From the NCBI RefSeq assembly GCF_008728835.1, contig NZ_CP042582.1, positions 1,984,001 through 2,048,000 of the forward strand: a stretch of DNA of 64,000 bases. Reading direction: 5' to 3'. Below, piece by piece: positions 1 through 64,000 of the stretch (the first letter of the stretch is position 1; each line of letters begins with the position of its first letter). Below the pieces are notes generated by a model that worked only from the letters and a program-made list of their open reading frames with translations, was not told the origin of the DNA and ran no database searches. The stretch comes from Hypericibacter adhaerens. GTDB lineage: Bacteria > Pseudomonadota > Alphaproteobacteria > Dongiales > Dongiaceae. Position numbers and translations under genes: made by a program.

Positions 1-156
1 ATCCGCGACTATTTCGGCGAACTGCCGGCCTATCATCTGCTGACCGACAGCGCCTCGGCGGAATATATGTGGGCCTGTATCGTCGATGCGATGGCGGAGT
101 TCGGCGGCCAGCCAATCGGGCTCGCCGCGCTGCGGAGGCTCGCCGAGACACGATGA
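1..156 (+). CDS. C-terminal end of an unidentified protein, possibly sarcosine-oxidase gamma/GcvT-like
   Basis: The reading frame is open from the first base and ends with TGA at 154-156, so only the last 51 residues are present. The tail contains EYMWACIVDAMAEFGG and PIGLAALRRLAETR. This weakly resembles the end of the GcvT-like fold found in heterotetrameric sarcosine oxidase subunits and aminomethyltransferases. The protein stops where the sarcosine oxidase gamma subunit would stop. A gamma-like subunit would fit N-methylglutamate dehydrogenase (mgdD) next to mgsABC, but this is inference from context. Its stop overlaps the ATG of the next gene (ATGA), which suggests translational coupling. 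Confidence 0.45.
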   Translation: MRDYFGELPAYHLLTDSASAEYMWACIVDAMAEFGGQPIGLAALRRLAETR

Positions 157-869
157 AGGGCAAGCGCAAGGCGGGATCGACCGCGCCGGCCGGCGAGGCG
201 CGCAAAAGATCGCTTGCGCCGCGAAAGCCGGCGAAGCCCGCGGAGGCGCCGCAGGCGTTCCAGGACCCGCACGGGTTGATCAACAAGGACTATGGACGGC
301 TCGAGGAGGCGATCGGCCGCGAGGTGCGCGAGTTCCGGCGCAAGCAGGACATGACCGTGGCCGAGCTCGCCAAGATGGCGGAGCTCTCGGCCGGGATGCT
401 CTCCAAGATCGAGAACGGCATGACCTCGCCCTCGCTCGCCACCTTGCGCGCGCTCTCGGTGGCGCTCCATGTGCCGGTCACCGCCTTCTTCCGGCGCTTC
501 GAGGAGGAGCGGGACGCCACCTTCGTCAAGGCGGGGCAGGGGCTCGAGATCGAGCGCCGCGGCACCCGCGCCGGCCATCAATACCGGCTCCTCGGCCATA
601 CGCTGCGCAAGAGCATCTCGGTCGAGCCCTACATGATCACGCTGACGGCGGATTCGGACGTGTTCCCGCTGTTCCAGCATGACGGCGTCGAGTTCATCTT
701 CATGCTCGAGGGCGAGGTCAGCTACCGCCATGGCGACCGCACCTACACGCTGCTGCCGGGGGACTCGCTGTTCTTCGACGCCGACGTTCCCCACGGGCCC
801 GACGAGCTGCGCAAGCTGCCGATCCGGTTCCTCTCGATCATCTGCTACCCGCGCGACGGCGAAGGCTGA
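153..869 (+). CDS. XRE-family transcriptional regulator with C-terminal cupin
   Basis: A 238-residue regulator. Residues 1-40 are a basic, Ala/Pro-rich tail. A helix-turn-helix of the XRE/Cro type lies at about 54-108 (MTVAELAKMAELSAGMLSKIE, then SPSLATL). A cupin sensor domain lies at about 165-230 (HDGVEFIFMLEGEV, LLPGDSLFFDADVPHG). This is the architecture of PuuR-like regulators, which sense small amines or amino acids. I chose the ATG at 153 because it overlaps the upstream stop as ATGA and has GGAGG at 134-138; an in-frame ATG at 69 lies inside the upstream gene. The gene sits directly before the mgs operon and nested palindromes lie just downstream, so it is the probable regulator of mgsABC-gmaS. 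The ligand is unknown. Confidence 0.9.
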   Translation: MKGKRKAGSTAPAGEARKRSLAPRKPAKPAEAPQAFQDPHGLINKDYGRLEEAIGREVREFRRKQDMTVAELAKMAELSAGMLSKIENGMTSPSLATLRALSVALHVPVTAFFRRFEEERDATFVKAGQGLEIERRGTRAGHQYRLLGHTLRKSISVEPYMITLTADSDVFPLFQHDGVEFIFMLEGEVSYRHGDRTYTLLPGDSLFFDADVPHGPDELRKLPIRFLSIICYPRDGEG

Positions 870-880
870 CCTCGCGCCGG

Positions 881-940
881 TTTCCTCATAGGAAACATTG
901 TTTCCTTTTCATTGATTCCCGGGATTTCCTGGGGTATGGT
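881..940 (+). promoter_or_regulatory. Nested palindromic operators and promoter of the mgs operon
   Basis: Two perfect inverted repeats share their inner half. TTTCCT-CAT-AGGAAA lies at 881-895 and GGAAACA-T-TGTTTCC at 891-905. Seven bases further on is a sigma70-like promoter, TTGATT at 912-917 and TATGGT at 935-940 with a 17-bp spacer, ending 35 bp before the mgsA start. The repeats sit immediately upstream of the -35 box, which suits an operator of the adjacent XRE-cupin regulator. Whether binding activates or represses cannot be told. Confidence 0.6.
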
Positions 941-975
941 CCGGCCTCGCTCGGGCCTCCCGAAAGGATCCATCC

Positions 976-1884
976 ATGTGCGGAATCGTCGGACTTTTCC
1001 TCAAGAATCCGGCCCTGAGGCCCAGCCTCGGGCGGCATCTGAGCCATATGCTGATCGAGATGACCGAACGCGGTCCCGACAGCGCCGGCATCGCGGTCTA
1101 CCACAAGCCGGTCAAGGGCAAGGCCTCGAAGCTGACCCTGTTCCATGCCGATCCGCATTTCCATTGGCGCGAGGTCGGCGGGGCGCTCGGCGAGGCGCTC
1201 AAGGCCGAGGTCGATGTCGAGACCAAGGCCAACCATGTGGTCATGACCGTCTCGGCGCCCGACGAGCATGTGCGCGGCTGGCTCAAGTCGCACCATCCCG
1301 AGATCCGCATCATGGGCTATGGCCAGCTGATGGAGGTCTACAAGGATATGGGCCTGCCCAAGCAGGTGGCCGAGCGTTACGGCCTCGGCAGGATGGAGGG
1401 GACCCACGCCATCGGCCATACCCGCATGGCGACGGAGAGCGCGGTCACGACCGAGCATTCCCATCCCTTCACCGCCGCCTCGGACATGTGCCTGGTCCAT
1501 AACGGCTCGCTCTCGAACCACAACAACCTGCGCCGCTGGCTGGTCCATCGCGGCCACCAGTTCGAGACCGACAATGACAGCGAGGTGGCGGCGCGCTACT
1601 TCGCCCATCGCCTGGGCGAGGGGGCGAGCCTGGCCGAGGCGCTCGAGGCGGGCCTCAAGGATCTCGACGGCTTCTATACCTTCACCATGGGCACCCGGAA
1701 CGGCTTCGCCGTGCTGCGCGATGCCTTCGCCTGCAAGCCCGCCGTGCTGGCCGAGACCGACGACTGGGTGGCGATGGCCTCGGAATACCGCTCGATCGCC
1801 AACCTGCCGGGCGCCGACAAGGCGGTCGTGTGGGCGCCGGCGCCGGCCGTGGTCTATACCTGGGACGTGCAGGCCGCCGCATGA
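976..1884 (+). CDS. mgsA: N-methylglutamate synthase subunit A homologue (class II glutamine amidotransferase)
   Basis: A 302-residue class II (Ntn-type) glutamine amidotransferase. It begins MCGIVGLF, so Cys2 is the expected N-terminal nucleophile after Met removal. TERGPDSAGIAVY and GTHAIGHTRMATES followed by HSHPF and VHNGSLSNHNNLR are the usual glutamine-site signatures. The same family is called GlxB in rhizobia. With mgsB and mgsC it forms a split glutamate-synthase-like complex that in the N-methylglutamate pathway moves a methylamino group onto glutamate. RBS GAAAGGA at 962-968. It ends in an ATGA overlap with mgsB. The MgsA name rests on gene order and length; a GlxB-type role in ordinary glutamate metabolism is possible. 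Confidence 0.85.
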   Translation: MCGIVGLFLKNPALRPSLGRHLSHMLIEMTERGPDSAGIAVYHKPVKGKASKLTLFHADPHFHWREVGGALGEALKAEVDVETKANHVVMTVSAPDEHVRGWLKSHHPEIRIMGYGQLMEVYKDMGLPKQVAERYGLGRMEGTHAIGHTRMATESAVTTEHSHPFTAASDMCLVHNGSLSNHNNLRRWLVHRGHQFETDNDSEVAARYFAHRLGEGASLAEALEAGLKDLDGFYTFTMGTRNGFAVLRDAFACKPAVLAETDDWVAMASEYRSIANLPGADKAVVWAPAPAVVYTWDVQAAA

Positions 1885-2564
1885 TCACGGTCGATCTGGA
1901 CAAGAGCTCGGTCCGGGATCTCAACGAGCGCCTGCATCGCCTGCCGCCGGAGACCAACGAGAAGGCCTGGCGCGTCGTCAATCCCAAGGGCGCCCATGCG
2001 CTCTGCGCCGGCCTCACCGTGCCGATCGAGGTCACGATCGACGGACATCCCGGCTATTACTGCGCCGGCATGAACAAGGAAGCGACCGTCGTCGTGAACG
2101 GCCATTGCGGCGTGGGGCTGGCCGAAAACATGATGTCGGGCGAGGTGCGGGTGAAGGGCAACGCCTCGGACGCGGCCGGCGCCACCGGCCGCGGCGGCCT
2201 GCTCGTCATCGAGGGCGATGCGGGCCTGCGCTGCGGCATCTCGATGAAGGGCATCGACATCGTCGTCGGCGGATCGGTCGGCCATATGAGCGCCTTCATG
2301 GCGCAGGCCGGCAGCCTCGTCGTCTGCGGCGATGCCGGATCGAGCCTCGGCGATTCGATCTACGAGGCGCGGCTCTATGTGCAGGGCAAGGTCGACAGCC
2401 TGGGGGCCGACTGCGTCGAGAAGAAGATGACGCCCCATCACCTGGCCAAGCTCGAGCAGCTGCTCGCGCGCGCCGGCATCAAGGCCGACCCGAAACGCTT
2501 CCGCCGCTACGGCTCGGCCCGCCGCCTCTACAATTTCCACGTCGACAATGTCGACGCCTATTGA
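1881..2564 (+). CDS. mgsB: N-methylglutamate synthase subunit B homologue (GXGXG domain)
   Basis: A 227-residue protein corresponding to the C-terminal beta-helix (GXGXG) domain of glutamate synthase as a separate polypeptide. Repeating glycine turns are visible: GHPGYYCAGM, GHCGVGLAENMMSG, GATGRGGLLVIEGDAG and GGSVGHMSAFMAQAGS. The start at 1881 overlaps the mgsA stop (ATGA), and the protein then begins MITVDLDKSSVRDLNERL. The domain has a structural and channelling role with the amidotransferase and the FMN subunit. Known as GlxC in rhizobia. Fifteen bases separate it from mgsC. Confidence 0.85.
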   Translation: MITVDLDKSSVRDLNERLHRLPPETNEKAWRVVNPKGAHALCAGLTVPIEVTIDGHPGYYCAGMNKEATVVVNGHCGVGLAENMMSGEVRVKGNASDAAGATGRGGLLVIEGDAGLRCGISMKGIDIVVGGSVGHMSAFMAQAGSLVVCGDAGSSLGDSIYEARLYVQGKVDSLGADCVEKKMTPHHLAKLEQLLARAGIKADPKRFRRYGSARRLYNFHVDNVDAY

Positions 2565-2579
2565 GAACGGGATTCCGCG

Positions 2580-3917
2580 ATGAGCGCTCCGACCTCCCCG
2601 ACGCCGATGCCGCCCCGCCGCTCCGCGACCTTCGACGAATATGCGATCGCCGAGATCCATCGCGCCGCCGCGACCGGCATCTATGACATCCGCGGCTTCG
2701 GTGCCAAGCGGCGGGTGCCGCATTTCGACGATCTCGTGTTCCTCGGCGCCTCGGTCTCGCGCTATCCGCTCGAGGGCTACCGCGAGAAATGCGCGACCGA
2801 TGTCGTGCTCGGCACGCGCTTCGCCAAGAAGCCGATCCATCTCAAGATCCCGGTCACCATCGCCGGCATGAGCTTCGGCGCGCTCTCGGGCCCGGCCAAG
2901 GAAGCGCTCGGGCGCGGCGCCAGCGCCATGGGCACCAGCACCACGACCGGCGATGGCGGCATGACGCCCGAGGAGCGCGGCCATTCCAGCATCCTGGTCT
3001 ATCAGCTCCTGCCCTCGCGCTACGGCATGAATCCCGACGATCTGCGCAAGGCCGACGCGATCGAGGTGGTGATCGGGCAGGGGGCGAAGCCCGGCGGCGG
3101 CGGCATGCTGCTGGGCCAGAAGATCTCGCCGCGCGTCGCCGCCATGCGCAACCTGCCGGAAGGCATCGACCAGCGCTCCGCCTGCCGCCATCCCGACTGG
3201 ACCGGCCCCGACGATCTCACCATCAAGATCCAGGAGATCCGCGAGATCACCGACTGGGAGAAACCGGTTTATGTGAAGGTCGGTGCGACCCGGCCCTATT
3301 ACGACGTGGCACTCGCGGTCAAATCCGGTGCCGACGTGGTGGTGCTGGACGGCATGCAGGGCGGCACCGCCGCGACCCAGGAAGTCTTCATCGAGCATGT
3401 CGGCATCCCGATCCTGGCGGCGATCCGCCCGGCGGTGCAGGCGCTGCAGGATCTCGACATGCACCGCAAGGTGCAGCTCGTCGTCTCGGGCGGCATCCGC
3501 AACGGCGCCGACGTGGCCAAGGCTCTGGCGCTGGGCGCCGACGCGGTCGCCATCGGCACCGCGGCTTTGATCGCGCTCGGCGACAACGACCCGAAGCTCG
3601 AAGAGGAATATCGCAAGATCGGCAGCGCCGCCGGCTGCTATGACGACTGGCATGAGGGCCGCGATCCGGCCGGCATCACGACGCAGGATCCGGAGCTCGC
3701 CAAGCGGCTGGATCCGATCAAGGCGGGCCGGCGGCTGTCGAACTATCTGGCCGTGCTCACCATGGAGACGCAGATCATCGCGCGAGCCTGCGGCAAGAGC
3801 CATGTGCTCAATCTGGAGCCCGAGGATCTGGTGGCGCTCACCATCGAGGCCGCGGCCATGGCGCGCGTGCCGCTGGCCGGCACGAGCTGGATCCCGGGCC
3901 AGAGCGGGGGGCTGTGA
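2580..3917 (+). CDS. mgsC: N-methylglutamate synthase subunit C homologue (FMN-binding glutamate synthase domain)
   Basis: A 445-residue FMN/Fe-S barrel of the glutamate synthase central domain family. GMSFGALSGPAKEALGRGA and the TSTTTGDGGMTPEER loop start the barrel. GQGAKPGGGGMLLGQKIS, YVKVGATRPYYDVA, VVLDGMQGGTAATQE and VVSGGIRNGADVAKALALGA bind FMN and substrate, and AGCYDDWHEGRDPAG with ARACGKS contributes C-terminal cysteines. With mgsA and mgsB it would make N-methylglutamate from gamma-glutamylmethylamide or from glutamine-derived units. Homologues are named GlxD. RBS is weak (GAGAACGGG). The operon continues into gmaS after 122 bp. Confidence 0.85.
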   Translation: MSAPTSPTPMPPRRSATFDEYAIAEIHRAAATGIYDIRGFGAKRRVPHFDDLVFLGASVSRYPLEGYREKCATDVVLGTRFAKKPIHLKIPVTIAGMSFGALSGPAKEALGRGASAMGTSTTTGDGGMTPEERGHSSILVYQLLPSRYGMNPDDLRKADAIEVVIGQGAKPGGGGMLLGQKISPRVAAMRNLPEGIDQRSACRHPDWTGPDDLTIKIQEIREITDWEKPVYVKVGATRPYYDVALAVKSGADVVVLDGMQGGTAATQEVFIEHVGIPILAAIRPAVQALQDLDMHRKVQLVVSGGIRNGADVAKALALGADAVAIGTAALIALGDNDPKLEEEYRKIGSAAGCYDDWHEGRDPAGITTQDPELAKRLDPIKAGRRLSNYLAVLTMETQIIARACGKSHVLNLEPEDLVALTIEAAAMARVPLAGTSWIPGQSGGL

Positions 3918-4039
3918 ACGGCCAATGTTTGGGAGCGGGGAAGGGCTGAACCCTTCCTGAGCCGTCATCAAGGAAAAGGGCCGCCGCGCCGGAACCGAGG
4001 CGTCGAGAGGCCTGAGGAAAACACGAGGGGGAACGATCC

Positions 4040-5347
4040 ATGGCTGCCGATCTGTCGAAAATCGCCAAAGAGCGGAAGATCAAGTATTTCCTGATCAGCT
4101 ACGTCGACCTGTTCGGCGTGCTGCGGGCCAAGCTGGCGCCGGCCGAGGCGATCGCCGGCATGCAGCGCGACGGCGCCGGTTTTGCCGGCTTCGCGACCTG
4201 GCTCGACATGACGCCGGCGCATCCGGACCTGTTCGCCCGTCCCGATCCCGACAGCCTGATCCAGCTCCCCTGGAAGCCCGAGGTGGGCTGGCTCGCCAGC
4301 GATCTCTGGATGGACGGCAAGGAGGTCGCGGACAGCCCGCGCGCCCAGCTCAAGAAGCAGATCGCCAAGGCGGCGACCAAGGGCCTGCGGATGAAGTCCG
4401 GTGTCGAATGCGAGTATTTCCTGATTACGCCCGATGGCAAATCGGTTGCGGATTCGCTCGATTCCCAGGAAAAGCCCTGCTACGACCAGATGGCGCTGAT
4501 GCGTCGCTACGACGTCATCACCGAGATCTGCAACTCGATGCTGGCGCTGGGCTGGAAGCCCTATCAGAACGACCATGAGGACGCCAACGGCCAGTTCGAG
4601 ATGAACTGGGAATATGATGACGCCCTCGTGACGGCCGACCGCCACGCCTTCTTCAAATACATGGTGCGCCAGATCGCCGAGAAGCACGGCATGCGCGCCA
4701 CCTTCATGCCGAAACCGTTCCTCAACCTGACCGGCAATGGCTGTCACGCCCATGTCTCGGTCTGGGACAAGACCGGCAAGACCAACCTGTTCCACGATCC
4801 CAAAGGCGAGCTGGGCCTCTCGAAGCTGGCCTACAGCTTCCTTGGCGGCGTCATCCACTCGGCCGACGCGCTCTGTTCCTTCTTCAATCCGACCGTGAAC
4901 AGCTACAAGCGCATCAACGCGCCCCGCACGCTCTCCGGCGCCACCTGGGCGCCCAACACCATCACCTATGGCGGCAACAACCGCACCCACATGGTCCGCA
5001 TCCCGGATGCCGGCCGATTCGAGCTGCGGCTGATGGACGGCGCGGCCAACCCCTATCTGCTGCAGGCGGGGGTGCTGGCGGCCGGCCTCGACGGGGTGGA
5101 GAACAAGCGCGACCCGGGGCCCCGCCTCGACATCAACATGTATACCGAGGGCCATAAGGTGAAGGGCGCCAAGAAGCTGCCCCTGAACCTCCTGGACGCG
5201 CTCCGGCTGACCGAGAAGAGCAAGGTGCTGCGCGAGGCCATGGGCGACAGCTTCATCGACGCCTATACGAAGATGAAGCATGAGGAATGGTCGCGCTATT
5301 GCCGCCACCTGACCCAGTGGGAGATCGAGAACACCCTGGATTGCTGA
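4040..5347 (+). CDS. gmaS: Gamma-glutamylmethylamide synthetase-like / type III glutamine synthetase
   Basis: A 435-residue ATP-dependent ligase of the glutamine synthetase fold. The N-terminal part has SYVDLFGVLRAKLAP and GAGFAGFATWLDMTPAHPD. The catalytic domain has NDHEDANGQFEMNWEYDD (metal/glutamate site), NGCHAHVSVWDK and ITYGGNNRTHMVRIPD followed by RFELRLMDGAANPYLL. In the N-methylglutamate pathway it joins glutamate and methylamine using ATP. The same subgroup is called GlnT in rhizobia, and sequence reading alone cannot separate true GmaS from GlnT. The position after mgsABC and before a formate-tetrahydrofolate ligase favours methylamine use. RBS GAGGGGGAA ends 5 bases before the ATG. 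Confidence 0.82.
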   Translation: MAADLSKIAKERKIKYFLISYVDLFGVLRAKLAPAEAIAGMQRDGAGFAGFATWLDMTPAHPDLFARPDPDSLIQLPWKPEVGWLASDLWMDGKEVADSPRAQLKKQIAKAATKGLRMKSGVECEYFLITPDGKSVADSLDSQEKPCYDQMALMRRYDVITEICNSMLALGWKPYQNDHEDANGQFEMNWEYDDALVTADRHAFFKYMVRQIAEKHGMRATFMPKPFLNLTGNGCHAHVSVWDKTGKTNLFHDPKGELGLSKLAYSFLGGVIHSADALCSFFNPTVNSYKRINAPRTLSGATWAPNTITYGGNNRTHMVRIPDAGRFELRLMDGAANPYLLQAGVLAAGLDGVENKRDPGPRLDINMYTEGHKVKGAKKLPLNLLDALRLTEKSKVLREAMGDSFIDAYTKMKHEEWSRYCRHLTQWEIENTLDC

Positions 5348-5459
5348 ATGGAAAGACAGGTTTCCGGGCCTCCCGGGAGCGTTTCCGGGGCGCCTCGAAC
5401 TGGTCCGGATTTGGTGTTCCCGGCGAGACCAATTCGCGTCGTTTCGGGACCATCCGGCG

Positions 5460-5491
5460 GGGCCGGGCCCGGATAGCCTCCGGCCCGGCCC
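5460..5491 (+). terminator. GC-rich hairpin after gmaS, possible terminator
   Basis: The arms GGGCCGGGCCCGGA (5460-5473) and TCCGGCCCGGCCC (5479-5491) pair over 13 bases with one bulged C and a five-base loop. Only TTTC follows, so termination may be partial. It lies in the 225-bp gap between gmaS and fhs. The same gap holds two GTTTCCGGG copies (5360-5368, 5381-5389). Confidence 0.5.
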
Positions 5492-5572
5492 TTTCGGTCG
5501 GCACCAGGCCGGGACAGGATCCCGTGCCCGTCGGCGCTCCTAGGGGCAGGCCAACCAAGAGGACTGGGGACG

Positions 5573-7255
5573 ATGATCAAGAAGGTCGGTAGCGATATCG
5601 AGATCGCGCGCGCTGCCAAGATGCAGCCCGTGGAGAAGATCGCCGAGAAGCTGGGGATTCCGGAGAAGCACCTGTTCCGCTACGGGCCCAGCAAGGCGAA
5701 GGTCGATCTCCACTATGTCGACAGCCTGAAGTCGCGCCCCGACGGCAAGCTGATCCTCGTCACCGCCATCACGCCGACGCCCGCGGGCGAGGGCAAGACC
5801 ACCACCACGGTCGGCCTCGGCGACGGCCTCAACCGGATCGGCAAGAAGGCCATCATCTGCCTGCGCGAGCCCTCGCTCGGGCCCTGCTTCGGCGTGAAGG
5901 GCGGGGCTGCCGGCGGCGGCTATGCCCAGGTCGTGCCGATGGAGGACATCAACCTCCATTTCACCGGCGACTTCCACGCGATCGGCACCGCCAACAACCT
6001 GCTGGCGGCCTTGATCGACAACCACATCTATTGGGGCAACGAGCTCGGCATCGATCCGCGCCGCATCTCCTGGCGCCGCGTGCTCGACATGAACGACCGC
6101 GCGCTGCGCTCGATCGTCTCCTCGCTCGGCGGCGTGGCCAACGGTTATCCGCGCGAGGACGGGTTCGACATCACGGTGGCTTCGGAGGTCATGGCGATCT
6201 TCTGCCTCGCCAGCGACCTCGACGACCTGACCCGCCGGCTCGGCAACATCATCGTCGCCTATACCCGCGACCGGAAGCCGGTCTATGCCCGCGACCTCAA
6301 GGCCGAGGGCCCGATGACCGTGCTGCTCAAGGACGCGCTGGCGCCCAACCTGGTGCAGACGCTCGAGAACAACCCGGCCTTCATCCATGGCGGCCCCTTC
6401 GCCAACATCGCCCATGGCTGCAACTCGGTGATCGCGACCCGCAGCGCCCTCAAGCTCGCCGACTATGTCGTGACCGAGGCGGGCTTCGGCGCCGACCTGG
6501 GCGCCGAGAAGTTCTTCGACATCAAGTGCCGCAAGACCGGCCTGAAGCCCTCGGCGGCGGTGATCGTCGCCACCATCCGCGCTCTCAAGATGCATGGCGG
6601 CGTGGCCAAGGAGGATCTCGGCAAGGAGAATGTCGAGGCGCTGAAGAAGGGCCTCGAGAACCTCGCCCGCCATGTCGAGAACGTGAAGCGCTTCGGCGTG
6701 CCGCCGGTGGTGGCGATCAACCGCTTCGTGGCCGACACGGACGCCGAGCTGGCGGCGCTCAAGCAGGCCTGCGCGGGGCTCGGCACCGAGGCCATCGAAT
6801 GTACCCACTGGGCCGACGGCAGCGCCGGCACCGAGGCCCTGGCGCATAGGGTCGTCCAGATCGCCGAGAGCGGAAAGTCCAGCTTCCAGACGCTCTATCC
6901 GGACGACATGCCGCTCTGGGACAAGGTCCGTACCATCGCCAAGAGCCTCTATGGCGCCAGCGACATCATCGCCGACAAGAAGGTGCGCGACCAGTTCGCC
7001 GAGTTCCAGAAGGCGGGTTTCGGGCATTACCCGATCTGCGTGGCCAAGACGCAGTACAGCTTCTCGACCGATTCCAACCTCAAGGGCGCGCCCTCGAACC
7101 ATGTGGTGCCGGTGCGTGAGGTCAAGCTGTCGGCCGGCGCCGAGTTCCTGGTGGTGATCTGCGGCGAGATCATGACCATGCCGGGCCTGCCCAAGGTGCC
7201 CTCCGCCAACCACATCAAGCTCAACGCCCAGGGCGAGGTCGAAGGGCTGTTCTGA
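5573..7255 (+). CDS. fhs: Formate-tetrahydrofolate ligase
   Basis: A 560-residue protein of full family length (about 557). It makes 10-formyltetrahydrofolate from formate, ATP and THF in the cytoplasm. The nucleotide loop [20 protein letters not shown] is at residues 67-86, and [20 protein letters not shown] and [20 protein letters not shown] follow as in the family. The start has GAGGACTGGGGACG directly upstream. In methylamine-using bacteria this enzyme handles one-carbon units released from N-methylglutamate, so its place after gmaS is meaningful. It may have its own promoter given the hairpin and 225-bp gap before it, and it ends at a good terminator. Confidence 0.96.
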
Positions 7256-7287
7256 CCGCCCTTCGCCTCCTCGGCTGAGATCCTCGG

Positions 7288-7324
7288 GCGGGCCGCTCCG
7301 GCGACGGGCGGCCCGCTTGCTTTT
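7288..7324 (+). terminator. Rho-independent terminator after fhs
   Basis: GCGGGCCGC (7288-7296) pairs perfectly with GCGGCCCGC (7308-7316) across an 11-base loop, followed by TTGCTTTT. It closes the mgs-gmaS-fhs block. Confidence 0.75.
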
Positions 7325-7448
7325 GCTCCCCGGCCTCGACCAATCGATCCGTCTTATCAATGGCTTCGGGCCGGCTTGCCGCCCGGCGGGCCGGCCTTTA
7401 ATGTCGCCGCCATCCCCTCCAGACCCACCAGATTTCGGGAGACATCGG

Positions 7449-8951
7449 ATGTCCGCTGCGCTGTCGATCGACACCGTCAAGGAGCAGGCCTCGCGCCTGA
7501 CCTTCCGCAACCAGGCCTTCATCAACGGCAAATATGTGCCGGCCGCTTCCGGCAAGACCTTCGACTGCATCAACCCCGCCACCGGCAAGGCGATCACCCA
7601 GATCGCCGAGGGCGACAAGGAGGATGTCGATCGCGCCGTCAAGGCGGCGCGCGCCGTCTTCGAGAAGGGCAGCTGGTCGCGCATGGCCCCGACCCAGCGC
7701 AAGAAGGTGCTCATGAGGTTCGCGAGCCTGATCGAGAAGCACACCACCGAGCTGGCGCTGCTCGAGACGCTCGACATGGGCAAGCCGATCCGCGACAGCT
7801 CGCGCATCGACGTGCCGCTCGCGGCCCAGGCGATCGGCTGGTATGCCGAGGCGATCGACAAGCTCTATGACGAGATCGCGCCGACCGGTCCCGAGGCCGT
7901 GTCGCTGATCCGGCGCGAGCCGGTGGGCGTGGTCGCGGCCGTGGTGCCCTGGAACTTCCCGCTGCTGATGGCCTCCTGGAAGATCGGCCCGGCGCTGGCC
8001 ACCGGCAACTCGATGATCGTGAAGCCGGCCGAGCAGTCGCCGCTGACGGCGATCCGCATCGCCGAGCTCGCGGCCGAGGCCGGCATCCCCGAGGGCGTGT
8101 TCAACGTGGTGCCCGGCTTCGGCGAGACCGCCGGCCAGGCGCTCGGCCGTCACATGGATGTCGACTGCGTGACCTTCACCGGCTCGACCGAGGTCGGCAA
8201 GTTTTTCCTGCGCTATGCGGGCGAGTCCAACATGAAGCAGGTCTCGCTCGAGTGCGGCGGCAAGTCGCCCAACATCATCATGGCCGACGCGCCGGACCTC
8301 GACGCCGCCGCGACTGCGGCCGCCTGGGGCATCTTCTTCAACCAGGGCGAGGTCTGCAACGCAGGCTCGCGCCTGGTCGTCGAGGAATCGGTCAAGGACC
8401 GGGTGCTCGAGAAGGTGATGGCCGTCGGCAAGAAGCTCATCCCCGGCGACCCGCTCGATCCCAAGACCGGCCTGGGCGCCATGGTCGACAAGACCCAGAT
8501 GGAGCGCGTGCTGGGCTATATCGAGGCCGGCAAGAAGGAAGGCGCCAGGCTCGCGCTCGGCGGCAGCCGCGTGAAGACCGAGACCGGCGGCTACTACATC
8601 GAGCCGACCGTGTTCGACAAGGTCGACAACAGGATGAAGATCGCCCAGGAGGAGATCTTCGGGCCGGTGCTCTCCACCATCACCTTCAAGGATGCCGACG
8701 AGGCGGTGAAGATCGGCAACGACACGATCTACGGCCTGGCGGCCGCGATCTGGACCAAGGACATCACCAAGGCCTTCAAGGTCTCGCAGGCGCTCAGGGC
8801 CGGCGTGGTGTGGGTCAATTGCTTCGACAACGGCCACATCTCCTCGCCCTTCGGCGGCTTCAAGCAGTCGGGCTTCGGCCGCGACAAGTCGCTGCACGCG
8901 ATGGAGAAGTATTCGCAGCTCAAGGCCACCTGGATCCATATCGGCGCCTGA
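7449..8951 (+). CDS. NAD(P)-dependent aldehyde dehydrogenase, PuuC-like
   Basis: A 500-residue aldehyde dehydrogenase. Catalytic Cys303 sits in NQGEVCNAGSRL, general base Glu268 in SLECGGKSPNII, and FTGSTEVGKFF is the coenzyme loop. LETLDMGKPIRDSSR and GWYAEAIDKLYDEIAPTG match gamma-glutamyl-gamma-aminobutyraldehyde dehydrogenase (PuuC) and close relatives that oxidise omega-amino aldehydes. I use the ATG at 7449 (MSAALSIDTVKEQ); an open frame continues upstream but runs into the fhs terminator. It is a single transcription unit between two terminators. The substrate is not fixed by sequence; a polyamine link would fit the N-carbamoylputrescine amidase and ornithine decarboxylase nearby. Confidence 0.9.
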   Translation: MSAALSIDTVKEQASRLTFRNQAFINGKYVPAASGKTFDCINPATGKAITQIAEGDKEDVDRAVKAARAVFEKGSWSRMAPTQRKKVLMRFASLIEKHTTELALLETLDMGKPIRDSSRIDVPLAAQAIGWYAEAIDKLYDEIAPTGPEAVSLIRREPVGVVAAVVPWNFPLLMASWKIGPALATGNSMIVKPAEQSPLTAIRIAELAAEAGIPEGVFNVVPGFGETAGQALGRHMDVDCVTFTGSTEVGKFFLRYAGESNMKQVSLECGGKSPNIIMADAPDLDAAATAAAWGIFFNQGEVCNAGSRLVVEESVKDRVLEKVMAVGKKLIPGDPLDPKTGLGAMVDKTQMERVLGYIEAGKKEGARLALGGSRVKTETGGYYIEPTVFDKVDNRMKIAQEEIFGPVLSTITFKDADEAVKIGNDTIYGLAAAIWTKDITKAFKVSQALRAGVVWVNCFDNGHISSPFGGFKQSGFGRDKSLHAMEKYSQLKATWIHIGA

Positions 8952-8981
8952 TCCGGCCGGGATCGTCGCGCCGTACCGAAG

Positions 8982-9018
8982 ACGGGGAAGCGGGCAGCCG
9001 CTTCCCCGTTTGCTTTTT
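8982..9018 (+). terminator. Strong rho-independent terminator after the aldehyde dehydrogenase
   Basis: ACGGGGAAGCGG (8982-8993) and CCGCTTCCCCGT (8998-9009) form a perfect 12-bp stem with a GCAG loop, followed by TTTGCTTTTT. This is the clearest intrinsic terminator in the window. Confidence 0.9.
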
Positions 9019-9041
9019 CGCGGAACGCGGGAGGAGACGTC

Positions 9042-9797
9042 ATGGAACTGCAGGGAAAATCGGTCCTGATCACGGGTGCCAGCTCCGGCATCGGCGCCGC
9101 GATCGCGCGGGTCGCGGCGGCGGCCGGCGCACGCCTCATGCTGACCGGCCGCTCCGCCGAGCGGGGCGAGGCGGTGCGGCGCGACTGCGGCGCCGAGGCT
9201 AGGTTCGTGGCGGCCGATGTCACCCAGAAGGGGGCCGCGGAGCGCCTCGTCGAGGAGACGGTCCGGCAGTTCGGCCGGCTCGATGTGCTGGTCAACAATG
9301 CCGGCGTGATCCATCGCGGTACGGTCGCGACCACCAGCGACGAGGAGTGGGAGCGCCTGTTCTCGGTCAACGTGACGGGCGTGTTCTACATGGCGCGGGC
9401 GGCGGTGCGCCAGATGCAGCGCCAGGGCGGCGGCACCATCGTCAATATCGGCTCGGACTGGTCGGTGGTGGCGGGGCGCGACGCCTTCGCCTACTGCGCC
9501 AGCAAGGGGGCGGTGGCGCAGATGACCCGCGCCATGGCGCTCGACCATGCCCGCGAAGGCATCCGCGTCAATTGCCTCTGCCCGGGGGACACCGAGACGC
9601 CGATGCTGGTCTCCGGCCTCGAGGTACGCACCGGCGATGTCGCGCGCGGGATCAAGGTTCTGGGCGAGGCCCTGCCGCTGGGCCGGGTGGGCAGGCCGGA
9701 GGAGATCGCGAAGGCGGCGGTCTTCCTGGCTTCCGACGCTTCCTCGTTCATGACCGGCAGCCTGATGCTGGTCGATGGCGGCAACACCGCCGGCTGA
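9042..9797 (+). CDS. Short-chain dehydrogenase/reductase (SDR)
   Basis: A 251-residue classical SDR with a Rossmann fold. TGASSGIG (NAD(P) loop) is at residues 12-19, NNAG is near 89, and the catalytic YCASK follows a Ser-containing strand. The C-terminal FMTGSLMLVDGGNTAG is typical of FabG-like oxidoreductases. RBS GGAGGAGACGTC precedes the ATG. It stands alone between a terminator and a convergent gene. The substrate cannot be told; it reduces or oxidises a hydroxyl/keto group. Confidence 0.88.
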   Translation: MELQGKSVLITGASSGIGAAIARVAAAAGARLMLTGRSAERGEAVRRDCGAEARFVAADVTQKGAAERLVEETVRQFGRLDVLVNNAGVIHRGTVATTSDEEWERLFSVNVTGVFYMARAAVRQMQRQGGGTIVNIGSDWSVVAGRDAFAYCASKGAVAQMTRAMALDHAREGIRVNCLCPGDTETPMLVSGLEVRTGDVARGIKVLGEALPLGRVGRPEEIAKAAVFLASDASSFMTGSLMLVDGGNTAG

Positions 9798-9817
9798 CGG
9801 CGAGTTCGCCGCCGATC

Positions 9818-11473
9818 TCAGCTGGCGCCGTATTTCTGGCGCAGCAGCTTCTTGTCGGTCTTGCCGACGCTGGTCTTCTCGATCGAGGACACGAACAGGA
9901 ACCGCTCGGGGATCGCGTATTTCGGCAGAAGGCCGTTCTGGCAATGCGCCAGCAGATGCTGCTGCAGCAGTTCCGTGGTCAATTGCCCTTCATGGCCGGG
10001 CCGCACCACCACCAGCGCCAGCGGGCGCTCGCCCCATTTCATGTCCTTGATGCCGATGACCGCGACCTCGGCGACGCCGGGATGCTGCGAGATCAGGCTC
10101 TCGAGCTCCAGCGACGATACCCATTCGCCGCCGGTCTTGATCACGTCCTTGATCCGGTCGGTGATCTGCAGATAACCGTCGGGCCTGCGGGTGGCGACGT
10201 CCTGGGTGTGGAGATAGCCGCCGCGCCACAGCGCCTCGGAGCTCTTGGCATCGTGCAGATAGCCCTGGGTCAGCCAGGGCGCGCGCACGACGATCTCGCC
10301 GACCGACTTGCCGTCCGCGGGCATCTCGTTCATGTCCGTATCGACGATCTTGATGTCGACCATCGCGATCGGCAGACCGGTGCGGCAGCGGACCGCCAGC
10401 TCCTCCTCGTCGGAGAGCGTGCCTTGATCCTCGGGTCTGACCTGCGAGGCGGTCAGGATCGGGCAGGTCTCGGACATGCCGTAGCCGCACCAGATGTCGA
10501 TGCCGCGGCTGCGGGCCGCGCGCGCGAGGCCCTTCGGCAGGGCCGAGCCGCCGATCACGACCTTCCAGCCGTTGAGATTGGCGCTCGCCGCCTCGGAGCA
10601 GTTCAGCACCATCTGCATGACCGCCGGGACGCAATGGGAATAGGTGACGCCTTCCGCGACGAACAGCTTCACGATCATGTCGGGCTGGTAGCGGCCGGGA
10701 TAGACCTGCTTCACGCCGAACAGCGTGGCGAGATAGGGGAAGCCCCAGGCATGGACATGGAACATCGGCGTCAATGGCATGTAGACGTCGCCGCGATGGA
10801 ACGACTGGCCACCCGGATGGCTCCCGGTGGTGAGGCCGACGGCCAGCGTATGCAGGACGAGCTGGCGGTGGCTGAAATAGACCGCCTTGGGCAGCCCGGT
10901 GGTGCCGGTCGTATAGAAGGTGGTGGCGCGGGTGTTCTCGTCGAAATCGGGGAACGCGTAGCCCGGCGGCGCGCGCTCCAGCAGCGCTTCGTACTCGCCG
11001 GCGAAGCGCGCCGGGTCGAGTGCCGCCGGAGCCCCGTCGGCGATCAGCACCACCGTCCGGACCGTTTTCAGCCGGTCGCGAATGGCATCGAGCACCGGCA
11101 GGAAGTCGGCATGGACCAGCAGCAGGTCGGCGCGGGCATGATCGAGGCAGTAGAGGATCTGCTCGGGCGCGAGGCGCACATTCGTCGTCATCAGGACGGC
11201 GCCCATCATCGGCACGGCGAAATAGGTCTCGAGATAGCGATGGCTGTCCCAATCCATCACCGCGACCGTGTCGCCGGGCTTCACCCCCAGCGTTGCCAGC
11301 ATGTTGGCCAGCCGCCCGATGCGCCCCTGCAGGTCGCGATAGCGGTACCGCAAACGGTCGCGATAGACGATTTCCTGATCCGGCGTCGTCGCCAGCGGTG
11401 TCAGCAGAAGCTGCTTGATCAGCAGCGGATAAGCGTAAGCCGATGGCGTCGTCTCGACCAAATTGGCCGGCAT
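9818..11473 (-). CDS. AMP-forming acyl-CoA ligase (medium/long-chain fatty acid type)
   Basis: An adenylate-forming ligase of about 551 residues. The P-loop variant FYTTGTTGLPKAV, the GYGMSETCPI motif, the hinge region (ITDRIKDVIKTGGEWVSS) and the C-terminal lysine in SVGKTDKKLLRQKY are all present, so it should be active. The closest familiar group is AlkK-like medium-chain fatty-acid CoA ligase. Start choice is uncertain: ATG 11473 has GGGGGC six bases upstream, and in-frame ATGs exist at 11491 and 11530. It is monocistronic and convergent with the SDR. Confidence 0.88.
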   Translation of the reverse strand: MPANLVETTPSAYAYPLLIKQLLLTPLATTPDQEIVYRDRLRYRYRDLQGRIGRLANMLATLGVKPGDTVAVMDWDSHRYLETYFAVPMMGAVLMTTNVRLAPEQILYCLDHARADLLLVHADFLPVLDAIRDRLKTVRTVVLIADGAPAALDPARFAGEYEALLERAPPGYAFPDFDENTRATTFYTTGTTGLPKAVYFSHRQLVLHTLAVGLTTGSHPGGQSFHRGDVYMPLTPMFHVHAWGFPYLATLFGVKQVYPGRYQPDMIVKLFVAEGVTYSHCVPAVMQMVLNCSEAASANLNGWKVVIGGSALPKGLARAARSRGIDIWCGYGMSETCPILTASQVRPEDQGTLSDEEELAVRCRTGLPIAMVDIKIVDTDMNEMPADGKSVGEIVVRAPWLTQGYLHDAKSSEALWRGGYLHTQDVATRRPDGYLQITDRIKDVIKTGGEWVSSLELESLISQHPGVAEVAVIGIKDMKWGERPLALVVVRPGHEGQLTTELLQQHLLAHCQNGLLPKYAIPERFLFVSSIEKTSVGKTDKKLLRQKYGAS

Positions 11474-11709
11474 GCTGCCCCCGAAATCCATCAAGCCCAC
11501 GGCAACTGGCGGTTGCCGCGGCCTTGTCATTCGACACGTCCCCGGGAGCCAGTATGGCACGGCGGCAGGACCGGCATGTAGTCCCATCGCGATGCTGATC
11601 CGGTTCTTGATTTGCGAATCGGTCAGGAAAGCGGTCGGAACGGGAGACAGCCTCGCCCGCCGGCCGCGAACGTCAGGCAGGATTGCGGGCGGTTACCGCT
11701 CGGGAACGG

Positions 11710-12588
<879 letters not shown>

Positions 12589-12781
12589 CGATCCGTATCC
12601 TGAGGTCGATATCCCGAGGGTCCCTTGCCGTGACGCCGGCAGCGACGTGCATTGGGGTGAATTAGACCGAGGGAGCCCGGGCTCTGCAAGCAGGAGATCA
12701 TGGCACCTGCCATGTGCGTCGCGGGCGGGCGCCGATGTGAGAAGAGGAGGGCAGGGAAAAATTTGCGCCGAGGCGCAGCCG

Positions 12782-13522
12782 TCACGTTGCGGCGGCGGCC
12801 TGGAGCGAGGCGCGCTGCCAGCCGTCGGCGCCGTAGAGCTCGATCGGGCGGAAGCGGGATTTGTATTCCATCTTGCGGCTGCCCTCGACCCAATATCCCA
12901 GATAGACATAGGGGAGGCCCCAGCGCTGCGCCTCGCGGATCAGCCAGATCACCACGTAGCTGCCGAGGCTGCGGGCCGGCAGCTCGGGATCGAAGAAGCT
13001 GTAGACCGCCGACACGCCGTCCTTGGTCCAGTCCGTGAGACAGCAGGCCATCAGGGTTCCCGAAGGCGCGCGCAGCTCGACGACGCGCGTGTCGAGCGGG
13101 CTGGTCTCGATCATCGCGCCATATTCCTGCAGATTCATGCCGAGCATCTCGCCATCGCTGTGGCGATGCTCGAGATAGCGGCTGAAGAGGCGGTACTGCT
13201 CCTGGGTGGCGCGTGCGGGCCGCACGGCGCTGCGGAGGTCCTGGTTGCGCCGCTCGATCCGGCGCAGCGTGCGACCGGGATCGTACTCGTCCGCGACGAC
13301 GCGCACCGGCACGCAAGCCTGGCAACCGCGGCAGGCGGGGCGGTAGGCGATGCCATGGCTCCGCCGGAAGCCGGCGCGCGACAGGGTCTCGTAGGTGTCG
13401 GCGGCCGTGGGGCCCGACAATTCCGTCACGACCTTGCGCTCCATCCTTGCCGGCAGATAGGGGCAGGGGAGTTCCGTCGTGACCAGGAAGGGGAGCGGCC
13501 GGGTGCGGTTGAGGATACTCAT
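12782..13522 (-). CDS. bpt: Aspartate/glutamate leucyltransferase (L/F-transferase-like ATE family)
   Basis: A 246-residue enzyme that adds leucine from Leu-tRNA to N-terminal Asp/Glu in the N-degron pathway. The N-terminal ELPCPYLP and the cysteine cluster RPACRGCQACVPVRV match the ATE N-domain. YSFFDPELPARSLGSYV and YVYLGYWVEGSRKMEYK are the family's C-terminal GNAT-like signatures. The length is normal for bacterial Bpt. It is monocistronic. The 285 bp upstream (13523-13807) show no gene. Confidence 0.95.
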   Translation of the reverse strand: MSILNRTRPLPFLVTTELPCPYLPARMERKVVTELSGPTAADTYETLSRAGFRRSHGIAYRPACRGCQACVPVRVVADEYDPGRTLRRIERRNQDLRSAVRPARATQEQYRLFSRYLEHRHSDGEMLGMNLQEYGAMIETSPLDTRVVELRAPSGTLMACCLTDWTKDGVSAVYSFFDPELPARSLGSYVVIWLIREAQRWGLPYVYLGYWVEGSRKMEYKSRFRPIELYGADGWQRASLQAAAAT

Positions 13523-13807
13523 GGCAGGCTGATCTTGAGCCGGAGTGGATATGGCCGAGCCAACATCCCCGGGTCGCTCTCGTCGATCCCGGCTCTCCCG
13601 CCCGGCAACCCTAGCTTAGCGCATTCTGGCTCAATCGCCAGTGCGGCAGCGGCGCCGGCCCCGCCGGCCGTTAACCAGACGGGCAACGGCCCAGGTCATT
13701 AGAATAGCGCGATTTTCAGGCGACCGCGGGGGCGCCGGCGGGTCTCGAAGGAACCGCGTTCGGAATGAAATCCGGGTCCGGCCTGGCCGAAGGCGCCGCT
13801 CCGGCGA

Positions 13808-14326
13808 TCAGCCGCCGACCCGTTCGCTGCGAACCACCACGGTGCCCGACAGGTAGTCATGGAGCGTGCGGCCGCGGCTGTTGAAGAGCGAGATCAGCAG
13901 GATCAGGGAGCCCGTCAGCGCGATCGTGGTGAGGAACAGGGCCGTCATGAGGAAGGCCTGCAGCAGGTCCGGGCGCGTGCCGGTCCAGTTGCGGACCTCG
14001 ACGCCGAAGAGGCGCATGCCGATGGTCGCGGAACGGGGCCCCGCGACCTGGAGCGTGTGATAGACCAGCGGCACCAGCGCCACGCCAAGCGGCAGGAGCG
14101 GCATCAGCAGGCCCAGCGTCACGACGCCGGCAAAGACGAGCGCGAACCACACGGCCACGCTGAGCAGGCCGACCAGGACCAGATCGACCAGATAGCCGAG
14201 CACCCGGCGGGTGCGGATCCCGTCGAACAGGAGGGGATCGGACAAGGGCTCGATCACCGTCGGTCCCTCCGTCTCCTGCCAGCCGGCTTGGCCGGTCGCC
14301 ACCGGCAGGTGATTGGTCGAGCTCAT
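13808..14326 (-). CDS. RDD-family membrane protein
   Basis: A 172-residue protein with an RDD domain. FDGIRTRRVLGYLVDLVLVGLL starts the first membrane helix with the Arg/Asp signature, followed by a hydrophobic hairpin (VTLGLLMPLLPLGVALVPLVYH), GPRSATIGMRLFGVEV and a last hydrophobic segment (FLTTIALTGSLILLISL) ending in SRGRTLHDYLSGTVVV. About four membrane segments. The start at 14326 has GGAGGGAAACCGAAGG upstream. Function unknown; some RDD proteins act as Na+(Li+,K+)/H+ antiporters. It lies downstream of motB on the same strand with a 141-bp gap. Confidence 0.85.
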   Translation of the reverse strand: MSSTNHLPVATGQAGWQETEGPTVIEPLSDPLLFDGIRTRRVLGYLVDLVLVGLLSVAVWFALVFAGVVTLGLLMPLLPLGVALVPLVYHTLQVAGPRSATIGMRLFGVEVRNWTGTRPDLLQAFLMTALFLTTIALTGSLILLISLFNSRGRTLHDYLSGTVVVRSERVGG

Positions 14327-14467
14327 CCTTCGGTTTCCCTCCAGGGCGGTCCCTCGGGCCGTCTCCGGGACCTGTCCCGAGACGCGAGGGGTCAGCCACG
14401 CCACAGGCGGAAGATGGGAACGGCAAGGCCCTCTGACAAGACCGCGATGGCGGTAGGGGCAAAGGCC

Positions 14468-15454
14468 CTATTGCTGGGGCTGCGGCTGCTGCTCGTGGAG
14501 CAGGACGATGCTGATGCGCCGGTTGCGCGGCGAGCTGGTGTCGTCGGGCAGGAGCGGATCGGTGTCGGCCTTGCCGACCACGTTCGCGATCCGGTCGGGG
14601 GAGAGGCCGGCCGCCAGCAGCTCGCGCCGGCTGGCATTGGCGCGGTCGGCCGAGAGTTCCCAGTTGCTGTAGCCGTTGTCGCTCTGGTAGGGCGTCGAAT
14701 CGGTGTGGCCGGAGATCGAGATCTTGTTCGGCATCTTCGTCACGACCTGGGCGACCAGATCGAGGAGCTTCTTGGTGTAGTCCTCCATCTTGGCGCTGCC
14801 GCTGGAGAACATCGAGATCCGGTCCTGGTCGACGAGCTGGATGCGCATGCCCTCGGGCGTGCGGTCGATGATCAGGTTCTGCGCCAGGGTCTTGAGGTCG
14901 GGCACCTGCTGGATGGCCTGGCGGAGCTGATGCTCCGCCTGCCGGAACTGCTCGTCCTCGAGCTCCTTCAGCAGCTTCTGCGCTTCCTGGTCGCTGGCAT
15001 TCGCCTGCTGCGTCGGCGCCTGCTGGTCGGCCGTGTCGTTCTGGGCGGCCGCCATCGCGGCAGCGGCCTCCTCGGTGGCGTTCGTGGCGGTGGCGCCGCC
15101 ATCGCTGCCGTCGGTCTCGGTGGGCGGCGTGTTGATCTCGACCGTGACGCTGGGCGTGGAATTTTCGGCGACCATCGCGCCGTCGGTGGTGATGGTCTGG
15201 CCGCCCATGACGCCGTTCGAGCCGCTGGTGGAATCCGGCGCGACGCTGGGCGCGAAGTAGTTGGCGATGCCGATCCGCTGCTCCTCGGTCGTGGCGTTGA
15301 GGAGCCACAGCAGGAGGAAGAAGGCCATCATCGCCGTCACGAAGTCGGCATAGGCGACCTTCCAGGCGCCGCCATGATGGCCATGGCCGCCGCCGCGCTT
15401 CTTCTTCTTGATGATGATCGGCGGCTGGTTGGTGCCGGCTGCGGTTTCGGCCAT
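14468..15454 (-). CDS. motB: Flagellar motor stator protein MotB
   Basis: A 328-residue stator subunit. The single membrane helix (YADFVTAMMAFFLLLWLL) carries the proton-binding Asp37, preceded by a Lys/His-rich cytoplasmic tail. A Ser/Thr/Ala/Gln-rich linker of about 100 residues follows. A C-terminal OmpA-like peptidoglycan-binding domain (ISISGHTDSTPYQ, ELSADRANASRREL, NRRISIVLL) completes the protein. The long low-complexity linker is an alphaproteobacterial trait. It is translated after motA with a 33-bp gap. Confidence 0.96.
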   Translation of the reverse strand: MAETAAGTNQPPIIIKKKKRGGGHGHHGGAWKVAYADFVTAMMAFFLLLWLLNATTEEQRIGIANYFAPSVAPDSTSGSNGVMGGQTITTDGAMVAENSTPSVTVEINTPPTETDGSDGGATATNATEEAAAAMAAAQNDTADQQAPTQQANASDQEAQKLLKELEDEQFRQAEHQLRQAIQQVPDLKTLAQNLIIDRTPEGMRIQLVDQDRISMFSSGSAKMEDYTKKLLDLVAQVVTKMPNKISISGHTDSTPYQSDNGYSNWELSADRANASRRELLAAGLSPDRIANVVGKADTDPLLPDDTSSPRNRRISIVLLHEQQPQPQQ

Positions 15455-15487
15455 GGGGACCTTGCGGGGTTCCGGTGCGGGCGGGGC

Positions 15488-16348
15488 TTAGACCGCCGGC
15501 AGGGCCTGAACCGCCTCCTCGATCTCGTAGAAGGTGGGGCGGACGTCGGACAGCAGCGCCTTGCGCGCGAACTCGACCGAGACGGCCGGCGGATAGCCCT
15601 GCATATGGGCGAGCAGGCCGGCGCGGATGCATTGCAGATACTTGGCTTCGGCGTCGAAGCGGCTCTTGAGGGCGCTCGCGGTGGGCGCGACGAAGCCGTA
15701 GGACAGCAGCACGCCCATGAAGGTGCCGACGAGCGCGCCGCCGATCAGGTGGCCCAGCACCTCCGGCGGCTCGGTGATCGAACCCATGGTGTGGATCACG
15801 CCCAGCACCGCCGCCACGATGCCGAGCGCCGGCATGCCGTCCGCCATGGTCTGGACCGCGTCCGAGATGACGTGCTGTTCCTTGTGGTGGGTCTCGAGCT
15901 CCTCGTCGATGACCGACTCGACCTCATGCGGGTTGTCGGTGCCGAGGGTGAGCATGCGCAGATAGTCGCACAGGAACACCATCGCATGATGATCCTTGGC
16001 GAAATTCGGGAATTGCTGGAAGAGCGTGCTCTCGTCGGGCTTCTCGATATGGCTCTCGAGGGCCAGCATGCCCTTGGTCTTGGAGAGCTTGAAGACCTGG
16101 TAGAGCAGGCTCAGCAGCTCGACATAGCTGGCCTTGTTGTAGCGCGGCCCCTTGAGCAGGCCGAGCACCGAGGCGAAGGTCTTCTTCAGCACGGCCGGCG
16201 AGTTGGCGATGATGAAGGCGCCCGTGGCCGCGCCGGCGATGATGAGCACCTCGAAGGGCTGGAACAGCACGATGAGGTGCCCGCCCGACGCCATATAGCC
16301 GCCGATCACGCAGGCGATCACCACGACCGAACCGATAATGAGAAACAT
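15488..16348 (-). CDS. motA: Flagellar motor stator protein MotA
   Basis: A 286-residue, four-helix proton-channel subunit. Helices 1-2 are at residues 1-55. A cytoplasmic loop of about 100 residues contains the charged rotor-contact region (LALESHIEKPDES, YLRMLTLGTDNPHEVES). Helices 3-4 (PALGIVAAVLGVIHTMGSI, GALVGTFMGVLLSYGFVAP) line the channel with MotB. It is first in the motA-motB unit. The 212 bp upstream are relatively AT-rich and probably hold the promoter, but I see no convincing flagellar sigma factor site. Confidence 0.96.
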   Translation of the reverse strand: MFLIIGSVVVIACVIGGYMASGGHLIVLFQPFEVLIIAGAATGAFIIANSPAVLKKTFASVLGLLKGPRYNKASYVELLSLLYQVFKLSKTKGMLALESHIEKPDESTLFQQFPNFAKDHHAMVFLCDYLRMLTLGTDNPHEVESVIDEELETHHKEQHVISDAVQTMADGMPALGIVAAVLGVIHTMGSITEPPEVLGHLIGGALVGTFMGVLLSYGFVAPTASALKSRFDAEAKYLQCIRAGLLAHMQGYPPAVSVEFARKALLSDVRPTFYEIEEAVQALPAV

Positions 16349-16560
16349 GGGCCGCGATTCCCGGACGGAGTTTTGTTCGTTCGCTGTTTGGCCGTCGAGG
16401 GTGCGGGATTTGGGTTAAGAACCAGTTTAGCCAGGGAAATCAGGCTTTAGGCCCGGGCGCGCGAGAAACTGGTACAAGTGCGGAGAGGACGGCTTCCGGC
16501 CGCGCCAGAAGTTCCCTGCAATTGGCTGATTTAGAGACGATTTTCCGAATTCTTCAGATT

Positions 16561-17739
16561 TCAGGCGAGCGCCTGGGCGAGGTCGGCGATCAAATCCTCC
16601 CGGTCCTCGATGCCGACGGATAGCCGCACCAGCCCGTCGCCGATGCCGAGCTTGGCGCGGGCCTCGGGAGGCACCGAGGCATGGGTCATGATGCCCGGAT
16701 GCTCGATCAGGCTCTCGACGCCGCCCAGGCTTTCCGCAAGGGCGAAGATCCGGCAGCGCTCGAGGAACCGCTTGGCCGCCGCGAGACCGCCCTTGATCTC
16801 GGCCGACACCATGCCGCCGAAGGCACGCATCTGCCGTTTGGCGAGCGCATGCTGCGGATGGCTGGGCAGTCCCGGGTAATGCACCTTCTCGATGGCCGGG
16901 TGCTTCTCCAGCCAGGCGGCGATGGCGGCCGCATTCTCGCAATGGCGCTCCATGCGCAGCGCCAGCGTCTTGACGCCGCGCAGCGCCAGGAAGCTGTCGA
17001 ACGGCCCCGCGACCGCGCCAATGGCGTTCTGCAGGAAGGCGAGGCGCTCGGCGATCTCCCTGTTCGGTCCGACCACCGCGATGCCGCCCACCATGTCGGA
17101 ATGGCCGTTGAGGTATTTGGTGGCGGAATGCATCACCAGGTCGAAGCCATGCTCGAGCGGGCGCTGCGCCCAGGGGCTGGCGAAGGTGTTGTCGGCGACG
17201 GTGATGATGCCGCGCTTGCGTGCGGCGGCCGCGATCGCCTCGAGATCGACCAGGCGGAGCAGGGGATTGGTCGGGGTCTCGATCCAGATCATCCGGGTGT
17301 CGGGCCGGAGCGCGGCTTCGAGCCGCGAGGCGTCGGTCAGGTCGACATAGCTGACATCGAGCCTGGCGCTCAGCGCGCGCACGCGCGAGAAGAGGCGCCG
17401 CGTGCCGCCATAGAGATCGTCCATCGCCACCAGATGGGAACCGGCATCGAGCAGCTCGAGAATGGTCGAGCTGGCGGCGAGGCCCGAGGCGAACGCAAAG
17501 CCCTGGCTGCCGCTTTCGAGATCGGCGACGCAGCGCTCATAGGCCATGCGGGTGGGATTCTGGCTGCGCGAATACTCGTAGCCCTTATGGACGCCCGGGC
17601 TTTCCTGCACATAGGTCGAGGTCGCGTAGATCGGCATCATGATGGCGCCGGTCGAGGGGTCCGGCGACTGGCCGGCATGGATGCCGCGGGTAGCGAAGCC
17701 GAGGCGGTTGGGGCGGCCGGCGCCGTCGGAGGCGGTCAT
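16561..17739 (-). CDS. Cystathionine gamma-lyase/gamma-synthase-type PLP enzyme
   Basis: A 392-residue trans-sulfuration enzyme (Cys/Met metabolism PLP family). PLP lysine is Lys208 in HSATKYLNGHSD, preceded by ADNTFASP. GYEYSRSQNPTR near the N-terminus gives the phosphate-binding Tyr/Arg from the neighbouring subunit, and FASGLAASS and SLGGVESLIEHP are family motifs. It is 30 bp downstream of a cystathionine beta-synthase-like gene on the same strand, so cystathionine gamma-lyase (cysteine from cystathionine) is the better functional guess than gamma-synthase. Sequence alone does not decide between them. Confidence 0.9.
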   Translation of the reverse strand: MTASDGAGRPNRLGFATRGIHAGQSPDPSTGAIMMPIYATSTYVQESPGVHKGYEYSRSQNPTRMAYERCVADLESGSQGFAFASGLAASSTILELLDAGSHLVAMDDLYGGTRRLFSRVRALSARLDVSYVDLTDASRLEAALRPDTRMIWIETPTNPLLRLVDLEAIAAAARKRGIITVADNTFASPWAQRPLEHGFDLVMHSATKYLNGHSDMVGGIAVVGPNREIAERLAFLQNAIGAVAGPFDSFLALRGVKTLALRMERHCENAAAIAAWLEKHPAIEKVHYPGLPSHPQHALAKRQMRAFGGMVSAEIKGGLAAAKRFLERCRIFALAESLGGVESLIEHPGIMTHASVPPEARAKLGIGDGLVRLSVGIEDREDLIADLAQALA

Positions 17740-17769
17740 GAGGTGGTCCCTCGCGTTCGTGAAACCGGG

Positions 17770-19158
17770 TTACGGCAGCTGGCGCCGCAGGTGGTTGATG
17801 AGGTCGATCCGGGTGATGAGCCCCAGGAACTCGCCGTCATGCGTGACGATGGCGACATGGTCGCGGGCGAAGATCGGCAGCAGCTCGTCGAGCCCGGCGC
17901 TGGCATCGACCGTGTCGAGCTTGGTCGTCATGGCGCTGCGGACGGGGTTGCGGAAATGGCTGTTGTCCTTGGCGACCGCGAGCAGCAGGTCGGACTCGTC
18001 GACGATGCCGACCACCTTGCCGTTCTCCAGCACCGGCAGTTGCGAGACGTCGTAGAGCTTCATGCGGCCATAGGCGGTGAGCAGCGTCTCGTCGGGCCCG
18101 ATGGTGACGGTCGCGCGCTCGGCGTGCCGGCGCGAGATCAGGTCGCCCAGATCGCCTTTGCTCGGGCGGTCGAGCAGGCCCTGATCGGCCATCCAGAAAT
18201 CGTTGAACATCTTCGAGAGATATTTGTTGCCGCTGTCGCAGACCAGCGTGACCACGCGCTGGGGCGAGGTCTGGGCGCGGCAATAGCGCAAGGCGCCGGC
18301 GAGCAGCGTGCCGGTCGAGGATCCGCCCAGCACGCCCTCCTGCCGCAGCAGCTCGCGCGCCGTGGTCATCGCCTCGCGATCGTCGACCGTATAGGCCTCG
18401 GAGACGAGCGAGAGGTCGCAGTTGGGCGGCACGAAATCCTCGCCGATGCCCTCGACCAGCCAGGAGCCCGCCTCGGTCATCTTGCCGGTCTTGACCAGCG
18501 GCGCCAGCACCGAGCCCTTCGGGTCCGAGAGCACCATCTTCACGTTGGGTGCCGTCTTGCGGAAGAAGCGGCCGAGGCCGGTGAGCGTTCCGCCCGAACC
18601 CACGCCGCAGACCACGGCGTCGAGCCTGCCCTCCATCTGCTCCCAGATCTCGGGGCCGGTGCCGGTCTCGTGCGCCACGGGGTTGGCGGGATTGGCGAAC
18701 TGATTCACGTAGAAGGCGCCGGGCGTCTCGCGCGTGAGCCGCTCGGCCATGTCCTGGTAATAGTCCGGATGGCCCTTGCCGACATCCGAGCGCGTCATCC
18801 GCACCTCGGCGCCCAGCGCCCGTAGATGGAAAACTTTTTCTTGTGCCATCTTGTCGGGGATCACGAGCAGCAGGCGGTAGCCCTTCTGCGACGCGACCAG
18901 CGCCAGCCCGAGGCCGGTATTGCCGGCGGTCGCCTCGATCAGCGTGCCGCCCGGCTTGAGACGGCCGTCGCGCTCCGCGGCCTCGATCATCGAGAGGGCG
19001 ATGCGGTCCTTGATCGAGCCGCCAGGATTCTGGTTCTCGAGCTTGAGGAACAGGCGGCAGGGGCCGGTGTCGAGACGGCGCACCTCGACCATCGGCGTGT
19101 TCCCGATCATCTCCAGGACGCTGCGGAAGCTGGGCATGGTTGCCACCTTCATCGGCAT
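17770..19158 (-). CDS. Cystathionine beta-synthase-like PLP enzyme with CBS-domain pair
   Basis: A 462-residue fold-type II PLP enzyme. PLP lysine is Lys50 in NPGGSIKDR, with the glycine loop GVGSGGTLTGLG and the substrate loop ATAGNTGLG. A Bateman pair of CBS domains occupies about 335-460 (VTIGPDETLLTAYGRM, LPVLENGKVVGIVDESDLL, FLGLITRIDLINHL). There is no heme-binding N-terminal extension, so it is bacterial/yeast-like. It should condense homocysteine and serine to cystathionine, and the CBS pair may bind an adenosyl ligand. The first ATG (19158) gives the longest form; the ATG at 19137, with AAGGTGG upstream, is a good alternative. Confidence 0.9.
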   Translation of the reverse strand: MPMKVATMPSFRSVLEMIGNTPMVEVRRLDTGPCRLFLKLENQNPGGSIKDRIALSMIEAAERDGRLKPGGTLIEATAGNTGLGLALVASQKGYRLLLVIPDKMAQEKVFHLRALGAEVRMTRSDVGKGHPDYYQDMAERLTRETPGAFYVNQFANPANPVAHETGTGPEIWEQMEGRLDAVVCGVGSGGTLTGLGRFFRKTAPNVKMVLSDPKGSVLAPLVKTGKMTEAGSWLVEGIGEDFVPPNCDLSLVSEAYTVDDREAMTTARELLRQEGVLGGSSTGTLLAGALRYCRAQTSPQRVVTLVCDSGNKYLSKMFNDFWMADQGLLDRPSKGDLGDLISRRHAERATVTIGPDETLLTAYGRMKLYDVSQLPVLENGKVVGIVDESDLLLAVAKDNSHFRNPVRSAMTTKLDTVDASAGLDELLPIFARDHVAIVTHDGEFLGLITRIDLINHLRRQLP

Positions 19159-19276
19159 TGTCAGATCCCGCGCGGAGCCGCGGGGCGAAACCGGTTCAGG
19201 CTAAGGGTGGGCGATTGCCGATCCGAGCGCAAGGGCGGCCCGCAGGGCGCCGTTTGCGACAAATTCGGGTCCGACG

Positions 19277-20512
19277 TCAGTGCGGCGATTCGATCGAGCG
19301 GCTGCTGAGCAGACGGCAGGGGAAGCCCGCCGCTTCGAGCTTGGAGACGATGTCGCGCACATGCTGCGGGTTGCGCGTTTCGATCACGGCATCGACATCC
19401 GCGCGTTTGACCGGCAGGTCGTAGAACATGCGCTGATGGTGGATCTCGATGATGTTGCCGCCGCAATCGCCGATCGCGCGCGCCACCGCCGCCAGCACGC
19501 CCGGCTGATCGGTGATCTCGATCCGCAGCGTGATCACGCGCCCGTCGCGCACCAGGCCCCGCATCAGCACCTGCGACAGCAGCCGCGCGTCGATATTGCC
19601 GCCGCAGATGACGGTGCCGACCTTGCGCCCCTTGAACCGGGCACCATGGGCGAGGATCGCGGCAAGTCCCGCGGCGCCGGCCCCTTCGGCCACCAGCTTC
19701 TGCGATTCGACCAGGAGCTGGATCGCGCGCTCCACCGCATCCTCATCGACCAGGAGGATGTCCGACACCAGTTCCTTGATGATCGCCTTGGTCAGATGGC
19801 CCGGCGACTTGACGGCGATGCCCTCGGCGATGGTGGCGCCGCCCGCCAGCGGCTTGTTGGAGCCGCGCACGGCCTCGAACATGGAGGGGTAGAGGGCCGC
19901 CTCGACGCCGACGATCTCGATCGAGGGCCTGAGCGCCTTGAGCGCGGTGGCGATCCCGCCGATCAGGCCGCCGCCGCCGATCGGCACCACCACCATGTCG
20001 AGATCGGGGCAGTCTTCCGCCAACTCGAGGCCGATCGTGCCCTGGCCGGCGATGATGCGGGGATCGTCATAGGGATGGACGAAGATGAGCCCCTCGCGCT
20101 GCGCCAGCTCGCGCGCGAAGACGGCCGCCGAATCGATCCCGTCGCCTTCGAGCATCACGCGGGCGCCGAAGGCGGCGGTGCGCTCGACCTTGGTGAAGGG
20201 CGTGCCCTTCGGCATCACGATGGTGGCGGGAATGCCGAGGCGCTGCGCGTGATAGGCGACCCCTTGCGCATGGTTGCCGGCCGACATGGCGATGACGCCC
20301 GCCTTGGCCTCGGCCGGCGTCAGGCTCTTGAGCTTGTTATAGGCACCGCGGTCCTTGAAGGAGCCGGTGAATTGCTGGCTCTCGAGCTTCAGCACCAGCC
20401 GGGCGCAGCCGGTCGTCTCCGCCAGCCGCGGCGTCTCCACGGCCGGCGTGCGCACCACGTGGCCCGCGATGACGGAAGCCGCCTCGCGGATCTGATCGAT
20501 CGTCACGCTCAT
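19277..20512 (-). CDS. ilvA: Threonine ammonia-lyase with C-terminal ACT domain
   Basis: A 411-residue fold-type II PLP enzyme that deaminates threonine to 2-oxobutanoate. PLP lysine is Lys53 in [13 protein letters not shown], with [15 protein letters not shown] and the phosphate loop [15 protein letters not shown] short ACT domain from about 330 ([23 protein letters not shown]) resembles the TdcB-plus-ACT layout, shorter than E. coli IlvA. It is 10 bp downstream of the acylase-family gene and probably co-transcribed, though no metabolic link is obvious. Both anabolic and catabolic roles are possible. Confidence 0.9.
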
Positions 20513-20522
20513 GAGGATGATC

Positions 20523-22940
20523 CTAGGGTCCGGCCGGCTTCAGGATCAGCCTGCCGCCGGCATCGTCCCCGACGATAGAGAGGGTTCCGCCGTCGCGCCA
20601 GAGGGGCAGGAGATCGCCGTAATTGGGCGACAAGGGGTTGCCCGACTGGCCGCCGGCGATGACGAACCGCGCCGCATCGAGATCGGCCAGGTCATAGACG
20701 CCGCGGAAGCCCGCGCCATGGAGATGCGGAAAGGCCTCGGGCGCGCGGCGCATGTCGGGCGATCCGCGATCGAGCGTGTCGTCGGCCCCGCCCGTCACCA
20801 TGGGCCGCCCGGTCAGGTCGGACAGCACGGGCACGTAGCGGAACAACATGTGGCCGAAGGGCGCGATATGGGTCCGGCCCCAGCGCCATTCGGCCGGCTT
20901 ATCGCCGAACCGCTTGGCGAGCAGATCGATGGCCTCGGCGAAGCTCGACCGCACCACGCCTTCGCAGCCTTCGACGGCCGGCGTTACCGGATCGTCGCAC
21001 CATTGCCGCCCGGCCGGATCGGGGCCGAACAGCAGGCGGTCGATCGTCGCCATGTTCCACCAGGCCCAGCTCGAATAGAGATCGCCCAGCTCGTCCTTGA
21101 AGAGCTTCTGGCTGAGGATCGCCATCCAGGCGGAGAAGATCGTCGGCTGGGCGAGGTCGGGTGCCATCCGGTAGTCCCAGCTCGAGAGCAGGTTGCGCGC
21201 GGCCAGGGTCGCGATCGACCGGTTCGCGCCCGGATCCTCGAGCATCGGCAGGAGCTTCGGCAACAGGGCGCGCGCCGCGGGCGACAGCATGTCCATCTGG
21301 ATCGCCGTCATGTCGTCGGGCGTGTAGAGACGGCCCGGATCGGACAGAAGCTCGCGGATGCGGTTCACCCGATAAGGCGAATCGAACCGCGCCGCGAGGT
21401 GGGGGGCGTAGCCGGGCGGACGCACGTCGTTGTTCGCGGTCGCGAGCAGCCCGTCGACCGGGTCGACCGATTGCGGCAGCTCGTTGCGCGGCAGCAAGCC
21501 CGTCCAGTCGTTGTCGCCGGTCCAGCCTTCGACCGGGAGCTGGCTGAAGTGATCGAGCCGCTTGCGCACCGGCACGCGGCCCGCCGCCATGAAGCCGATA
21601 TGGTCCTGGTCGGCATAGACGATGTTCTGCACCGGGCAGTCGAAGCGGTCGAGGGCGGCGCGGAAGGCCGCGGCGTCGCTGGCATGGTTCATCGCCCAGA
21701 AGGCCTCGGGCGTCTGCGCTCCGGGCGCGAGGCAGGCCCAGCCCAGCGCCACCATCTCGTCCGGCTCTGCGATCGCAGCCTTGGCCCGGCCGATATCCGA
21801 GATGATGGGCCCATGGCGCGTCTCGCGGACGGTGAGGATCTGGTCGGGCTCGCCGCGCACCTTGATGACCTCGTCGCGGGTGACGAAAGGCTTGGGCCCA
21901 TCGGGCGTCAGGTAGAAACCCGGCGCGCCCGCCGCGGGCTTCTCGAGGAACAGATCCTGGTTGTCCGCCATGGTGGTGGTGAAGCCCCAGGCGACCTTGG
22001 CGTTATGACCCAGGATCAGGAAAGGCACGCTGGGCGCAGAGGCGCCCGCCACCTGCAGGGTCGGCGTCTCGATGCGGACCAGGTACCAGTAGCCGGGCAG
22101 GGACAGGTCGAGATGGGGGTCGTTGGCGAGGAGCGGCTCGCCGCTGGCGCTGTGCTTGCCGGCGAGGACCCAGTTGTTCGAAGCGCCGGGCATCGCCGGC
22201 AGTGGGGAAAGGTCGCCCATCGCCGCCTGCCAGGAGGCGGGCGTGCCGAGATCGGCGCTGCCGACAGGCGGGGGCTGTGTCGGCCAGAGCGATTCCAGCG
22301 CCGCCGGGGAGAGCTTGCGCGCGAGCGCTGCGCGCAGGGCCTCGTCCGTCCAGTTGCTGCTGAGCGGCAGCGTCATGGCCCAGCCCCAGAGCAGCGAATC
22401 CGACGGCTGCCAAGGCTCCGGCCGGTAGCGCAGGGCCAGGAACTCGGGCGGCCATGCGCCGCGCCGGGTGGCGAGAAAGGCGTTCACGCCGGCGGCATAG
22501 GCGCCGAGCGCGGCACGGACCGGCTCGGGCAAGGCCTCATAGTCGGCCTTCGCCCGCGCGTCGAAGCCCAGCACCCGCATCAGCCGGTCGGTGTCGAGCG
22601 CCCGCTCGCCCAGCACCTCGGACAGCCGTCCCGCCGCCAGGCGGCGGGTGAAATCCATTTGAAACAATCGGTCCTGGGCATGGACGAACCCCAGCGCGAA
22701 ATAGGCGTCATGCTCGCTTTCGGCGCGGATCGTCGGTACGCCGTAGCGGTCGCGGCGAATCTCGACCGAGGCCTGCAGCCCCGGCAGGCTCACCTCGCCC
22801 GCGGTCTGTGGCAGGGAGGTCCTGAGCCAGAGAAAGCCGCCGGCGCCCGCCAGCAGCAGCAACAGCAACAAGGCGCCGACAATTCTCAGCGTCCAACGCC
22901 GCCATCGCCGCTTGCCCAAGCCAAGCCTCCCGACTGCCAT
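20523..22940 (-). CDS. Penicillin acylase-family N-terminal nucleophile hydrolase
   Basis: A precursor of about 805 residues with an N-terminal membrane anchor/signal (LRIVGALLLLLLLAGAGGF). The alpha chain carries YFALGFVHAQDRLFQMDF. The self-processing serine is Ser254 in PGASNNWVLAG, followed by the beta chain with LANDPHLDLSLPGYWY and FLILGHNAKVAWGFTTTMADNQD. These are family features of periplasmic amide hydrolases that include penicillin acylases and acyl-homoserine-lactone acylases. The substrate is unknown. The start at 22940 has GGCGGGAAT upstream; an upstream ATG at 22982 is less well supported. Confidence 0.9.
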   Translation of the reverse strand: MAVGRLGLGKRRWRRWTLRIVGALLLLLLLAGAGGFLWLRTSLPQTAGEVSLPGLQASVEIRRDRYGVPTIRAESEHDAYFALGFVHAQDRLFQMDFTRRLAAGRLSEVLGERALDTDRLMRVLGFDARAKADYEALPEPVRAALGAYAAGVNAFLATRRGAWPPEFLALRYRPEPWQPSDSLLWGWAMTLPLSSNWTDEALRAALARKLSPAALESLWPTQPPPVGSADLGTPASWQAAMGDLSPLPAMPGASNNWVLAGKHSASGEPLLANDPHLDLSLPGYWYLVRIETPTLQVAGASAPSVPFLILGHNAKVAWGFTTTMADNQDLFLEKPAAGAPGFYLTPDGPKPFVTRDEVIKVRGEPDQILTVRETRHGPIISDIGRAKAAIAEPDEMVALGWACLAPGAQTPEAFWAMNHASDAAAFRAALDRFDCPVQNIVYADQDHIGFMAAGRVPVRKRLDHFSQLPVEGWTGDNDWTGLLPRNELPQSVDPVDGLLATANNDVRPPGYAPHLAARFDSPYRVNRIRELLSDPGRLYTPDDMTAIQMDMLSPAARALLPKLLPMLEDPGANRSIATLAARNLLSSWDYRMAPDLAQPTIFSAWMAILSQKLFKDELGDLYSSWAWWNMATIDRLLFGPDPAGRQWCDDPVTPAVEGCEGVVRSSFAEAIDLLAKRFGDKPAEWRWGRTHIAPFGHMLFRYVPVLSDLTGRPMVTGGADDTLDRGSPDMRRAPEAFPHLHGAGFRGVYDLADLDAARFVIAGGQSGNPLSPNYGDLLPLWRDGGTLSIVGDDAGGRLILKPAGP

Positions 22941-23014
22941 ATTCCCGCCGGCTTGATAGCCGAGCCTTCGGCCGGCTGGCAAATGCGGCGGGAGCGCGCA
23001 GCCCCTTATTTATC

Positions 23015-23048
23015 CCCTCCCCGAGCCTGGGGAGGGTCGGGGAGGGGG
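23015..23048 (+). repeat. CCCTCCCC/GGGGAGGG intergenic repeat
   Basis: CCCTCCCC (23015-23022) and GGGGAGGG (23029-23036) form an 8-bp hairpin with a GAGCCT loop, followed by another GGGGAGGGGG run (23039-23048). It sits between the divergent acylase and decarboxylase genes and looks like the dispersed intergenic repeats common in GC-rich alphaproteobacteria. No second copy is seen in this window. Confidence 0.55.
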
Positions 23049-23157
23049 CTGCCCGGTGTCGTCGCGTCACGGCGCCGGGGTGGTGGCGATCACAGCTTTG
23101 GGCTAGAACCCGCCGGACGGCCTGGAGAGGCAGCGATCGGCCAGACAGGGAGCAGGC

Positions 23158-24318
23158 ATGGAACGCCAGTTCGAGAATGTGCGCGCGATGGTGGCGGCGC
23201 TGACGCCCAGCTACCCCGTCTATTGTCTGCGCCCGCAAGTGCTCCGGCGCGCGGCCACGCGCTTCCTGGAGCTGTTCCCGGGCCGGGTGCTGTTCGCGGT
23301 CAAATGCAACCCGCACCCGGCCGTGCTGCGCATCCTCTATGAAGCGGGGATCCGGCATTTCGACACGGCCTCCCTGCCCGAGATCGCGCAGGTGCGCGAA
23401 AGCTATCCGGATGCCGGCGCCTATTTCATGCATCCGGTGAAGAGCCGCGCCGCGATCCAGGCCGCGACCCGGATCTATGGCGTCGATACCTTCACGGTCG
23501 ATCATCCCGACGAGCTCAACAAGGTGCTGGACCAGGCGGGCGGCGGCGAGGGCGTCACCATCATGGTGCGCATCAAGACGCCGCCGGTCGAGGGCGTGCT
23601 CTATCACCTCGCCGGGAAGTTCGGCGCCGAGCCGCTCGACGCGGCGGGCATGCTCAAGGAAGCCCATGCGCGCGGCTGCCAGGTGGGGCTGGCCTTCCAT
23701 GTGGGCTCGCAATGCCTGGTGCCGGAGGCCTACGGCAAGGCGCTCGCCATCTGCGGCGACGTGATCGAGCAGGCGGGCACGCCGCTCAACTATCTCGATG
23801 TCGGCGGCGGGTTCCCGGCCGAGTATGTCGGCACCAACATCCCGCCCCTCGAAGCCTATATGAGCGAGATCGAGAAGGGGGCCAAGGCGCTCAAGCTCAG
23901 GCGCGACTGCGTGCTGATGTGCGAGCCGGGGCGCGCGCTGGTGGCCGAGGCGATGTCCTCGGTGGTCCAGGTCCAGCTGCGCAAGGACGAGCGGCTCTAT
24001 ATCAACGACGGCGTCTACGGTTCCTTCAGCGAGATGGTGACGGCGGGGATCCGCCTGCCGGCCGAGATGGTGCGGCTGAATGGCGGTGCCGCGACGCGGG
24101 AGATGAAGTCCTTCACGCTGATGGGTCCGACCTGCGATTCGGTCGATGTTCTGCCGGGGACCTTCGAGCTGCCGGCCGACATCCATGAAGGCGACTGGAT
24201 CGAGATCGACCGGCTCGGCGCCTACAGCTTCGCCAACACCACGCGCTTCAACGGGTTCTATCCCGACACGCTGGTCACCTGCCTGGACGAGCCGCTGGGA
24301 CGGCGCCAGGCGGCCTAG
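23158..24318 (+). CDS. Ornithine/lysine decarboxylase, PLP fold type III
   Basis: A 386-residue alanine-racemase-fold decarboxylase. PLP lysine is Lys49 in LFAVKCNPHP. The glycine loop is YLDVGGGFP, and the C-terminal active-site cysteine Cys326 lies in MGPTCDSVDV, followed by GAYSFANTTRFNGFYP. The pattern GPTCDSVD with ADIHEGDWIEID is that of eukaryotic-type ornithine or lysine/ornithine decarboxylases rather than diaminopimelate decarboxylase. It would make putrescine (or cadaverine) in the cytoplasm and complements the N-carbamoylputrescine amidase at 11710-12588. RBS GGGAGCAGGC precedes the ATG. Confidence 0.9.
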   Translation: MERQFENVRAMVAALTPSYPVYCLRPQVLRRAATRFLELFPGRVLFAVKCNPHPAVLRILYEAGIRHFDTASLPEIAQVRESYPDAGAYFMHPVKSRAAIQAATRIYGVDTFTVDHPDELNKVLDQAGGGEGVTIMVRIKTPPVEGVLYHLAGKFGAEPLDAAGMLKEAHARGCQVGLAFHVGSQCLVPEAYGKALAICGDVIEQAGTPLNYLDVGGGFPAEYVGTNIPPLEAYMSEIEKGAKALKLRRDCVLMCEPGRALVAEAMSSVVQVQLRKDERLYINDGVYGSFSEMVTAGIRLPAEMVRLNGGAATREMKSFTLMGPTCDSVDVLPGTFELPADIHEGDWIEIDRLGAYSFANTTRFNGFYPDTLVTCLDEPLGRRQAA

Positions 24319-24332
24319 CCGCCGGTGCCCGG

Positions 24333-25436
24333 CTACTTGCCCCAGATCCGGCGATAGGCCTGGCGATAGCCGTTGGGCGGATCGAAGAAGAAACCCTCGC
24401 CCACCGCGCCGGCAAGGTTGCCACTGGTGAAGAGGCGCGGGCGCGGAACGTAGCCGCTCGGCCGTTCGTTGTGGAAGGCGCGGTTGAGTTCGTCGATCAA
24501 CTGCCAGCCCTGGAGATTGAGCGGCTCCGCGACGGTGGCGGTCTGGCCCAGCCCCGTGCCGACCCGCAGGAATGCCGAGGTCGAGCCGTCGCCGGCCGAG
24601 ATGTTGACGAGGTCGGCCCGCGCGTCGGGCAAGGCCGCCATGGCGTCGAAATAGAGGTCGTTGATGCCGAGATTGACGGTCCAGCGATCGCCGAACTGTC
24701 GGTCCAGGTTCTCCAGGCGGGCCGGCATGTCCTCGGCGGTACGGTCGAGGCGGACATCCTCGATCGACAGCAGCTGGCAGCCGGGGCAGTTCTTCACGAT
24801 CGTGGCCATGTCGTCGGTCTTGGCCTGGGCCACAGAGAAGCGGGAATCCGTGAAAATCACGAACCCGCCAGCCCCGCCGCTCTTGACCACGGCATAGGAG
24901 GCCGCCGCCAGCGCCACTTCGCGCGCGCTGCTGGCCACGTTGGTGAAAAGCTGGGTGCCGGGCACGATGCCGGGCTCGTAGGCGGCATGCCAGCCGATCA
25001 CGGTCATGCCGGCGGCGGCGACGTTGTCGATCCAGGGCGCGTAGGGCGTCGCGTCGAAGCCGGCAAAAATGACGCCGTCGAAATGCGCCGCGGCGATGTC
25101 AAGCAGCGCCTTCTTGCGGTCTTCGTCGTTGCTCGCCGTGTCGAAGACCTGAAGCTTCCACCCGATCGCTTCCGCCGCTTCCTCGACGCCGTTGAGGGCG
25201 CCCTTGACGCCGCCATTCTTCAGATCGGAGGCGACGAAGGCGATCGTCTTGCCGGTCGCGGCCTCGGGACCGGTCGTCGGGCCGTTCCAGACCGTGAGAT
25301 CCTCCAGCGCCAGGTTGGCCCGCTGCTGGGCGATCGACAGGGAGTCGGCGGAGGGTGCCGCCAGTGCCGGCATTGCGGCGGCGAGCAGGAACGTTCCCGC
25401 GAGCAGCACCCGCGCGGCGACCCGGCGCGGGTTCAT
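24333..25436 (-). CDS. Periplasmic ribose-binding-type sugar-binding protein
   Basis: A 367-residue secreted protein. The signal peptide covers residues 1-26 (RVLLAGTFLLAAAMPALAA, cleavage after ALA). The Peripla_BP_4 fold starts at about 62 (GKTIAFVASDLKNGGVKGAL), with FDGVIFAGFDATPYAPWID and AAGMTVIGWHAA as the hinge regions. No ABC permease or ATPase adjoins it. Its ATG overlaps the stop of the upstream sensor gene (ATGA), so the two are co-translated. A role as ligand sensor for that receptor is more likely than transport. The ligand is unknown. Confidence 0.85.
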   Translation of the reverse strand: MNPRRVAARVLLAGTFLLAAAMPALAAPSADSLSIAQQRANLALEDLTVWNGPTTGPEAATGKTIAFVASDLKNGGVKGALNGVEEAAEAIGWKLQVFDTASNDEDRKKALLDIAAAHFDGVIFAGFDATPYAPWIDNVAAAGMTVIGWHAAYEPGIVPGTQLFTNVASSAREVALAAASYAVVKSGGAGGFVIFTDSRFSVAQAKTDDMATIVKNCPGCQLLSIEDVRLDRTAEDMPARLENLDRQFGDRWTVNLGINDLYFDAMAALPDARADLVNISAGDGSTSAFLRVGTGLGQTATVAEPLNLQGWQLIDELNRAFHNERPSGYVPRPRLFTSGNLAGAVGEGFFFDPPNGYRQAYRRIWGK

Positions 25437-28366
25437 GCGCTGGCCCTCCGCCGCAGCGGCTCGATGTCGACCGCATCGATCTGCGCCGGCGACAAATATT
25501 GCTCCGAATAGCGGCGATAGACGCCCGAGGCGAGGAACAGATCGAAGAGATCGGGATCGATATGGTTGGTATCGCGCATCTTCGCCATGATGGCGAGCGA
25601 TTCCGACAGCGTCTTGGCCTTCTTGTAGGGGCGGTCGCCCGCGGTCAGCGCCTCGAAGATGTCGGCGATGGCCATCATGCGCGCCGGTACGCTCATCTCG
25701 TCGCGCTTGAGCCGCTTGGGATAGCCGGTACCATCCATCTTCTCGTGATGGCCGCCGGCGATCTCGGGCGCATTGCGCAGATGGCGCGGCAGCGGCAGCC
25801 GCGTCAGCATCCGGATCGTCTCGATCATGTGCTCGTTGATCTTGTAGCGCTCCTCCTCGGTGAGCGTACCGCGCTGGATCGTCAGGTTGTAGATCTCGCC
25901 GCGGTTATAGAGATATTCCGGCACCTTGACCTTGAAGCCCCAGGGATTGTCGGCGGCGATCTTCTCGCGGTCGGGCCGCAGGATGATGTGCTCGGGCTTG
26001 TCGGCGAGCAGCGGCTCGCTGACGGGAAGCGGGGCCGCCTGCTGGCGCGACTTGCGTTCGGCCTCGTCGTAAGAGACGCCGATCCGGTCGTCGAGGGTGC
26101 GGGTCCAGCGCCGCTCGGCGATCTTCCTCACGCGCTCGATATCGGGCGGCGCCATGAATTCGCCGCCGACATTGCTCCTGGCAAGGAAGGCGAATTCCTC
26201 GTCCAGGGTCGCCCAGAGCTTGTCCAGCTCGGCGAGGGCGGCCGTCCGGTCGGCGCCCTCGGCGATCGATTTCCAGCAGGCCACCTCGGCTTCGCGCTTG
26301 ATCACCTCGAAGCGCATCCGGACCTCGTGCAGCCGGTCATAGATCGTCTCGAGCTTGGTCGCCTTGTCGATGACGTATTCGGGCGAGGTCACCTTGCCGC
26401 AATCGTGGAGCCAGGCGGCGATATGCAGCTCTTCCCACTGCTCCTCGGTCAGGGAGAAGTCCTTGAAGGCGCCGTCCTCGCTGTCCTGGGCCGCTTCGGC
26501 CAGGAGCTCGGTCAGCACCGGCACGCGCTGGCAATGGCCGCCGGTATAGGCGCTCTTGGAGTCGATGGCGCCGGCGGTCAGCTCGATCAGGCTCTGCAGC
26601 AGGTCCTTCTGCTCCTGGATCAGGCGCTGCGTCTCGATCGCCACGGCGGCGGTGCCAGAGATCGCCTCGACCAGCGCCAGCCGGTCCGCCATGGTGCGTT
26701 CGCTCAAGCTCTCTTCCTCGGGCGAGACCAGGAGCACCCCGATCACCTGGCCCTGCCGGTCGCGCAAGGCCACGGCCATGGAGATCAGCGGCTTGTCGGC
26801 ATTGAGATGGGGATGCCAGCGGCGCAGATCCTCGACGCTCAACCTCTTGGCGCATTTGCCCTCGTTGAAGGCGATGACGAGGGGATGATCCTTGTCCTGC
26901 GCGAGATCGAAGAGGGTCGGCACGATCTGCCGGTCCTGTCCGTCCCAATAGGCGAAGCGGGGTTCCAGCTTGCCATCGTCATTCACCAGATAGATGAGGC
27001 CGCCGCGCGCGTTGGTGATGGCGGTGGTCTCGGACAGGATCCGGCTCAGCAGCCGGTCGAACTTCCGCTCGCCGCCCAGGACCGAGCCGATCGACAGCAG
27101 GCGATGGATGGTGCTCTTCATCCGGTCCATCGACCGGGCCAGCTTGTCGATCTCGTCGATGAAGGAGCGGACCGTGATCGGCTCGTCGAACTTGAGCGCC
27201 TGGACCGCCCGCGTCTCGCGGATCAGCGCCTTGAGCGGGCCGGACGCCAGCCGAGACAGGATGTAGGTGATCGGGATGGCGAACAGCAGCATGGCGACGG
27301 AAAGCCAGAGGCTGATATTGCGGATGCGGGTGGCGGTCGCGAGCAGCTCGCGCTGGGGTGCCGCGATCGCGATGTAGTAGGAGCTCTTGTCGGACGCCCA
27401 GCCCGTGACGATGCCCTGCCAGATTCCGTCGGGCGTGTTGTAGGCGCGCGTGCGATTGAGCTCGGTGGAGGCGTGCGCCGAAATTGCGCTCAGCAGCGGA
27501 TGGCTGAGGTCCTCGATCTTGGGCAGTCGCGGCGTTCCCAGATCGTCGACCTGGAGCTTGTAATCGGAATCCGTGTCCGCCAGGACCTCGCCCTTCTCGT
27601 TGAAGATGAAGATCTGCGCCGACGGCGTCGGGCGCTGCGTGTCCAGGAAGCTCGACAGGGCGCCCAGCGTCACGTCGACGCCGACCACGGCGGTCCCGTT
27701 GATGGAGGCTTGCGCCACCGTCGCGCCGACTTCGCGGGTGGTATAGAAAAGGTAAGGTGCCGTCGAGATCACGCGCTGCTGGCCCTGCGCGGCCTGGTAC
27801 CAGGGACGCGTGCGCGGGTCGAAGATATAATTCGGCACCGGCTGGCTGGAGAGCTGGGTCAGGTCGTCCGAATAGAGCACGAAGCGCGGATCGCGCAGGC
27901 CTTCCGTGTCGCGCGCCATGCTCTGCACCAGATAGGCGGCCTCCGGCGGCGCGCCCAGCGCACGGCCGAGGAAGGAATGGGGATCGAAGCGCCGCAGCAG
28001 GAAGAAGTCGCCGTTCTGGTAGCCGACATAGACGGCCGACACTTCCTGATGGTTCTGCAGCACCGCCGCCATCAGCGGCAGCCGCACCAGCCGCTTGTCG
28101 AGCGTGTTGGCATCGATGAGCGAGCTGCGCGACAGCAGCTCGGCGGCGCTTCGCGCCGGCTGATAGATCGCCGCGATCGATTGTTTGACTTCCTGGCCGA
28201 TCCGATTGAAGAGGGTTTCGGCCGAGGAGAGCATCATGCCGCGGCTGAGATAATGCTGGGTCGCGATGGAGATCGCCGCGAAGGCGACCAGCAGGGCCAG
28301 GAACAGGGTCGCGATATAGATGTGCAGACGGAACGTGCGTTTGCGGAAACCCGGCCGGTCGGCCAT
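25433..28366 (-). CDS. Membrane sensor with Cache, HAMP, GAF and HD-GYP domains
   Basis: A 977-residue predicted c-di-GMP phosphodiesterase. Membrane helix 1 is at about 15-35 (YIATLFLALLVAFAAIS), a periplasmic double-Cache-like region runs to about 340, helix 2 is at 345-365 (LSVAMLLFAIPITYIL), then HAMP, a GAF domain at about 430-590 and HD-GYP to the end. All metal/catalytic motifs are present: TGGHCQRV, HDCGK (His654), INEHM, HHEKMDGTGYP (His873) and ADIFEALTAGDRPY. HD and HHE are 219 residues apart, far more than the roughly 55-65 in standard domains, so a large insertion is present. It overlaps the periplasmic binding protein gene by 4 bp. Confidence 0.93.
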   Translation of the reverse strand: MADRPGFRKRTFRLHIYIATLFLALLVAFAAISIATQHYLSRGMMLSSAETLFNRIGQEVKQSIAAIYQPARSAAELLSRSSLIDANTLDKRLVRLPLMAAVLQNHQEVSAVYVGYQNGDFFLLRRFDPHSFLGRALGAPPEAAYLVQSMARDTEGLRDPRFVLYSDDLTQLSSQPVPNYIFDPRTRPWYQAAQGQQRVISTAPYLFYTTREVGATVAQASINGTAVVGVDVTLGALSSFLDTQRPTPSAQIFIFNEKGEVLADTDSDYKLQVDDLGTPRLPKIEDLSHPLLSAISAHASTELNRTRAYNTPDGIWQGIVTGWASDKSSYYIAIAAPQRELLATATRIRNISLWLSVAMLLFAIPITYILSRLASGPLKALIRETRAVQALKFDEPITVRSFIDEIDKLARSMDRMKSTIHRLLSIGSVLGGERKFDRLLSRILSETTAITNARGGLIYLVNDDGKLEPRFAYWDGQDRQIVPTLFDLAQDKDHPLVIAFNEGKCAKRLSVEDLRRWHPHLNADKPLISMAVALRDRQGQVIGVLLVSPEEESLSERTMADRLALVEAISGTAAVAIETQRLIQEQKDLLQSLIELTAGAIDSKSAYTGGHCQRVPVLTELLAEAAQDSEDGAFKDFSLTEEQWEELHIAAWLHDCGKVTSPEYVIDKATKLETIYDRLHEVRMRFEVIKREAEVACWKSIAEGADRTAALAELDKLWATLDEEFAFLARSNVGGEFMAPPDIERVRKIAERRWTRTLDDRIGVSYDEAERKSRQQAAPLPVSEPLLADKPEHIILRPDREKIAADNPWGFKVKVPEYLYNRGEIYNLTIQRGTLTEEERYKINEHMIETIRMLTRLPLPRHLRNAPEIAGGHHEKMDGTGYPKRLKRDEMSVPARMMAIADIFEALTAGDRPYKKAKTLSESLAIMAKMRDTNHIDPDLFDLFLASGVYRRYSEQYLSPAQIDAVDIEPLRRRASA

Positions 28367-28625
28367 TCCTGATCACCCCGATCTTGTTTCGAATCTGGTC
28401 GTGCAGGCCCCTGGTCTCTTGCTTTGACGCCGCGAAAGTCTATGGAGGCGTTTCCGTGGAGGCAATGGCCCAGGCTCGCGGGCCATGCTGCCGACGGCTG
28501 TCATTGCGAGCAATTCGCGGCGAATTCGATCCGTTGGCCGTCCGGCCAACCTCGCGGACGCGGCTATCCTCTCGCCGGAACGGGAGCGGCGATCGGGGCG
28601 GCCGGAGAGGGGGAAAGCGGTCGGG

Positions 28626-29000
28626 CTAGCGCTGAGGGCCGTAGCCGTATTCGCCGCCGACGCCGAGCACCAGGTTGGCGCCGGCCTGGTAGAGCCGGTC
28701 GCGGAAGCCCGGCTGGTCCGAGATGGCCACGACTCCGCCGCCGATCCCGGTGTTCGCCAGGACCCGGCCATGGGCCGCCTCGACGACCGCTGCGGCGTCC
28801 TCGGGACCGCCGCCCAGCACGAAGACGCTGACCGGCACCGGCGTGACGTCGGACGGGCTCGGCGCGGCGATGGCACCGATGGCCAGCAGGCTGCCGAAGA
28901 GGGCGAAGACGAGGATGGCGACCAGGCGGGCGCCGGACGCATCCTTGGCGCGGGGCTGGGTGGGAGCGGCGGAAGCGCCGCTGGCGATGATGGCGGTCAT
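28626..29000 (-). CDS. Small single-pass membrane protein of unknown function
   Basis: A 124-residue protein not assigned to a family. Residues 1-22 are polar, one membrane helix follows (LVAILVFALFGSLLAIGAIAA), and a C-terminal domain of about 75 residues begins PVPVSVFVLGGGPEDAAAVVEAAHGRVLANTG and ends in a glycine-rich tail (GVGGEYGYGPQR). The C-terminal part is probably periplasmic. Codon bias matches its neighbours, which supports a real gene. The 259 bp on its downstream side (28367-28625) contain nothing I can name. Confidence 0.6.
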   Translation of the reverse strand: MTAIIASGASAAPTQPRAKDASGARLVAILVFALFGSLLAIGAIAAPSPSDVTPVPVSVFVLGGGPEDAAAVVEAAHGRVLANTGIGGGVVAISDQPGFRDRLYQAGANLVLGVGGEYGYGPQR

Positions 29001-29085
29001 GGCGGAAGTGAAGGCTATCGGCGAGATTTTAATTCGCCGTTAATTCGACCGGCTTTCTCGCTCGAATTTTTGCGTTCGCGCTCGT

Positions 29086-29973
29086 TCAGGGCAGCGGCGG
29101 CACCAGGCGGGCCCGTCGCCAGTCGACCAGCGTGTAGAGCAGCAGCGCGATCAGCACGACCGCGCCGCCGATCAGCGCCCGCTCGCCCGGCTCCTCGCCC
29201 ACGGCGAACCAGACCCAGAGGGGCGCCAGGGCGGATTCCACCAGCCCCAGCAGCGCCACCTCGACCGTCGGCACCAGCCGGGCGCCGGCCGTGAACAGGA
29301 CCAGGCTGAGCCCGAACTCGCCGCAGCCGAAGAGCGCCAGATAGCCGGCGTCGGCCAGGGAAACCGAGAAGGGATGCGCCCAGGGCAGGACGAGGAGGGC
29401 GCCCGTCGCCCCGGCCACCACCATGGCCGGCAGCAGGTCGATATCGCCGAACCGGCGGATGGTGACGATCACCACGGCGAACATGCCGGCGACCGTGAGC
29501 GCCATCAGGTCGCCGAACCCGCTGCCGCCGCCGAACTGGCCCCAGACCATGTAGGCCACGCCGCCGAAGGTGGCGACCAATGCCAGGACGGTGTGGCCGG
29601 CGATCCGCTCCCGCAGCACCAGCCAGCCCGCGAATGCCGCCAGCAGCGGGTTGATGGCGATGATGATGAGGGCCTTGGCGATGGTGGTGTGGGTGAAGGC
29701 GAGGATGAAGCAGACCGTCTCGATCCCCATCCAGATCCCGAGGAACCAGCCGACCGGGCTCAAGGCCCGGAACCGGGCGAGGAGGCCGCGGCCCTGGACG
29801 GCGACCGCCGCCAGCAGGAACAGGCCGCCGATGGACGACCGCCAGAAGGTCAGGGTCCAGGAATCGGTCTCGACCAGCCGGGTGAGGATCCCCGCCATGC
29901 TCCACAGGAGGGCGGCGCCGAAGATCATGGTGCGGCCGCGGGCAAGGCCCGGGTTGTGCGCGGGGCCGGTCAT
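29086..29973 (-). CDS. DMT-superfamily (EamA) transporter
   Basis: A 295-residue inner-membrane protein with ten predicted helices in two EamA repeats. The first begins IFGAALLWSMAGILTRL and contains ETVCFILAFTHTTIAKALII; the second begins VALVATFGGVAYMVWG and ends LIGGAVVLIALLLYTLVDW. These are typical drug/metabolite exporters. It follows another DMT gene by 8 bp, and the pair probably forms a heteromer or parallel exporter set. No substrate can be inferred. Confidence 0.88.
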   Translation of the reverse strand: MTGPAHNPGLARGRTMIFGAALLWSMAGILTRLVETDSWTLTFWRSSIGGLFLLAAVAVQGRGLLARFRALSPVGWFLGIWMGIETVCFILAFTHTTIAKALIIIAINPLLAAFAGWLVLRERIAGHTVLALVATFGGVAYMVWGQFGGGSGFGDLMALTVAGMFAVVIVTIRRFGDIDLLPAMVVAGATGALLVLPWAHPFSVSLADAGYLALFGCGEFGLSLVLFTAGARLVPTVEVALLGLVESALAPLWVWFAVGEEPGERALIGGAVVLIALLLYTLVDWRRARLVPPLP

Positions 29974-29981
29974 GGCCGGGG

Positions 29982-30965
29982 TCAGACGGCCGGCGGAGCG
30001 AGGCGCCGGCCGGCATGCATGTCGTAGAGGCCGTGCAGGATCAGCGAGCCGATCAGCATGACGCCGCCGATGACGGCGTAGAGGCCGGGGTTCTCCGCGA
30101 AGACGAGCCAGACCCAGATGGGCCCGAGCGCGGGTTCGAGCAGCGCCGCCAGCCCCGCCAGGGCCGCCGGGATATGGCGTGCGCCCGAGGTGTAGAGGGC
30201 CATGCCGAGGCCGAGCTGGCCGAAGCCGAAGAAGAACAGGTAGGGCAGGTCGTGGCTCGAGATCGCGACCGTGGGCGCCTGGGTGTAGGCGATGGTGCCG
30301 GCGAAGATCGTGGCGTAGCAGGCGGCGGGGATCATCCGTACCTTGCGGTTCGAGCGCAGGATCACGGTGGCGCCGGCGAAGGCGAAGCCGATGACGATGC
30401 CCAGGAGGTCGCCGATCGGGTTGCCGCCTTGGGCGAAGGCCTCGATCTCCATGATGCCGATGCCGACGAGGGCGCCTGCCATGGCGACCCAGGTCCGCAG
30501 GCGCACCGCCTCATGCAGGATCAGCCAGCTGGCGATGGCGGCGATGAAGGGCGAGATGCCCTGGAGGAAGAGCAGCTTCGCCACCGTGGTGTAATCGAGC
30601 GCCACGACGAAGCAGACCGAGGCGGTGCAGAAGCAGAGCCCCATGCCGATGCTGGCCCAGGGCGCGTCGCGCAAGACGCCGACGATGCGGCCGCGCTCGC
30701 GGATGACCAGCAGCCCGAACAGAAACAGGAAGGCGAAGAAGGAGCGCCAGAAGATGATCGTCCAGGCGTCCGCGGTGACGCTGCGCACCACCACGCCGCC
30801 GCTGCTCCAGATGATGGCCGCGAGCGAGCAGGACAGCAGCCCGCGCAGATGCTGTGCCCGTTCTGCGGCATGGGCCGCAGCCAGGCTGGAGCCGCTTGGG
30901 TGCGTGGCCGCACTCGGGCTATGGTGGGTCGAGGCCATGGGGCTGGAACGAAGGCACTGGAACAA
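29982..30965 (-). CDS. DMT-superfamily (EamA) transporter
   Basis: A 327-residue ten-helix EamA protein, paralogous to the next gene downstream. Both share the patterns WTIIFWRS/WTLTFWRS near the second helix, VVALDYTTVAKLLFLQGISPFIAA/ILAFTHTTIAKALIIIAINPLLAA in the first repeat and GFGQLGLGMALYTSGARHIP/GCGEFGLSLVLFTAGARLVP in the second. The N-terminal 40 residues are a polar His/Ser/Ala extension, so a later start is possible. First gene of the two-gene unit. Divergent from the hydrolase at 31037. Confidence 0.86.
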   Translation of the reverse strand: MFQCLRSSPMASTHHSPSAATHPSGSSLAAAHAAERAQHLRGLLSCSLAAIIWSSGGVVVRSVTADAWTIIFWRSFFAFLFLFGLLVIRERGRIVGVLRDAPWASIGMGLCFCTASVCFVVALDYTTVAKLLFLQGISPFIAAIASWLILHEAVRLRTWVAMAGALVGIGIMEIEAFAQGGNPIGDLLGIVIGFAFAGATVILRSNRKVRMIPAACYATIFAGTIAYTQAPTVAISSHDLPYLFFFGFGQLGLGMALYTSGARHIPAALAGLAALLEPALGPIWVWLVFAENPGLYAVIGGVMLIGSLILHGLYDMHAGRRLAPPAV

Positions 30966-31036
30966 AAGGACGCGGTTGGGTCAGGCCGCGTACATGAAGA
31001 TATTGTCATCGGTAACATGAGGCCATCGGACTGTCC

Positions 31037-31882
31037 ATGCAGTCAAAGCGCGTTCTGTGCCTGAACCCCTACGGTTTCCACGGCATGCATTATACGGAAT
31101 GGGGAGACCGTTCCGCCGATCGGGTCGCCGTCTGCGTCCATGGGCTGACACGCAACGCCCGGGATTTCGATCCGCTGGCGGCGGCCTTGAGCGGGCGCCG
31201 GCGGGTGGCCTGCCCCGACATCGTCGGCCGCGGCGAAAGCGAGTGGCTCCCCGTCGCCGCCGCCTACAGCTATCCGCAATACTGTGCCGACATGACCGTG
31301 CTGCTGGGCCGGCTCGAAACCGCCTCGGTCGACTGGATCGGCACCTCGATGGGCGGGCTGATCGGCCTGATGATGGCGGCCCATCCCAACACGCCGGTGC
31401 GCCGGCTGGTGCTGAACGATGTCGGGCCCTTCATCGCCAAGGCGGCGCTGCAGCGGATCGCCACCTATGTCGGGCAGCGGCCGCGCTTCGCTTCGTTGGC
31501 GGCGCTCGAGGCCTATCTGCGGCAGGTCTATGCCCCCTTCGGCAAGCTCACCGACGAGGATTGGCGCCAGATGGCCGAGCACAGCCAGCGCCCGGCGCCC
31601 GATGGCGGCTTCCTGCTGCATCACGATCCGAAGATCGCCGAGAACGCGCAGGCCGGCGCCAACCAGGATGTCGATCTCTGGGCGCTGTGGGACAAGGTGA
31701 CATGTCCCGTGCTGCTGATCCGCGGTGCCCAGTCCGACCTGCTCTCCAAGGAGACGGCCGTGGAGATGACGCAGCGCGGCCCGCGCGCGCGGCTTATCGA
31801 GATCGAGGAGGCGGGCCATGCGCCGGCCCTGCGGTCGGCCGACCAGATCGCCCTGATCCGGGACTTCCTGGAGGCTGCATGA
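31037..31882 (+). CDS. Alpha/beta hydrolase
   Basis: A 281-residue alpha/beta-hydrolase. The nucleophile elbow is GTSMGG, the oxyanion region CVHGLTRNARDF, the acid lies in LLIRGAQSDLL and the histidine in EEAGHAPAL. It looks like an esterase of the esterase/2-hydroxymuconate-semialdehyde-hydrolase group; the substrate is unknown. It is followed 10 bp later by a second hydrolase, so the two are an operon. Confidence 0.88.
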   Translation: MQSKRVLCLNPYGFHGMHYTEWGDRSADRVAVCVHGLTRNARDFDPLAAALSGRRRVACPDIVGRGESEWLPVAAAYSYPQYCADMTVLLGRLETASVDWIGTSMGGLIGLMMAAHPNTPVRRLVLNDVGPFIAKAALQRIATYVGQRPRFASLAALEAYLRQVYAPFGKLTDEDWRQMAEHSQRPAPDGGFLLHHDPKIAENAQAGANQDVDLWALWDKVTCPVLLIRGAQSDLLSKETAVEMTQRGPRARLIEIEEAGHAPALRSADQIALIRDFLEAA

Positions 31883-31892
31883 GAGGGGCGGC

Positions 31893-32879
31893 GTGATCGA
31901 TCCCCGCTTTCCGCGGTTCGTCGCGCGGCCGCCCTGGATCGGCGGCGATCTGCAGACGGTCCGGAACTATCTGCGCCGGGTCGAGGTGCCGCTGGACGAC
32001 TATCCCGAGGAGCGGATCGAGTTTCCGCTGGCCGATGGCGACCGGCTGGTCGCCGCGCTGCATCGCCCGGCCACGGACAACGGCCGGCCGCTCGCGATCC
32101 TGATCCACGGGCTCTCGGGCTCGCAGGACAGCATCTACTTGCGCCGGTCGGCGCGCCATCTGCTGCAGGCCGGGTTTCCCGTGCTGCGCTTCAACCTGCG
32201 CGGTGCCGGGCCCTCGGGACCGTTCTGCCGCCTCAGCTACCATGCCGGGCGATCGGAGGACCTGCATGCGGCGCTGATGCAGCTCGACGGCCGTCTCGCG
32301 GGGCGGGGCCTGCTCGCGGTGGGCTACTCGATGGGCGGCAACCTGCTGCTCAAATATCTGGGCGAGCAGGGACGGCGCGCGCTCTTCCTCGGCGCCGTCA
32401 GCGTCTCGGCGCCGGTCCTGCCGAAGGAGGCGCAGCTGCGTATCATGCGGCGGCGCAACGCCGCCTATCACCGCCATCTGCTGGAGGCGGTGAAGCAGGA
32501 TTTCGGCCGCCCGACCTCGGCGATCCCGGAGAGCTTGCGGGCGCTCATGCCGGCGATCCGCACCATCTACGAGTTCGACGATCGCGTGGTGGCGCCCGTC
32601 AACGGCTTCGCCGACGCGGAGGACTACTATGCGCGCACCGCCTCCTTTCCGCTGCTCGACAAGATCAAGGTGCCCACGCTCGTGATCCATGCGCGCAACG
32701 ATCCCTGGATCCCGGCGGCGCCCTACCTGCAGTTCGACTGGAAGCGCAACCCGAAGCTCCTGCCGTTGCTGCCGCGCGGCGGCGGCCATGTCGGATTCCA
32801 TGCGCTGGGCCACGCCGCGCCCTGGCACGACCGCTGCACGGTCAGCTTCTTCGAGGGGCTGCTGCGGAGAGGGCGCTAG
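31893..32879 (+). CDS. YheT-like alpha/beta hydrolase
   Basis: A 328-residue hydrolase of the YheT/EMB8 group. PPWIGGDLQT near the N-terminus is the family signature (P-x-W-x-x-G-x-x-Q-T). The nucleophile elbow is GYSMGGNLLLKYLGE, and FNLRGAG, VIHARNDPWIP and GGGHVGFH carry the other conserved sites. The start codon is GTG at 31893, with GAGAGGGGCG just upstream. Probable esterase with unknown substrate. Confidence 0.88.
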   Translation: MIDPRFPRFVARPPWIGGDLQTVRNYLRRVEVPLDDYPEERIEFPLADGDRLVAALHRPATDNGRPLAILIHGLSGSQDSIYLRRSARHLLQAGFPVLRFNLRGAGPSGPFCRLSYHAGRSEDLHAALMQLDGRLAGRGLLAVGYSMGGNLLLKYLGEQGRRALFLGAVSVSAPVLPKEAQLRIMRRRNAAYHRHLLEAVKQDFGRPTSAIPESLRALMPAIRTIYEFDDRVVAPVNGFADAEDYYARTASFPLLDKIKVPTLVIHARNDPWIPAAPYLQFDWKRNPKLLPLLPRGGGHVGFHALGHAAPWHDRCTVSFFEGLLRRGR

Positions 32880-32970
32880 GCGCCCGGGCGCGCGGTTTTC
32901 AGTTCGGCGCACACGTTATTTCCTCAACCGGACACTTGACCGAGGCACGGTCTGTCGCCATATTTGGATG

Positions 32971-32992
32971 ATCATCAAGGATACTTGATGAT
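32971..32992. promoter_or_regulatory. Perfect 9-bp inverted repeat upstream of the membrane oxygenase
   Basis: ATCATCAAG (32971-32979) and CTTGATGAT (32984-32992) flank a GATA centre. It lies in an AT-rich stretch 37 bp before the desaturase-like gene, with ATTAAAAAATAT following. It has the size of a TetR-type operator; the BetI-like regulator two genes away is a candidate binder. This is inference from symmetry and place only. Confidence 0.5.
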
Positions 32993-33029
32993 TAAAAAAT
33001 ATCCTGTAACTATCTCATAGAGTTCGGAT

Positions 33030-33920
33030 ATGGCGGCAGATGTGGAGGCCGGATCGACGGTTCGGCTCGAAGCGGAAATCGCCCGGCGGCACACGCCGGA
33101 GTTCGCCTGGCCGACGCTTGTGCTCGGCGCTGGCCTTTTCCTCGTCTTCCTGACCGCAACCGCGCTGGCTCTCGCGGGCGCGCTGCCGATCGGGCTCGCC
33201 GCCGCGATCAACACGGCCTTCATCTACGCGCTCTACACGGTGGTGCATGAGGCGGTTCATTCGAGCATCAGCGCCCGCCGGAAGGACCGGCGCTGGGTGG
33301 ATATGCCGGTGGGGATCGTCGCCTGCGTCCCGCTCTGGCTCTTCTTTCATCACCATCGGAAATCCCATCGCGTGCATCATGCGCGCACCAACAAGGACGA
33401 CGATCCGGACATCTATGCGCGCGGGAGCTTTCTGGGCTGGTGTTTCTGGCGCCTGCCGCGGACGCTGCTCGCCTACTTCAATCCGTTTCAGCTATGGCGC
33501 GAATGCGGGCGCTTCGGTCTGACGGCCCGGGAGCGGCGCATCACCATGGCGAGCTTCGCCGCTTACGCCGCCCTCGTGATCGGCCTCGTCGCCGCAGGCT
33601 ACGGCTACGAGCTCGTCATGCTCTGGTTCGTTCCCTGGTGGATCGGCCAGTCGGTCATGTTGACGCTCTTCACCTGGACGCCCCATCACGACCATGGCGA
33701 GACGGGACGCTATCGCAATACCCGGGTCTCGATCTGGCCGGGCGGGAACGCATTGTTGCTGGGTCAGGGCTATCACCTGATCCATCACTTGATCCCGAGC
33801 GTTCCCTGGTACCGCTATGAGAGCACCTTCCGCGACATGCGGCCGCTGCTGGAGCGCCAGGGCGCGCGCATCGAAGGCTTCTGGCCGCGGGCGAACCCGG
33901 CTTCCGCGCCGCAGGGCTAG
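33030..33920 (+). CDS. Membrane di-iron fatty-acid desaturase/carotenoid hydroxylase-family protein
   Basis: A 296-residue membrane oxygenase with the histidine boxes of the desaturase/hydroxylase superfamily: HEAVH, HHHRKSHRVHH, HHDHGE and HLIHH. The membrane segments include VLGAGLFLVFLTATALALAGALP and TMASFAAYAALVIGLVAAGYG. The spacing resembles beta-carotene ketolase/hydroxylase (CrtW/CrtR-like) and alkyl desaturases. The carotenoid cleavage oxygenase 2.4 kb downstream makes a carotenoid or apocarotenoid substrate attractive, but no carotenoid biosynthesis gene is here. A BetI-like regulator follows at 104 bp. Confidence 0.8.
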   Translation: MAADVEAGSTVRLEAEIARRHTPEFAWPTLVLGAGLFLVFLTATALALAGALPIGLAAAINTAFIYALYTVVHEAVHSSISARRKDRRWVDMPVGIVACVPLWLFFHHHRKSHRVHHARTNKDDDPDIYARGSFLGWCFWRLPRTLLAYFNPFQLWRECGRFGLTARERRITMASFAAYAALVIGLVAAGYGYELVMLWFVPWWIGQSVMLTLFTWTPHHDHGETGRYRNTRVSIWPGGNALLLGQGYHLIHHLIPSVPWYRYESTFRDMRPLLERQGARIEGFWPRANPASAPQG

Positions 33921-34023
33921 TCTCTGAGGGCGCGCGGCCCTTCTGGCCGGGAATCGGTTCTCGGGCGTATAAGGCGGCGACCGCTCGAGCCGGCGGGCAG
34001 CGTTCCTTCTGGGGAAGATCGCA

Positions 34024-34656
34024 TTGAAAACGAGCATCGAGAAGATTCGCCGGCAGGATCTGGTCCGCGCGGCCTACCGCACTTTTCTCGAGCATGGCTT
34101 GAACGGCATGACGATGGCCCGGATCGGCGAGCGCGCCGGCATGTCCCACGGCATCGTCAATTACTACTTCAAGAGCAAGGACGAGCTTCTCGACGCGGTC
34201 GTGCGCCATGCCAATTGCCTGATCATGCAGGACGTGGCCGCGCGCCTGCGCCGCTCGCAGACGCCGCGCGAGCGGCTGTCGGCGATCATCGAAGGCAATT
34301 TCCGCGCCGAGCTGTTCGATCGGGAGACGGCGAACGCCTGGACCTCGTTCTATGCGGCCGTGCCGGCGCGGCACGAGTTCGAGCGGCTGCAGAGCGCTGT
34401 CTATCGCCGGCTTCGCAGCAATCTTCTCTACGATCTGACGCGGCTCGTGGACCGTCCCCGGGCCGAGGAGATCGCCCTGGGGGTCAGCGTCTGGATCGAC
34501 GGGCTTTGGCTGCGGCGCGCCATGGATCGCGAGGGGCTGAGCGCGGAGCAGGCGATCCAGGCGGTGAATCGCTATATCGACCAATGCCTGGCTGCGGGCG
34601 CCCCCGACGCGCGCAAAGCCTCCACGAAGAAGAAGCAGAAAACCCCAGGGCGGTGA
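34024..34656 (+). CDS. TetR-family regulator, BetI-like
   Basis: A 210-residue repressor. The helix-turn-helix is MTMARIGERAGMSHGIVNYYFKSKDELL, with the BetI-like VNYYFKSKDELLDAVVRH. The C-terminal part follows BetI closely (IIEGNFRAELF, IALGVSVWIDGLWLRRAMD). The start codon is TTG at 34024 with GGGGAAGA upstream. There are no betA, betB or choline transport genes nearby, so a choline role is not supported here. It more likely controls the oxygenase upstream, where a 22-bp inverted repeat lies. Confidence 0.85.
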   Translation: MKTSIEKIRRQDLVRAAYRTFLEHGLNGMTMARIGERAGMSHGIVNYYFKSKDELLDAVVRHANCLIMQDVAARLRRSQTPRERLSAIIEGNFRAELFDRETANAWTSFYAAVPARHEFERLQSAVYRRLRSNLLYDLTRLVDRPRAEEIALGVSVWIDGLWLRRAMDREGLSAEQAIQAVNRYIDQCLAAGAPDARKASTKKKQKTPGR

Positions 34657-34683
34657 GGCCCGTGCCGACATCGGCAACGAGAA

Positions 34684-34713
34684 GCCCAGGACACCCATCC
34701 TGGTGTCCTGGGC
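34684..34713. terminator. Bidirectional hairpin between convergent genes
   Basis: GCCCAGGACACC (34684-34695) pairs perfectly with GGTGTCCTGGGC (34702-34713) with a six-base loop. It lies between the ends of the BetI-like gene and the esterase gene on the other strand. A U-run is absent on the plus side, and only TTCTC follows on the minus side. Confidence 0.6.
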
Positions 34714-34735
34714 CGGTCACGTCGGGCGAAGGCGC

Positions 34736-35770
34736 TCAGGGCTTGAGGTGCTGGCGGAAGCCCTCATTGGCCTGTTCGATCGCTTCCTCGGTCGAGGGGA
34801 CGTGGCGAAGCGCATTCAGCAGCACGAAATCATGGATCGTGCCGTTGTAACGCACGGCCGCCACCTCGACGCCGGCCTCCTTGAGCTTGCGGGCATAGGC
34901 TTCGCCCTCGTCGCGCAGCGGATCGTTCTCCGCCGTGATCACGAGGGCCGGCGGCAGGCCCTTCAGCTGCTCGAGGCTGGCTTGCAGCGGTGCCGCATAG
35001 GGATTGCGGCGCGTGGCGGCATCGGGCGCGTAGATGTTCCAGCCGTACTGCATGAAGGCGCGGGCCAGGAAGCGGCCGGTGCCGAAATCGCGGTAGGAGT
35101 CCGTGTCGAAATCGGTATCCGTCGCGGGAATGAACAGAACCTGATAGCGGATCGCCGGCCCGCCGCGGTCCTTGGCCATCAGGGTGAGGGCGGCCGACAT
35201 GTCGCCGCCCACCGAGTTGCCGGCGACCGCCATGCGGCTGCCGTCGACGCCGATCTCGGCGCCATGCGCGGCAACCCATTTGGCGGCGGCGTAGCTCTCC
35301 TCCAGCTGGGTCGGGAAGACCGCGTCGGGGATGGGCGTGTATTCGACGAACACGACGGCGGCCTCCGAGCCGACCGCGAGGTCGCGGACGAGCCGCTTGT
35401 GGTTCTCGAAATTGCCGGCGAGCCAGACGCCGCCATGAATGAACAGGATGACCGGCGGGGTTCCTTTCACGCCGTCGGGCTTGACGATATAGAGCTTCAC
35501 GCTGCGGCCGTCCTGGAGGATGGTCTTCTCCGCGACGGAAATGCCGGAGATGTCGACAGGCGTCTTCGCCTGAAGGCCGGTCAGCGTCGCGCGGACCTGG
35601 GGGCCGGGCAGCTCCCAGAACGGGCTGCTGTCCTTGTTGAGCTCGGTGAGGAAGGACCGAACCTGCGGATCGAGATGCGGATCGGTCGAGACGTCGGTGG
35701 CGGCTTTGGCGGATGAAGACATGAGGCTTGCTCCTAGGATCAAAGCGGTGAGTTTCGTGAAACGGTTCAT
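34736..35770 (-). CDS. Secreted alpha/beta hydrolase (hormone-sensitive lipase-type esterase)
   Basis: A 344-residue esterase with a signal peptide (LTALILGASLMSSSAKA, cleavage near residue 25). The HSL-family signatures are IHGGVWLAGN (oxyanion hole) and GNSVGGDMSAAL (nucleophile Ser). The Asp lies in TAENDPLRDEG and the His in GTIHDFVLL. It acts in the periplasm or outside. I chose the ATG at 35770 so that the signal peptide starts the protein; an ATG 12 codons upstream is possible. Divergent from the carotenoid oxygenase gene across 558 bp. Confidence 0.88.
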   Translation of the reverse strand: MNRFTKLTALILGASLMSSSAKAATDVSTDPHLDPQVRSFLTELNKDSSPFWELPGPQVRATLTGLQAKTPVDISGISVAEKTILQDGRSVKLYIVKPDGVKGTPPVILFIHGGVWLAGNFENHKRLVRDLAVGSEAAVVFVEYTPIPDAVFPTQLEESYAAAKWVAAHGAEIGVDGSRMAVAGNSVGGDMSAALTLMAKDRGGPAIRYQVLFIPATDTDFDTDSYRDFGTGRFLARAFMQYGWNIYAPDAATRRNPYAAPLQASLEQLKGLPPALVITAENDPLRDEGEAYARKLKEAGVEVAAVRYNGTIHDFVLLNALRHVPSTEEAIEQANEGFRQHLKP

Positions 35771-36328
35771 CGAATTCGCTCGGGGTTGGAGGGATGGCTG
35801 AGGCACAGGCGGGCCTCGACGCGAATGTGATCGGCTTCACCGAGCGCGTCTTTACTGCTTCTGCTGTTCTTTTGATCCCGGCCGCGCTTTATCGGGGCCC
35901 GATATCCGGACGGAACCGCTATCGGCGCAGCCCTCGACACTCGCCTGGCGTCACACCGGCCGCGCGCCAGAAGGTCCGGCTGCCGGCAGCCCGTCAGAGG
36001 AAGACCCGGTCCTCTTTCATGTCGAAATGGCGGCAGAACGCTGGGCGGGAAACGCCAGATTTTTCAACGACGTCACCGCTCGTCGATCAATCGAAACCCC
36101 GATCCAGGAAAAGATTCATCGCGCGCCGGGACCGGCTCCGCCTGATGTCGGGGTGTCGCGCTTCCCTCGCTCCAACCAAGAAAAATTTTCGGTAATGGCA
36201 CCGGGTACCATTTTTCTATTGGCGCGACGGCGGGATATGTTGGAGTACGCTCGCCGCGGCATGCCCATGACGCCACGGGTCTCCGGGCGCGCGGCGGCCG
36301 GAATGACAGTCATCCCTGGAGAACATGA
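35771..36328. other. 558-bp intergenic region without a recognisable gene
   Basis: This divergent region has lower GC content than its surroundings and no frame with convincing codon bias. It must carry the promoters of the esterase and the carotenoid oxygenase. A near-perfect inverted repeat, AATGGCACC-G-GGTACCATT (36194-36212, one mismatch), is followed by TTTTCTATT and lies 117 bp before the oxygenase start. I see nothing else that I can name. Confidence 0.5.
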
Positions 36329-37831
36329 ATGGCGACCACGATCACACGGCGACAGTTCGGCGTGCTGGCAGCCGGCGGGGCCGCCGTGGCAAGCCTCGGC
36401 CTCGATGCCTCCCAATCGGCGGCTCTGGAGACGGCGGCAATCACCTGGGTCTCGAGCGATCCTCATCTGAGCGGCAACTTCGCTCCGGTCGGGCCCGAGC
36501 TGGATGTTCCCGACTTGCCCGTCACTGCAGGCCAGATCCCTTCGGATCTCAGGGGCGCCTATATGCGCAACGGCCCCAATCCGCTCTACAAGCCGATTGC
36601 GTTCGCCTATCCGATGGACGGCGACGGCATGATCCACGCGGTCTATTTCGACAATGGCCGCGCCCATTATCGCAATCGCTTCGTGCAGACCGCCGGCCTG
36701 ACGGCCGAGCGCCGGGTCGGGCACGCGATCTATGGCAGCTTCACGCACCCCGTGCCGATCGATCCCAAGCTTCTCCAGCCGGGCGATCCTCCCGGCCCCT
36801 TCAAGAACGGCGCCTTCATCAGCATCCTTCAACATGGCGGCAAGCTGCTCGCGCTCGACGAGGCGACGACCGCCTACGAAATGACGATGGATCTCGATAC
36901 CCTCGGCGAATGGAAAGCGGGCACCGATCAACCGATCAGGCTCGGCGCGCATAATCGCCGCCATCCGCAGACCGGCGCGCTGTTCACGCTCGCCTACTCG
37001 CCGCTGCGGCCGGTCGTCGATTTCCATCAGATCGATGCGACCGGCAATGTCGCCAGGAGCTTCTCCATAGCGCTTGCCGCGCCGACGATGATCCACGATT
37101 TCGTTCTGACCGAGCAGCATATCGTCCTGTTCGCCTGCCCCGCGGTGTTCGACGCCGAGGCCGCCCGGCAGGGGCAGCCGTTCCTGCAATGGCGCCCGGA
37201 TCTGGGCACGCGCATCGGCCTTATCGCGCTCGACGGCAGTGCGACCCAATGGGTCGACGCCGATCCGTTCTTCGTCTTCCATTTCGCCAACGCGTTCGAG
37301 CGTTCGGGTCAGATCGTCGTCGATTATGTCCGGCACGATGCCCTGGTGCTCGGCTACTCCGCCCAAGTCCATAAGCCGCCGACATTGCACCGGATGACGA
37401 TCGACATTGCCGCCGGCAAGACCAGCGACGTCGAGGTCGCTCCCCTGGTCACCGAGTTTCCGCGCGTGAACGACGCGCTCAACGCGCTGCCGACGCGTTT
37501 CGTCTATCTCCCGACGCTGACCGACACGCTGCTCCAGGCCAATCCGCCTTCGGCCACCTTCAACACCATGATGAGGATCGACAGCGAGACGGGGGACGTG
37601 GTGCGCCACGATTTCGGCAACAAGATCGCCGGCGAGGCGACGTTCATTCCTCGCGGAACGGCAGGGGAGGACGACGGTATTCTCGCGGTCTTCGCTTTCG
37701 ATCCGGTCACCGAGGCCAGCGACCTGGTGCTGCTCGATGCCGCGCATGTCGATTCCGACCCGGTTGCCGTGATCCGACTGCCGCAGCGCGTGCCGCAAGG
37801 TCTGCACGGCAATTGGACGCAGATGGCCTGA
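36329..37831 (+). CDS. Carotenoid cleavage oxygenase family protein with Tat-type signal
   Basis: A 500-residue enzyme of the RPE65/lignostilbene dioxygenase family, a seven-bladed propeller with a four-histidine iron. Candidate iron histidines lie in RLGAHNRRHP, TMIHDFVLTEQH, FVFHFANAFE and PQGLHGNW. GAYMRNGPNP and DGDGMIHAVYF are family signatures. The N-terminus TRRQFGVLAAGGAAVASLGL is a twin-arginine-type signal, so it should be exported folded with its iron. Substrate could be a carotenoid, an apocarotenoid or a lignin-derived stilbene. RBS TGGAGAAC; an overlapping ATG at 36325 is out of frame. Confidence 0.9.
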   Translation: MATTITRRQFGVLAAGGAAVASLGLDASQSAALETAAITWVSSDPHLSGNFAPVGPELDVPDLPVTAGQIPSDLRGAYMRNGPNPLYKPIAFAYPMDGDGMIHAVYFDNGRAHYRNRFVQTAGLTAERRVGHAIYGSFTHPVPIDPKLLQPGDPPGPFKNGAFISILQHGGKLLALDEATTAYEMTMDLDTLGEWKAGTDQPIRLGAHNRRHPQTGALFTLAYSPLRPVVDFHQIDATGNVARSFSIALAAPTMIHDFVLTEQHIVLFACPAVFDAEAARQGQPFLQWRPDLGTRIGLIALDGSATQWVDADPFFVFHFANAFERSGQIVVDYVRHDALVLGYSAQVHKPPTLHRMTIDIAAGKTSDVEVAPLVTEFPRVNDALNALPTRFVYLPTLTDTLLQANPPSATFNTMMRIDSETGDVVRHDFGNKIAGEATFIPRGTAGEDDGILAVFAFDPVTEASDLVLLDAAHVDSDPVAVIRLPQRVPQGLHGNWTQMA

Positions 37832-37891
37832 GGCCGGGTCAGGCGTTGAGTTGGAGAACAGGCGACGCCCGGTTGGGGCGCGGCCGCGCCG

Positions 37892-38377
37892 CTAAGGCGT
37901 CACGATGCGCGGCTCGACCGTCACCGGAAAGCTCACCGAGTTGGCGATGAAGCAGATCTGATGCGCCTGGGCGTGCAGCCTCGTCGCTTTTTCGACGTCG
38001 CCGCCGCCGGCAAGCGTCACGGTCGGGCGCAGCGTGGCTTCGGTCACGCGCACGCGGCCGTCCTTCATGTCGACGATGCAGGAGGCGTCGTCCTCATAGG
38101 CGGCGACCGGAAGGCCGGCCCGCACCGCCAGCGCCAGGTAGCTCTGGAGATGGCAGGTCGAGAGCGCCGCCAGCAGCAGGTCCTCGGGATTGTGCTTTCC
38201 GTCATCGCCGCCATAGGCCGAGGAGGTCGAGCCTGCGACGGCGGGCTTTCCCGCGATCCGGATTTCCAGATCGCGGGAATAGTCCTTGCCGGCGGCGAGC
38301 GCACCCTTCGCCGCGCCGGTCCAGACCGCGCGCAGCGCGTATTCGTGGCGATGGCGCGAGGGTGTGGCGCTCACCAC
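37892..38377 (-). CDS. OsmC-family protein
   Basis: A 161-residue thiol peroxidase-like protein. The reactive cysteines lie in [14 protein letters not shown] and [10 protein letters not shown], and [11 protein letters not shown] is the family signature. These proteins reduce organic or lipid hydroperoxides in the cytoplasm. It starts 4 bp after the Ohr gene ends, so both are one transcript. Confidence 0.9.
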
Positions 38378-38381
38378 GGGA

Positions 38382-38804
38382 TTACGCGACCGTCAGGCGC
38401 ACCGGGATGTTGTTGCGCGTGGCGTGCGAGTAGGGGCAGACCACATGGGCCTTGGCGACCAGGTCCTCGGCCGTCTTGCGGTCCATGCCGGGAATGGTGA
38501 TGGTCAGGTCGACCTCGATGCCGAAGCCGGTGCCGTCGTCGCGCGGACCTATCCCGACCTTGGTCGCGACCGTGGCGTCGGGCGACACCTTGATCTTCGC
38601 CTGGCCGGCGACATAGCGCAGCGCGCCGAGGAAGCAGGCCGAATAGCCGCAGGCGAAGAGCTGCTCGGGATTGGTGCCCTCGCCGCCGGGGCCGCCCAGC
38701 TCCTTCGGGATCGAGAGCTTGAATTCCAGTTTCCCGTCGTCGGTCTTGGCGACACCGTCGCGGCCGCCGGTGGCATGGGCTTGGGTCCGATAGAGGATGG
38801 CCAT
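38382..38804 (-). CDS. ohr: Organic hydroperoxide resistance protein (Ohr)
   Basis: A 140-residue Ohr/OsmC-fold peroxidase. The two catalytic cysteines lie in [15 protein letters not shown] and [15 protein letters not shown]; the GGRDG and AHVVCPYS patterns are specific for Ohr rather than OsmC. The start at 38804 has GGAGAAACGCG upstream. No OhrR-type regulator is adjacent. First gene of a two-gene peroxide-defence unit. Confidence 0.93.
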
Positions 38805-38949
38805 CGCGTTTCTCCGGATGCTGGAAGGAAAGGGGGGACGTCGGCCCAAGAGTGGGCCAGGCCCGCCCGCGGGTCCAGTCCGGTTCTGCGACGATTGAAT
38901 GACCTTGCGGTCTTGGCGGCGGCGAAAGACCCTGCCGTCCGTGGTGCTA

Positions 38950-41265
<2,316 letters not shown>

Positions 41266-41269
<4 letters not shown>

Positions 41270-42060
41270 TCCGGCTCCTGAAGGCGTTCTGGGCCTGCTT
41301 CGCCGGCGCCTACGCGATCAGCACGCAGTATCGTGCCGAATTCCTGCTCTACATGCTGTCGGGCGTCACGCCCCTCATCATGATGTTCGTCTGGATCTCG
41401 ATCGCCAGGACGGGCGCCGTCGACGGCCATGGCGGCGCCTGGTTCGCAGCCTATTTCCTGGTGGCATATGGCGTCCGTCAGTTCAATCCGATCTGGCTGA
41501 CCCGCGAGCTGGATAGCGAGGTGCGGTTGGGCCGGCTCTCGGTGCAGCTCATGCGCCCGCTCAATCCCTATTGGCGCCTGCTGGCCTGGCATGTCTCCGA
41601 CATGGCGATCCGCGGGCCGATCGTGTTCCTGTTCATTCCGCTGGCCCTGTGGATCTCCGGCGGCTATGCCGAGCTCTCCTTCGAAAACGCCCCTTTCTTC
41701 GTCCTCGCTGCCGTGGCCGGGATGCTGCTGCATTTCCATATGGAGTATCTGCTCGGGCTGAGCGCGTTCTGGACCGATCAGTCGCTGGCCTTCGAAGGGT
41801 TCTATCTCACGCTGTTCTCCCTGCTGGGCGGCCTCGTGGTGCCGATCAATCTCTTCCCCGAGGCCGTGCGCGATCTGATCCTGCTGACGCCGTTCCCCTA
41901 TATCTTCGGCTTTCCCGCCGGCATCGCGCTGGGCGTCCCGGACAGCGCGGCGCTGCTCCGGGGCTTCCTGATCCAGGGGGGCTGGCTCCTGGTGCTGGGC
42001 TCCCTCGGCCAGATTCTGTGGCGCCGGGGCTTAAGGCGGTACGGGGCGGCCGGCGCATGA
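41266..42060 (+). CDS. ABC-2 type exporter permease
   Basis: A 264-residue membrane protein with six predicted helices (for example EFLLYMLSGVTPLIMMFVWISI, GPIVFLFIPLALWISG, GWLLVLGSLGQILW). It matches the COG4587-type permease paired with COG4586 ATPases. ELDSEVRLGRLSVQLMRPLNPYW is the conserved cytoplasmic coupling segment seen in both permeases of this set. Start and stop overlap both neighbours as ATGA. Confidence 0.87.
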
Positions 42061-42842
42061 GGCGGCATCTCGCCATCCTGCGGGTCTGCGTCGCCAGCTC
42101 CCTCCAGACGGAGATGGAGTATCGCACCAGCTTCGTCGTCAATTTCGTCAACAGCCTGCTCAGTCTCGGGGCCAGCCTCCTCATTCTCTATGCGCTGTTC
42201 GCGCAGGGCCGGCCCCTGGCCGGCTGGTCCTTCACCGAGGTGCTGGTGGTGCTGGGCACCTTCACCATCGCCGACAGCATGGTGGACATGCTGCTGCGCC
42301 CGAGCCTGGGCAAGGTCTCGGAATATGTGCGGCAGGGGAGCCTGGATTACCTGCTGCTGAAGCCGGTCAACCTCCAGTATCTCGTCTCGGTGCGGAACTG
42401 GACCTTCTGGGGCCTGCCCAACCTGCTGCTCGGGATCGGCCTCGTGCTCTATGGCATGAGCGCGAACGGCGCGCTCGGCGTCGCCAACCTGGCGCTGTTC
42501 GCCGTCATGGCCATGGCCGGCATCGCGGTCATCTATGCGCTCTGGGCGACCCTCGCCGTGCTCGCCTTCTGGTTCGTGCAGGCGAGCCAGGCCCAGTTCC
42601 TGCTCTATGCGGCACTCGATGCAGGCCGCTTTCCCGTGGGCGTCTATCCCGTCTGGCTCAGGCTGATCTTCACCTTCGTCGCGCCGATCGCCTTCGTGAC
42701 GACGGTGCCGGCGGCAGCGGCCGTGGGGCGGCTGGATTGGGGCCTGGCCCTGGGCGGCCTGGTCGCGGCCCCGGTCGCGCTCGCCGTGTCGGTCCTCGTC
42801 TGGCGGCTGGCGATCCGCAGCTATACCAGCGCCAGCAGCTGA
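42057..42842 (+). CDS. ABC-2 type exporter permease
   Basis: A 261-residue membrane protein of the COG3694-type partner. The coupling segment here is SEYVRQGSLDYLLLKPVNLQYL, parallel to the one in the preceding permease, and six hydrophobic segments are visible. With the two upstream genes it makes a complete heterodimeric exporter. The cargo is unknown; relatives are annotated near antibiotic or lipid export. It ends 3 bp from a convergent gene. Confidence 0.87.
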   Translation: MRRHLAILRVCVASSLQTEMEYRTSFVVNFVNSLLSLGASLLILYALFAQGRPLAGWSFTEVLVVLGTFTIADSMVDMLLRPSLGKVSEYVRQGSLDYLLLKPVNLQYLVSVRNWTFWGLPNLLLGIGLVLYGMSANGALGVANLALFAVMAMAGIAVIYALWATLAVLAFWFVQASQAQFLLYAALDAGRFPVGVYPVWLRLIFTFVAPIAFVTTVPAAAAVGRLDWGLALGGLVAAPVALAVSVLVWRLAIRSYTSASS

Positions 42843-42845
42843 GGA

Positions 42846-44471
42846 TCAGCCGCGGTCCATGGCGCGCAGGACGGCCTTCTGGATCTTGCCGTTGGCGTTG
42901 CGCGGCAGGGGATCGCTGAGGAAGGTGACCGTCTCCGGCACCTTGTAGTCGGCCATGCGCTCGCCGCAATAGCTGCGCACCGTGTCGGGCGTGAGGAGCG
43001 CGTTGTCGCGCGGTTTGACGAAGACATGGACGCGCTCGCCGAGGACCGGGTCCGGGATGCCGATCACGGCGCATTCCTGTACGCCCTCGAGCCCGGTCAG
43101 GATGTTCTCGACCTCGGCGCTGTAGACCTTGTAGCCGCCGCGATTGATCATGTCCTTGCGGCGGTCGAAGATGCGCACGAAGCCCTCCGCATCGACCGAG
43201 CCGATATCGCCCGAGCGCCAGAAGCCGTCGACGAACTCGTTGGCATTGGCCTCGGGCCGGTTGAAGTAGCCGGGAACGACCATGGGGCCGGCGATCCAGA
43301 GCTCGCCGGGCGTTCCGGGCGGTACCGGCTTCCCCGTCTCGTCGCGCACCACGACCTCGCCGCAGGGCACGACCTGGCCGACGCTGTCCATGTTCTCGCG
43401 CCAGCAGCCGCGCGGCATGCAGGTGGTGGGCGAGGTGGTCTCGGTCGCGCCATAGGCGTTGAGCAGCAGCAGATGCGGCAGCCTCCGCGCCAGCATCTCG
43501 ATCGTCGGCACCGGCATGGGTGCGCCGCCGAAGCAGCCGATCCGCCATTGCGAAAGATCGTGCTGATCGAGATCGGGATAAAGCGCGCAGAGCGTGTAGA
43601 TGGCGGGCACCAGGATCGAATAGGTGATGCGTTCGCGGGCGGCGAGCGCCAGGAAATCCGGCGTCTTGTAGGCCTGGCGCATCAGCACCACGCAGCCGCC
43701 GACGATCATCGTCGCGAAGGAAACGCCGACCAGGCCGGTCACGTGCGAGAGCGGCACCGCCACGATGCAGCGATCCTCCTCGGTGAGGCCATGGCATCGC
43801 GCGAAGGTCAGCGAAGAATGGATGATCGAGAGATGGGTGAGGATCGCCCCCTTGGGCCGGCCGGTCGTGCCGGAGGTGTAGAGGATGACGGCGGCGTCCT
43901 CTTCGGAGGCCGGCGGTGCTGCGGGCGCGGTATCGGGCCCGACCAGCAGCGCGTCGAAAGGCTGGCTGCCCGGCGCTTCGCCGCCGATGGCGAACAGGTG
44001 CGTGACGGTGGCGATGCTGGCGGCGGGCGGAATCTCGTCGGCGAGCTCGGCCTCGTGGATCACGATCTTGGCGGCGCAGTCGTTGATCATGAATTCGAGC
44101 TCGTTCGCGCGCTGGCGGGTGCCGATCGGCACGGCGACGGCGCCGATCCGCGTGCAGGCGAGGACCGTGGCCAGGAACTGCCACCGATTGCCGAGGAAGA
44201 GCACGACGCGATCGCCGGCGCTGATGCCGTAGCGGGCGAGGCCGGCCGCGATCGATTCCACCAGCTCGTGGAGCTCGCAGTAGCTCAGCCGGCGATCCTC
44301 GACGATCGCGGGGCGGTCGGGAAGGCGCTCGAGCAGGGTGGCGAACATCGCCGGGATCGTCGCCGGCCGCTCCGAAAAGCAGCGCATGGAGCGGCCGTCG
44401 TAATGCCGCTCGATGCGGAGCGGACCACCGAGCCGGTCGCCCGCCCAGTAGCGGTCCTGCAGTCTCTGCAA
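42846..44471 (-). CDS. AMP-forming acyl-CoA synthetase
   Basis: A 541-residue adenylate-forming ligase. The P-loop is ILYTSGTTGRPKGAILTH, the A5 motif is LNAYGATETTSPTT, the hinge is GFVRIFDRRKDMINRGGYKV and the C-terminal lysine is in RNANGKIQKAVL. It begins with TTG at 44471, with GGGAGGA 4 bases upstream. It lies 41 bp after the GntR regulator gene on the same strand, so the two are probably co-transcribed and divergent from the ABC importer. This makes it the likely CoA-activating enzyme for the imported compound. The acyl substrate is not readable from the sequence. Confidence 0.9.
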   Translation of the reverse strand: MQRLQDRYWAGDRLGGPLRIERHYDGRSMRCFSERPATIPAMFATLLERLPDRPAIVEDRRLSYCELHELVESIAAGLARYGISAGDRVVLFLGNRWQFLATVLACTRIGAVAVPIGTRQRANELEFMINDCAAKIVIHEAELADEIPPAASIATVTHLFAIGGEAPGSQPFDALLVGPDTAPAAPPASEEDAAVILYTSGTTGRPKGAILTHLSIIHSSLTFARCHGLTEEDRCIVAVPLSHVTGLVGVSFATMIVGGCVVLMRQAYKTPDFLALAARERITYSILVPAIYTLCALYPDLDQHDLSQWRIGCFGGAPMPVPTIEMLARRLPHLLLLNAYGATETTSPTTCMPRGCWRENMDSVGQVVPCGEVVVRDETGKPVPPGTPGELWIAGPMVVPGYFNRPEANANEFVDGFWRSGDIGSVDAEGFVRIFDRRKDMINRGGYKVYSAEVENILTGLEGVQECAVIGIPDPVLGERVHVFVKPRDNALLTPDTVRSYCGERMADYKVPETVTFLSDPLPRNANGKIQKAVLRAMDRG

Positions 44472-44512
44472 GTCTTCCTCCCAGGATGATGGTCGGCCCG
44501 TGAATCCGGGCT

Positions 44513-45211
44513 CTAAGCCGGCAGTCTTTCCAGCAATGCCTTGCCGCCGATCAGGATGTCCCGCGTGATGGCCTGGCGGGCCATCTCGGGGTCGCGCTTC
44601 TTCAGGCTGTCGAGAACGCCGATATGGCCGTGGTCCTCGCCCTGGAACGGGCGGCTGCGGCCGTCATAGAGGTAGGAAAGCACCGGGCCGAACTGCATCC
44701 ACAGATTCTCGACGATGCGGAAGAGGGCGGGCGAGCGCGCCAGGCGGCAGAGCCCGAAATGGAAGTTCTCGTTCTCGGCCAGCGCCGAGGCGAAGTCCTT
44801 GTTCTGCTCGGTCTCGATATAGCGATCGTGGATGGCGGCAAGCTCGTCGATCTCGGCATCGGTGACGATGCGCGCCGCCCGGGCAGCGCCTTCGCCTTCG
44901 ACCAGGGTGCGAAGGTCGCGGATCTCGATGCAGCGCTCGCGGCTGAGCTCGGGCACCATCACGGTGCCGCGCTCGTCCATCACCAGCGCCGCCTCGGAGA
45001 CGAGGCGCAGCAGCGATTCCCGGACGGGCGTGACGCTGATGCCGAGCTCCTCGGCCACCTGGCGGGCGATCAGCTTCTGGCCGGGGCGCAGGCGGCTGCG
45101 CATCAGCGACAGCCGGATCGCGCCATAGGCCTGTTGGCTGAGGCTCTCCTTGCTGATCTGCCCGCCGAAGGGGCGGCCCGGCCAGTCCCGTTCCAACATC
45201 GCGAGGGGCAT
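44513..45211 (-). CDS. GntR-family regulator with FCD domain
   Basis: A FadR-type regulator of about 232 residues. The winged helix is at about 20-85 (LSQQAYGAIRLSLMRSRLRPGQKL, RQVAEELGISVTPVRESLLRLVSE). The C-terminal FCD all-helical ligand domain carries metal-ligand candidates in ELAAIHDRYIE, ENENFHFGLCRLA and GHIGVLDSLKKRD. I chose the ATG at 45211; 45199 is also possible. A strong minus-strand promoter lies 62 bp upstream inside the divergent control region, so it likely controls both itself and the ABC operon. Inducer unknown; FCD domains usually bind carboxylates or acyl-CoAs. Confidence 0.9.
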   Translation of the reverse strand: MPLAMLERDWPGRPFGGQISKESLSQQAYGAIRLSLMRSRLRPGQKLIARQVAEELGISVTPVRESLLRLVSEAALVMDERGTVMVPELSRERCIEIRDLRTLVEGEGAARAARIVTDAEIDELAAIHDRYIETEQNKDFASALAENENFHFGLCRLARSPALFRIVENLWMQFGPVLSYLYDGRSRPFQGEDHGHIGVLDSLKKRDPEMARQAITRDILIGGKALLERLPA

Positions 45212-45272
45212 CCCCCAGCCTCTTATTTGAGCAGCCTTGACAAAATCGTCGCCATCGGGCCGTCTGTAGCGT

Positions 45273-45301
45273 ATTATAACAAATAACACATAACAAACAA
45301 T
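45273..45301 (-). promoter_or_regulatory. Promoter of the GntR gene with three tandem ATAACA repeats
   Basis: On the minus strand a perfect -10 box TATAAT occupies 45278-45273, with TTGTTT (45300-45295) 16 bp upstream. The spacer and flanks hold three exact ATAACA hexamers at 45276-45281, 45283-45288 and 45290-45295, spaced 7 bp apart (plus-strand reading). This AT-rich patch stands out in a GC-rich context. Autoregulation by the GntR product through these repeats is plausible but untested. Confidence 0.6.
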
Positions 45302-45436
45302 CGGGCGGACAGCCTAGCTGATAGCCACGGTTGCGAGAGTTTTGGGCAGGTCCGGCCGAGCCGGATCGGCCCCCGAAGAATGTGAAGCGGCCGCGGTTTG
45401 CCGCTCACGGGTGTTCGGCAGGGGAGGACATCGATC

Positions 45437-46435
45437 GTGGCGATGGCGACCACCACGGGCGTGCGCAAGTCCGGCTACAAGCCGAGCCAGGCGACGATCG
45501 TCCTGGGGCTGACGCTGGTGCTTTTCGTGGCCTTGAGCGCCGGGCTGCCCGGCTTCCTGACGCTCGGCAATTTCTTCACGCTGGCGCGCGGCGTCTCGAT
45601 CCTGGGCATCCTGGCCTTGGGCATGGCGGTCGTCGTCATCGGCCGCGGCATCGATCTCTCCCAGATCGCCACGCTCGCCGTCTCGGCCGCCATCGCCGTG
45701 ACCCTCATCAATGCCGGCGCGCCGGTCCTCGTCGGCCTTTTCGCCGGGCTGGTGCTGGCGATCGCGATCGGCGTGCTCAACGGCTACCTGATCTCGGTCG
45801 TCGAGATCCCGGCGCTTTTCACCACGCTGGCGACGGCGCTCTTCGCGCTGGGCGTGACCCGCGCGCTGGTCGTGCCGCACTACCAGGTCTTCCTCGAGCC
45901 CGGCCATGACTGGTTCCTGGCGCTGGGCGGCACGCTTGCCGACGGGCTGCCGGTGCCGGTCATCGTGTTCGCGGTCTGCGCCGTCCTGCTGCATCTGTTC
46001 CTGTCGCGCACCGTGCTCGGCCGCTTCATCTACGCCCATGGCGACAACGCCCAGGCGGCGCGGCTCTCGGGCATCGCGACCCGTCCGCTGACGATGCTGG
46101 AATACGGTCTCTGCTCGGCCATCGGCTATGTGGGCGGCGTCGTCATGGTGGCATCGACCTCGCTGATCCATCTGCAGATCGCGGAATCGACCATGATCTT
46201 CGACGTGATCCTGGTGGTCGTGCTGGGCGGGGTCAGCCTCGTGGGCGGGCGCGGCAATGTCGTCAGCGTGATCGCCGGGACGCTTCTCATCGGCGTCCTG
46301 CTCAACGCCATGACGATCATGAATCTCGACGTCCAGACCCAGGACATGATCAAGGGCGCCGTTCTGCTCTGCGCGATCATGTTCGACAGCTACGTGCATC
46401 CTCGCGACGAGGAGACCGCGAAACAGGGGGATTGA
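45437..46435 (+). CDS. Sugar-type ABC importer permease (RbsC-like)
   Basis: A permease of about 332 residues from the ribose/autoinducer-2 transport family (BPD_transp_2). Conserved segments are GILALGMAVVVIGRGIDLS, NGYLISVVEIPALFTTLAT, VLGRFIYAHGDNAQAARLSGI and VVVLGGVSLVGGRGN. I place the start at GTG 45437, 8 bases after GGGGAGGA; an ATG at 45443 lies further than ideal. First gene of the operon that continues through the binding protein, the fused permease, a propeller protein and the ATPase. It would pair with the fused permease as a heterodimer. Confidence 0.9.
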   Translation: MAMATTTGVRKSGYKPSQATIVLGLTLVLFVALSAGLPGFLTLGNFFTLARGVSILGILALGMAVVVIGRGIDLSQIATLAVSAAIAVTLINAGAPVLVGLFAGLVLAIAIGVLNGYLISVVEIPALFTTLATALFALGVTRALVVPHYQVFLEPGHDWFLALGGTLADGLPVPVIVFAVCAVLLHLFLSRTVLGRFIYAHGDNAQAARLSGIATRPLTMLEYGLCSAIGYVGGVVMVASTSLIHLQIAESTMIFDVILVVVLGGVSLVGGRGNVVSVIAGTLLIGVLLNAMTIMNLDVQTQDMIKGAVLLCAIMFDSYVHPRDEETAKQGD

Positions 46436-46506
46436 GATCGGGCAACCGGGCGCCGCTCGGCGCTCGTAAAACAACAAGTCGTTCTTCGGCACTAGGGAGG
46501 AAACCA

Positions 46507-47541
46507 ATGTCGTTCAGAAAATACGGGTTCGCCGGAATTCGCACCGCCGTGGCTGTCGCCGCCTTGACGGCCATCGGGATCACGATCGGCGCCGGCGCCA
46601 TCGGCAAGGCGCAGGCCGCCGATCCGCGCGAGGAGCTGTTCCAGAAATTCACCGCCGCGACCAAGGGCAAGAAGGTCGCCTGGGTTCCCGTCTGGCTCGG
46701 CGTGCTCGAGTCCGAATGGACCCGCGTGATGAAGGCCAATTTCGACAATTACGGCATCGAGCTCACGATGCGCGATCCGAACTTCAAGTCGGACGTGCAG
46801 CTCCAGGCCGTCAGCACGCTCATCAACGAGAAGCCCGACATCCTGATCGTGCAGAACCCGACCACCACGCTGCTGGCCCGCGAGCTCAAGCGCGCCATGC
46901 AGTCGGGGATCAAGGTGATCCAGGTCAACATGTCCTCGAACACCACGACCGACGCCTATGTCGGCGCCGACGTTCCGCATATGGGCCGGGTGCTGGCGCA
47001 GGAGACGCTGAACGTCTGCGGCGGCGGCAAGGGATCCGGCAAGGTCGCGATCCTGCAGGGCGAGGCCACGGCGGCCTATTCGCTCGACATGACCAAGGCG
47101 GCGACCGAGGTGCTGGGAACCGATCCCACGATCAAGATCGTCTCCTCGCAGCCGACGAACTGGGACGCCAACAAGGGCGCCGAGATCATGACCAACGTGT
47201 TGCAGCAGAATCCCGATCTCTGCGCCGTCATCAGCGTCTGGGGCCCGCAGACCGCCGGCGCCGCGCAGGTGATCAAGAACGCCGGCAAGCAGGGCGAGAT
47301 CAAGGTCTTCGTGGCCAGCGACGGCCAGCCCGCCGACTGCGACCTGCAGGAGCAGGGGCTCTACACCAAGATCCTCTCCTACACCGCCAACCTCCAGGGC
47401 GAGGCGATCGTGAACGCCGCGCTGGCGCTGCTGCAGGACGACCGGCCCGCCGGTTCCACCCAGTACGCGTTCTACACCACCAACTACTGGGTGAGCGGGC
47501 CGCAGGACCGCCAGTACTGCTTCACCGTGCCGAAGGAATAG
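46507..47541 (+). CDS. Sugar-type periplasmic substrate-binding protein
   Basis: A 344-residue secreted binding protein. The signal peptide is residues 1-37 (AVAVAALTAIGITIGAGAIGKAQAA, cleavage after AQA). The Peripla_BP_4 fold starts KKVAWVPVWLGVLESEW, with LINEKPDILIVQNP and GIKVIQVNMSSNT at the hinge. Four or more cysteines (NVCGGGKG, PDLCAVIS, ADCDLQ, YCFTVP) could form disulfides, which is unusual for this family. The start at 46507 has AGGGAGGAAACC upstream. A stable hairpin follows the gene. Confidence 0.9.
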   Translation: MSFRKYGFAGIRTAVAVAALTAIGITIGAGAIGKAQAADPREELFQKFTAATKGKKVAWVPVWLGVLESEWTRVMKANFDNYGIELTMRDPNFKSDVQLQAVSTLINEKPDILIVQNPTTTLLARELKRAMQSGIKVIQVNMSSNTTTDAYVGADVPHMGRVLAQETLNVCGGGKGSGKVAILQGEATAAYSLDMTKAATEVLGTDPTIKIVSSQPTNWDANKGAEIMTNVLQQNPDLCAVISVWGPQTAGAAQVIKNAGKQGEIKVFVASDGQPADCDLQEQGLYTKILSYTANLQGEAIVNAALALLQDDRPAGSTQYAFYTTNYWVSGPQDRQYCFTVPKE

Positions 47542-47570
47542 CTCCTATCGCCCGGCTCGACTCCGCTTTG

Positions 47571-47605
47571 GCCGACGCCCCCGCCGAAAGGCGGCGGGCG
47601 TCGGC
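47571..47605 (+). terminator. Intercistronic hairpin with GAAA tetraloop after the binding-protein gene
   Basis: GCCGACGCCCCCGCC and GGCGGCGGGCGTCGGC form a stem of 15 pairs with one bulge, closed by a GAAA (GNRA) tetraloop. No T-tract follows, so it is more likely an mRNA 3'-end stabiliser or partial attenuator than a full terminator. It would give more binding protein than membrane components, as in maltose and other ABC operons. It ends 26 bp before the next start. Confidence 0.65.
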
Positions 47606-47630
47606 GCCTGCGCTGACCAATGGATTCGGC

Positions 47631-49802
47631 ATGACCTCGCTACGGCGCCTCTGGTACCGATACTCGCCTCAGCTCTATCTCAGCGAGCTTCTCGAGAAGC
47701 GGTGGATGGAACCGATCATTCCGTTCATCCTGATGTGCGTCGTCTTCCTCGTCTTCGCCCTGATCATTCCCGGCTACGTCTCCTTCATCCAGCTCCAGCA
47801 ATTGATGCGGAGCTTTCCCGAGCAGGCCTTCGTCGCCATGGCCATGGCGATCGCGATCCTCTCGGGCGGCATCGACCTTTCGGTCGGCGCCGTCTTCGCC
47901 ATGGCCAATTTCGTCGCCCTCTATCTGCTGCAGATCCTGGGCCTGCCTTTCCCCGTTGCGGTGCTGGGCGTGCTGGCCTGGGGCGCCTTCATCGGCGCCG
48001 TCAATGGCGGCCTGATCGCCTATGCCAAGACGCGGCCCTTCCTGACCACGATGGTGGTCCTGATCGTGGTGCGCGCCGCCTACAACAAGCTGACCGCCGC
48101 CTTCACCGACGAGCTGGCGAGCGGCTACGCCGACAGCCCGACCTGGGACTTCATCGGCATCGGCTCGATCGGGGGCATCCCGGTCAACATGGCCTGCCTC
48201 GTGGTGATCGGGATCGCGGCCCATTTCTACCTGACTCGGATCCGCCCGGGTGTCCATATCATGGCCGTCGGCTCGAGCCGCAAGGCCGCGCGCCATGCCG
48301 GCATCAATGTGAAGTTCTCGCTCTTCTTCGCTTACGTCCTGTCCGGCCTTCTGACCTCGTTCGGCGGGCTGCTTTATGCCGCCCGGCAGAACAGCGCCGG
48401 CACCGACACCGGCGTGGGCTGGGAGGTCAACGCGCTGGCGGCGGCGGTCGTCGGCGGCATCAGCCTCAGCGGCGGGCGCGGCACCATCAGCCGCGCGCTC
48501 ATCGGTGCCGCCATCATCTTCCTGCTCATCAACGGCCTGGTGCAGCTCGGGACCCATGGCAGCCTGACCTCGGCCGCGATCGGCTTCATCCTGCTGGCGG
48601 CCGTGGGCTTCAACGTCAAGTTCGTCAAGAACAAGGGCAAGATCCTGCAGAAGATCTATGTCAGCCCGAGCCTGGTGGAATTCACAGCCCCGCCCTCGAT
48701 CGAGCGCGGCAGCGGCAGCGTCTATGCGGAGAACGACCGGCTGAAGAGCGTCGAGGCCATCGCCCTCAACCGCATCGAGGGCCCCGAGGACGTCATCCTC
48801 GACCGCAAGGACAATCTCTACACGGTCAACCGCAACGGCTCGATCATCCGCTTCCTGGCGCCGGACTACGAGACGCGCGAGGAGTTCGCGCGCATCGGCG
48901 GCCGCCCCTTGGGCCTCGCCTTCGACCGCGACGAGAACCTGCTGGTCTGCGTGGCGGCGATGGGCGTCTACGGGGTCAAGCCCGACCGCACGGTCTTCAA
49001 GGTCACCGACGAGACCAACCGCACGTGGTACCGCTTCAAGGACGATGCGCGGCTCTGGCTCGCGGACGATCTCGACGTGGCGCCCGACGGCAAGATCTAT
49101 TTCAGCGACGCCACGACGCGCTACGACCTCTCCGACTGGGCGCTCGACGGGTTCGAGGGGCGCGGCAACGGGCGGCTCGTCTGCCACGATCCGGCCACCG
49201 GCAAGACGCGCACGATCCTCAAGAACCTGGCCTTCCCCAACGGCATCTGCATCGCCCATGACGGGCAGTCGGTGCTCTGGGCCAGCACCTGGCTCTGCAA
49301 GATCTACCGCTACTGGATCGCGGGCGAGAAGGCGGGCCAGCTCGAGATCCTGATCGACAACCTGCCGGGCTATCCGGACAACATCAACCGCGCCTCGGAT
49401 GGCAACTACTGGCTCGCCTTCGTGGGCCTGCGCTCGCCGGTCTACGATCTCGCCATGGCCGATCCGGCCTTCCGTGTGCGCATGGTCAAGCAGATCCCGC
49501 CCGACGAATGGCTCTGCCCCGGCATCAACTACGGCTGCGTCATCAAGTTCAACGATGAAGGCGAGGTGCTGGAGTCGCTCTGGGATCCGGGTGCCCAGCA
49601 GCACCCGACCATCACCTCCATGCGCGAGCACAAGGGCTATCTCTATATCGGCGGGCTCGAGAACAACCGCATCGGCCGCCTGAAGCTGCCGAATGCCGAT
49701 CCGGGATGGACCGGCTGGGATTCCTATTGGGGCTCGAAGCGGCGACCGGGGCCGGGTGCGGCCGCGCCGGAGACGAGGGTGGGTCATGTCGCTCGCGCGT
49801 GA
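47631..49802 (+). CDS. ABC importer permease fused to a strictosidine-synthase/SMP-30-like beta-propeller
   Basis: A 723-residue two-part protein. Residues 1-330 are an RbsC-like permease (AFVAMAMAIAILSGGIDLSVGA, NGGLIAYAKTRPFLTTMVV, SSRKAARHAGINVKFSLFF, AAAVVGGISLSGGRGT). The last helix ends in FVKNKGKILQK, which by the positive-inside rule puts the following part in the cytoplasm. Residues about 375-690 resemble the APMAP/strictosidine-synthase and SMP-30 lactonase propeller: IEGPEDVILD (Glu383), YFSDATTRYD, LAFPNGICIA (Asn537), GYPDNINRASDGNYW (Asp583), SMREHKGYLYIGGLEN. Glu, Asn and Asp match the metal ligands of SMP-30 lactonases. The frame is continuous, with no stop at the joint. It overlaps the next gene by 17 bp. 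Confidence 0.88.
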   Translation: MTSLRRLWYRYSPQLYLSELLEKRWMEPIIPFILMCVVFLVFALIIPGYVSFIQLQQLMRSFPEQAFVAMAMAIAILSGGIDLSVGAVFAMANFVALYLLQILGLPFPVAVLGVLAWGAFIGAVNGGLIAYAKTRPFLTTMVVLIVVRAAYNKLTAAFTDELASGYADSPTWDFIGIGSIGGIPVNMACLVVIGIAAHFYLTRIRPGVHIMAVGSSRKAARHAGINVKFSLFFAYVLSGLLTSFGGLLYAARQNSAGTDTGVGWEVNALAAAVVGGISLSGGRGTISRALIGAAIIFLLINGLVQLGTHGSLTSAAIGFILLAAVGFNVKFVKNKGKILQKIYVSPSLVEFTAPPSIERGSGSVYAENDRLKSVEAIALNRIEGPEDVILDRKDNLYTVNRNGSIIRFLAPDYETREEFARIGGRPLGLAFDRDENLLVCVAAMGVYGVKPDRTVFKVTDETNRTWYRFKDDARLWLADDLDVAPDGKIYFSDATTRYDLSDWALDGFEGRGNGRLVCHDPATGKTRTILKNLAFPNGICIAHDGQSVLWASTWLCKIYRYWIAGEKAGQLEILIDNLPGYPDNINRASDGNYWLAFVGLRSPVYDLAMADPAFRVRMVKQIPPDEWLCPGINYGCVIKFNDEGEVLESLWDPGAQQHPTITSMREHKGYLYIGGLENNRIGRLKLPNADPGWTGWDSYWGSKRRPGPGAAAPETRVGHVARA

Positions 49803-50900
49803 CATCATCGATCGCGTCTTCTTCCCGAACCGCGATGTCCATGCGATCCCGGTGCTCGATGGCGGCTTCTCGCCGAACCAGCGCCTCGAGCAGGCCGAGG
49901 TTCTGGCCTCGTTCGAGGCGCCCGATTCCCTGGCGCTGGGACCGGACGGGCGGCTCTATGTGTCGGCCGGCCCGGCGATCCATGCTTGCTCGGGCAGCCG
50001 CCTCGACAAGCCGGAGATCTTCGCGCGGGCCGAGGCGCCCGTCAGCGCCCTCCGCTGGACAGGCGACGGCAGGCTGCTCGCAGCCGTCGACGGCCGGGGC
50101 CTCCATGCCTTCGATCGCGGCGGCAAGCTGGTGGCGCGCCTGGATGCGCTGGGGGGCGTGCCGCTGCGCTGCGTGACTGCTATCGCCGTCGCTGCCGACG
50201 GCACGGTCTATGCCACCGACGGGTCGCGCCATAACGAGGCCGCGCAGTGGCTGACCGACCTGATGCAGAACCGGCGAGGCTCGGGCCGGCTCATCGCCGC
50301 CGCGTCGGACCTTTCTAATCCCCGCCTTGTCAAGGACGGCTTGTCCTGGCCCGCGGGTGTCGCGATCGGCCATGACGAGAAGGAAGTGCTGGTGGGCGAA
50401 GCCTGGGCGCACGGGCTTTCGGCCGTGAGCCGGGCCGACGGAAGCGTTCGCAGGCTGGTCAGGAACTTCGTCGGCTATCCGGGCCGCATCTGCCGTAGCG
50501 CCAAGGGCGGCTACTGGGTCGCGTTCTTCGCGCTCAGGACCCAGCTCACCGAGTTCATCCTGCGCGAGCCGATCTTCCGGATGAAGATGATGGAGCAGGT
50601 GCCGCCCGACCTGTGGATCGGCCCGACGCTCGGCGGCAAATTCGACTATCGCGAGCCGACGCAGATCGGGCGCATCAAGAAGCTCGGCATCCAGAAACCC
50701 TGGGCGCCGCCGCGCTCCTACGGGTTGGTCGCGCGTCTCGACGAGCAGGGGCAGGCGCTGGAGAGCCTGCACAGCCGCGTCTCCGGCAACCTCCATGGCA
50801 TCACCGATGTCGCCGAGATCGGGACGACGCTCTACGCCGTCTCGAAGGGGCATGGGAAGGTGGCGTCGGTCGCGCTGACGCCGGCCGCGGGAGGCCGGGC

Positions 50901-50904
<4 letters not shown>
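49786..50904 (+). CDS. Free-standing beta-propeller paralogue of the fused domain
   Basis: A 372-residue cytoplasmic propeller of the strictosidine-synthase-like/SMP-30 clan, without a signal peptide. It is clearly paralogous to the propeller in the upstream fusion: GYPGRICRSAKGGYWVAF versus GYPDNINRASDGNYWLAF, then FRMKMMEQVPPDLW versus FRVRMVKQIPPDEW. Two of three putative metal ligands differ: Asn becomes Ala190 (WPAGVAI) and Asp becomes Gly233, while the Glu in FEAPDSL stays. It may be a non-catalytic binding or regulatory partner. The start at 49786 follows GAGGGTGGG and overlaps the fusion gene; its end overlaps the ATPase gene (ATGA). Confidence 0.82.
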
Positions 50905-52448
<1,544 letters not shown>

Positions 52449-52514
52449 CGGGCCCGTTTCGCCGGCCTTCCTCGACGGATCACCCTCCACGAACCTTCCG
52501 CCTTCGGCCAGCCC

Positions 52515-53747
52515 ATGGGAGTGTCAGAACCTATGTTCTATGAGAAATCGGAGAAGGTGCTGCAGCTGACGGCCCGGCTCGAGGCCTTCATGGACCGGCA
52601 TGTCTATCCGAACGAGGCGCGGTTCTACCGCGAGGCGGAGGAGCTCGGTCCCTGGAAGATCTATCCGGTGGTGGAGGAGCTGAAGCCGCTGGCGAAGAAG
52701 GAAGGCCTGTGGAACCTGTTCCTGCCGGCGAGCGGCCACGGGGCGGGCCTGACCAATCTCGAATATGCGCCGCTCTGCGAGATCATGGGACGCTCCCATC
52801 TGGCGCCCGAGCTTTTCAACTGCAACGCGCCGGATACCGGGAACATGGAGGTGCTGGAGCGCTACGGCACGCCCGAGCAGCAGGAGCGCTGGCTGAAGCC
52901 GCTGCTGGCCGGTGAGATCCGTTCCTGCTTCGCCATGACCGAGCCCGCGGTTGCCTCCTCCGACGCCACCAACATCGAGAGCTCGATCGTCCGCGACGGC
53001 AACGAATACGTCATCAACGGGCACAAGTGGTACACCACCAACGCCACCGATCCGCGCTGCAAGATCTGCATCTTCATGGGCAAGACGGACCCGGCCAACC
53101 CGGACCGCCATCGCCAGCAGTCGATGATCCTGGTGCCGATGGACACCCCCGGCGTGACGGTGACCCGTGCCCTGCCGGTCTTCGGCTATTACGGCGTGCC
53201 GGACCGGGCCTCCGAGGTGCTGTTCAAGAATGTCCGCGTGCCCGTCTCGAACATGCTGCTCGGCGAGGGCCGGGGCTTCGAGATCGCGCAGGGCCGCCTC
53301 GGGCCGGGCCGTATCCATCACTGCATGCGCCTCATCGGCCTGGCCGAGCGGTCGCTGGAGAGGATGTGCATCCGGGCCTCGAGCCGGGTCGCCTTCGGCA
53401 AGCCGATCGCGGAACAGACCGTGACCCAGGAGCGCATCGCCGAGGCCCGGATCATGATCGAGCAGGCGCGGCTGCTGACGCTGAATGCTGCCTATAAAAT
53501 GGACACGGTCGGGAACAAGGCCGCCCGGATGGAGATCGCCATGATCAAAGTGGCGGTGCCGAACATGGCCTGCCAGGTGATAGACTGGGCGATGCAGGCT
53601 CATGGCGGCGGCGGGACCAGCAACGATTTCGGCCTCGCCACCGCCTATGCCACTGCCCGTCTCCTGCGTCTGGCCGATGGGCCGGACGAGGTCCATCGCA
53701 ACCAGATCGCCCGCCTCGAGCTGAAGAAATATTCCAACCGTGCATGA
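52515..53747 (+). CDS. Acyl-CoA dehydrogenase, ACAD10/ACAD11 type
   Basis: A 410-residue FAD enzyme. [18 protein letters not shown] and [27 protein letters not shown] are typical of the ACAD10/11 subgroup. [12 protein letters not shown]-type sequence (here [13 protein letters not shown]) follows, then [20 protein letters not shown] and [15 protein letters not shown] with [20 protein letters not shown] at the end. Members act with a linked kinase to convert 4-hydroxyacyl-CoAs to enoyl-CoAs, or desaturate branched acyl-CoAs. It is 66 bp after the importer ATPase gene and directly before an aminoglycoside-phosphotransferase-fold gene, the usual ACAD11-type pairing. Confidence 0.92.
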
Positions 53748-53792
53748 CGTGACCCTGACCAGCACATCCCCGACGAATCCTGAGAGAGTGGC

Positions 53793-54824
53793 ATGACGGC
53801 GGCTGGATCGCCGCTGCCCGCGGAATGGGCGAGACTGGAGCCGTGGCTCGCCGCTCATGTCGCCGGATTCCGCGGACCGGTCACCGTCACCCGCTTCGAG
53901 GGCGGCCAGTCCAACCCGACCTATCGCCTGGATGCGGCCTCGGGTTCCTATGTGCTGCGGCGCAAGCCGCCGGGCGTGCTCCTGCCGAGCGCGCACGCCG
54001 TCGATCGCGAGTTCCGCGTGCTCGCGGCCCTGAAGGGCAGCGGCGTGCCGGTACCGCGGGTCCATGCGCTGGGCGAGGCCGACATCATCGGCACGCCGTT
54101 CTACGTGATGGACCATGTCGAGGGCCGCGTCTTCTGGGACCAGCGGCTGCCGGGCCTCGAGCCGCGGGAGCGTGCCGCGATCTACGATTCCATGAACGAG
54201 ACCATCGCGCGGCTGCACCGGATCGACCCGCAGGCCGTCGGCCTCGGCGATTACGGGAAGCCGGGCAATTTCCTGGAGCGGCAGATCGGCCGCTGGTCGA
54301 AGCAGTATCAGGCGTCCGAGACCGAGACGATCGAGGCCATGGACCGTCTCATCGAGTGGCTGCCGCGCCACATCCCGGCGCAGGACGCCACCGGCATCGT
54401 CCATGGCGATTATCGGCTCGACAACCTGATCTTCCACCCGACCGAGGGCCGGGTCGTGGCGGTGCTCGACTGGGAGCTTTCCACGCTCGGCGATCCGCTG
54501 GCCGATTTCGCCTATCACGTCATGACCTGGCGCATCTCGCCCTCGGTCTTCCGCGGCCTGGCCGGCACCGATTTCAAGGCGGTCGGCATTCCCGACGAGA
54601 CGGCTTATGTCGCCCGCTATTGCGAGCGGACGGGACGGGGCCGGATCGCGGGCTGGGACTTCTATATCGCCTACAGCCTGTTCCGCATCGCCGCGATCAT
54701 GCAGGGCATCGCCAAGCGGGCGATCGAGGGCAATGCGGCGAGCGAACGCGCGGCCGAGGTCGGCCGCGCGGCGCGGCCGATCGCCGAGCAGGCCTGGGAC
54801 CTGGCGCGCCGCATCGGCGCCTGA
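53793..54824 (+). CDS. Phosphotransferase family protein (LvaA/ACAD11 kinase-like)
   Basis: A 343-residue protein kinase-like/APH-fold phosphotransferase. The N-lobe has RFEGGQSNPTYRLDAASG and YVLRRKPPGVLLPSAHAVDREF. The catalytic loop is GIVHGDYRLDNLIFHP and the metal Asp is in VAVLDWELSTLGDPLADF. This subgroup includes LvaA, which phosphorylates 4-hydroxyvaleryl-CoA in levulinate degradation, and the kinase half of ACAD10/11. Its neighbour is the matching dehydrogenase. I infer action on a 4- or other hydroxyacyl-CoA. RBS: GAGAGTGGC. Confidence 0.9.
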   Translation: MTAAGSPLPAEWARLEPWLAAHVAGFRGPVTVTRFEGGQSNPTYRLDAASGSYVLRRKPPGVLLPSAHAVDREFRVLAALKGSGVPVPRVHALGEADIIGTPFYVMDHVEGRVFWDQRLPGLEPRERAAIYDSMNETIARLHRIDPQAVGLGDYGKPGNFLERQIGRWSKQYQASETETIEAMDRLIEWLPRHIPAQDATGIVHGDYRLDNLIFHPTEGRVVAVLDWELSTLGDPLADFAYHVMTWRISPSVFRGLAGTDFKAVGIPDETAYVARYCERTGRGRIAGWDFYIAYSLFRIAAIMQGIAKRAIEGNAASERAAEVGRAARPIAEQAWDLARRIGA

Positions 54825-54847
54825 ACTTTCCGGAGGAAGCGAAGGGT

Positions 54848-55711
54848 ATGGAGCAGAAGGAAAGGATCGGTGTCGTCGGCGCCGGTCTCATGGGACGGGA
54901 GATCGCGCTGGTCTTCGCGCTGGCCGGCTACAAGGTGCTGCTCTGCGACCAGACCGAAAGCCATCTGGCGCAAGCGATGGAGCGCCTCGGCCAGATCCTC
55001 GAGAAAGGGGTCGGGCGCGGCTTCTACAAGGAAGAGGATGTCCTGCGCGCGCTCGGCGACATCGCCACCACGACCGATTTCGGCCTCTTTGCCGACCGCG
55101 ATTTCGTCACCGAGGCGGTGTTCGAGCGCGAGGACGTCAAGGCCGCGGTCTTCGAGAAGCTCGACGCGATCTGCCAGCCCTCCTGCGTCATCGCGACCAA
55201 TACCTCGACCATCCCGATCTCGGTGCTGGCCTCGCATGTCTCGGAGGCGCGGCGGCCCCGTTTCATCGGCACGCATTATTTCTCGCCGGTCTCGCGCATG
55301 AAGCTGGTCGAGGTCATGCCAGGCTTCGCCACGGCGCCCGCCACCGTCGATCTGGCCATGCGCCTCTGCCGGTCGGTCGGCAAGACGCCGATCGCCATCA
55401 AGGACGTGCCCGGCTTCGCCGTGAACCGGCTTCTGCATGTGCTGATGATCGAGGCGGTGCGGCTGGTGGAGGAGGGGGTGGCGACGCCGGAGGATATCGA
55501 CACCGCCTGCAAGCTCGGCCTCGGTCATCCGATGGGGCCGTTCGAGCTGATGGATGCCACGACCTCGAGCCTCTGCCTGCAGGCCCAGGAGATCATGTTC
55601 GAGGCCTATGGCGAGCGCTTCCGGCCGCGGCCGCTGCTGAAGCAGCGCGTGCGCGCCGGCCTGGTCGGCGGGCGCGGCAAGCCCGGCTGGCGCACGCCCG
55701 GCGGCAACTGA
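54848..55711 (+). CDS. 3-hydroxyacyl-CoA dehydrogenase
   Basis: A 287-residue NAD-dependent HAD. The Rossmann loop is IGVVGAGLMGREIALVFAL, the catalytic His lies in RFIGTHYFSPVSRMKLVEV with the Glu in that segment, and CVIATNTSTIPIS binds the coenzyme region. IKDVPGFAVNRLLHVLMIEA and LGLGHPMGPFELMD make up the C-terminal helical domain. The length suits stand-alone PaaH/HbdA-type enzymes. RBS GGAGGAAGCGAAGG upstream of the ATG at 54848. Part of the degradative operon. Confidence 0.92.
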   Translation: MEQKERIGVVGAGLMGREIALVFALAGYKVLLCDQTESHLAQAMERLGQILEKGVGRGFYKEEDVLRALGDIATTTDFGLFADRDFVTEAVFEREDVKAAVFEKLDAICQPSCVIATNTSTIPISVLASHVSEARRPRFIGTHYFSPVSRMKLVEVMPGFATAPATVDLAMRLCRSVGKTPIAIKDVPGFAVNRLLHVLMIEAVRLVEEGVATPEDIDTACKLGLGHPMGPFELMDATTSSLCLQAQEIMFEAYGERFRPRPLLKQRVRAGLVGGRGKPGWRTPGGN

Positions 55712-55724
55712 GGGCGCGCCCCCC

Positions 55725-56495
55725 TTGCTGTTCGATCTCACCGGCAAGACCGCGATCGTCACGGGCTCCTCGCGCGGCATCGGGCTTGCCATCGCGACCC
55801 GCCTGGCGGAGGCGGGCGCCCGGGTCGTGATCTCCTCGCGCAAGGCGCCGGCCTGCGAGGCCGCCGCCGCCGGAATCAACGCGCGTTACGGAGCGGGGCG
55901 GGCGATCGCCGTGCCGGCCAACATCTCTTCGAAGGACAACCTCAAGGCACTGGTCGAGCAGACGCTGGGCCAACTCGGCCGCCTCGACATCCTGGTCTGC
56001 AATGCCGCTTCCAATCCCTATTTCGGCCCGATGAGCGGCATCGGCGACGATGCGTTCCGCAAGATCCTCGAGAACAACATCGTCGCCAACAACTGGCTGA
56101 TCCAGTTAGCGCTGCCGGCGCTCGAGCGCCAGGGCGGGGGATCGATCGTCATCATCTCCTCGATCGGCGGGCTGCAGGGCTCGGCCGGGATCGGCGCCTA
56201 CAACATCTCCAAGGCCGCCGACATGCAGCTCGCGCGCAATCTCGCGGTCGAGCTCGGGCCGAAGCAGATCCGCGTCAATTGCATCGCGCCGGGCCTGGTC
56301 CGCACCGATTTCGCCCGGGCCTTGTGGGAGAACCCCGAGACCCTGGCGCACTACACGAAGGCCGCCCCGCTGGGCCGTATCGGCGAGCCGGACGACATCG
56401 CGGGCTGCGCCGTCTTCCTCGCCTCGCCGGCCAGCGCCTTCCTCACCGGGCAGACGATCGTCGTCGATGGTGGCGTCACCATCGCCGGCGTGTGA
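55725..56495 (+). CDS. Short-chain dehydrogenase/reductase (SDR)
   Basis: A 256-residue classical SDR: TGSSRGIG coenzyme loop, CNAAS in place of NNAG, catalytic Ser in IIISSIGG, Tyr/Lys in YNISKAAD, and the GQTIVVDGGVTIAGV C-terminus. The start is TTG at 55725, 13 bp after the HAD stop, with a weak RBS (GAGGGCG). It resembles dehydrogenases of the DHRS4 group that act on carbonyl/hydroxyl groups. Probably oxidises a hydroxyl in the degraded compound. Confidence 0.88.
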   Translation: MLFDLTGKTAIVTGSSRGIGLAIATRLAEAGARVVISSRKAPACEAAAAGINARYGAGRAIAVPANISSKDNLKALVEQTLGQLGRLDILVCNAASNPYFGPMSGIGDDAFRKILENNIVANNWLIQLALPALERQGGGSIVIISSIGGLQGSAGIGAYNISKAADMQLARNLAVELGPKQIRVNCIAPGLVRTDFARALWENPETLAHYTKAAPLGRIGEPDDIAGCAVFLASPASAFLTGQTIVVDGGVTIAGV

Positions 56496-56515
56496 AAGCA
56501 GAGCGGGAACGCATC

Positions 56516-57313
56516 ATGAGGGTCGAGGGCAAGGTTGTCGCGGTCACGGGCGGGGCGAGCGGGATCGGCCGTGCCCTGTGCCAGCGCTTCCACAAGGAAG
56601 GCGCGGCCAAGGTCGTCGTCGCGGACCTCGATGTCACAGCCGCCGAGGCTGTCGCCGCCGAGATCGAAGGCGCCGCGTTCCGCTGCGACGTCTCCGACGA
56701 GGCGCAGATCGCCCGGCTCGTCACAGAGACCGAGGACCGGTTCGGGCCGATCGACCTGTTCTGCTCCAATGCCGGCATCGCGACCTTCGACACGCGGCCG
56801 CGCGACGCCAGCAGCGCGTCCAACGCCGCCTGGGAACGGAGCTGGGCCGTGAATGTCATGGCGCATGTCTATGCTGCCCGCGCGCTGACGCCGCGCATGG
56901 CGGCACGGGGCGGCGGCTATTTCCTGCATACGGTGTCGGCGGCCGGTCTGCTCTCGCAGATCGGCGGTGCCGTCTATGCCACGACCAAGCATGCCGCGAT
57001 CGGATTCGCCGAGGCGCTGGCGATTGCCCATCGCGATGCGGGGATCCGGGTCTCGGTGCTCTGTCCCCAGGGCGTGGACACGCCGATGCTGCGCGCGCTG
57101 CCCGACGGCCCGCAGGCGCGCGACGGGGTCATCAGCGCGGAGGCGGTCGCGGACTGCGTGATCGAAGGCCTGGCCGAGGAGCGATTCTTGATCCTGCCGC
57201 ATCCCGTCGTGGCCGACTACATGCGGCGCAAGACCGCCGACTACGACCGCTGGCTCTCCGGCATGGTGCGGCTGCGGCGGACGCTGGAAGGCGACGGCGC
57301 CCCTCGAGATTGA
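56516..57313 (+). CDS. Short-chain dehydrogenase/reductase (SDR)
   Basis: A 265-residue SDR: TGGASGIGRALCQRF loop, CSNAGIATFD, catalytic Ser in HTVSAAG and Tyr/Lys in YATTKHAAIGF, then VSVLCPQGVDTPML. The C-terminal AERFLILPHP-like segment (EERFLILPHPVVADYMRRK) is typical of SDRs that accompany acyl-CoA degradation genes. It is distinct from the preceding SDR, so two different alcohol/ketone steps are likely. Gap to the previous gene is 20 bp. Confidence 0.88.
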   Translation: MRVEGKVVAVTGGASGIGRALCQRFHKEGAAKVVVADLDVTAAEAVAAEIEGAAFRCDVSDEAQIARLVTETEDRFGPIDLFCSNAGIATFDTRPRDASSASNAAWERSWAVNVMAHVYAARALTPRMAARGGGYFLHTVSAAGLLSQIGGAVYATTKHAAIGFAEALAIAHRDAGIRVSVLCPQGVDTPMLRALPDGPQARDGVISAEAVADCVIEGLAEERFLILPHPVVADYMRRKTADYDRWLSGMVRLRRTLEGDGAPRD

Positions 57314-57342
57314 ACCGATTGGAACGCAACGGAGACAAGGAC

Positions 57343-58521
57343 ATGGACATCGTGCTTTGCGGCGGCAAGCGGACGCCGTTCGGGGATTTCGGCAAGTCGT
57401 TGAAGGACACGACGCTGGTCGAGCTCGGCAGCCACGCGGCACAGGCGACGCTCAAGGGCGCCGGGCTGGCCGCCGAGAAGGTCGATCAGCTCGTCTGGGG
57501 CAATGTCCTGCCGGTCGACCAGGAAGGCTATCTCGCGGCCCGGGCCGTGGCGTTGAAGGCGGGTCTGTCCGAAAGCTCGATCGCGCTCAATGTCAACCGC
57601 GCCTGCGGCTCCGGCATCCAGGCGATCATGTCCGCGGCCGAGCATATCGTCGCCGGCCATAGCCGCGTGGCGCTGGCGGGCGGCGGCGAGAATTTCTCGC
57701 GCGCGCCCTATATCGTCACCTCGGCGCGCTGGGGCTCGAAGCGCGGCCCTCAGACCATGGTCGATGCGCTGGACTGGGCCTATCGCGATCCTTTGAGCCT
57801 GGAGCTGATGGGCGAGACCGCCGAGAACCTGGCCGACGACTTCCAATATACGCGTGACGCCATGGACGATTACGCGCTCTCGAGCCAGCGCCGGGCCGGG
57901 ACCGCGGTCGCCAGCGGCTTCCTCGCCAAGCAGATCGCACCGATCGAGGTGCCGGACGGCAAGGGTCGGCGCCTGTTTTCGGTCGACGAATTCCCGCGTC
58001 CCGACATCGCGCGCGAGAAGATCGCGGCCATGAAGCCGGTGTTCCGCGCTGGCGGCAAGGTCACGCCCGCCAATTCCAGCGGCGTCACCGACGGGGCCGC
58101 GTTCGTCATCGTGGCCGAGCGGGGTGCCGCCGAGAAGGCCGGCATCCGCCCGCGCGCGCAGATCGTCGATTATGCGATCGCCGGCGTGCCGCCGCGCATC
58201 ATGGGCTGCGGCCCGGTGCCGGCCACGCGCAAGCTGCTCGAGCAGCAGAAGCTCAAGGTCTCGGACATCGATTATTTCGAGGTGAACGAGGCCTTCGCGG
58301 CCGTCAATCTTCATGCCGAGTCCCAGCTCGGCGTGCCTCGCGATGCGACCAACCTCTATGGCGGCGGCATCTCGATCGGCCATCCGCCGGGGGCCACGGG
58401 CGTGCGCATGGCGCTCAACGCCCTCCAGCATCTCGAGGACAGCGGCGCGCGCCGCGCCGTCCTCACGCTCTGCATGGGCGGCGGCCAGGGGCTGGCCATG
58501 CTCATCGAACGGCTGCACTGA
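57343..58521 (+). CDS. Acetyl-CoA acyltransferase (thiolase)
   Basis: A 392-residue thiolase. The nucleophile Cys is in NVNRACGSGIQAI, the His in GGGISIGHPPGATG, the second Cys in VLTLCMGGGQGLAM, and NEAFAAVN is the fourth motif. KRTPFGDFGKSL starts the protein. It should cleave 3-oxoacyl-CoA to acetyl- (or propionyl-) CoA at the end of the pathway. RBS GGAGACAAGG precedes the ATG at 57343. Confidence 0.93.
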   Translation: MDIVLCGGKRTPFGDFGKSLKDTTLVELGSHAAQATLKGAGLAAEKVDQLVWGNVLPVDQEGYLAARAVALKAGLSESSIALNVNRACGSGIQAIMSAAEHIVAGHSRVALAGGGENFSRAPYIVTSARWGSKRGPQTMVDALDWAYRDPLSLELMGETAENLADDFQYTRDAMDDYALSSQRRAGTAVASGFLAKQIAPIEVPDGKGRRLFSVDEFPRPDIAREKIAAMKPVFRAGGKVTPANSSGVTDGAAFVIVAERGAAEKAGIRPRAQIVDYAIAGVPPRIMGCGPVPATRKLLEQQKLKVSDIDYFEVNEAFAAVNLHAESQLGVPRDATNLYGGGISIGHPPGATGVRMALNALQHLEDSGARRAVLTLCMGGGQGLAMLIERLH

Positions 58522-58536
58522 ACGGAGGGACCGTCC

Positions 58537-59319
58537 ATGACCGACATCCTGGTGACGGCGGAGGTGAGCGGCGCCATCGGCACCATCACCGTGCGGCGGC
58601 CCAAGGCGCTGAACGCGCTCAATGCGGAAGTGCTGCGCCAGCTTCTCGACGCGATCGGCCGCCTCTCGGACGACAAGGCGGTGCGGGTGATCCTCCTGAC
58701 CGGCGAGGGCGACCGCGCCTTCGTCGCCGGCGCCGACATCACCGAGTTCGTCGGCGCCTCGCCCGCCGACGCGCTGGCGATCTCCGAGCGCTTCAAGCGG
58801 GTGACGAACGCCCTCACCGGAGCACCCAAGCCGGTGGTGGCGGTCATCAACGGTTATTGCCTGGGCGGCGGATTCGAGCTGGCGCTCGCCTGCGATATCC
58901 GCATCGCCGCCACGACGGCGAAGCTCGGCCTGCCCGAGATCAAGCTCGGCATCCTGCCGGGTGGCGGCGGCACGGTGCGGCTGACCAAGATCGCCGGCTC
59001 CTCGGTCGCGCGGATGATGACCATGACCGGAGAGCCTATCGCCGCCGACCGTGCCTATGCGCTGGGGCTGGTGGCTTCCGTGCATGCGCCGGAGGAACTG
59101 GCCAGGGCCGCGGCGGCGCTGGCCGAGCAGCTCGCGGCCCTGTCGCCCTTCGCGCTGGCCCAGCTCAAATCCTCGCTCAACATCGCGGTCGATGCCGACA
59201 CCGAATCCGCCTGCCGCGCCGAGATCAAGGCTTTCGCCCTCTGCTACTCGACCGCGGACCAGGAGGAGGGCGCGAAGGCGTTCCTGGAGAAGCGCAAGCC
59301 GGTCTTCACCGGGACCTGA
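58537..59319 (+). CDS. Enoyl-CoA hydratase/isomerase
   Basis: A 260-residue crotonase. The oxyanion-hole residues lie in FVAGADITEF and GYCLGGGFELALACD; the two catalytic glutamates are in GGGFELALAC and LGLPEIKLGILPGGGGT. Both are kept, so hydratase activity is expected. Last gene of the degradative operon. Its 3' end overlaps the end of a gene on the other strand by 14 bp. Confidence 0.93.
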   Translation: MTDILVTAEVSGAIGTITVRRPKALNALNAEVLRQLLDAIGRLSDDKAVRVILLTGEGDRAFVAGADITEFVGASPADALAISERFKRVTNALTGAPKPVVAVINGYCLGGGFELALACDIRIAATTAKLGLPEIKLGILPGGGGTVRLTKIAGSSVARMMTMTGEPIAADRAYALGLVASVHAPEELARAAAALAEQLAALSPFALAQLKSSLNIAVDADTESACRAEIKAFALCYSTADQEEGAKAFLEKRKPVFTGT

Positions 59320-60250
59320 GCGGATCGCGGCTGTCGCCTCGCCACAGCCTCCGGCCGAGGGCCGCCGGGAGGCGCCCGTCGATCACGACCAGCCCCGCCA
59401 GGATCACCGCCATGCCGGCGAGCTGGTGCCAGTCGAGGCGCTCGCCGAAGACCAGCGCGCCCAGGAGGAGGGCGCTCGCCGGCACCAGCAGCGTGACCAG
59501 CGCCACATTGACGGCGCCGGCGCCCGACAGCAGGCGGAAGAAGATCACATAGGCGAGCGAGGTGCTGAGCAGCGCCAGCCCGACGAGAGCGGCGATCGTG
59601 GTGGCGCTCGGAAAAGCCGGCAGTTCCCAGGGCCTGTCGATCAGCAGCATCAGCGGCAGGGACATGATCGTCGTCGCGGAGACTTGCCCGGTGGCGGCCA
59701 CCAGCGGCGGCACGCCCGCGGCGCGGAAGCGGCGGCCGAAATTGTTGGCGAAGCCGTAGGAAAGCGCGGCGCCGAGGACCGCGACCTGGGCCAACAGGTT
59801 GAGCCCGAGCCCGGCGAGGCTCGCCGGCCCGACGATCAGCACCACGCCGACGAGCCCGATGACGACGCCGAGCAGCCGGTGGCCGGTCAGCCGCTCGCGC
59901 GGGTCCTGGGCCAGGAAATGGACGATCAGCGCCGTGAAGAGCGGCGTGGTCGCATTGAGGATCGCGGCGAGGCCGCTCGCGATCTGGGTCTGGCCCCAGA
60001 CGATCAGGCCGAAGGGGATCAGGTTGTTGAGCAGGCCCATGACGAAGAAGCTGCCCCAGAGCCTCGCGCTGCGGGGCAGGGAATGGCCGGTGATCCGCAG
60101 CACGACCAGGAGGGCGGCGGCTGCGAGGGCGACGCGGAAGAACACCACCGTGAAGGGATGCAGCTCGACCACGAGCACACGGTTGAAGAAGAAGGAGCCG
60201 CCCCAGACCAGCGACAGCAGGCCGAGCAGCAGCCATTCGAATCCGGTCAT
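59306..60250 (-). CDS. DMT-superfamily (EamA) transporter
   Basis: A 314-residue, ten-helix exporter. Repeat 1 starts LLLGLLSLVWGGSFFFNRV with GLIVWGQTQIASGLAAILNATTPLFTAL, and repeat 2 starts VLGAALSYGFANNFGRRF with LLSTSLAYVIFFRLLSGAGAVNVALVTLLVP. It is not closely similar to the tandem DMT pair at 29086-30965. Start at 60250 lacks a clear RBS; a GTG 9 codons upstream is an alternative. Divergent from an ArsR-type regulator that may control it. Confidence 0.87.
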   Translation of the reverse strand: MTGFEWLLLGLLSLVWGGSFFFNRVLVVELHPFTVVFFRVALAAAALLVVLRITGHSLPRSARLWGSFFVMGLLNNLIPFGLIVWGQTQIASGLAAILNATTPLFTALIVHFLAQDPRERLTGHRLLGVVIGLVGVVLIVGPASLAGLGLNLLAQVAVLGAALSYGFANNFGRRFRAAGVPPLVAATGQVSATTIMSLPLMLLIDRPWELPAFPSATTIAALVGLALLSTSLAYVIFFRLLSGAGAVNVALVTLLVPASALLLGALVFGERLDWHQLAGMAVILAGLVVIDGRLPAALGRRLWRGDSRDPLRSR

Positions 60251-60479
60251 GGGGGGCGAGGCTGTGCGGGCGGTCACGGGTGATGTCTTCGGGCGCTGTC
60301 TGGCGGGAGGGCGTTCCGGTCGGTCGGGGCGGCGGCAGTCGATCACGGGCGGGAGCCGGGAACAAGCAGGGCCGCTGTCGCAGGTCGTCTCTCTGCCTGG
60401 TTTCACGGTGCCGGTCTTCCCGATTGTTGCTCGCCTGGCAGCTTGCTCTCGGCTTGCGTCCGCTGTCCCGGAGGGACGT

Positions 60480-60495
60480 TTCGGTCGCGACCGAA
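60480..60495. promoter_or_regulatory. Perfect 16-bp palindrome upstream of the ArsR-type regulator
   Basis: TTCGGTCGCGACCGAA is fully self-complementary and lies 46 bp before the regulator's ATG, in the 291-bp divergent region. A second short palindrome, TTGCGCAA, follows at 60506-60513. The size and place suit an operator for the winged-helix regulator. No other element is seen in this intergenic stretch. Confidence 0.55.
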
Positions 60496-60541
60496 CTGTC
60501 GGGCGTTGCGCAAGCCGGGCCCGAGGCCTAGCCTCGAGCGC

Positions 60542-61240
60542 ATGAGCATCCGCGAACCCTATTTCGCCGGCGTCGCTGCGCTGATGGGCGATCCGGCGCG
60601 GGCCAATATCCTGGCCGCCCTGATGGATGGCCGCGCCCTCACGGCCAAGGAGCTGGCCCTCATCGCCGGGGTCTCGGCGCCCACCACCAGCGGGCATCTG
60701 GCCAAGCTGGTCGATGGCGGCCTGCTCGATGTCATCGAGCAGGGGCGCTATCGCTATTTCCGGCTCGCCAACTCGCTGGTCGCCTGCGCGATCGAGGGGA
60801 TGATGGCGCTCTCGGGCGAGCATCAGCCGCGCCGGCGCCTTTCGGGTGCGCGCGGCGGCGAGGCGCTGCGCCTGGCGCGGACCTGCTACGACCATCTCGC
60901 CGGCAAGCTCGGCGTCGCCGTCATGGACAGGCTTCTGGCGCAAGGGCATCTCCATCCGGGCGCGACCGATTTCCAGGTCAGCCGTCGCGGCCACGAGTTC
61001 CTCACCGGGCTCGGCATCGATGCGGCATCGGTAGCGCGCCAGCGCCGCGGCTTCGCCCGGCCTTGTCTCGACTGGAGCGAGCGTCGCCCGCATCTTGCCG
61101 GCGCCTTGGGAGCGGCGCTCGGCGACCGTTGCTTCGAGGTCGGCTGGATCGAGCGGCAGCGCGACGGGCGTGCCGTCACCATCACCGCCGCCGGCCGGCG
61201 CGGATTTCGCGAGAGCTTCGGAATCGAATTGCTGGCCTGA
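60542..61240 (+). CDS. ArsR-type winged-helix transcriptional regulator
   Basis: A 232-residue regulator. The N-terminal ArsR-like winged helix (MGDPARANILAALMDGRALTAKELA, GVSAPTTSGHLAKLVDGGLLDVI, GRYRYFRLAN) covers residues 10-85. The C-terminal 140 residues include GGEALRLARTCYDHLAGKLGVAVMD and a second, shorter wing-like segment. Metal-binding cysteine pairs such as CxCxxC are absent, so it is not a classic metal sensor. It likely controls the divergent DMT exporter and itself. Start ATG at 60542. Confidence 0.87.
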   Translation: MSIREPYFAGVAALMGDPARANILAALMDGRALTAKELALIAGVSAPTTSGHLAKLVDGGLLDVIEQGRYRYFRLANSLVACAIEGMMALSGEHQPRRRLSGARGGEALRLARTCYDHLAGKLGVAVMDRLLAQGHLHPGATDFQVSRRGHEFLTGLGIDAASVARQRRGFARPCLDWSERRPHLAGALGAALGDRCFEVGWIERQRDGRAVTITAAGRRGFRESFGIELLA

Positions 61241-61416
61241 ATCAGGAGCGATTCGGTTGTCACGGCGCTGCCATATTCGCTGCCGAACGCGGCGCAACCA
61301 TTGAAACAATTCTCCCGAGAGCGCGACATCAGCCGGAAATCGCGCCTCCCTACCTTCCCAGCATCGAAGTCCCCAACATCGAAATCGATGTCGGAACGTG
61401 AAGGAAGGATCTCATC

Positions 61417-62028
61417 ATGACCCTCGCCCTCCATCAGATTGCGAACGACAGCGCGAAGCCGCGCGATGCAGCGCCTGCATCGCAGGGATTGGCCAGCGCT
61501 CTCAACGAGCTCGGCTACGCGCTCGTACGCCCGGTCCGCTATTGGTGGCGCTATGACAGGATCATGTCCGAGCTGGTCTATCTCGACGATGACGTGCTCG
61601 AGGACATCGGTTTCAGCCGCAGGGAGATCGCCAGCTATGCGCGAAGCCGGGCCTTGCTGCGCTGGCCGGTGCGGCAGCCCATATGGAAGGCGTCGGCCGG
61701 TATCGCATTGGCGCTCTGGCGGGCGTTCATGCGGGCCCGTCAGCGCCGGGCGACGGTGCGCGAGCTGATGCTGCTGGACGACAAGATGCTGAAGGATATC
61801 GGGCTGCATCGCTCGCAAATCTCCTGGATTGCCGCGGAGATGGCGCGGCAGGAAGCGGAGCCTCGGGCGGTGACGCGGCGCTCGGCCGCCTCCGGGCCGA
61901 CGGCGCCGTCCCCCAACGGCACCGATATCGGAAACCAGTCTCCGTCCATGCTTGCCCTGAACGGCATGACCGCCGCGAAGGGCATCGGGATCCCGGCCAA
62001 CGACACGCGGGCCCGCGAAGCGTCGTAA
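61417..62028 (+). CDS. Tandem DUF1127 protein
   Basis: A 203-residue protein with two copies of the DUF1127 (YjiS-like) motif: ELVYLDDDVLEDIGFSRREI at about 51-70 and ELMLLDDKMLKDIGLHRSQI at about 116-135. DUF1127 proteins are usually 50-100 residues long with one motif. The C-terminal 60 residues are polar and of low complexity. Small alphaproteobacterial DUF1127 proteins take part in RNA and phosphate/stress physiology, but this larger form has no assigned function. RBS AAGGAAGGA. A 7-bp-arm inverted repeat (61376-61391) lies 25 bp upstream. Confidence 0.82.
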   Translation: MTLALHQIANDSAKPRDAAPASQGLASALNELGYALVRPVRYWWRYDRIMSELVYLDDDVLEDIGFSRREIASYARSRALLRWPVRQPIWKASAGIALALWRAFMRARQRRATVRELMLLDDKMLKDIGLHRSQISWIAAEMARQEAEPRAVTRRSAASGPTAPSPNGTDIGNQSPSMLALNGMTAAKGIGIPANDTRAREAS

Positions 62029-62042
62029 CCGGCCAGAGGCCG

Positions 62043-62085
62043 GCGCGGTACCGGGGCCGGGTTTCGATGGGCCCCGGTGCCGCGC
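62043..62085. terminator. Bidirectional terminator hairpin
   Basis: GCGCGGTACCGGGGCC (62043-62058) and GGCCCCGGTGCCGCGC (62070-62085) pair over 16 positions with one T-G wobble. It lies between the convergent DUF1127 and response-regulator genes; CCTTATTTCTT follows on the plus strand. Confidence 0.75.
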
Positions 62086-62087
62086 CC

Positions 62088-62810
62088 TTATTTCTTCCGG
62101 CCGCTGATATAGATGTAGCCGGCCCCGCGCACGGTCTTCAGCACCTGCGGATTCTCCGGATCCTCCTCGATCTTGCGCCGGATGCGGGCCATCCGGATGT
62201 CGATGCTGCGGTCGAAGACGTCGCCCTGGTTGCGATGGGCCAGCTCGAGCAGCTGGCTTCGGCTCAAGACGCGGTCCGGATGCGAGACGAAAGCGTGGAG
62301 CAGGTCGAACTCCATGCTGGTCAGGGGAACCTGCTCGCCGTTCCCGTCATAGAGATGGTGCGCCGCCAGATCGAGCGTGCAGTTGCCCATCTTGACCACT
62401 TCCGGATGGAGCTCCTGCGGCACGCAGGGGCGCGAGCCCTTGCCCTTGCGGCGCAGGACGCTCTTCATCCGCGCCAGCAGCTCCCGGGGATCGAACGGTT
62501 TCGCGACATAGTCGTCGGCGCCCATTTCCAGGCCGACGATCCGGTCGATCACCTGGCCGGCGCCGGCGAGGATGATGATGCCGATATCCTGCTTGGACCT
62601 GAGCTCGCGCGCGAGCGACAGCCCGTCCGCGCCCGGCAGGTTCACGTCCAGCAGAACCAGATCGATGCGGCGCGTGGCGAGGACCTTGTGCATGGCCTCA
62701 CCGTCGTTCGCCACATAGACCTCGAAGCCGCAATGCTCGAAATAGTCGCGAATGGTGGCGCGGACCTCGGGGTCGTCGTCCACCGCCAATAACGATCCTC
62801 TTTCGCTCAT
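62088..62810 (-). CDS. OmpR-family response regulator
   Basis: A 240-residue regulator with an N-terminal receiver and a C-terminal winged helix. The receiver has acidic residues Asp11-Asp13 (AVDDDPEV), phospho-acceptor Asp55 (LVLLDVNLPG) and Lys104 (YVAKPF). The usual switch Thr/Ser after strand 4 is Ala82 (IIILAGAG; PhoB has Thr83). The DNA-binding part holds LTSMEFDLLHAFVSHPDRVLSR and the C-terminal YIYISGRKK. It is 28 bp downstream of the hybrid kinase on the same strand. Confidence 0.93.
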   Translation of the reverse strand: MSERGSLLAVDDDPEVRATIRDYFEHCGFEVYVANDGEAMHKVLATRRIDLVLLDVNLPGADGLSLARELRSKQDIGIIILAGAGQVIDRIVGLEMGADDYVAKPFDPRELLARMKSVLRRKGKGSRPCVPQELHPEVVKMGNCTLDLAAHHLYDGNGEQVPLTSMEFDLLHAFVSHPDRVLSRSQLLELAHRNQGDVFDRSIDIRMARIRRKIEEDPENPQVLKTVRGAGYIYISGRKK

Positions 62811-62838
62811 TCAACGCCTCCTTCGCGCGGGAGTCTGT

Positions 62839-64000
62839 TCAACGCCAACGGCCATCGTGATCGATCCCATTCGGGTTCGCCTCCTGGGCCGAGCGAGCCC
62901 GCTCGGATGGGGAGCCGGCTTCCGTCACCTGCGCGACCAGCCGCAGCACGTCCTCCGGCAGGAACGGCTTTTCGAGGCACGGCCTCCTGGCATCGCGCAG
63001 GAAGGTCCGTGCCTCCGAGGAGAGGGTGTCACCGGTGATGAAAGCCAGCCGGTTGACCATGTGGGGATGCCGCTCCGCCAGAGCGCGGTAGAGCCCGGGT
63101 CCGTCGAGCAGCGGCATGCGGAAGTCGCTGAGCACGAGGTCGTAGTCGCGCATCGCGATCTGGTCGAGCGCCTCCTGGCCGTTGAACACCACATCGGTCT
63201 TGAAGCCGCGCCGGTCGAGAATCTCGCTGAGGGTCGCCGCGATCTCCCCCTCGTCGTCGACGACCAGGATCCGCAGGTCGCGGCGAGCCTCGTCCCGGCC
63301 GGAATCCTCCTCGGGGACGTCCAGCGGGCTCGACAAGGGAAGCTCGACCGTGAAGGTGGCGCCGCCGCCCGGCGTGTCCATCACGGATATCTCGCCGCCA
63401 TAGGAACGCACGATGCTGGAGCACAAGGCGAGACCGATGCCGGTACCTTCGCCCGCGGGTTTCGTGGTGAAGAAGGGGTCGAAGATCCGGCTTCGCATCT
63501 CGGCCGGAACGCCGGGACCGTTGTCGGACACCGAGAGGCAGGCGCGCCGGTTGATGCCGTCGAACCAGGTGCGGATCCGCAGGAGCCGCGGGCCCGGGCT
63601 GGCGGCCAGGGCCTGCTGGGCATTGACGATGAGGTTGGTGACGACCTGGTGCATCTGGTCGGCATCGACCGTGACCGTCGGTTCGTCCTTGGCGAGCTTC
63701 AGCTCGAGGCGGATATCCGCGGCGCGGAGCTGGAATCCGAGCAGGTCGACGGCGGCGTCGACGATGCCGCCAAGAGCGGTCGGCCGGGGCTCGGGCTGGC
63801 GCTGGCGCGCCATGGCGAGGAATGTCCGCACGATGCGGGCGCAGCGGTCGGCCGCGTTGCGGATGCGCTCGGCCCGCCTGACGATGGTCGCGTCCCGGCT
63901 CGTCTCCTGCAACAGCGCGATCTGGCCGATGACGACGGAAAGAGGATTGTTGAGCTCATGGGCCACGCCGGCGAGCAGCGTGCCCAGCATGGCCATCTTC
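62839..64000 (-). CDS. Hybrid sensor histidine kinase (N-terminal part outside the window)
   Basis: The last 387 residues of a kinase whose 5' end lies beyond base 64000. The phospho-acceptor region is LAGVAHELNNPLSVV (HisKA), followed by the HATPase domain: N box HQVVTNLIVNAQQAL, G1 SVSDNGPGVP, F box FDPFFTTKP and G2 GEGTGIGLALC. A C-terminal receiver has LRILVVDDEGE, phospho-acceptor Asp in LVLSDFRMPLLDG, Thr in LAFITGD and Lys in CLEKPFLPED. Input domains are not visible. It probably phosphorylates the OmpR-type regulator encoded next. Confidence 0.92.
   Translation of the reverse strand, partial: KMAMLGTLLAGVAHELNNPLSVVIGQIALLQETSRDATIVRRAERIRNAADRCARIVRTFLAMARQRQPEPRPTALGGIVDAAVDLLGFQLRAADIRLELKLAKDEPTVTVDADQMHQVVTNLIVNAQQALAASPGPRLLRIRTWFDGINRRACLSVSDNGPGVPAEMRSRIFDPFFTTKPAGEGTGIGLALCSSIVRSYGGEISVMDTPGGGATFTVELPLSSPLDVPEEDSGRDEARRDLRILVVDDEGEIAATLSEILDRRGFKTDVVFNGQEALDQIAMRDYDLVLSDFRMPLLDGPGLYRALAERHPHMVNRLAFITGDTLSSEARTFLRDARRPCLEKPFLPEDVLRLVAQVTEAGSPSERARSAQEANPNGIDHDGRWR

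Follow-up and report, generated by a model that had tools for sequence, protein, structure and literature searches.

An exported ribose-binding-type protein encoded in overlap with a dCache-HD-GYP sensor in Hypericibacter adhaerens: a candidate two-part receptor for cyclic-dinucleotide signalling

In Hypericibacter adhaerens, the gene for a membrane-bound HD-GYP sensor overlaps that of an exported ribose-binding-type protein for which the genome holds no cognate transporter. The gene pair lies on the minus strand of the 64,000-nucleotide stretch of DNA analyzed here (contig NZ_CP042582.1, positions 1,984,001 to 2,048,000; hereafter the window). We consider it probable, at about 0.62, that the two genes encode the parts of one receptor, in which the binding protein docks onto the sensor and sets its HD-GYP phosphodiesterase. 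Most likely, such a two-piece sensor would respond to a sugar-acid-like signal from outside the cell by altering c-di-GMP. The features on which our analysis relies are the following (window coordinates):

25433..28366, minus strand: sensor gene, 977 amino acids, first gene of the pair (open reading frame)
24333..25436, minus strand: binding-protein gene, 367 amino acids, second gene of the pair (open reading frame)
25433..25436, minus strand: ATGA stop/start overlap of the sensor and binding-protein genes (read directly)
25356..25436, minus strand: binding-protein signal peptide, residues 1-27, ...PALA/APS (sequence, hydropathy)
27326..28255, minus strand: periplasmic region of the sensor, residues 38-347, a double Cache domain and presumed docking site (hydropathy, dCache_1, Tlp3/PctA fold match)
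27104..27259, minus strand: HAMP linker of the sensor, residues 370-421 (Pfam)
26633..27061, minus strand: GAF domain of the sensor, residues 436-578 (Pfam)
25529..26587, minus strand: HD-GYP output domain of the sensor, about residues 594-946, with HD at 654-655 and HHEKMDGTGYP at 873-883 (Pfam, PmGH 4mcw alignment, 43 homologues)
25871..26353, minus strand: HD-GYP insert, about 150 residues long (about 672-832), after the HD (gap between two PmGH-matching stretches)

The sensor gene is located upstream and the binding-protein gene downstream. Both open reading frames were read directly: the sensor stop codon TGA occupies positions 25435-25433 and the ATG of the binding protein positions 25436-25434, which bears out the ATGA overlap that a first-pass annotation of this DNA had claimed. 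That annotation was likewise correct in describing the downstream product as a ribose-binding-type periplasmic protein. It possesses a signal peptide with an AxA end and no lipobox Cys, it belongs to Peripla_BP_4 (Pfam, E=1e-14), and its AlphaFold model (pLDDT 89.9, pTM 0.86) has the ribose-binding protein 2ioy as its top Foldseek match (TMt 0.87), with XylFII (5xss) also among the fold matches. A single-sequence phmmer search with this protein (P0001) found no PDB relative at 1e-3, unlike the profile A1, which does reach PDB relatives. In fold and sequence, the protein is akin to the substrate-binding proteins of CUT2 (ribose-type) ABC transporters.

The sensor is built from a transmembrane helix, a dCache domain, a second transmembrane helix, HAMP, GAF and HD-GYP (Pfam matches dCache_1, HAMP, GAF_2 and HD_5). 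Its hydrophobic helices, at about residues 14-36 and 350-372, enclose some 310 periplasmic residues, and its model (pLDDT 84.5) matches the dCache domains of Tlp3 and PctA as well as the HD-GYP protein PmGH (4mcw); the large Cache-like periplasmic region that had been proposed is consequently present. The insert of about 150 residues within the HD-GYP domain is kept across the family, with conserved motifs in the alignment A2.

The same two genes, 4 bp apart and in conserved synteny, are found in the other sampled genome of the genus (G001), with identities of 68% and 73% and dN/dS values of 0.29 and 0.26 for the two genes of the pair. Within the sensor, the periplasmic part (66% identity) is diverging faster than the HD-GYP domain (83%). 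The exact pair was not found outside the genus among the genomes sampled. Co-occurrence of the two genes, proposed earlier as a check, holds as co-inheritance within the genus, the pair being present in only two of the genomes sampled, which share that genus.

As regards transport, the binding protein is an orphan, with no cognate permease or ATPase adjacent to it or elsewhere in the genome; the absence of an ABC transporter, originally claimed for the neighborhood, hence extends to the whole genome. Family and protein searches of the genome yielded best permease matches of only about 30-32% identity, as against the 49-76% by which cognate permeases, encoded directly upstream, resemble one another in the ABC-linked relatives. 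A Peripla_BP_4 gene already lies no more than 7 kb from each of the 33 CUT2-type permease matches of the genome, and a remote partner transporter was rejected on these grounds. Four Peripla_BP_4 matches of the genome have no CUT2 permease nearby, and two of them look like LacI-type regulators. The possibility, raised at the outset, that the binding protein pairs with a distant ABC system in related genomes accordingly found no counterpart in its own genome. Beyond the genus, most of its nearest relatives are true ABC substrate-binding proteins.

These data bear directly on the idea that the binding protein still works in transport, feeding some CUT2 sugar transporter in trans, so that it would follow the sensor gene by coincidence or for regulatory reasons only. 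The large number of CUT2-type permeases would accommodate such a role, 29 of the 45 relatives analyzed are ABC-linked, and most family-conserved residues are kept: of 99 alignment columns with 90% conservation among the ABC-linked proteins, 73 are unchanged in both paired binding proteins, a retention that we also count in favor of the two-part receptor. Set against the distant permeases, their resident Peripla_BP_4 genes, and the tight pairing and synteny retained in the genus mate, we regard this explanation as quite improbable. The neighbors of the ABC-linked relatives resemble L-idonate 5-dehydrogenase, gluconate 5-dehydrogenase, GntR/IdnR and 6-phosphogluconate dehydrogenase, and these idonate/gluconate-type genes point to an aldonic acid (gluconate or idonate, for example) as our best guess for the ligand.

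The relatives of both partners speak to how the pair might function. Among the relatives of the binding protein, nine that have no transporter adjoin histidine kinases, and the kinases at two of these loci (L012 and L024) carry dCache; some of the nine are accompanied by c-di-GMP-type response regulators, RR-GGDEF-EAL at L021 and RR-HD-GYP at L032 and L107. On the receptor side, an orphan SBP_bac_3 gene stands directly ahead of the receptor gene at 10 of 43 loci examined, and 26 of 29 matches to those SBP_bac_3 proteins, from alpha- and gammaproteobacteria, adjoin a receptor. SBP_bac_3 proteins are unrelated to the ribose-type binding protein of our pair, and their genes lie upstream of the receptor, whereas in this genus the ribose-type gene lies downstream. 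Since both the kinase-linked relatives of the binding protein and the SBP_bac_3-linked relatives of the receptor follow the same logic, a mechanism in which a ligand-binding protein signals to a receptor gains support.

Could the dCache domain instead sense a small-molecule ligand of its own, with the binding protein as an accessory that delivers or sequesters this ligand, or that serves a separate receptor? dCache domains usually bind their ligands directly, and the majority of receptors in the wider family have no adjoining binding protein, among them those of the nearest subfamily (G014, G057 and G367); such a protein is therefore not obligatory for the receptor family. Nevertheless, related receptors are recurrently paired directly with SBP_bac_3 proteins, related binding proteins are paired with other receptors, including dCache kinases, and the position of the motif Asp in amino-acid-sensing dCache domains is taken by Ala192 in the sensor and varies across the receptor family. 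We consider direct sensing by the dCache domain distinctly unlikely.

The output domain appears, judged from its residues, to be an intact cyclic-dinucleotide-destroying enzyme. It keeps the HD, the HHE..DG.GYP motif, and seven metal ligands plus the Lys, that is, all PmGH ligands except E185; H611, H654, D655, H846, H873, H874 and K658 are invariant in 43 homologues, and D902 is present in 42. The earlier designation as a complete HD-GYP domain needs qualification, not only for the insert: in the 4mcw alignment, checked against the homologues, PmGH D183 corresponds to Ser605 and E185 to Tyr607. The 3'3'-cGAMP enzyme V-cGAP3 (5z7c), which we take to be VCA0931, has the same Ser and Tyr at these positions. 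VCA0931 did not cut c-di-GMP (PMC4212101), and the D183A substitution abolished the activity of PmGH (PMC4159591); that a residue essential in PmGH is Ser in the sensor family, and that E185 is Tyr there, counts against a two-part phosphodiesterase receptor. The domain might then act on a cyclic dinucleotide other than c-di-GMP, for instance 3'3'-cGAMP, or it might bind c-di-GMP with weak activity or none; in either case its output would not be c-di-GMP breakdown. This seems to us rather unlikely, given that the remaining metal ligands are invariant or nearly so, that PmGH E185A retains some activity (PMC4159591), and that the degenerate DvhD has SQ in place of HD (PMC13090378), unlike the sensor. 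The nucleotide lowered by the sensor would most likely be c-di-GMP.

Collectively, these data lend themselves to a model of the pair as a two-part receptor. The binding protein would descend from a sugar-acid ABC transporter family and no longer serve a transporter. It would bind a solute from outside the cell and dock on the dCache domain of the sensor in either its loaded or its empty state. The docking signal would pass via TM2, HAMP and GAF to the HD-GYP domain, whose phosphodiesterase activity it would set, in a direction that we infer only provisionally, and which would lower a cyclic dinucleotide, most likely c-di-GMP.

LuxP-LuxQ, in which a ribose-binding-type protein acts with a tandem PAS/Cache-like membrane receptor on the ligand AI-2 to drive a histidine kinase phosphorelay, had been put forward as the parallel. 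The exported ribose-binding fold and the dCache (tandem PAS/Cache) receptor of our pair fit it; the output does not, being HD-GYP instead of a histidine kinase. TorT-TorS and XylFII-LytS also involve class I (ribose-type) binding proteins that signal to a receptor; these receptors are histidine kinases, and they are resembled by the nine kinase-linked relatives, not by the pair in the window. By output, the closest systems are NspS-MbaA and ScrB-ScrC, in which periplasmic binding proteins are linked directly to c-di-GMP enzymes (PMC8967002, PMC10269520). In NspS-MbaA of Vibrio cholerae and Sinorhizobium meliloti, a periplasmic binding protein without a transporter acts on a membrane-bound c-di-GMP enzyme (PMC8967002, PMC9993111), and our pair likewise has such a protein encoded beside a membrane HD-GYP sensor; however, NspS is PotD-like and binds polyamines whereas the window protein is of Peripla_BP_4, and MbaA has a GGDEF-EAL output whereas the sensor has HD_5. 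In Vibrio parahaemolyticus, the periplasmic signal-binding ScrB switches the c-di-GMP enzyme ScrC, encoded in one operon (PMC10269520); ScrC is bifunctional for c-di-GMP and has a dedicated signal-making ScrA, a third gene of which we recognized no equivalent at our pair. DvhD of Desulfovibrio vulgaris combines a periplasmic dCache with a cytoplasmic HD-GYP domain (PMC13090378), but the latter is degenerate and only binds c-di-GMP, the signal runs outward, and its periplasmic partner is the protease DvhG, not a binding protein. V-cGAP3 and PmGH, the nearest solved HD-GYP structures, lack both the insert of about 150 residues and a dCache input. The original interpretation thus stands in its missing transporter, its co-inheritance in the genus and the shared logic of both partners' relatives, but not in the choice of LuxP-LuxQ as closest system, and its distribution is narrow.

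With NspS-MbaA and ScrB-ScrC already known, the novelty of the pair lies solely in its HD-GYP output, not in the principle of acting directly on c-di-GMP. In the literature searched, we found no HD-GYP system with solute- or periplasmic-binding-protein input, and the binding-protein inputs to c-di-GMP enzymes described there concerned GGDEF-EAL proteins only. It is possible, and we suggest it tentatively, that dCache-HAMP-GAF-HD-GYP receptors with the insert form a class that has on several occasions acquired dedicated binding proteins, unrelated in fold and serving no transporter; extracellular solutes captured by these exchangeable proteins would then directly set cyclic-dinucleotide breakdown by HD-GYP enzymes. 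One receptor family would thereby change its input by swapping the whole periplasmic partner for a different fold. Few HD-GYP enzymes have a known signal, and a conserved family of binding proteins with HD-GYP receptors would offer a direct handle on such signals, since ligand screens can be run on the purified binding proteins and the response of the receptor can be measured.

The two genes under study lie on one strand:

25433-28366, minus strand, sensor (receptor) gene, 977 aa, first gene of the pair
24333-25436, minus strand, gene of the binding protein P0001, 367 aa, second gene, after the sensor gene

The pair is real: as the first-pass annotation had claimed, both genes overlap by ATGA, the window sequence placing the sensor stop over the P0001 start at 25433-25436 on the minus strand. 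Its view of P0001 as a ribose-binding-type periplasmic protein also holds, given a lipobox-free Sec signal peptide, a Peripla_BP_4 domain, and a confident structure model (pLDDT 89.9) whose top solved match is the ribose-binding protein 2ioy. The sensor comprises TM1, about 310 periplasmic residues with dCache_1 (the large Cache-like region already proposed), TM2, HAMP, GAF_2 and HD_5; its model (pLDDT 84.5) resembles the dCache domains of chemoreceptors as well as PmGH (4mcw), an HD-GYP enzyme. Upstream on the same strand, a gene at 28626-29000 (minus), which may share the transcript of the pair, encodes a small protein of 124 aa with a single helix and no recognized family; its conservation in the genus mate is 76%.

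The proposed absence of an ABC transporter can be extended to the whole genome, a single complete contig. The nearest relatives of P0001 beyond the genus are 38-48% identical, and the same permease lies directly upstream in 29 of 45 aligned binding proteins (49-76% identity to the reference permease of locus L172, mostly with a 48-63% ATPase). Since the best own-genome matches to this permease reach only 22-32% identity, each of the 33 permease matches has a Peripla_BP_4 match within 7 kb, and the permease nearest P0001 is 21 kb off with its own binding protein, P0001 is, judged from sequence, without a cognate transporter. Elsewhere in the window, a CUT2-type ABC sugar operon (45398-52448, plus) encodes a Peripla_BP_4 protein of its own; its ORF 46716-49802 fuses a BPD_transp_2 permease to a strictosidine-synthase/SMP-30-like propeller, which looks unusual, and a second such propeller follows.

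Ligand binding is probably kept in P0001, because both paired proteins retain 73 of the 99 columns in which the ABC-linked proteins are conserved at 90% or more; pair-specific changes include L245D and R293G. Neighbors of the ABC-linked relatives resemble L-idonate 5-dehydrogenase, gluconate 5-dehydrogenase, GntR/IdnR regulators and 6-phosphogluconate dehydrogenase, and an aldonic acid would be our best guess for the ligand.

The HD-GYP domain had been called complete. This stands for H611, H654, D655, H846, H873, H874 and K658, invariant in 43 receptor-family sequences, and for D902, which is nearly so (PmGH H189, H221, D222, H250, H276, H277, K225 and D305, respectively), but not for the positions of PmGH E185 and D183, occupied by Tyr607 and Ser605. 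The same replacements occur in V-cGAP3 (5z7c), which we take to be VCA0931. One study saw no cleavage of c-di-GMP by VCA0931 (PMC4212101); PmGH activity was killed by D183A and only weakened by E185A (PMC4159591). An insert of about 150 residues within the domain is typical of the receptor family. The receptor likely hydrolyzes a cyclic dinucleotide; c-di-GMP would most likely be its substrate, and 3'3'-cGAMP is a less likely one.

Among 96 relatives searched, the side-by-side pair is kept in G001, the other genome of the genus, but in no other; in this sample, co-occurrence is confined to the genus. The G001 genes (receptor 73%, binding protein 68-70% identity) are separated by 4 bp and keep the neighborhood seen in the window. 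dN/dS values of 0.26 and 0.29 place both under purifying selection. They evolve faster than the neighboring genes for a decarboxylase, a penicillin amidase and a deaminase, and within the receptor the periplasmic part (66%) changes faster than the HD-GYP part (83%). In genome G367, a nearest-subfamily receptor and a transporter-less binding-protein relative occupy unlinked sites (L145 and L171).

Full-length receptor homologs are spread through the host's family and reach into other Pseudomonadota. Of the 43 loci examined, 10 (L092, L094, L098-L101, L103, L156-L158) have a transporter-less SBP_bac_3 gene, assigned by Pfam in seven and by similarity in the rest, directly upstream of the receptor. 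Two such proteins as queries yielded 29 matches, 26 of them adjoining a receptor. A single gammaproteobacterial family accounts for 22 of these, which are all its matches of at least 48% identity, and the window's class for 4, again all that it yielded; the other three matches have 29-33% identity. Most other family receptors (e.g. L149-L153, L162-L167) have no binding protein alongside. At L090 (genome G014, 6786-10269), a small cupin-like protein takes the place of a binding protein, 10 bp after a nearest-subfamily receptor (55-57%). Sensor and P0001 are probably functionally linked, with good indirect support; that P0001 docks on the receptor, what it binds and in which direction the enzyme works are inferences.

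Nine P0001 relatives without ABC genes adjoin sensor kinases (L008, L011, L012, L021, L024, L032, L038, L042, L107). The genes overlap at L011, where the contig end cuts the kinase off; dCache_1 in the L012 and L024 kinases (E 1e-10 and 2e-8) falls below Pfam's cut-off, and those of L021 and L032 have a weak four-helix-bundle domain. L021 (Paraburkholderia, 8001-12787) is a row of binding protein, four-helix-type histidine kinase and GGDEF-EAL response regulator, and L032 likewise has a response regulator, here of the HD-GYP type. At L107 (genome G058, 4575-10680), the relative is flanked by a divergent hybrid histidine kinase on one side and an HD-GYP response regulator on the other, an independent link of the P0001 family to cyclic-dinucleotide output. 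The paired proteins of the window and G001 form their own long-stemmed clade (support 100/100) in a tree that requires three or more changes between a transport and a signaling context, its deep branches and several long rows being unsure. Given these changes and the kinase-linked relatives, the family has probably entered signaling repeatedly, c-di-GMP-type outputs included.

In LuxPQ, TorTS and XylFII-LytS, binding proteins feed kinases. The proposed likeness to LuxP/LuxQ extends to the ribose-type binding protein and the dCache receptor, but the pair is not a LuxPQ member because a kinase output is absent. DvhD combines dCache with a degenerate HD-GYP (PMC13090378). A 2022 census recorded PBP-clan domains inside c-di-GMP proteins, SBP_bac_3 alone having been studied (PMC8846402), and the openly accessible papers searched described no HD-GYP receptor that takes its input from a distinct binding protein. 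Control of c-di-GMP enzymes by binding proteins is already known from NspS-MbaA (PMC8967002) and ScrB-ScrC (PMC10269520), whose outputs are bifunctional c-di-GMP enzymes, whereas the window pair is a variant with an HD-GYP receptor.
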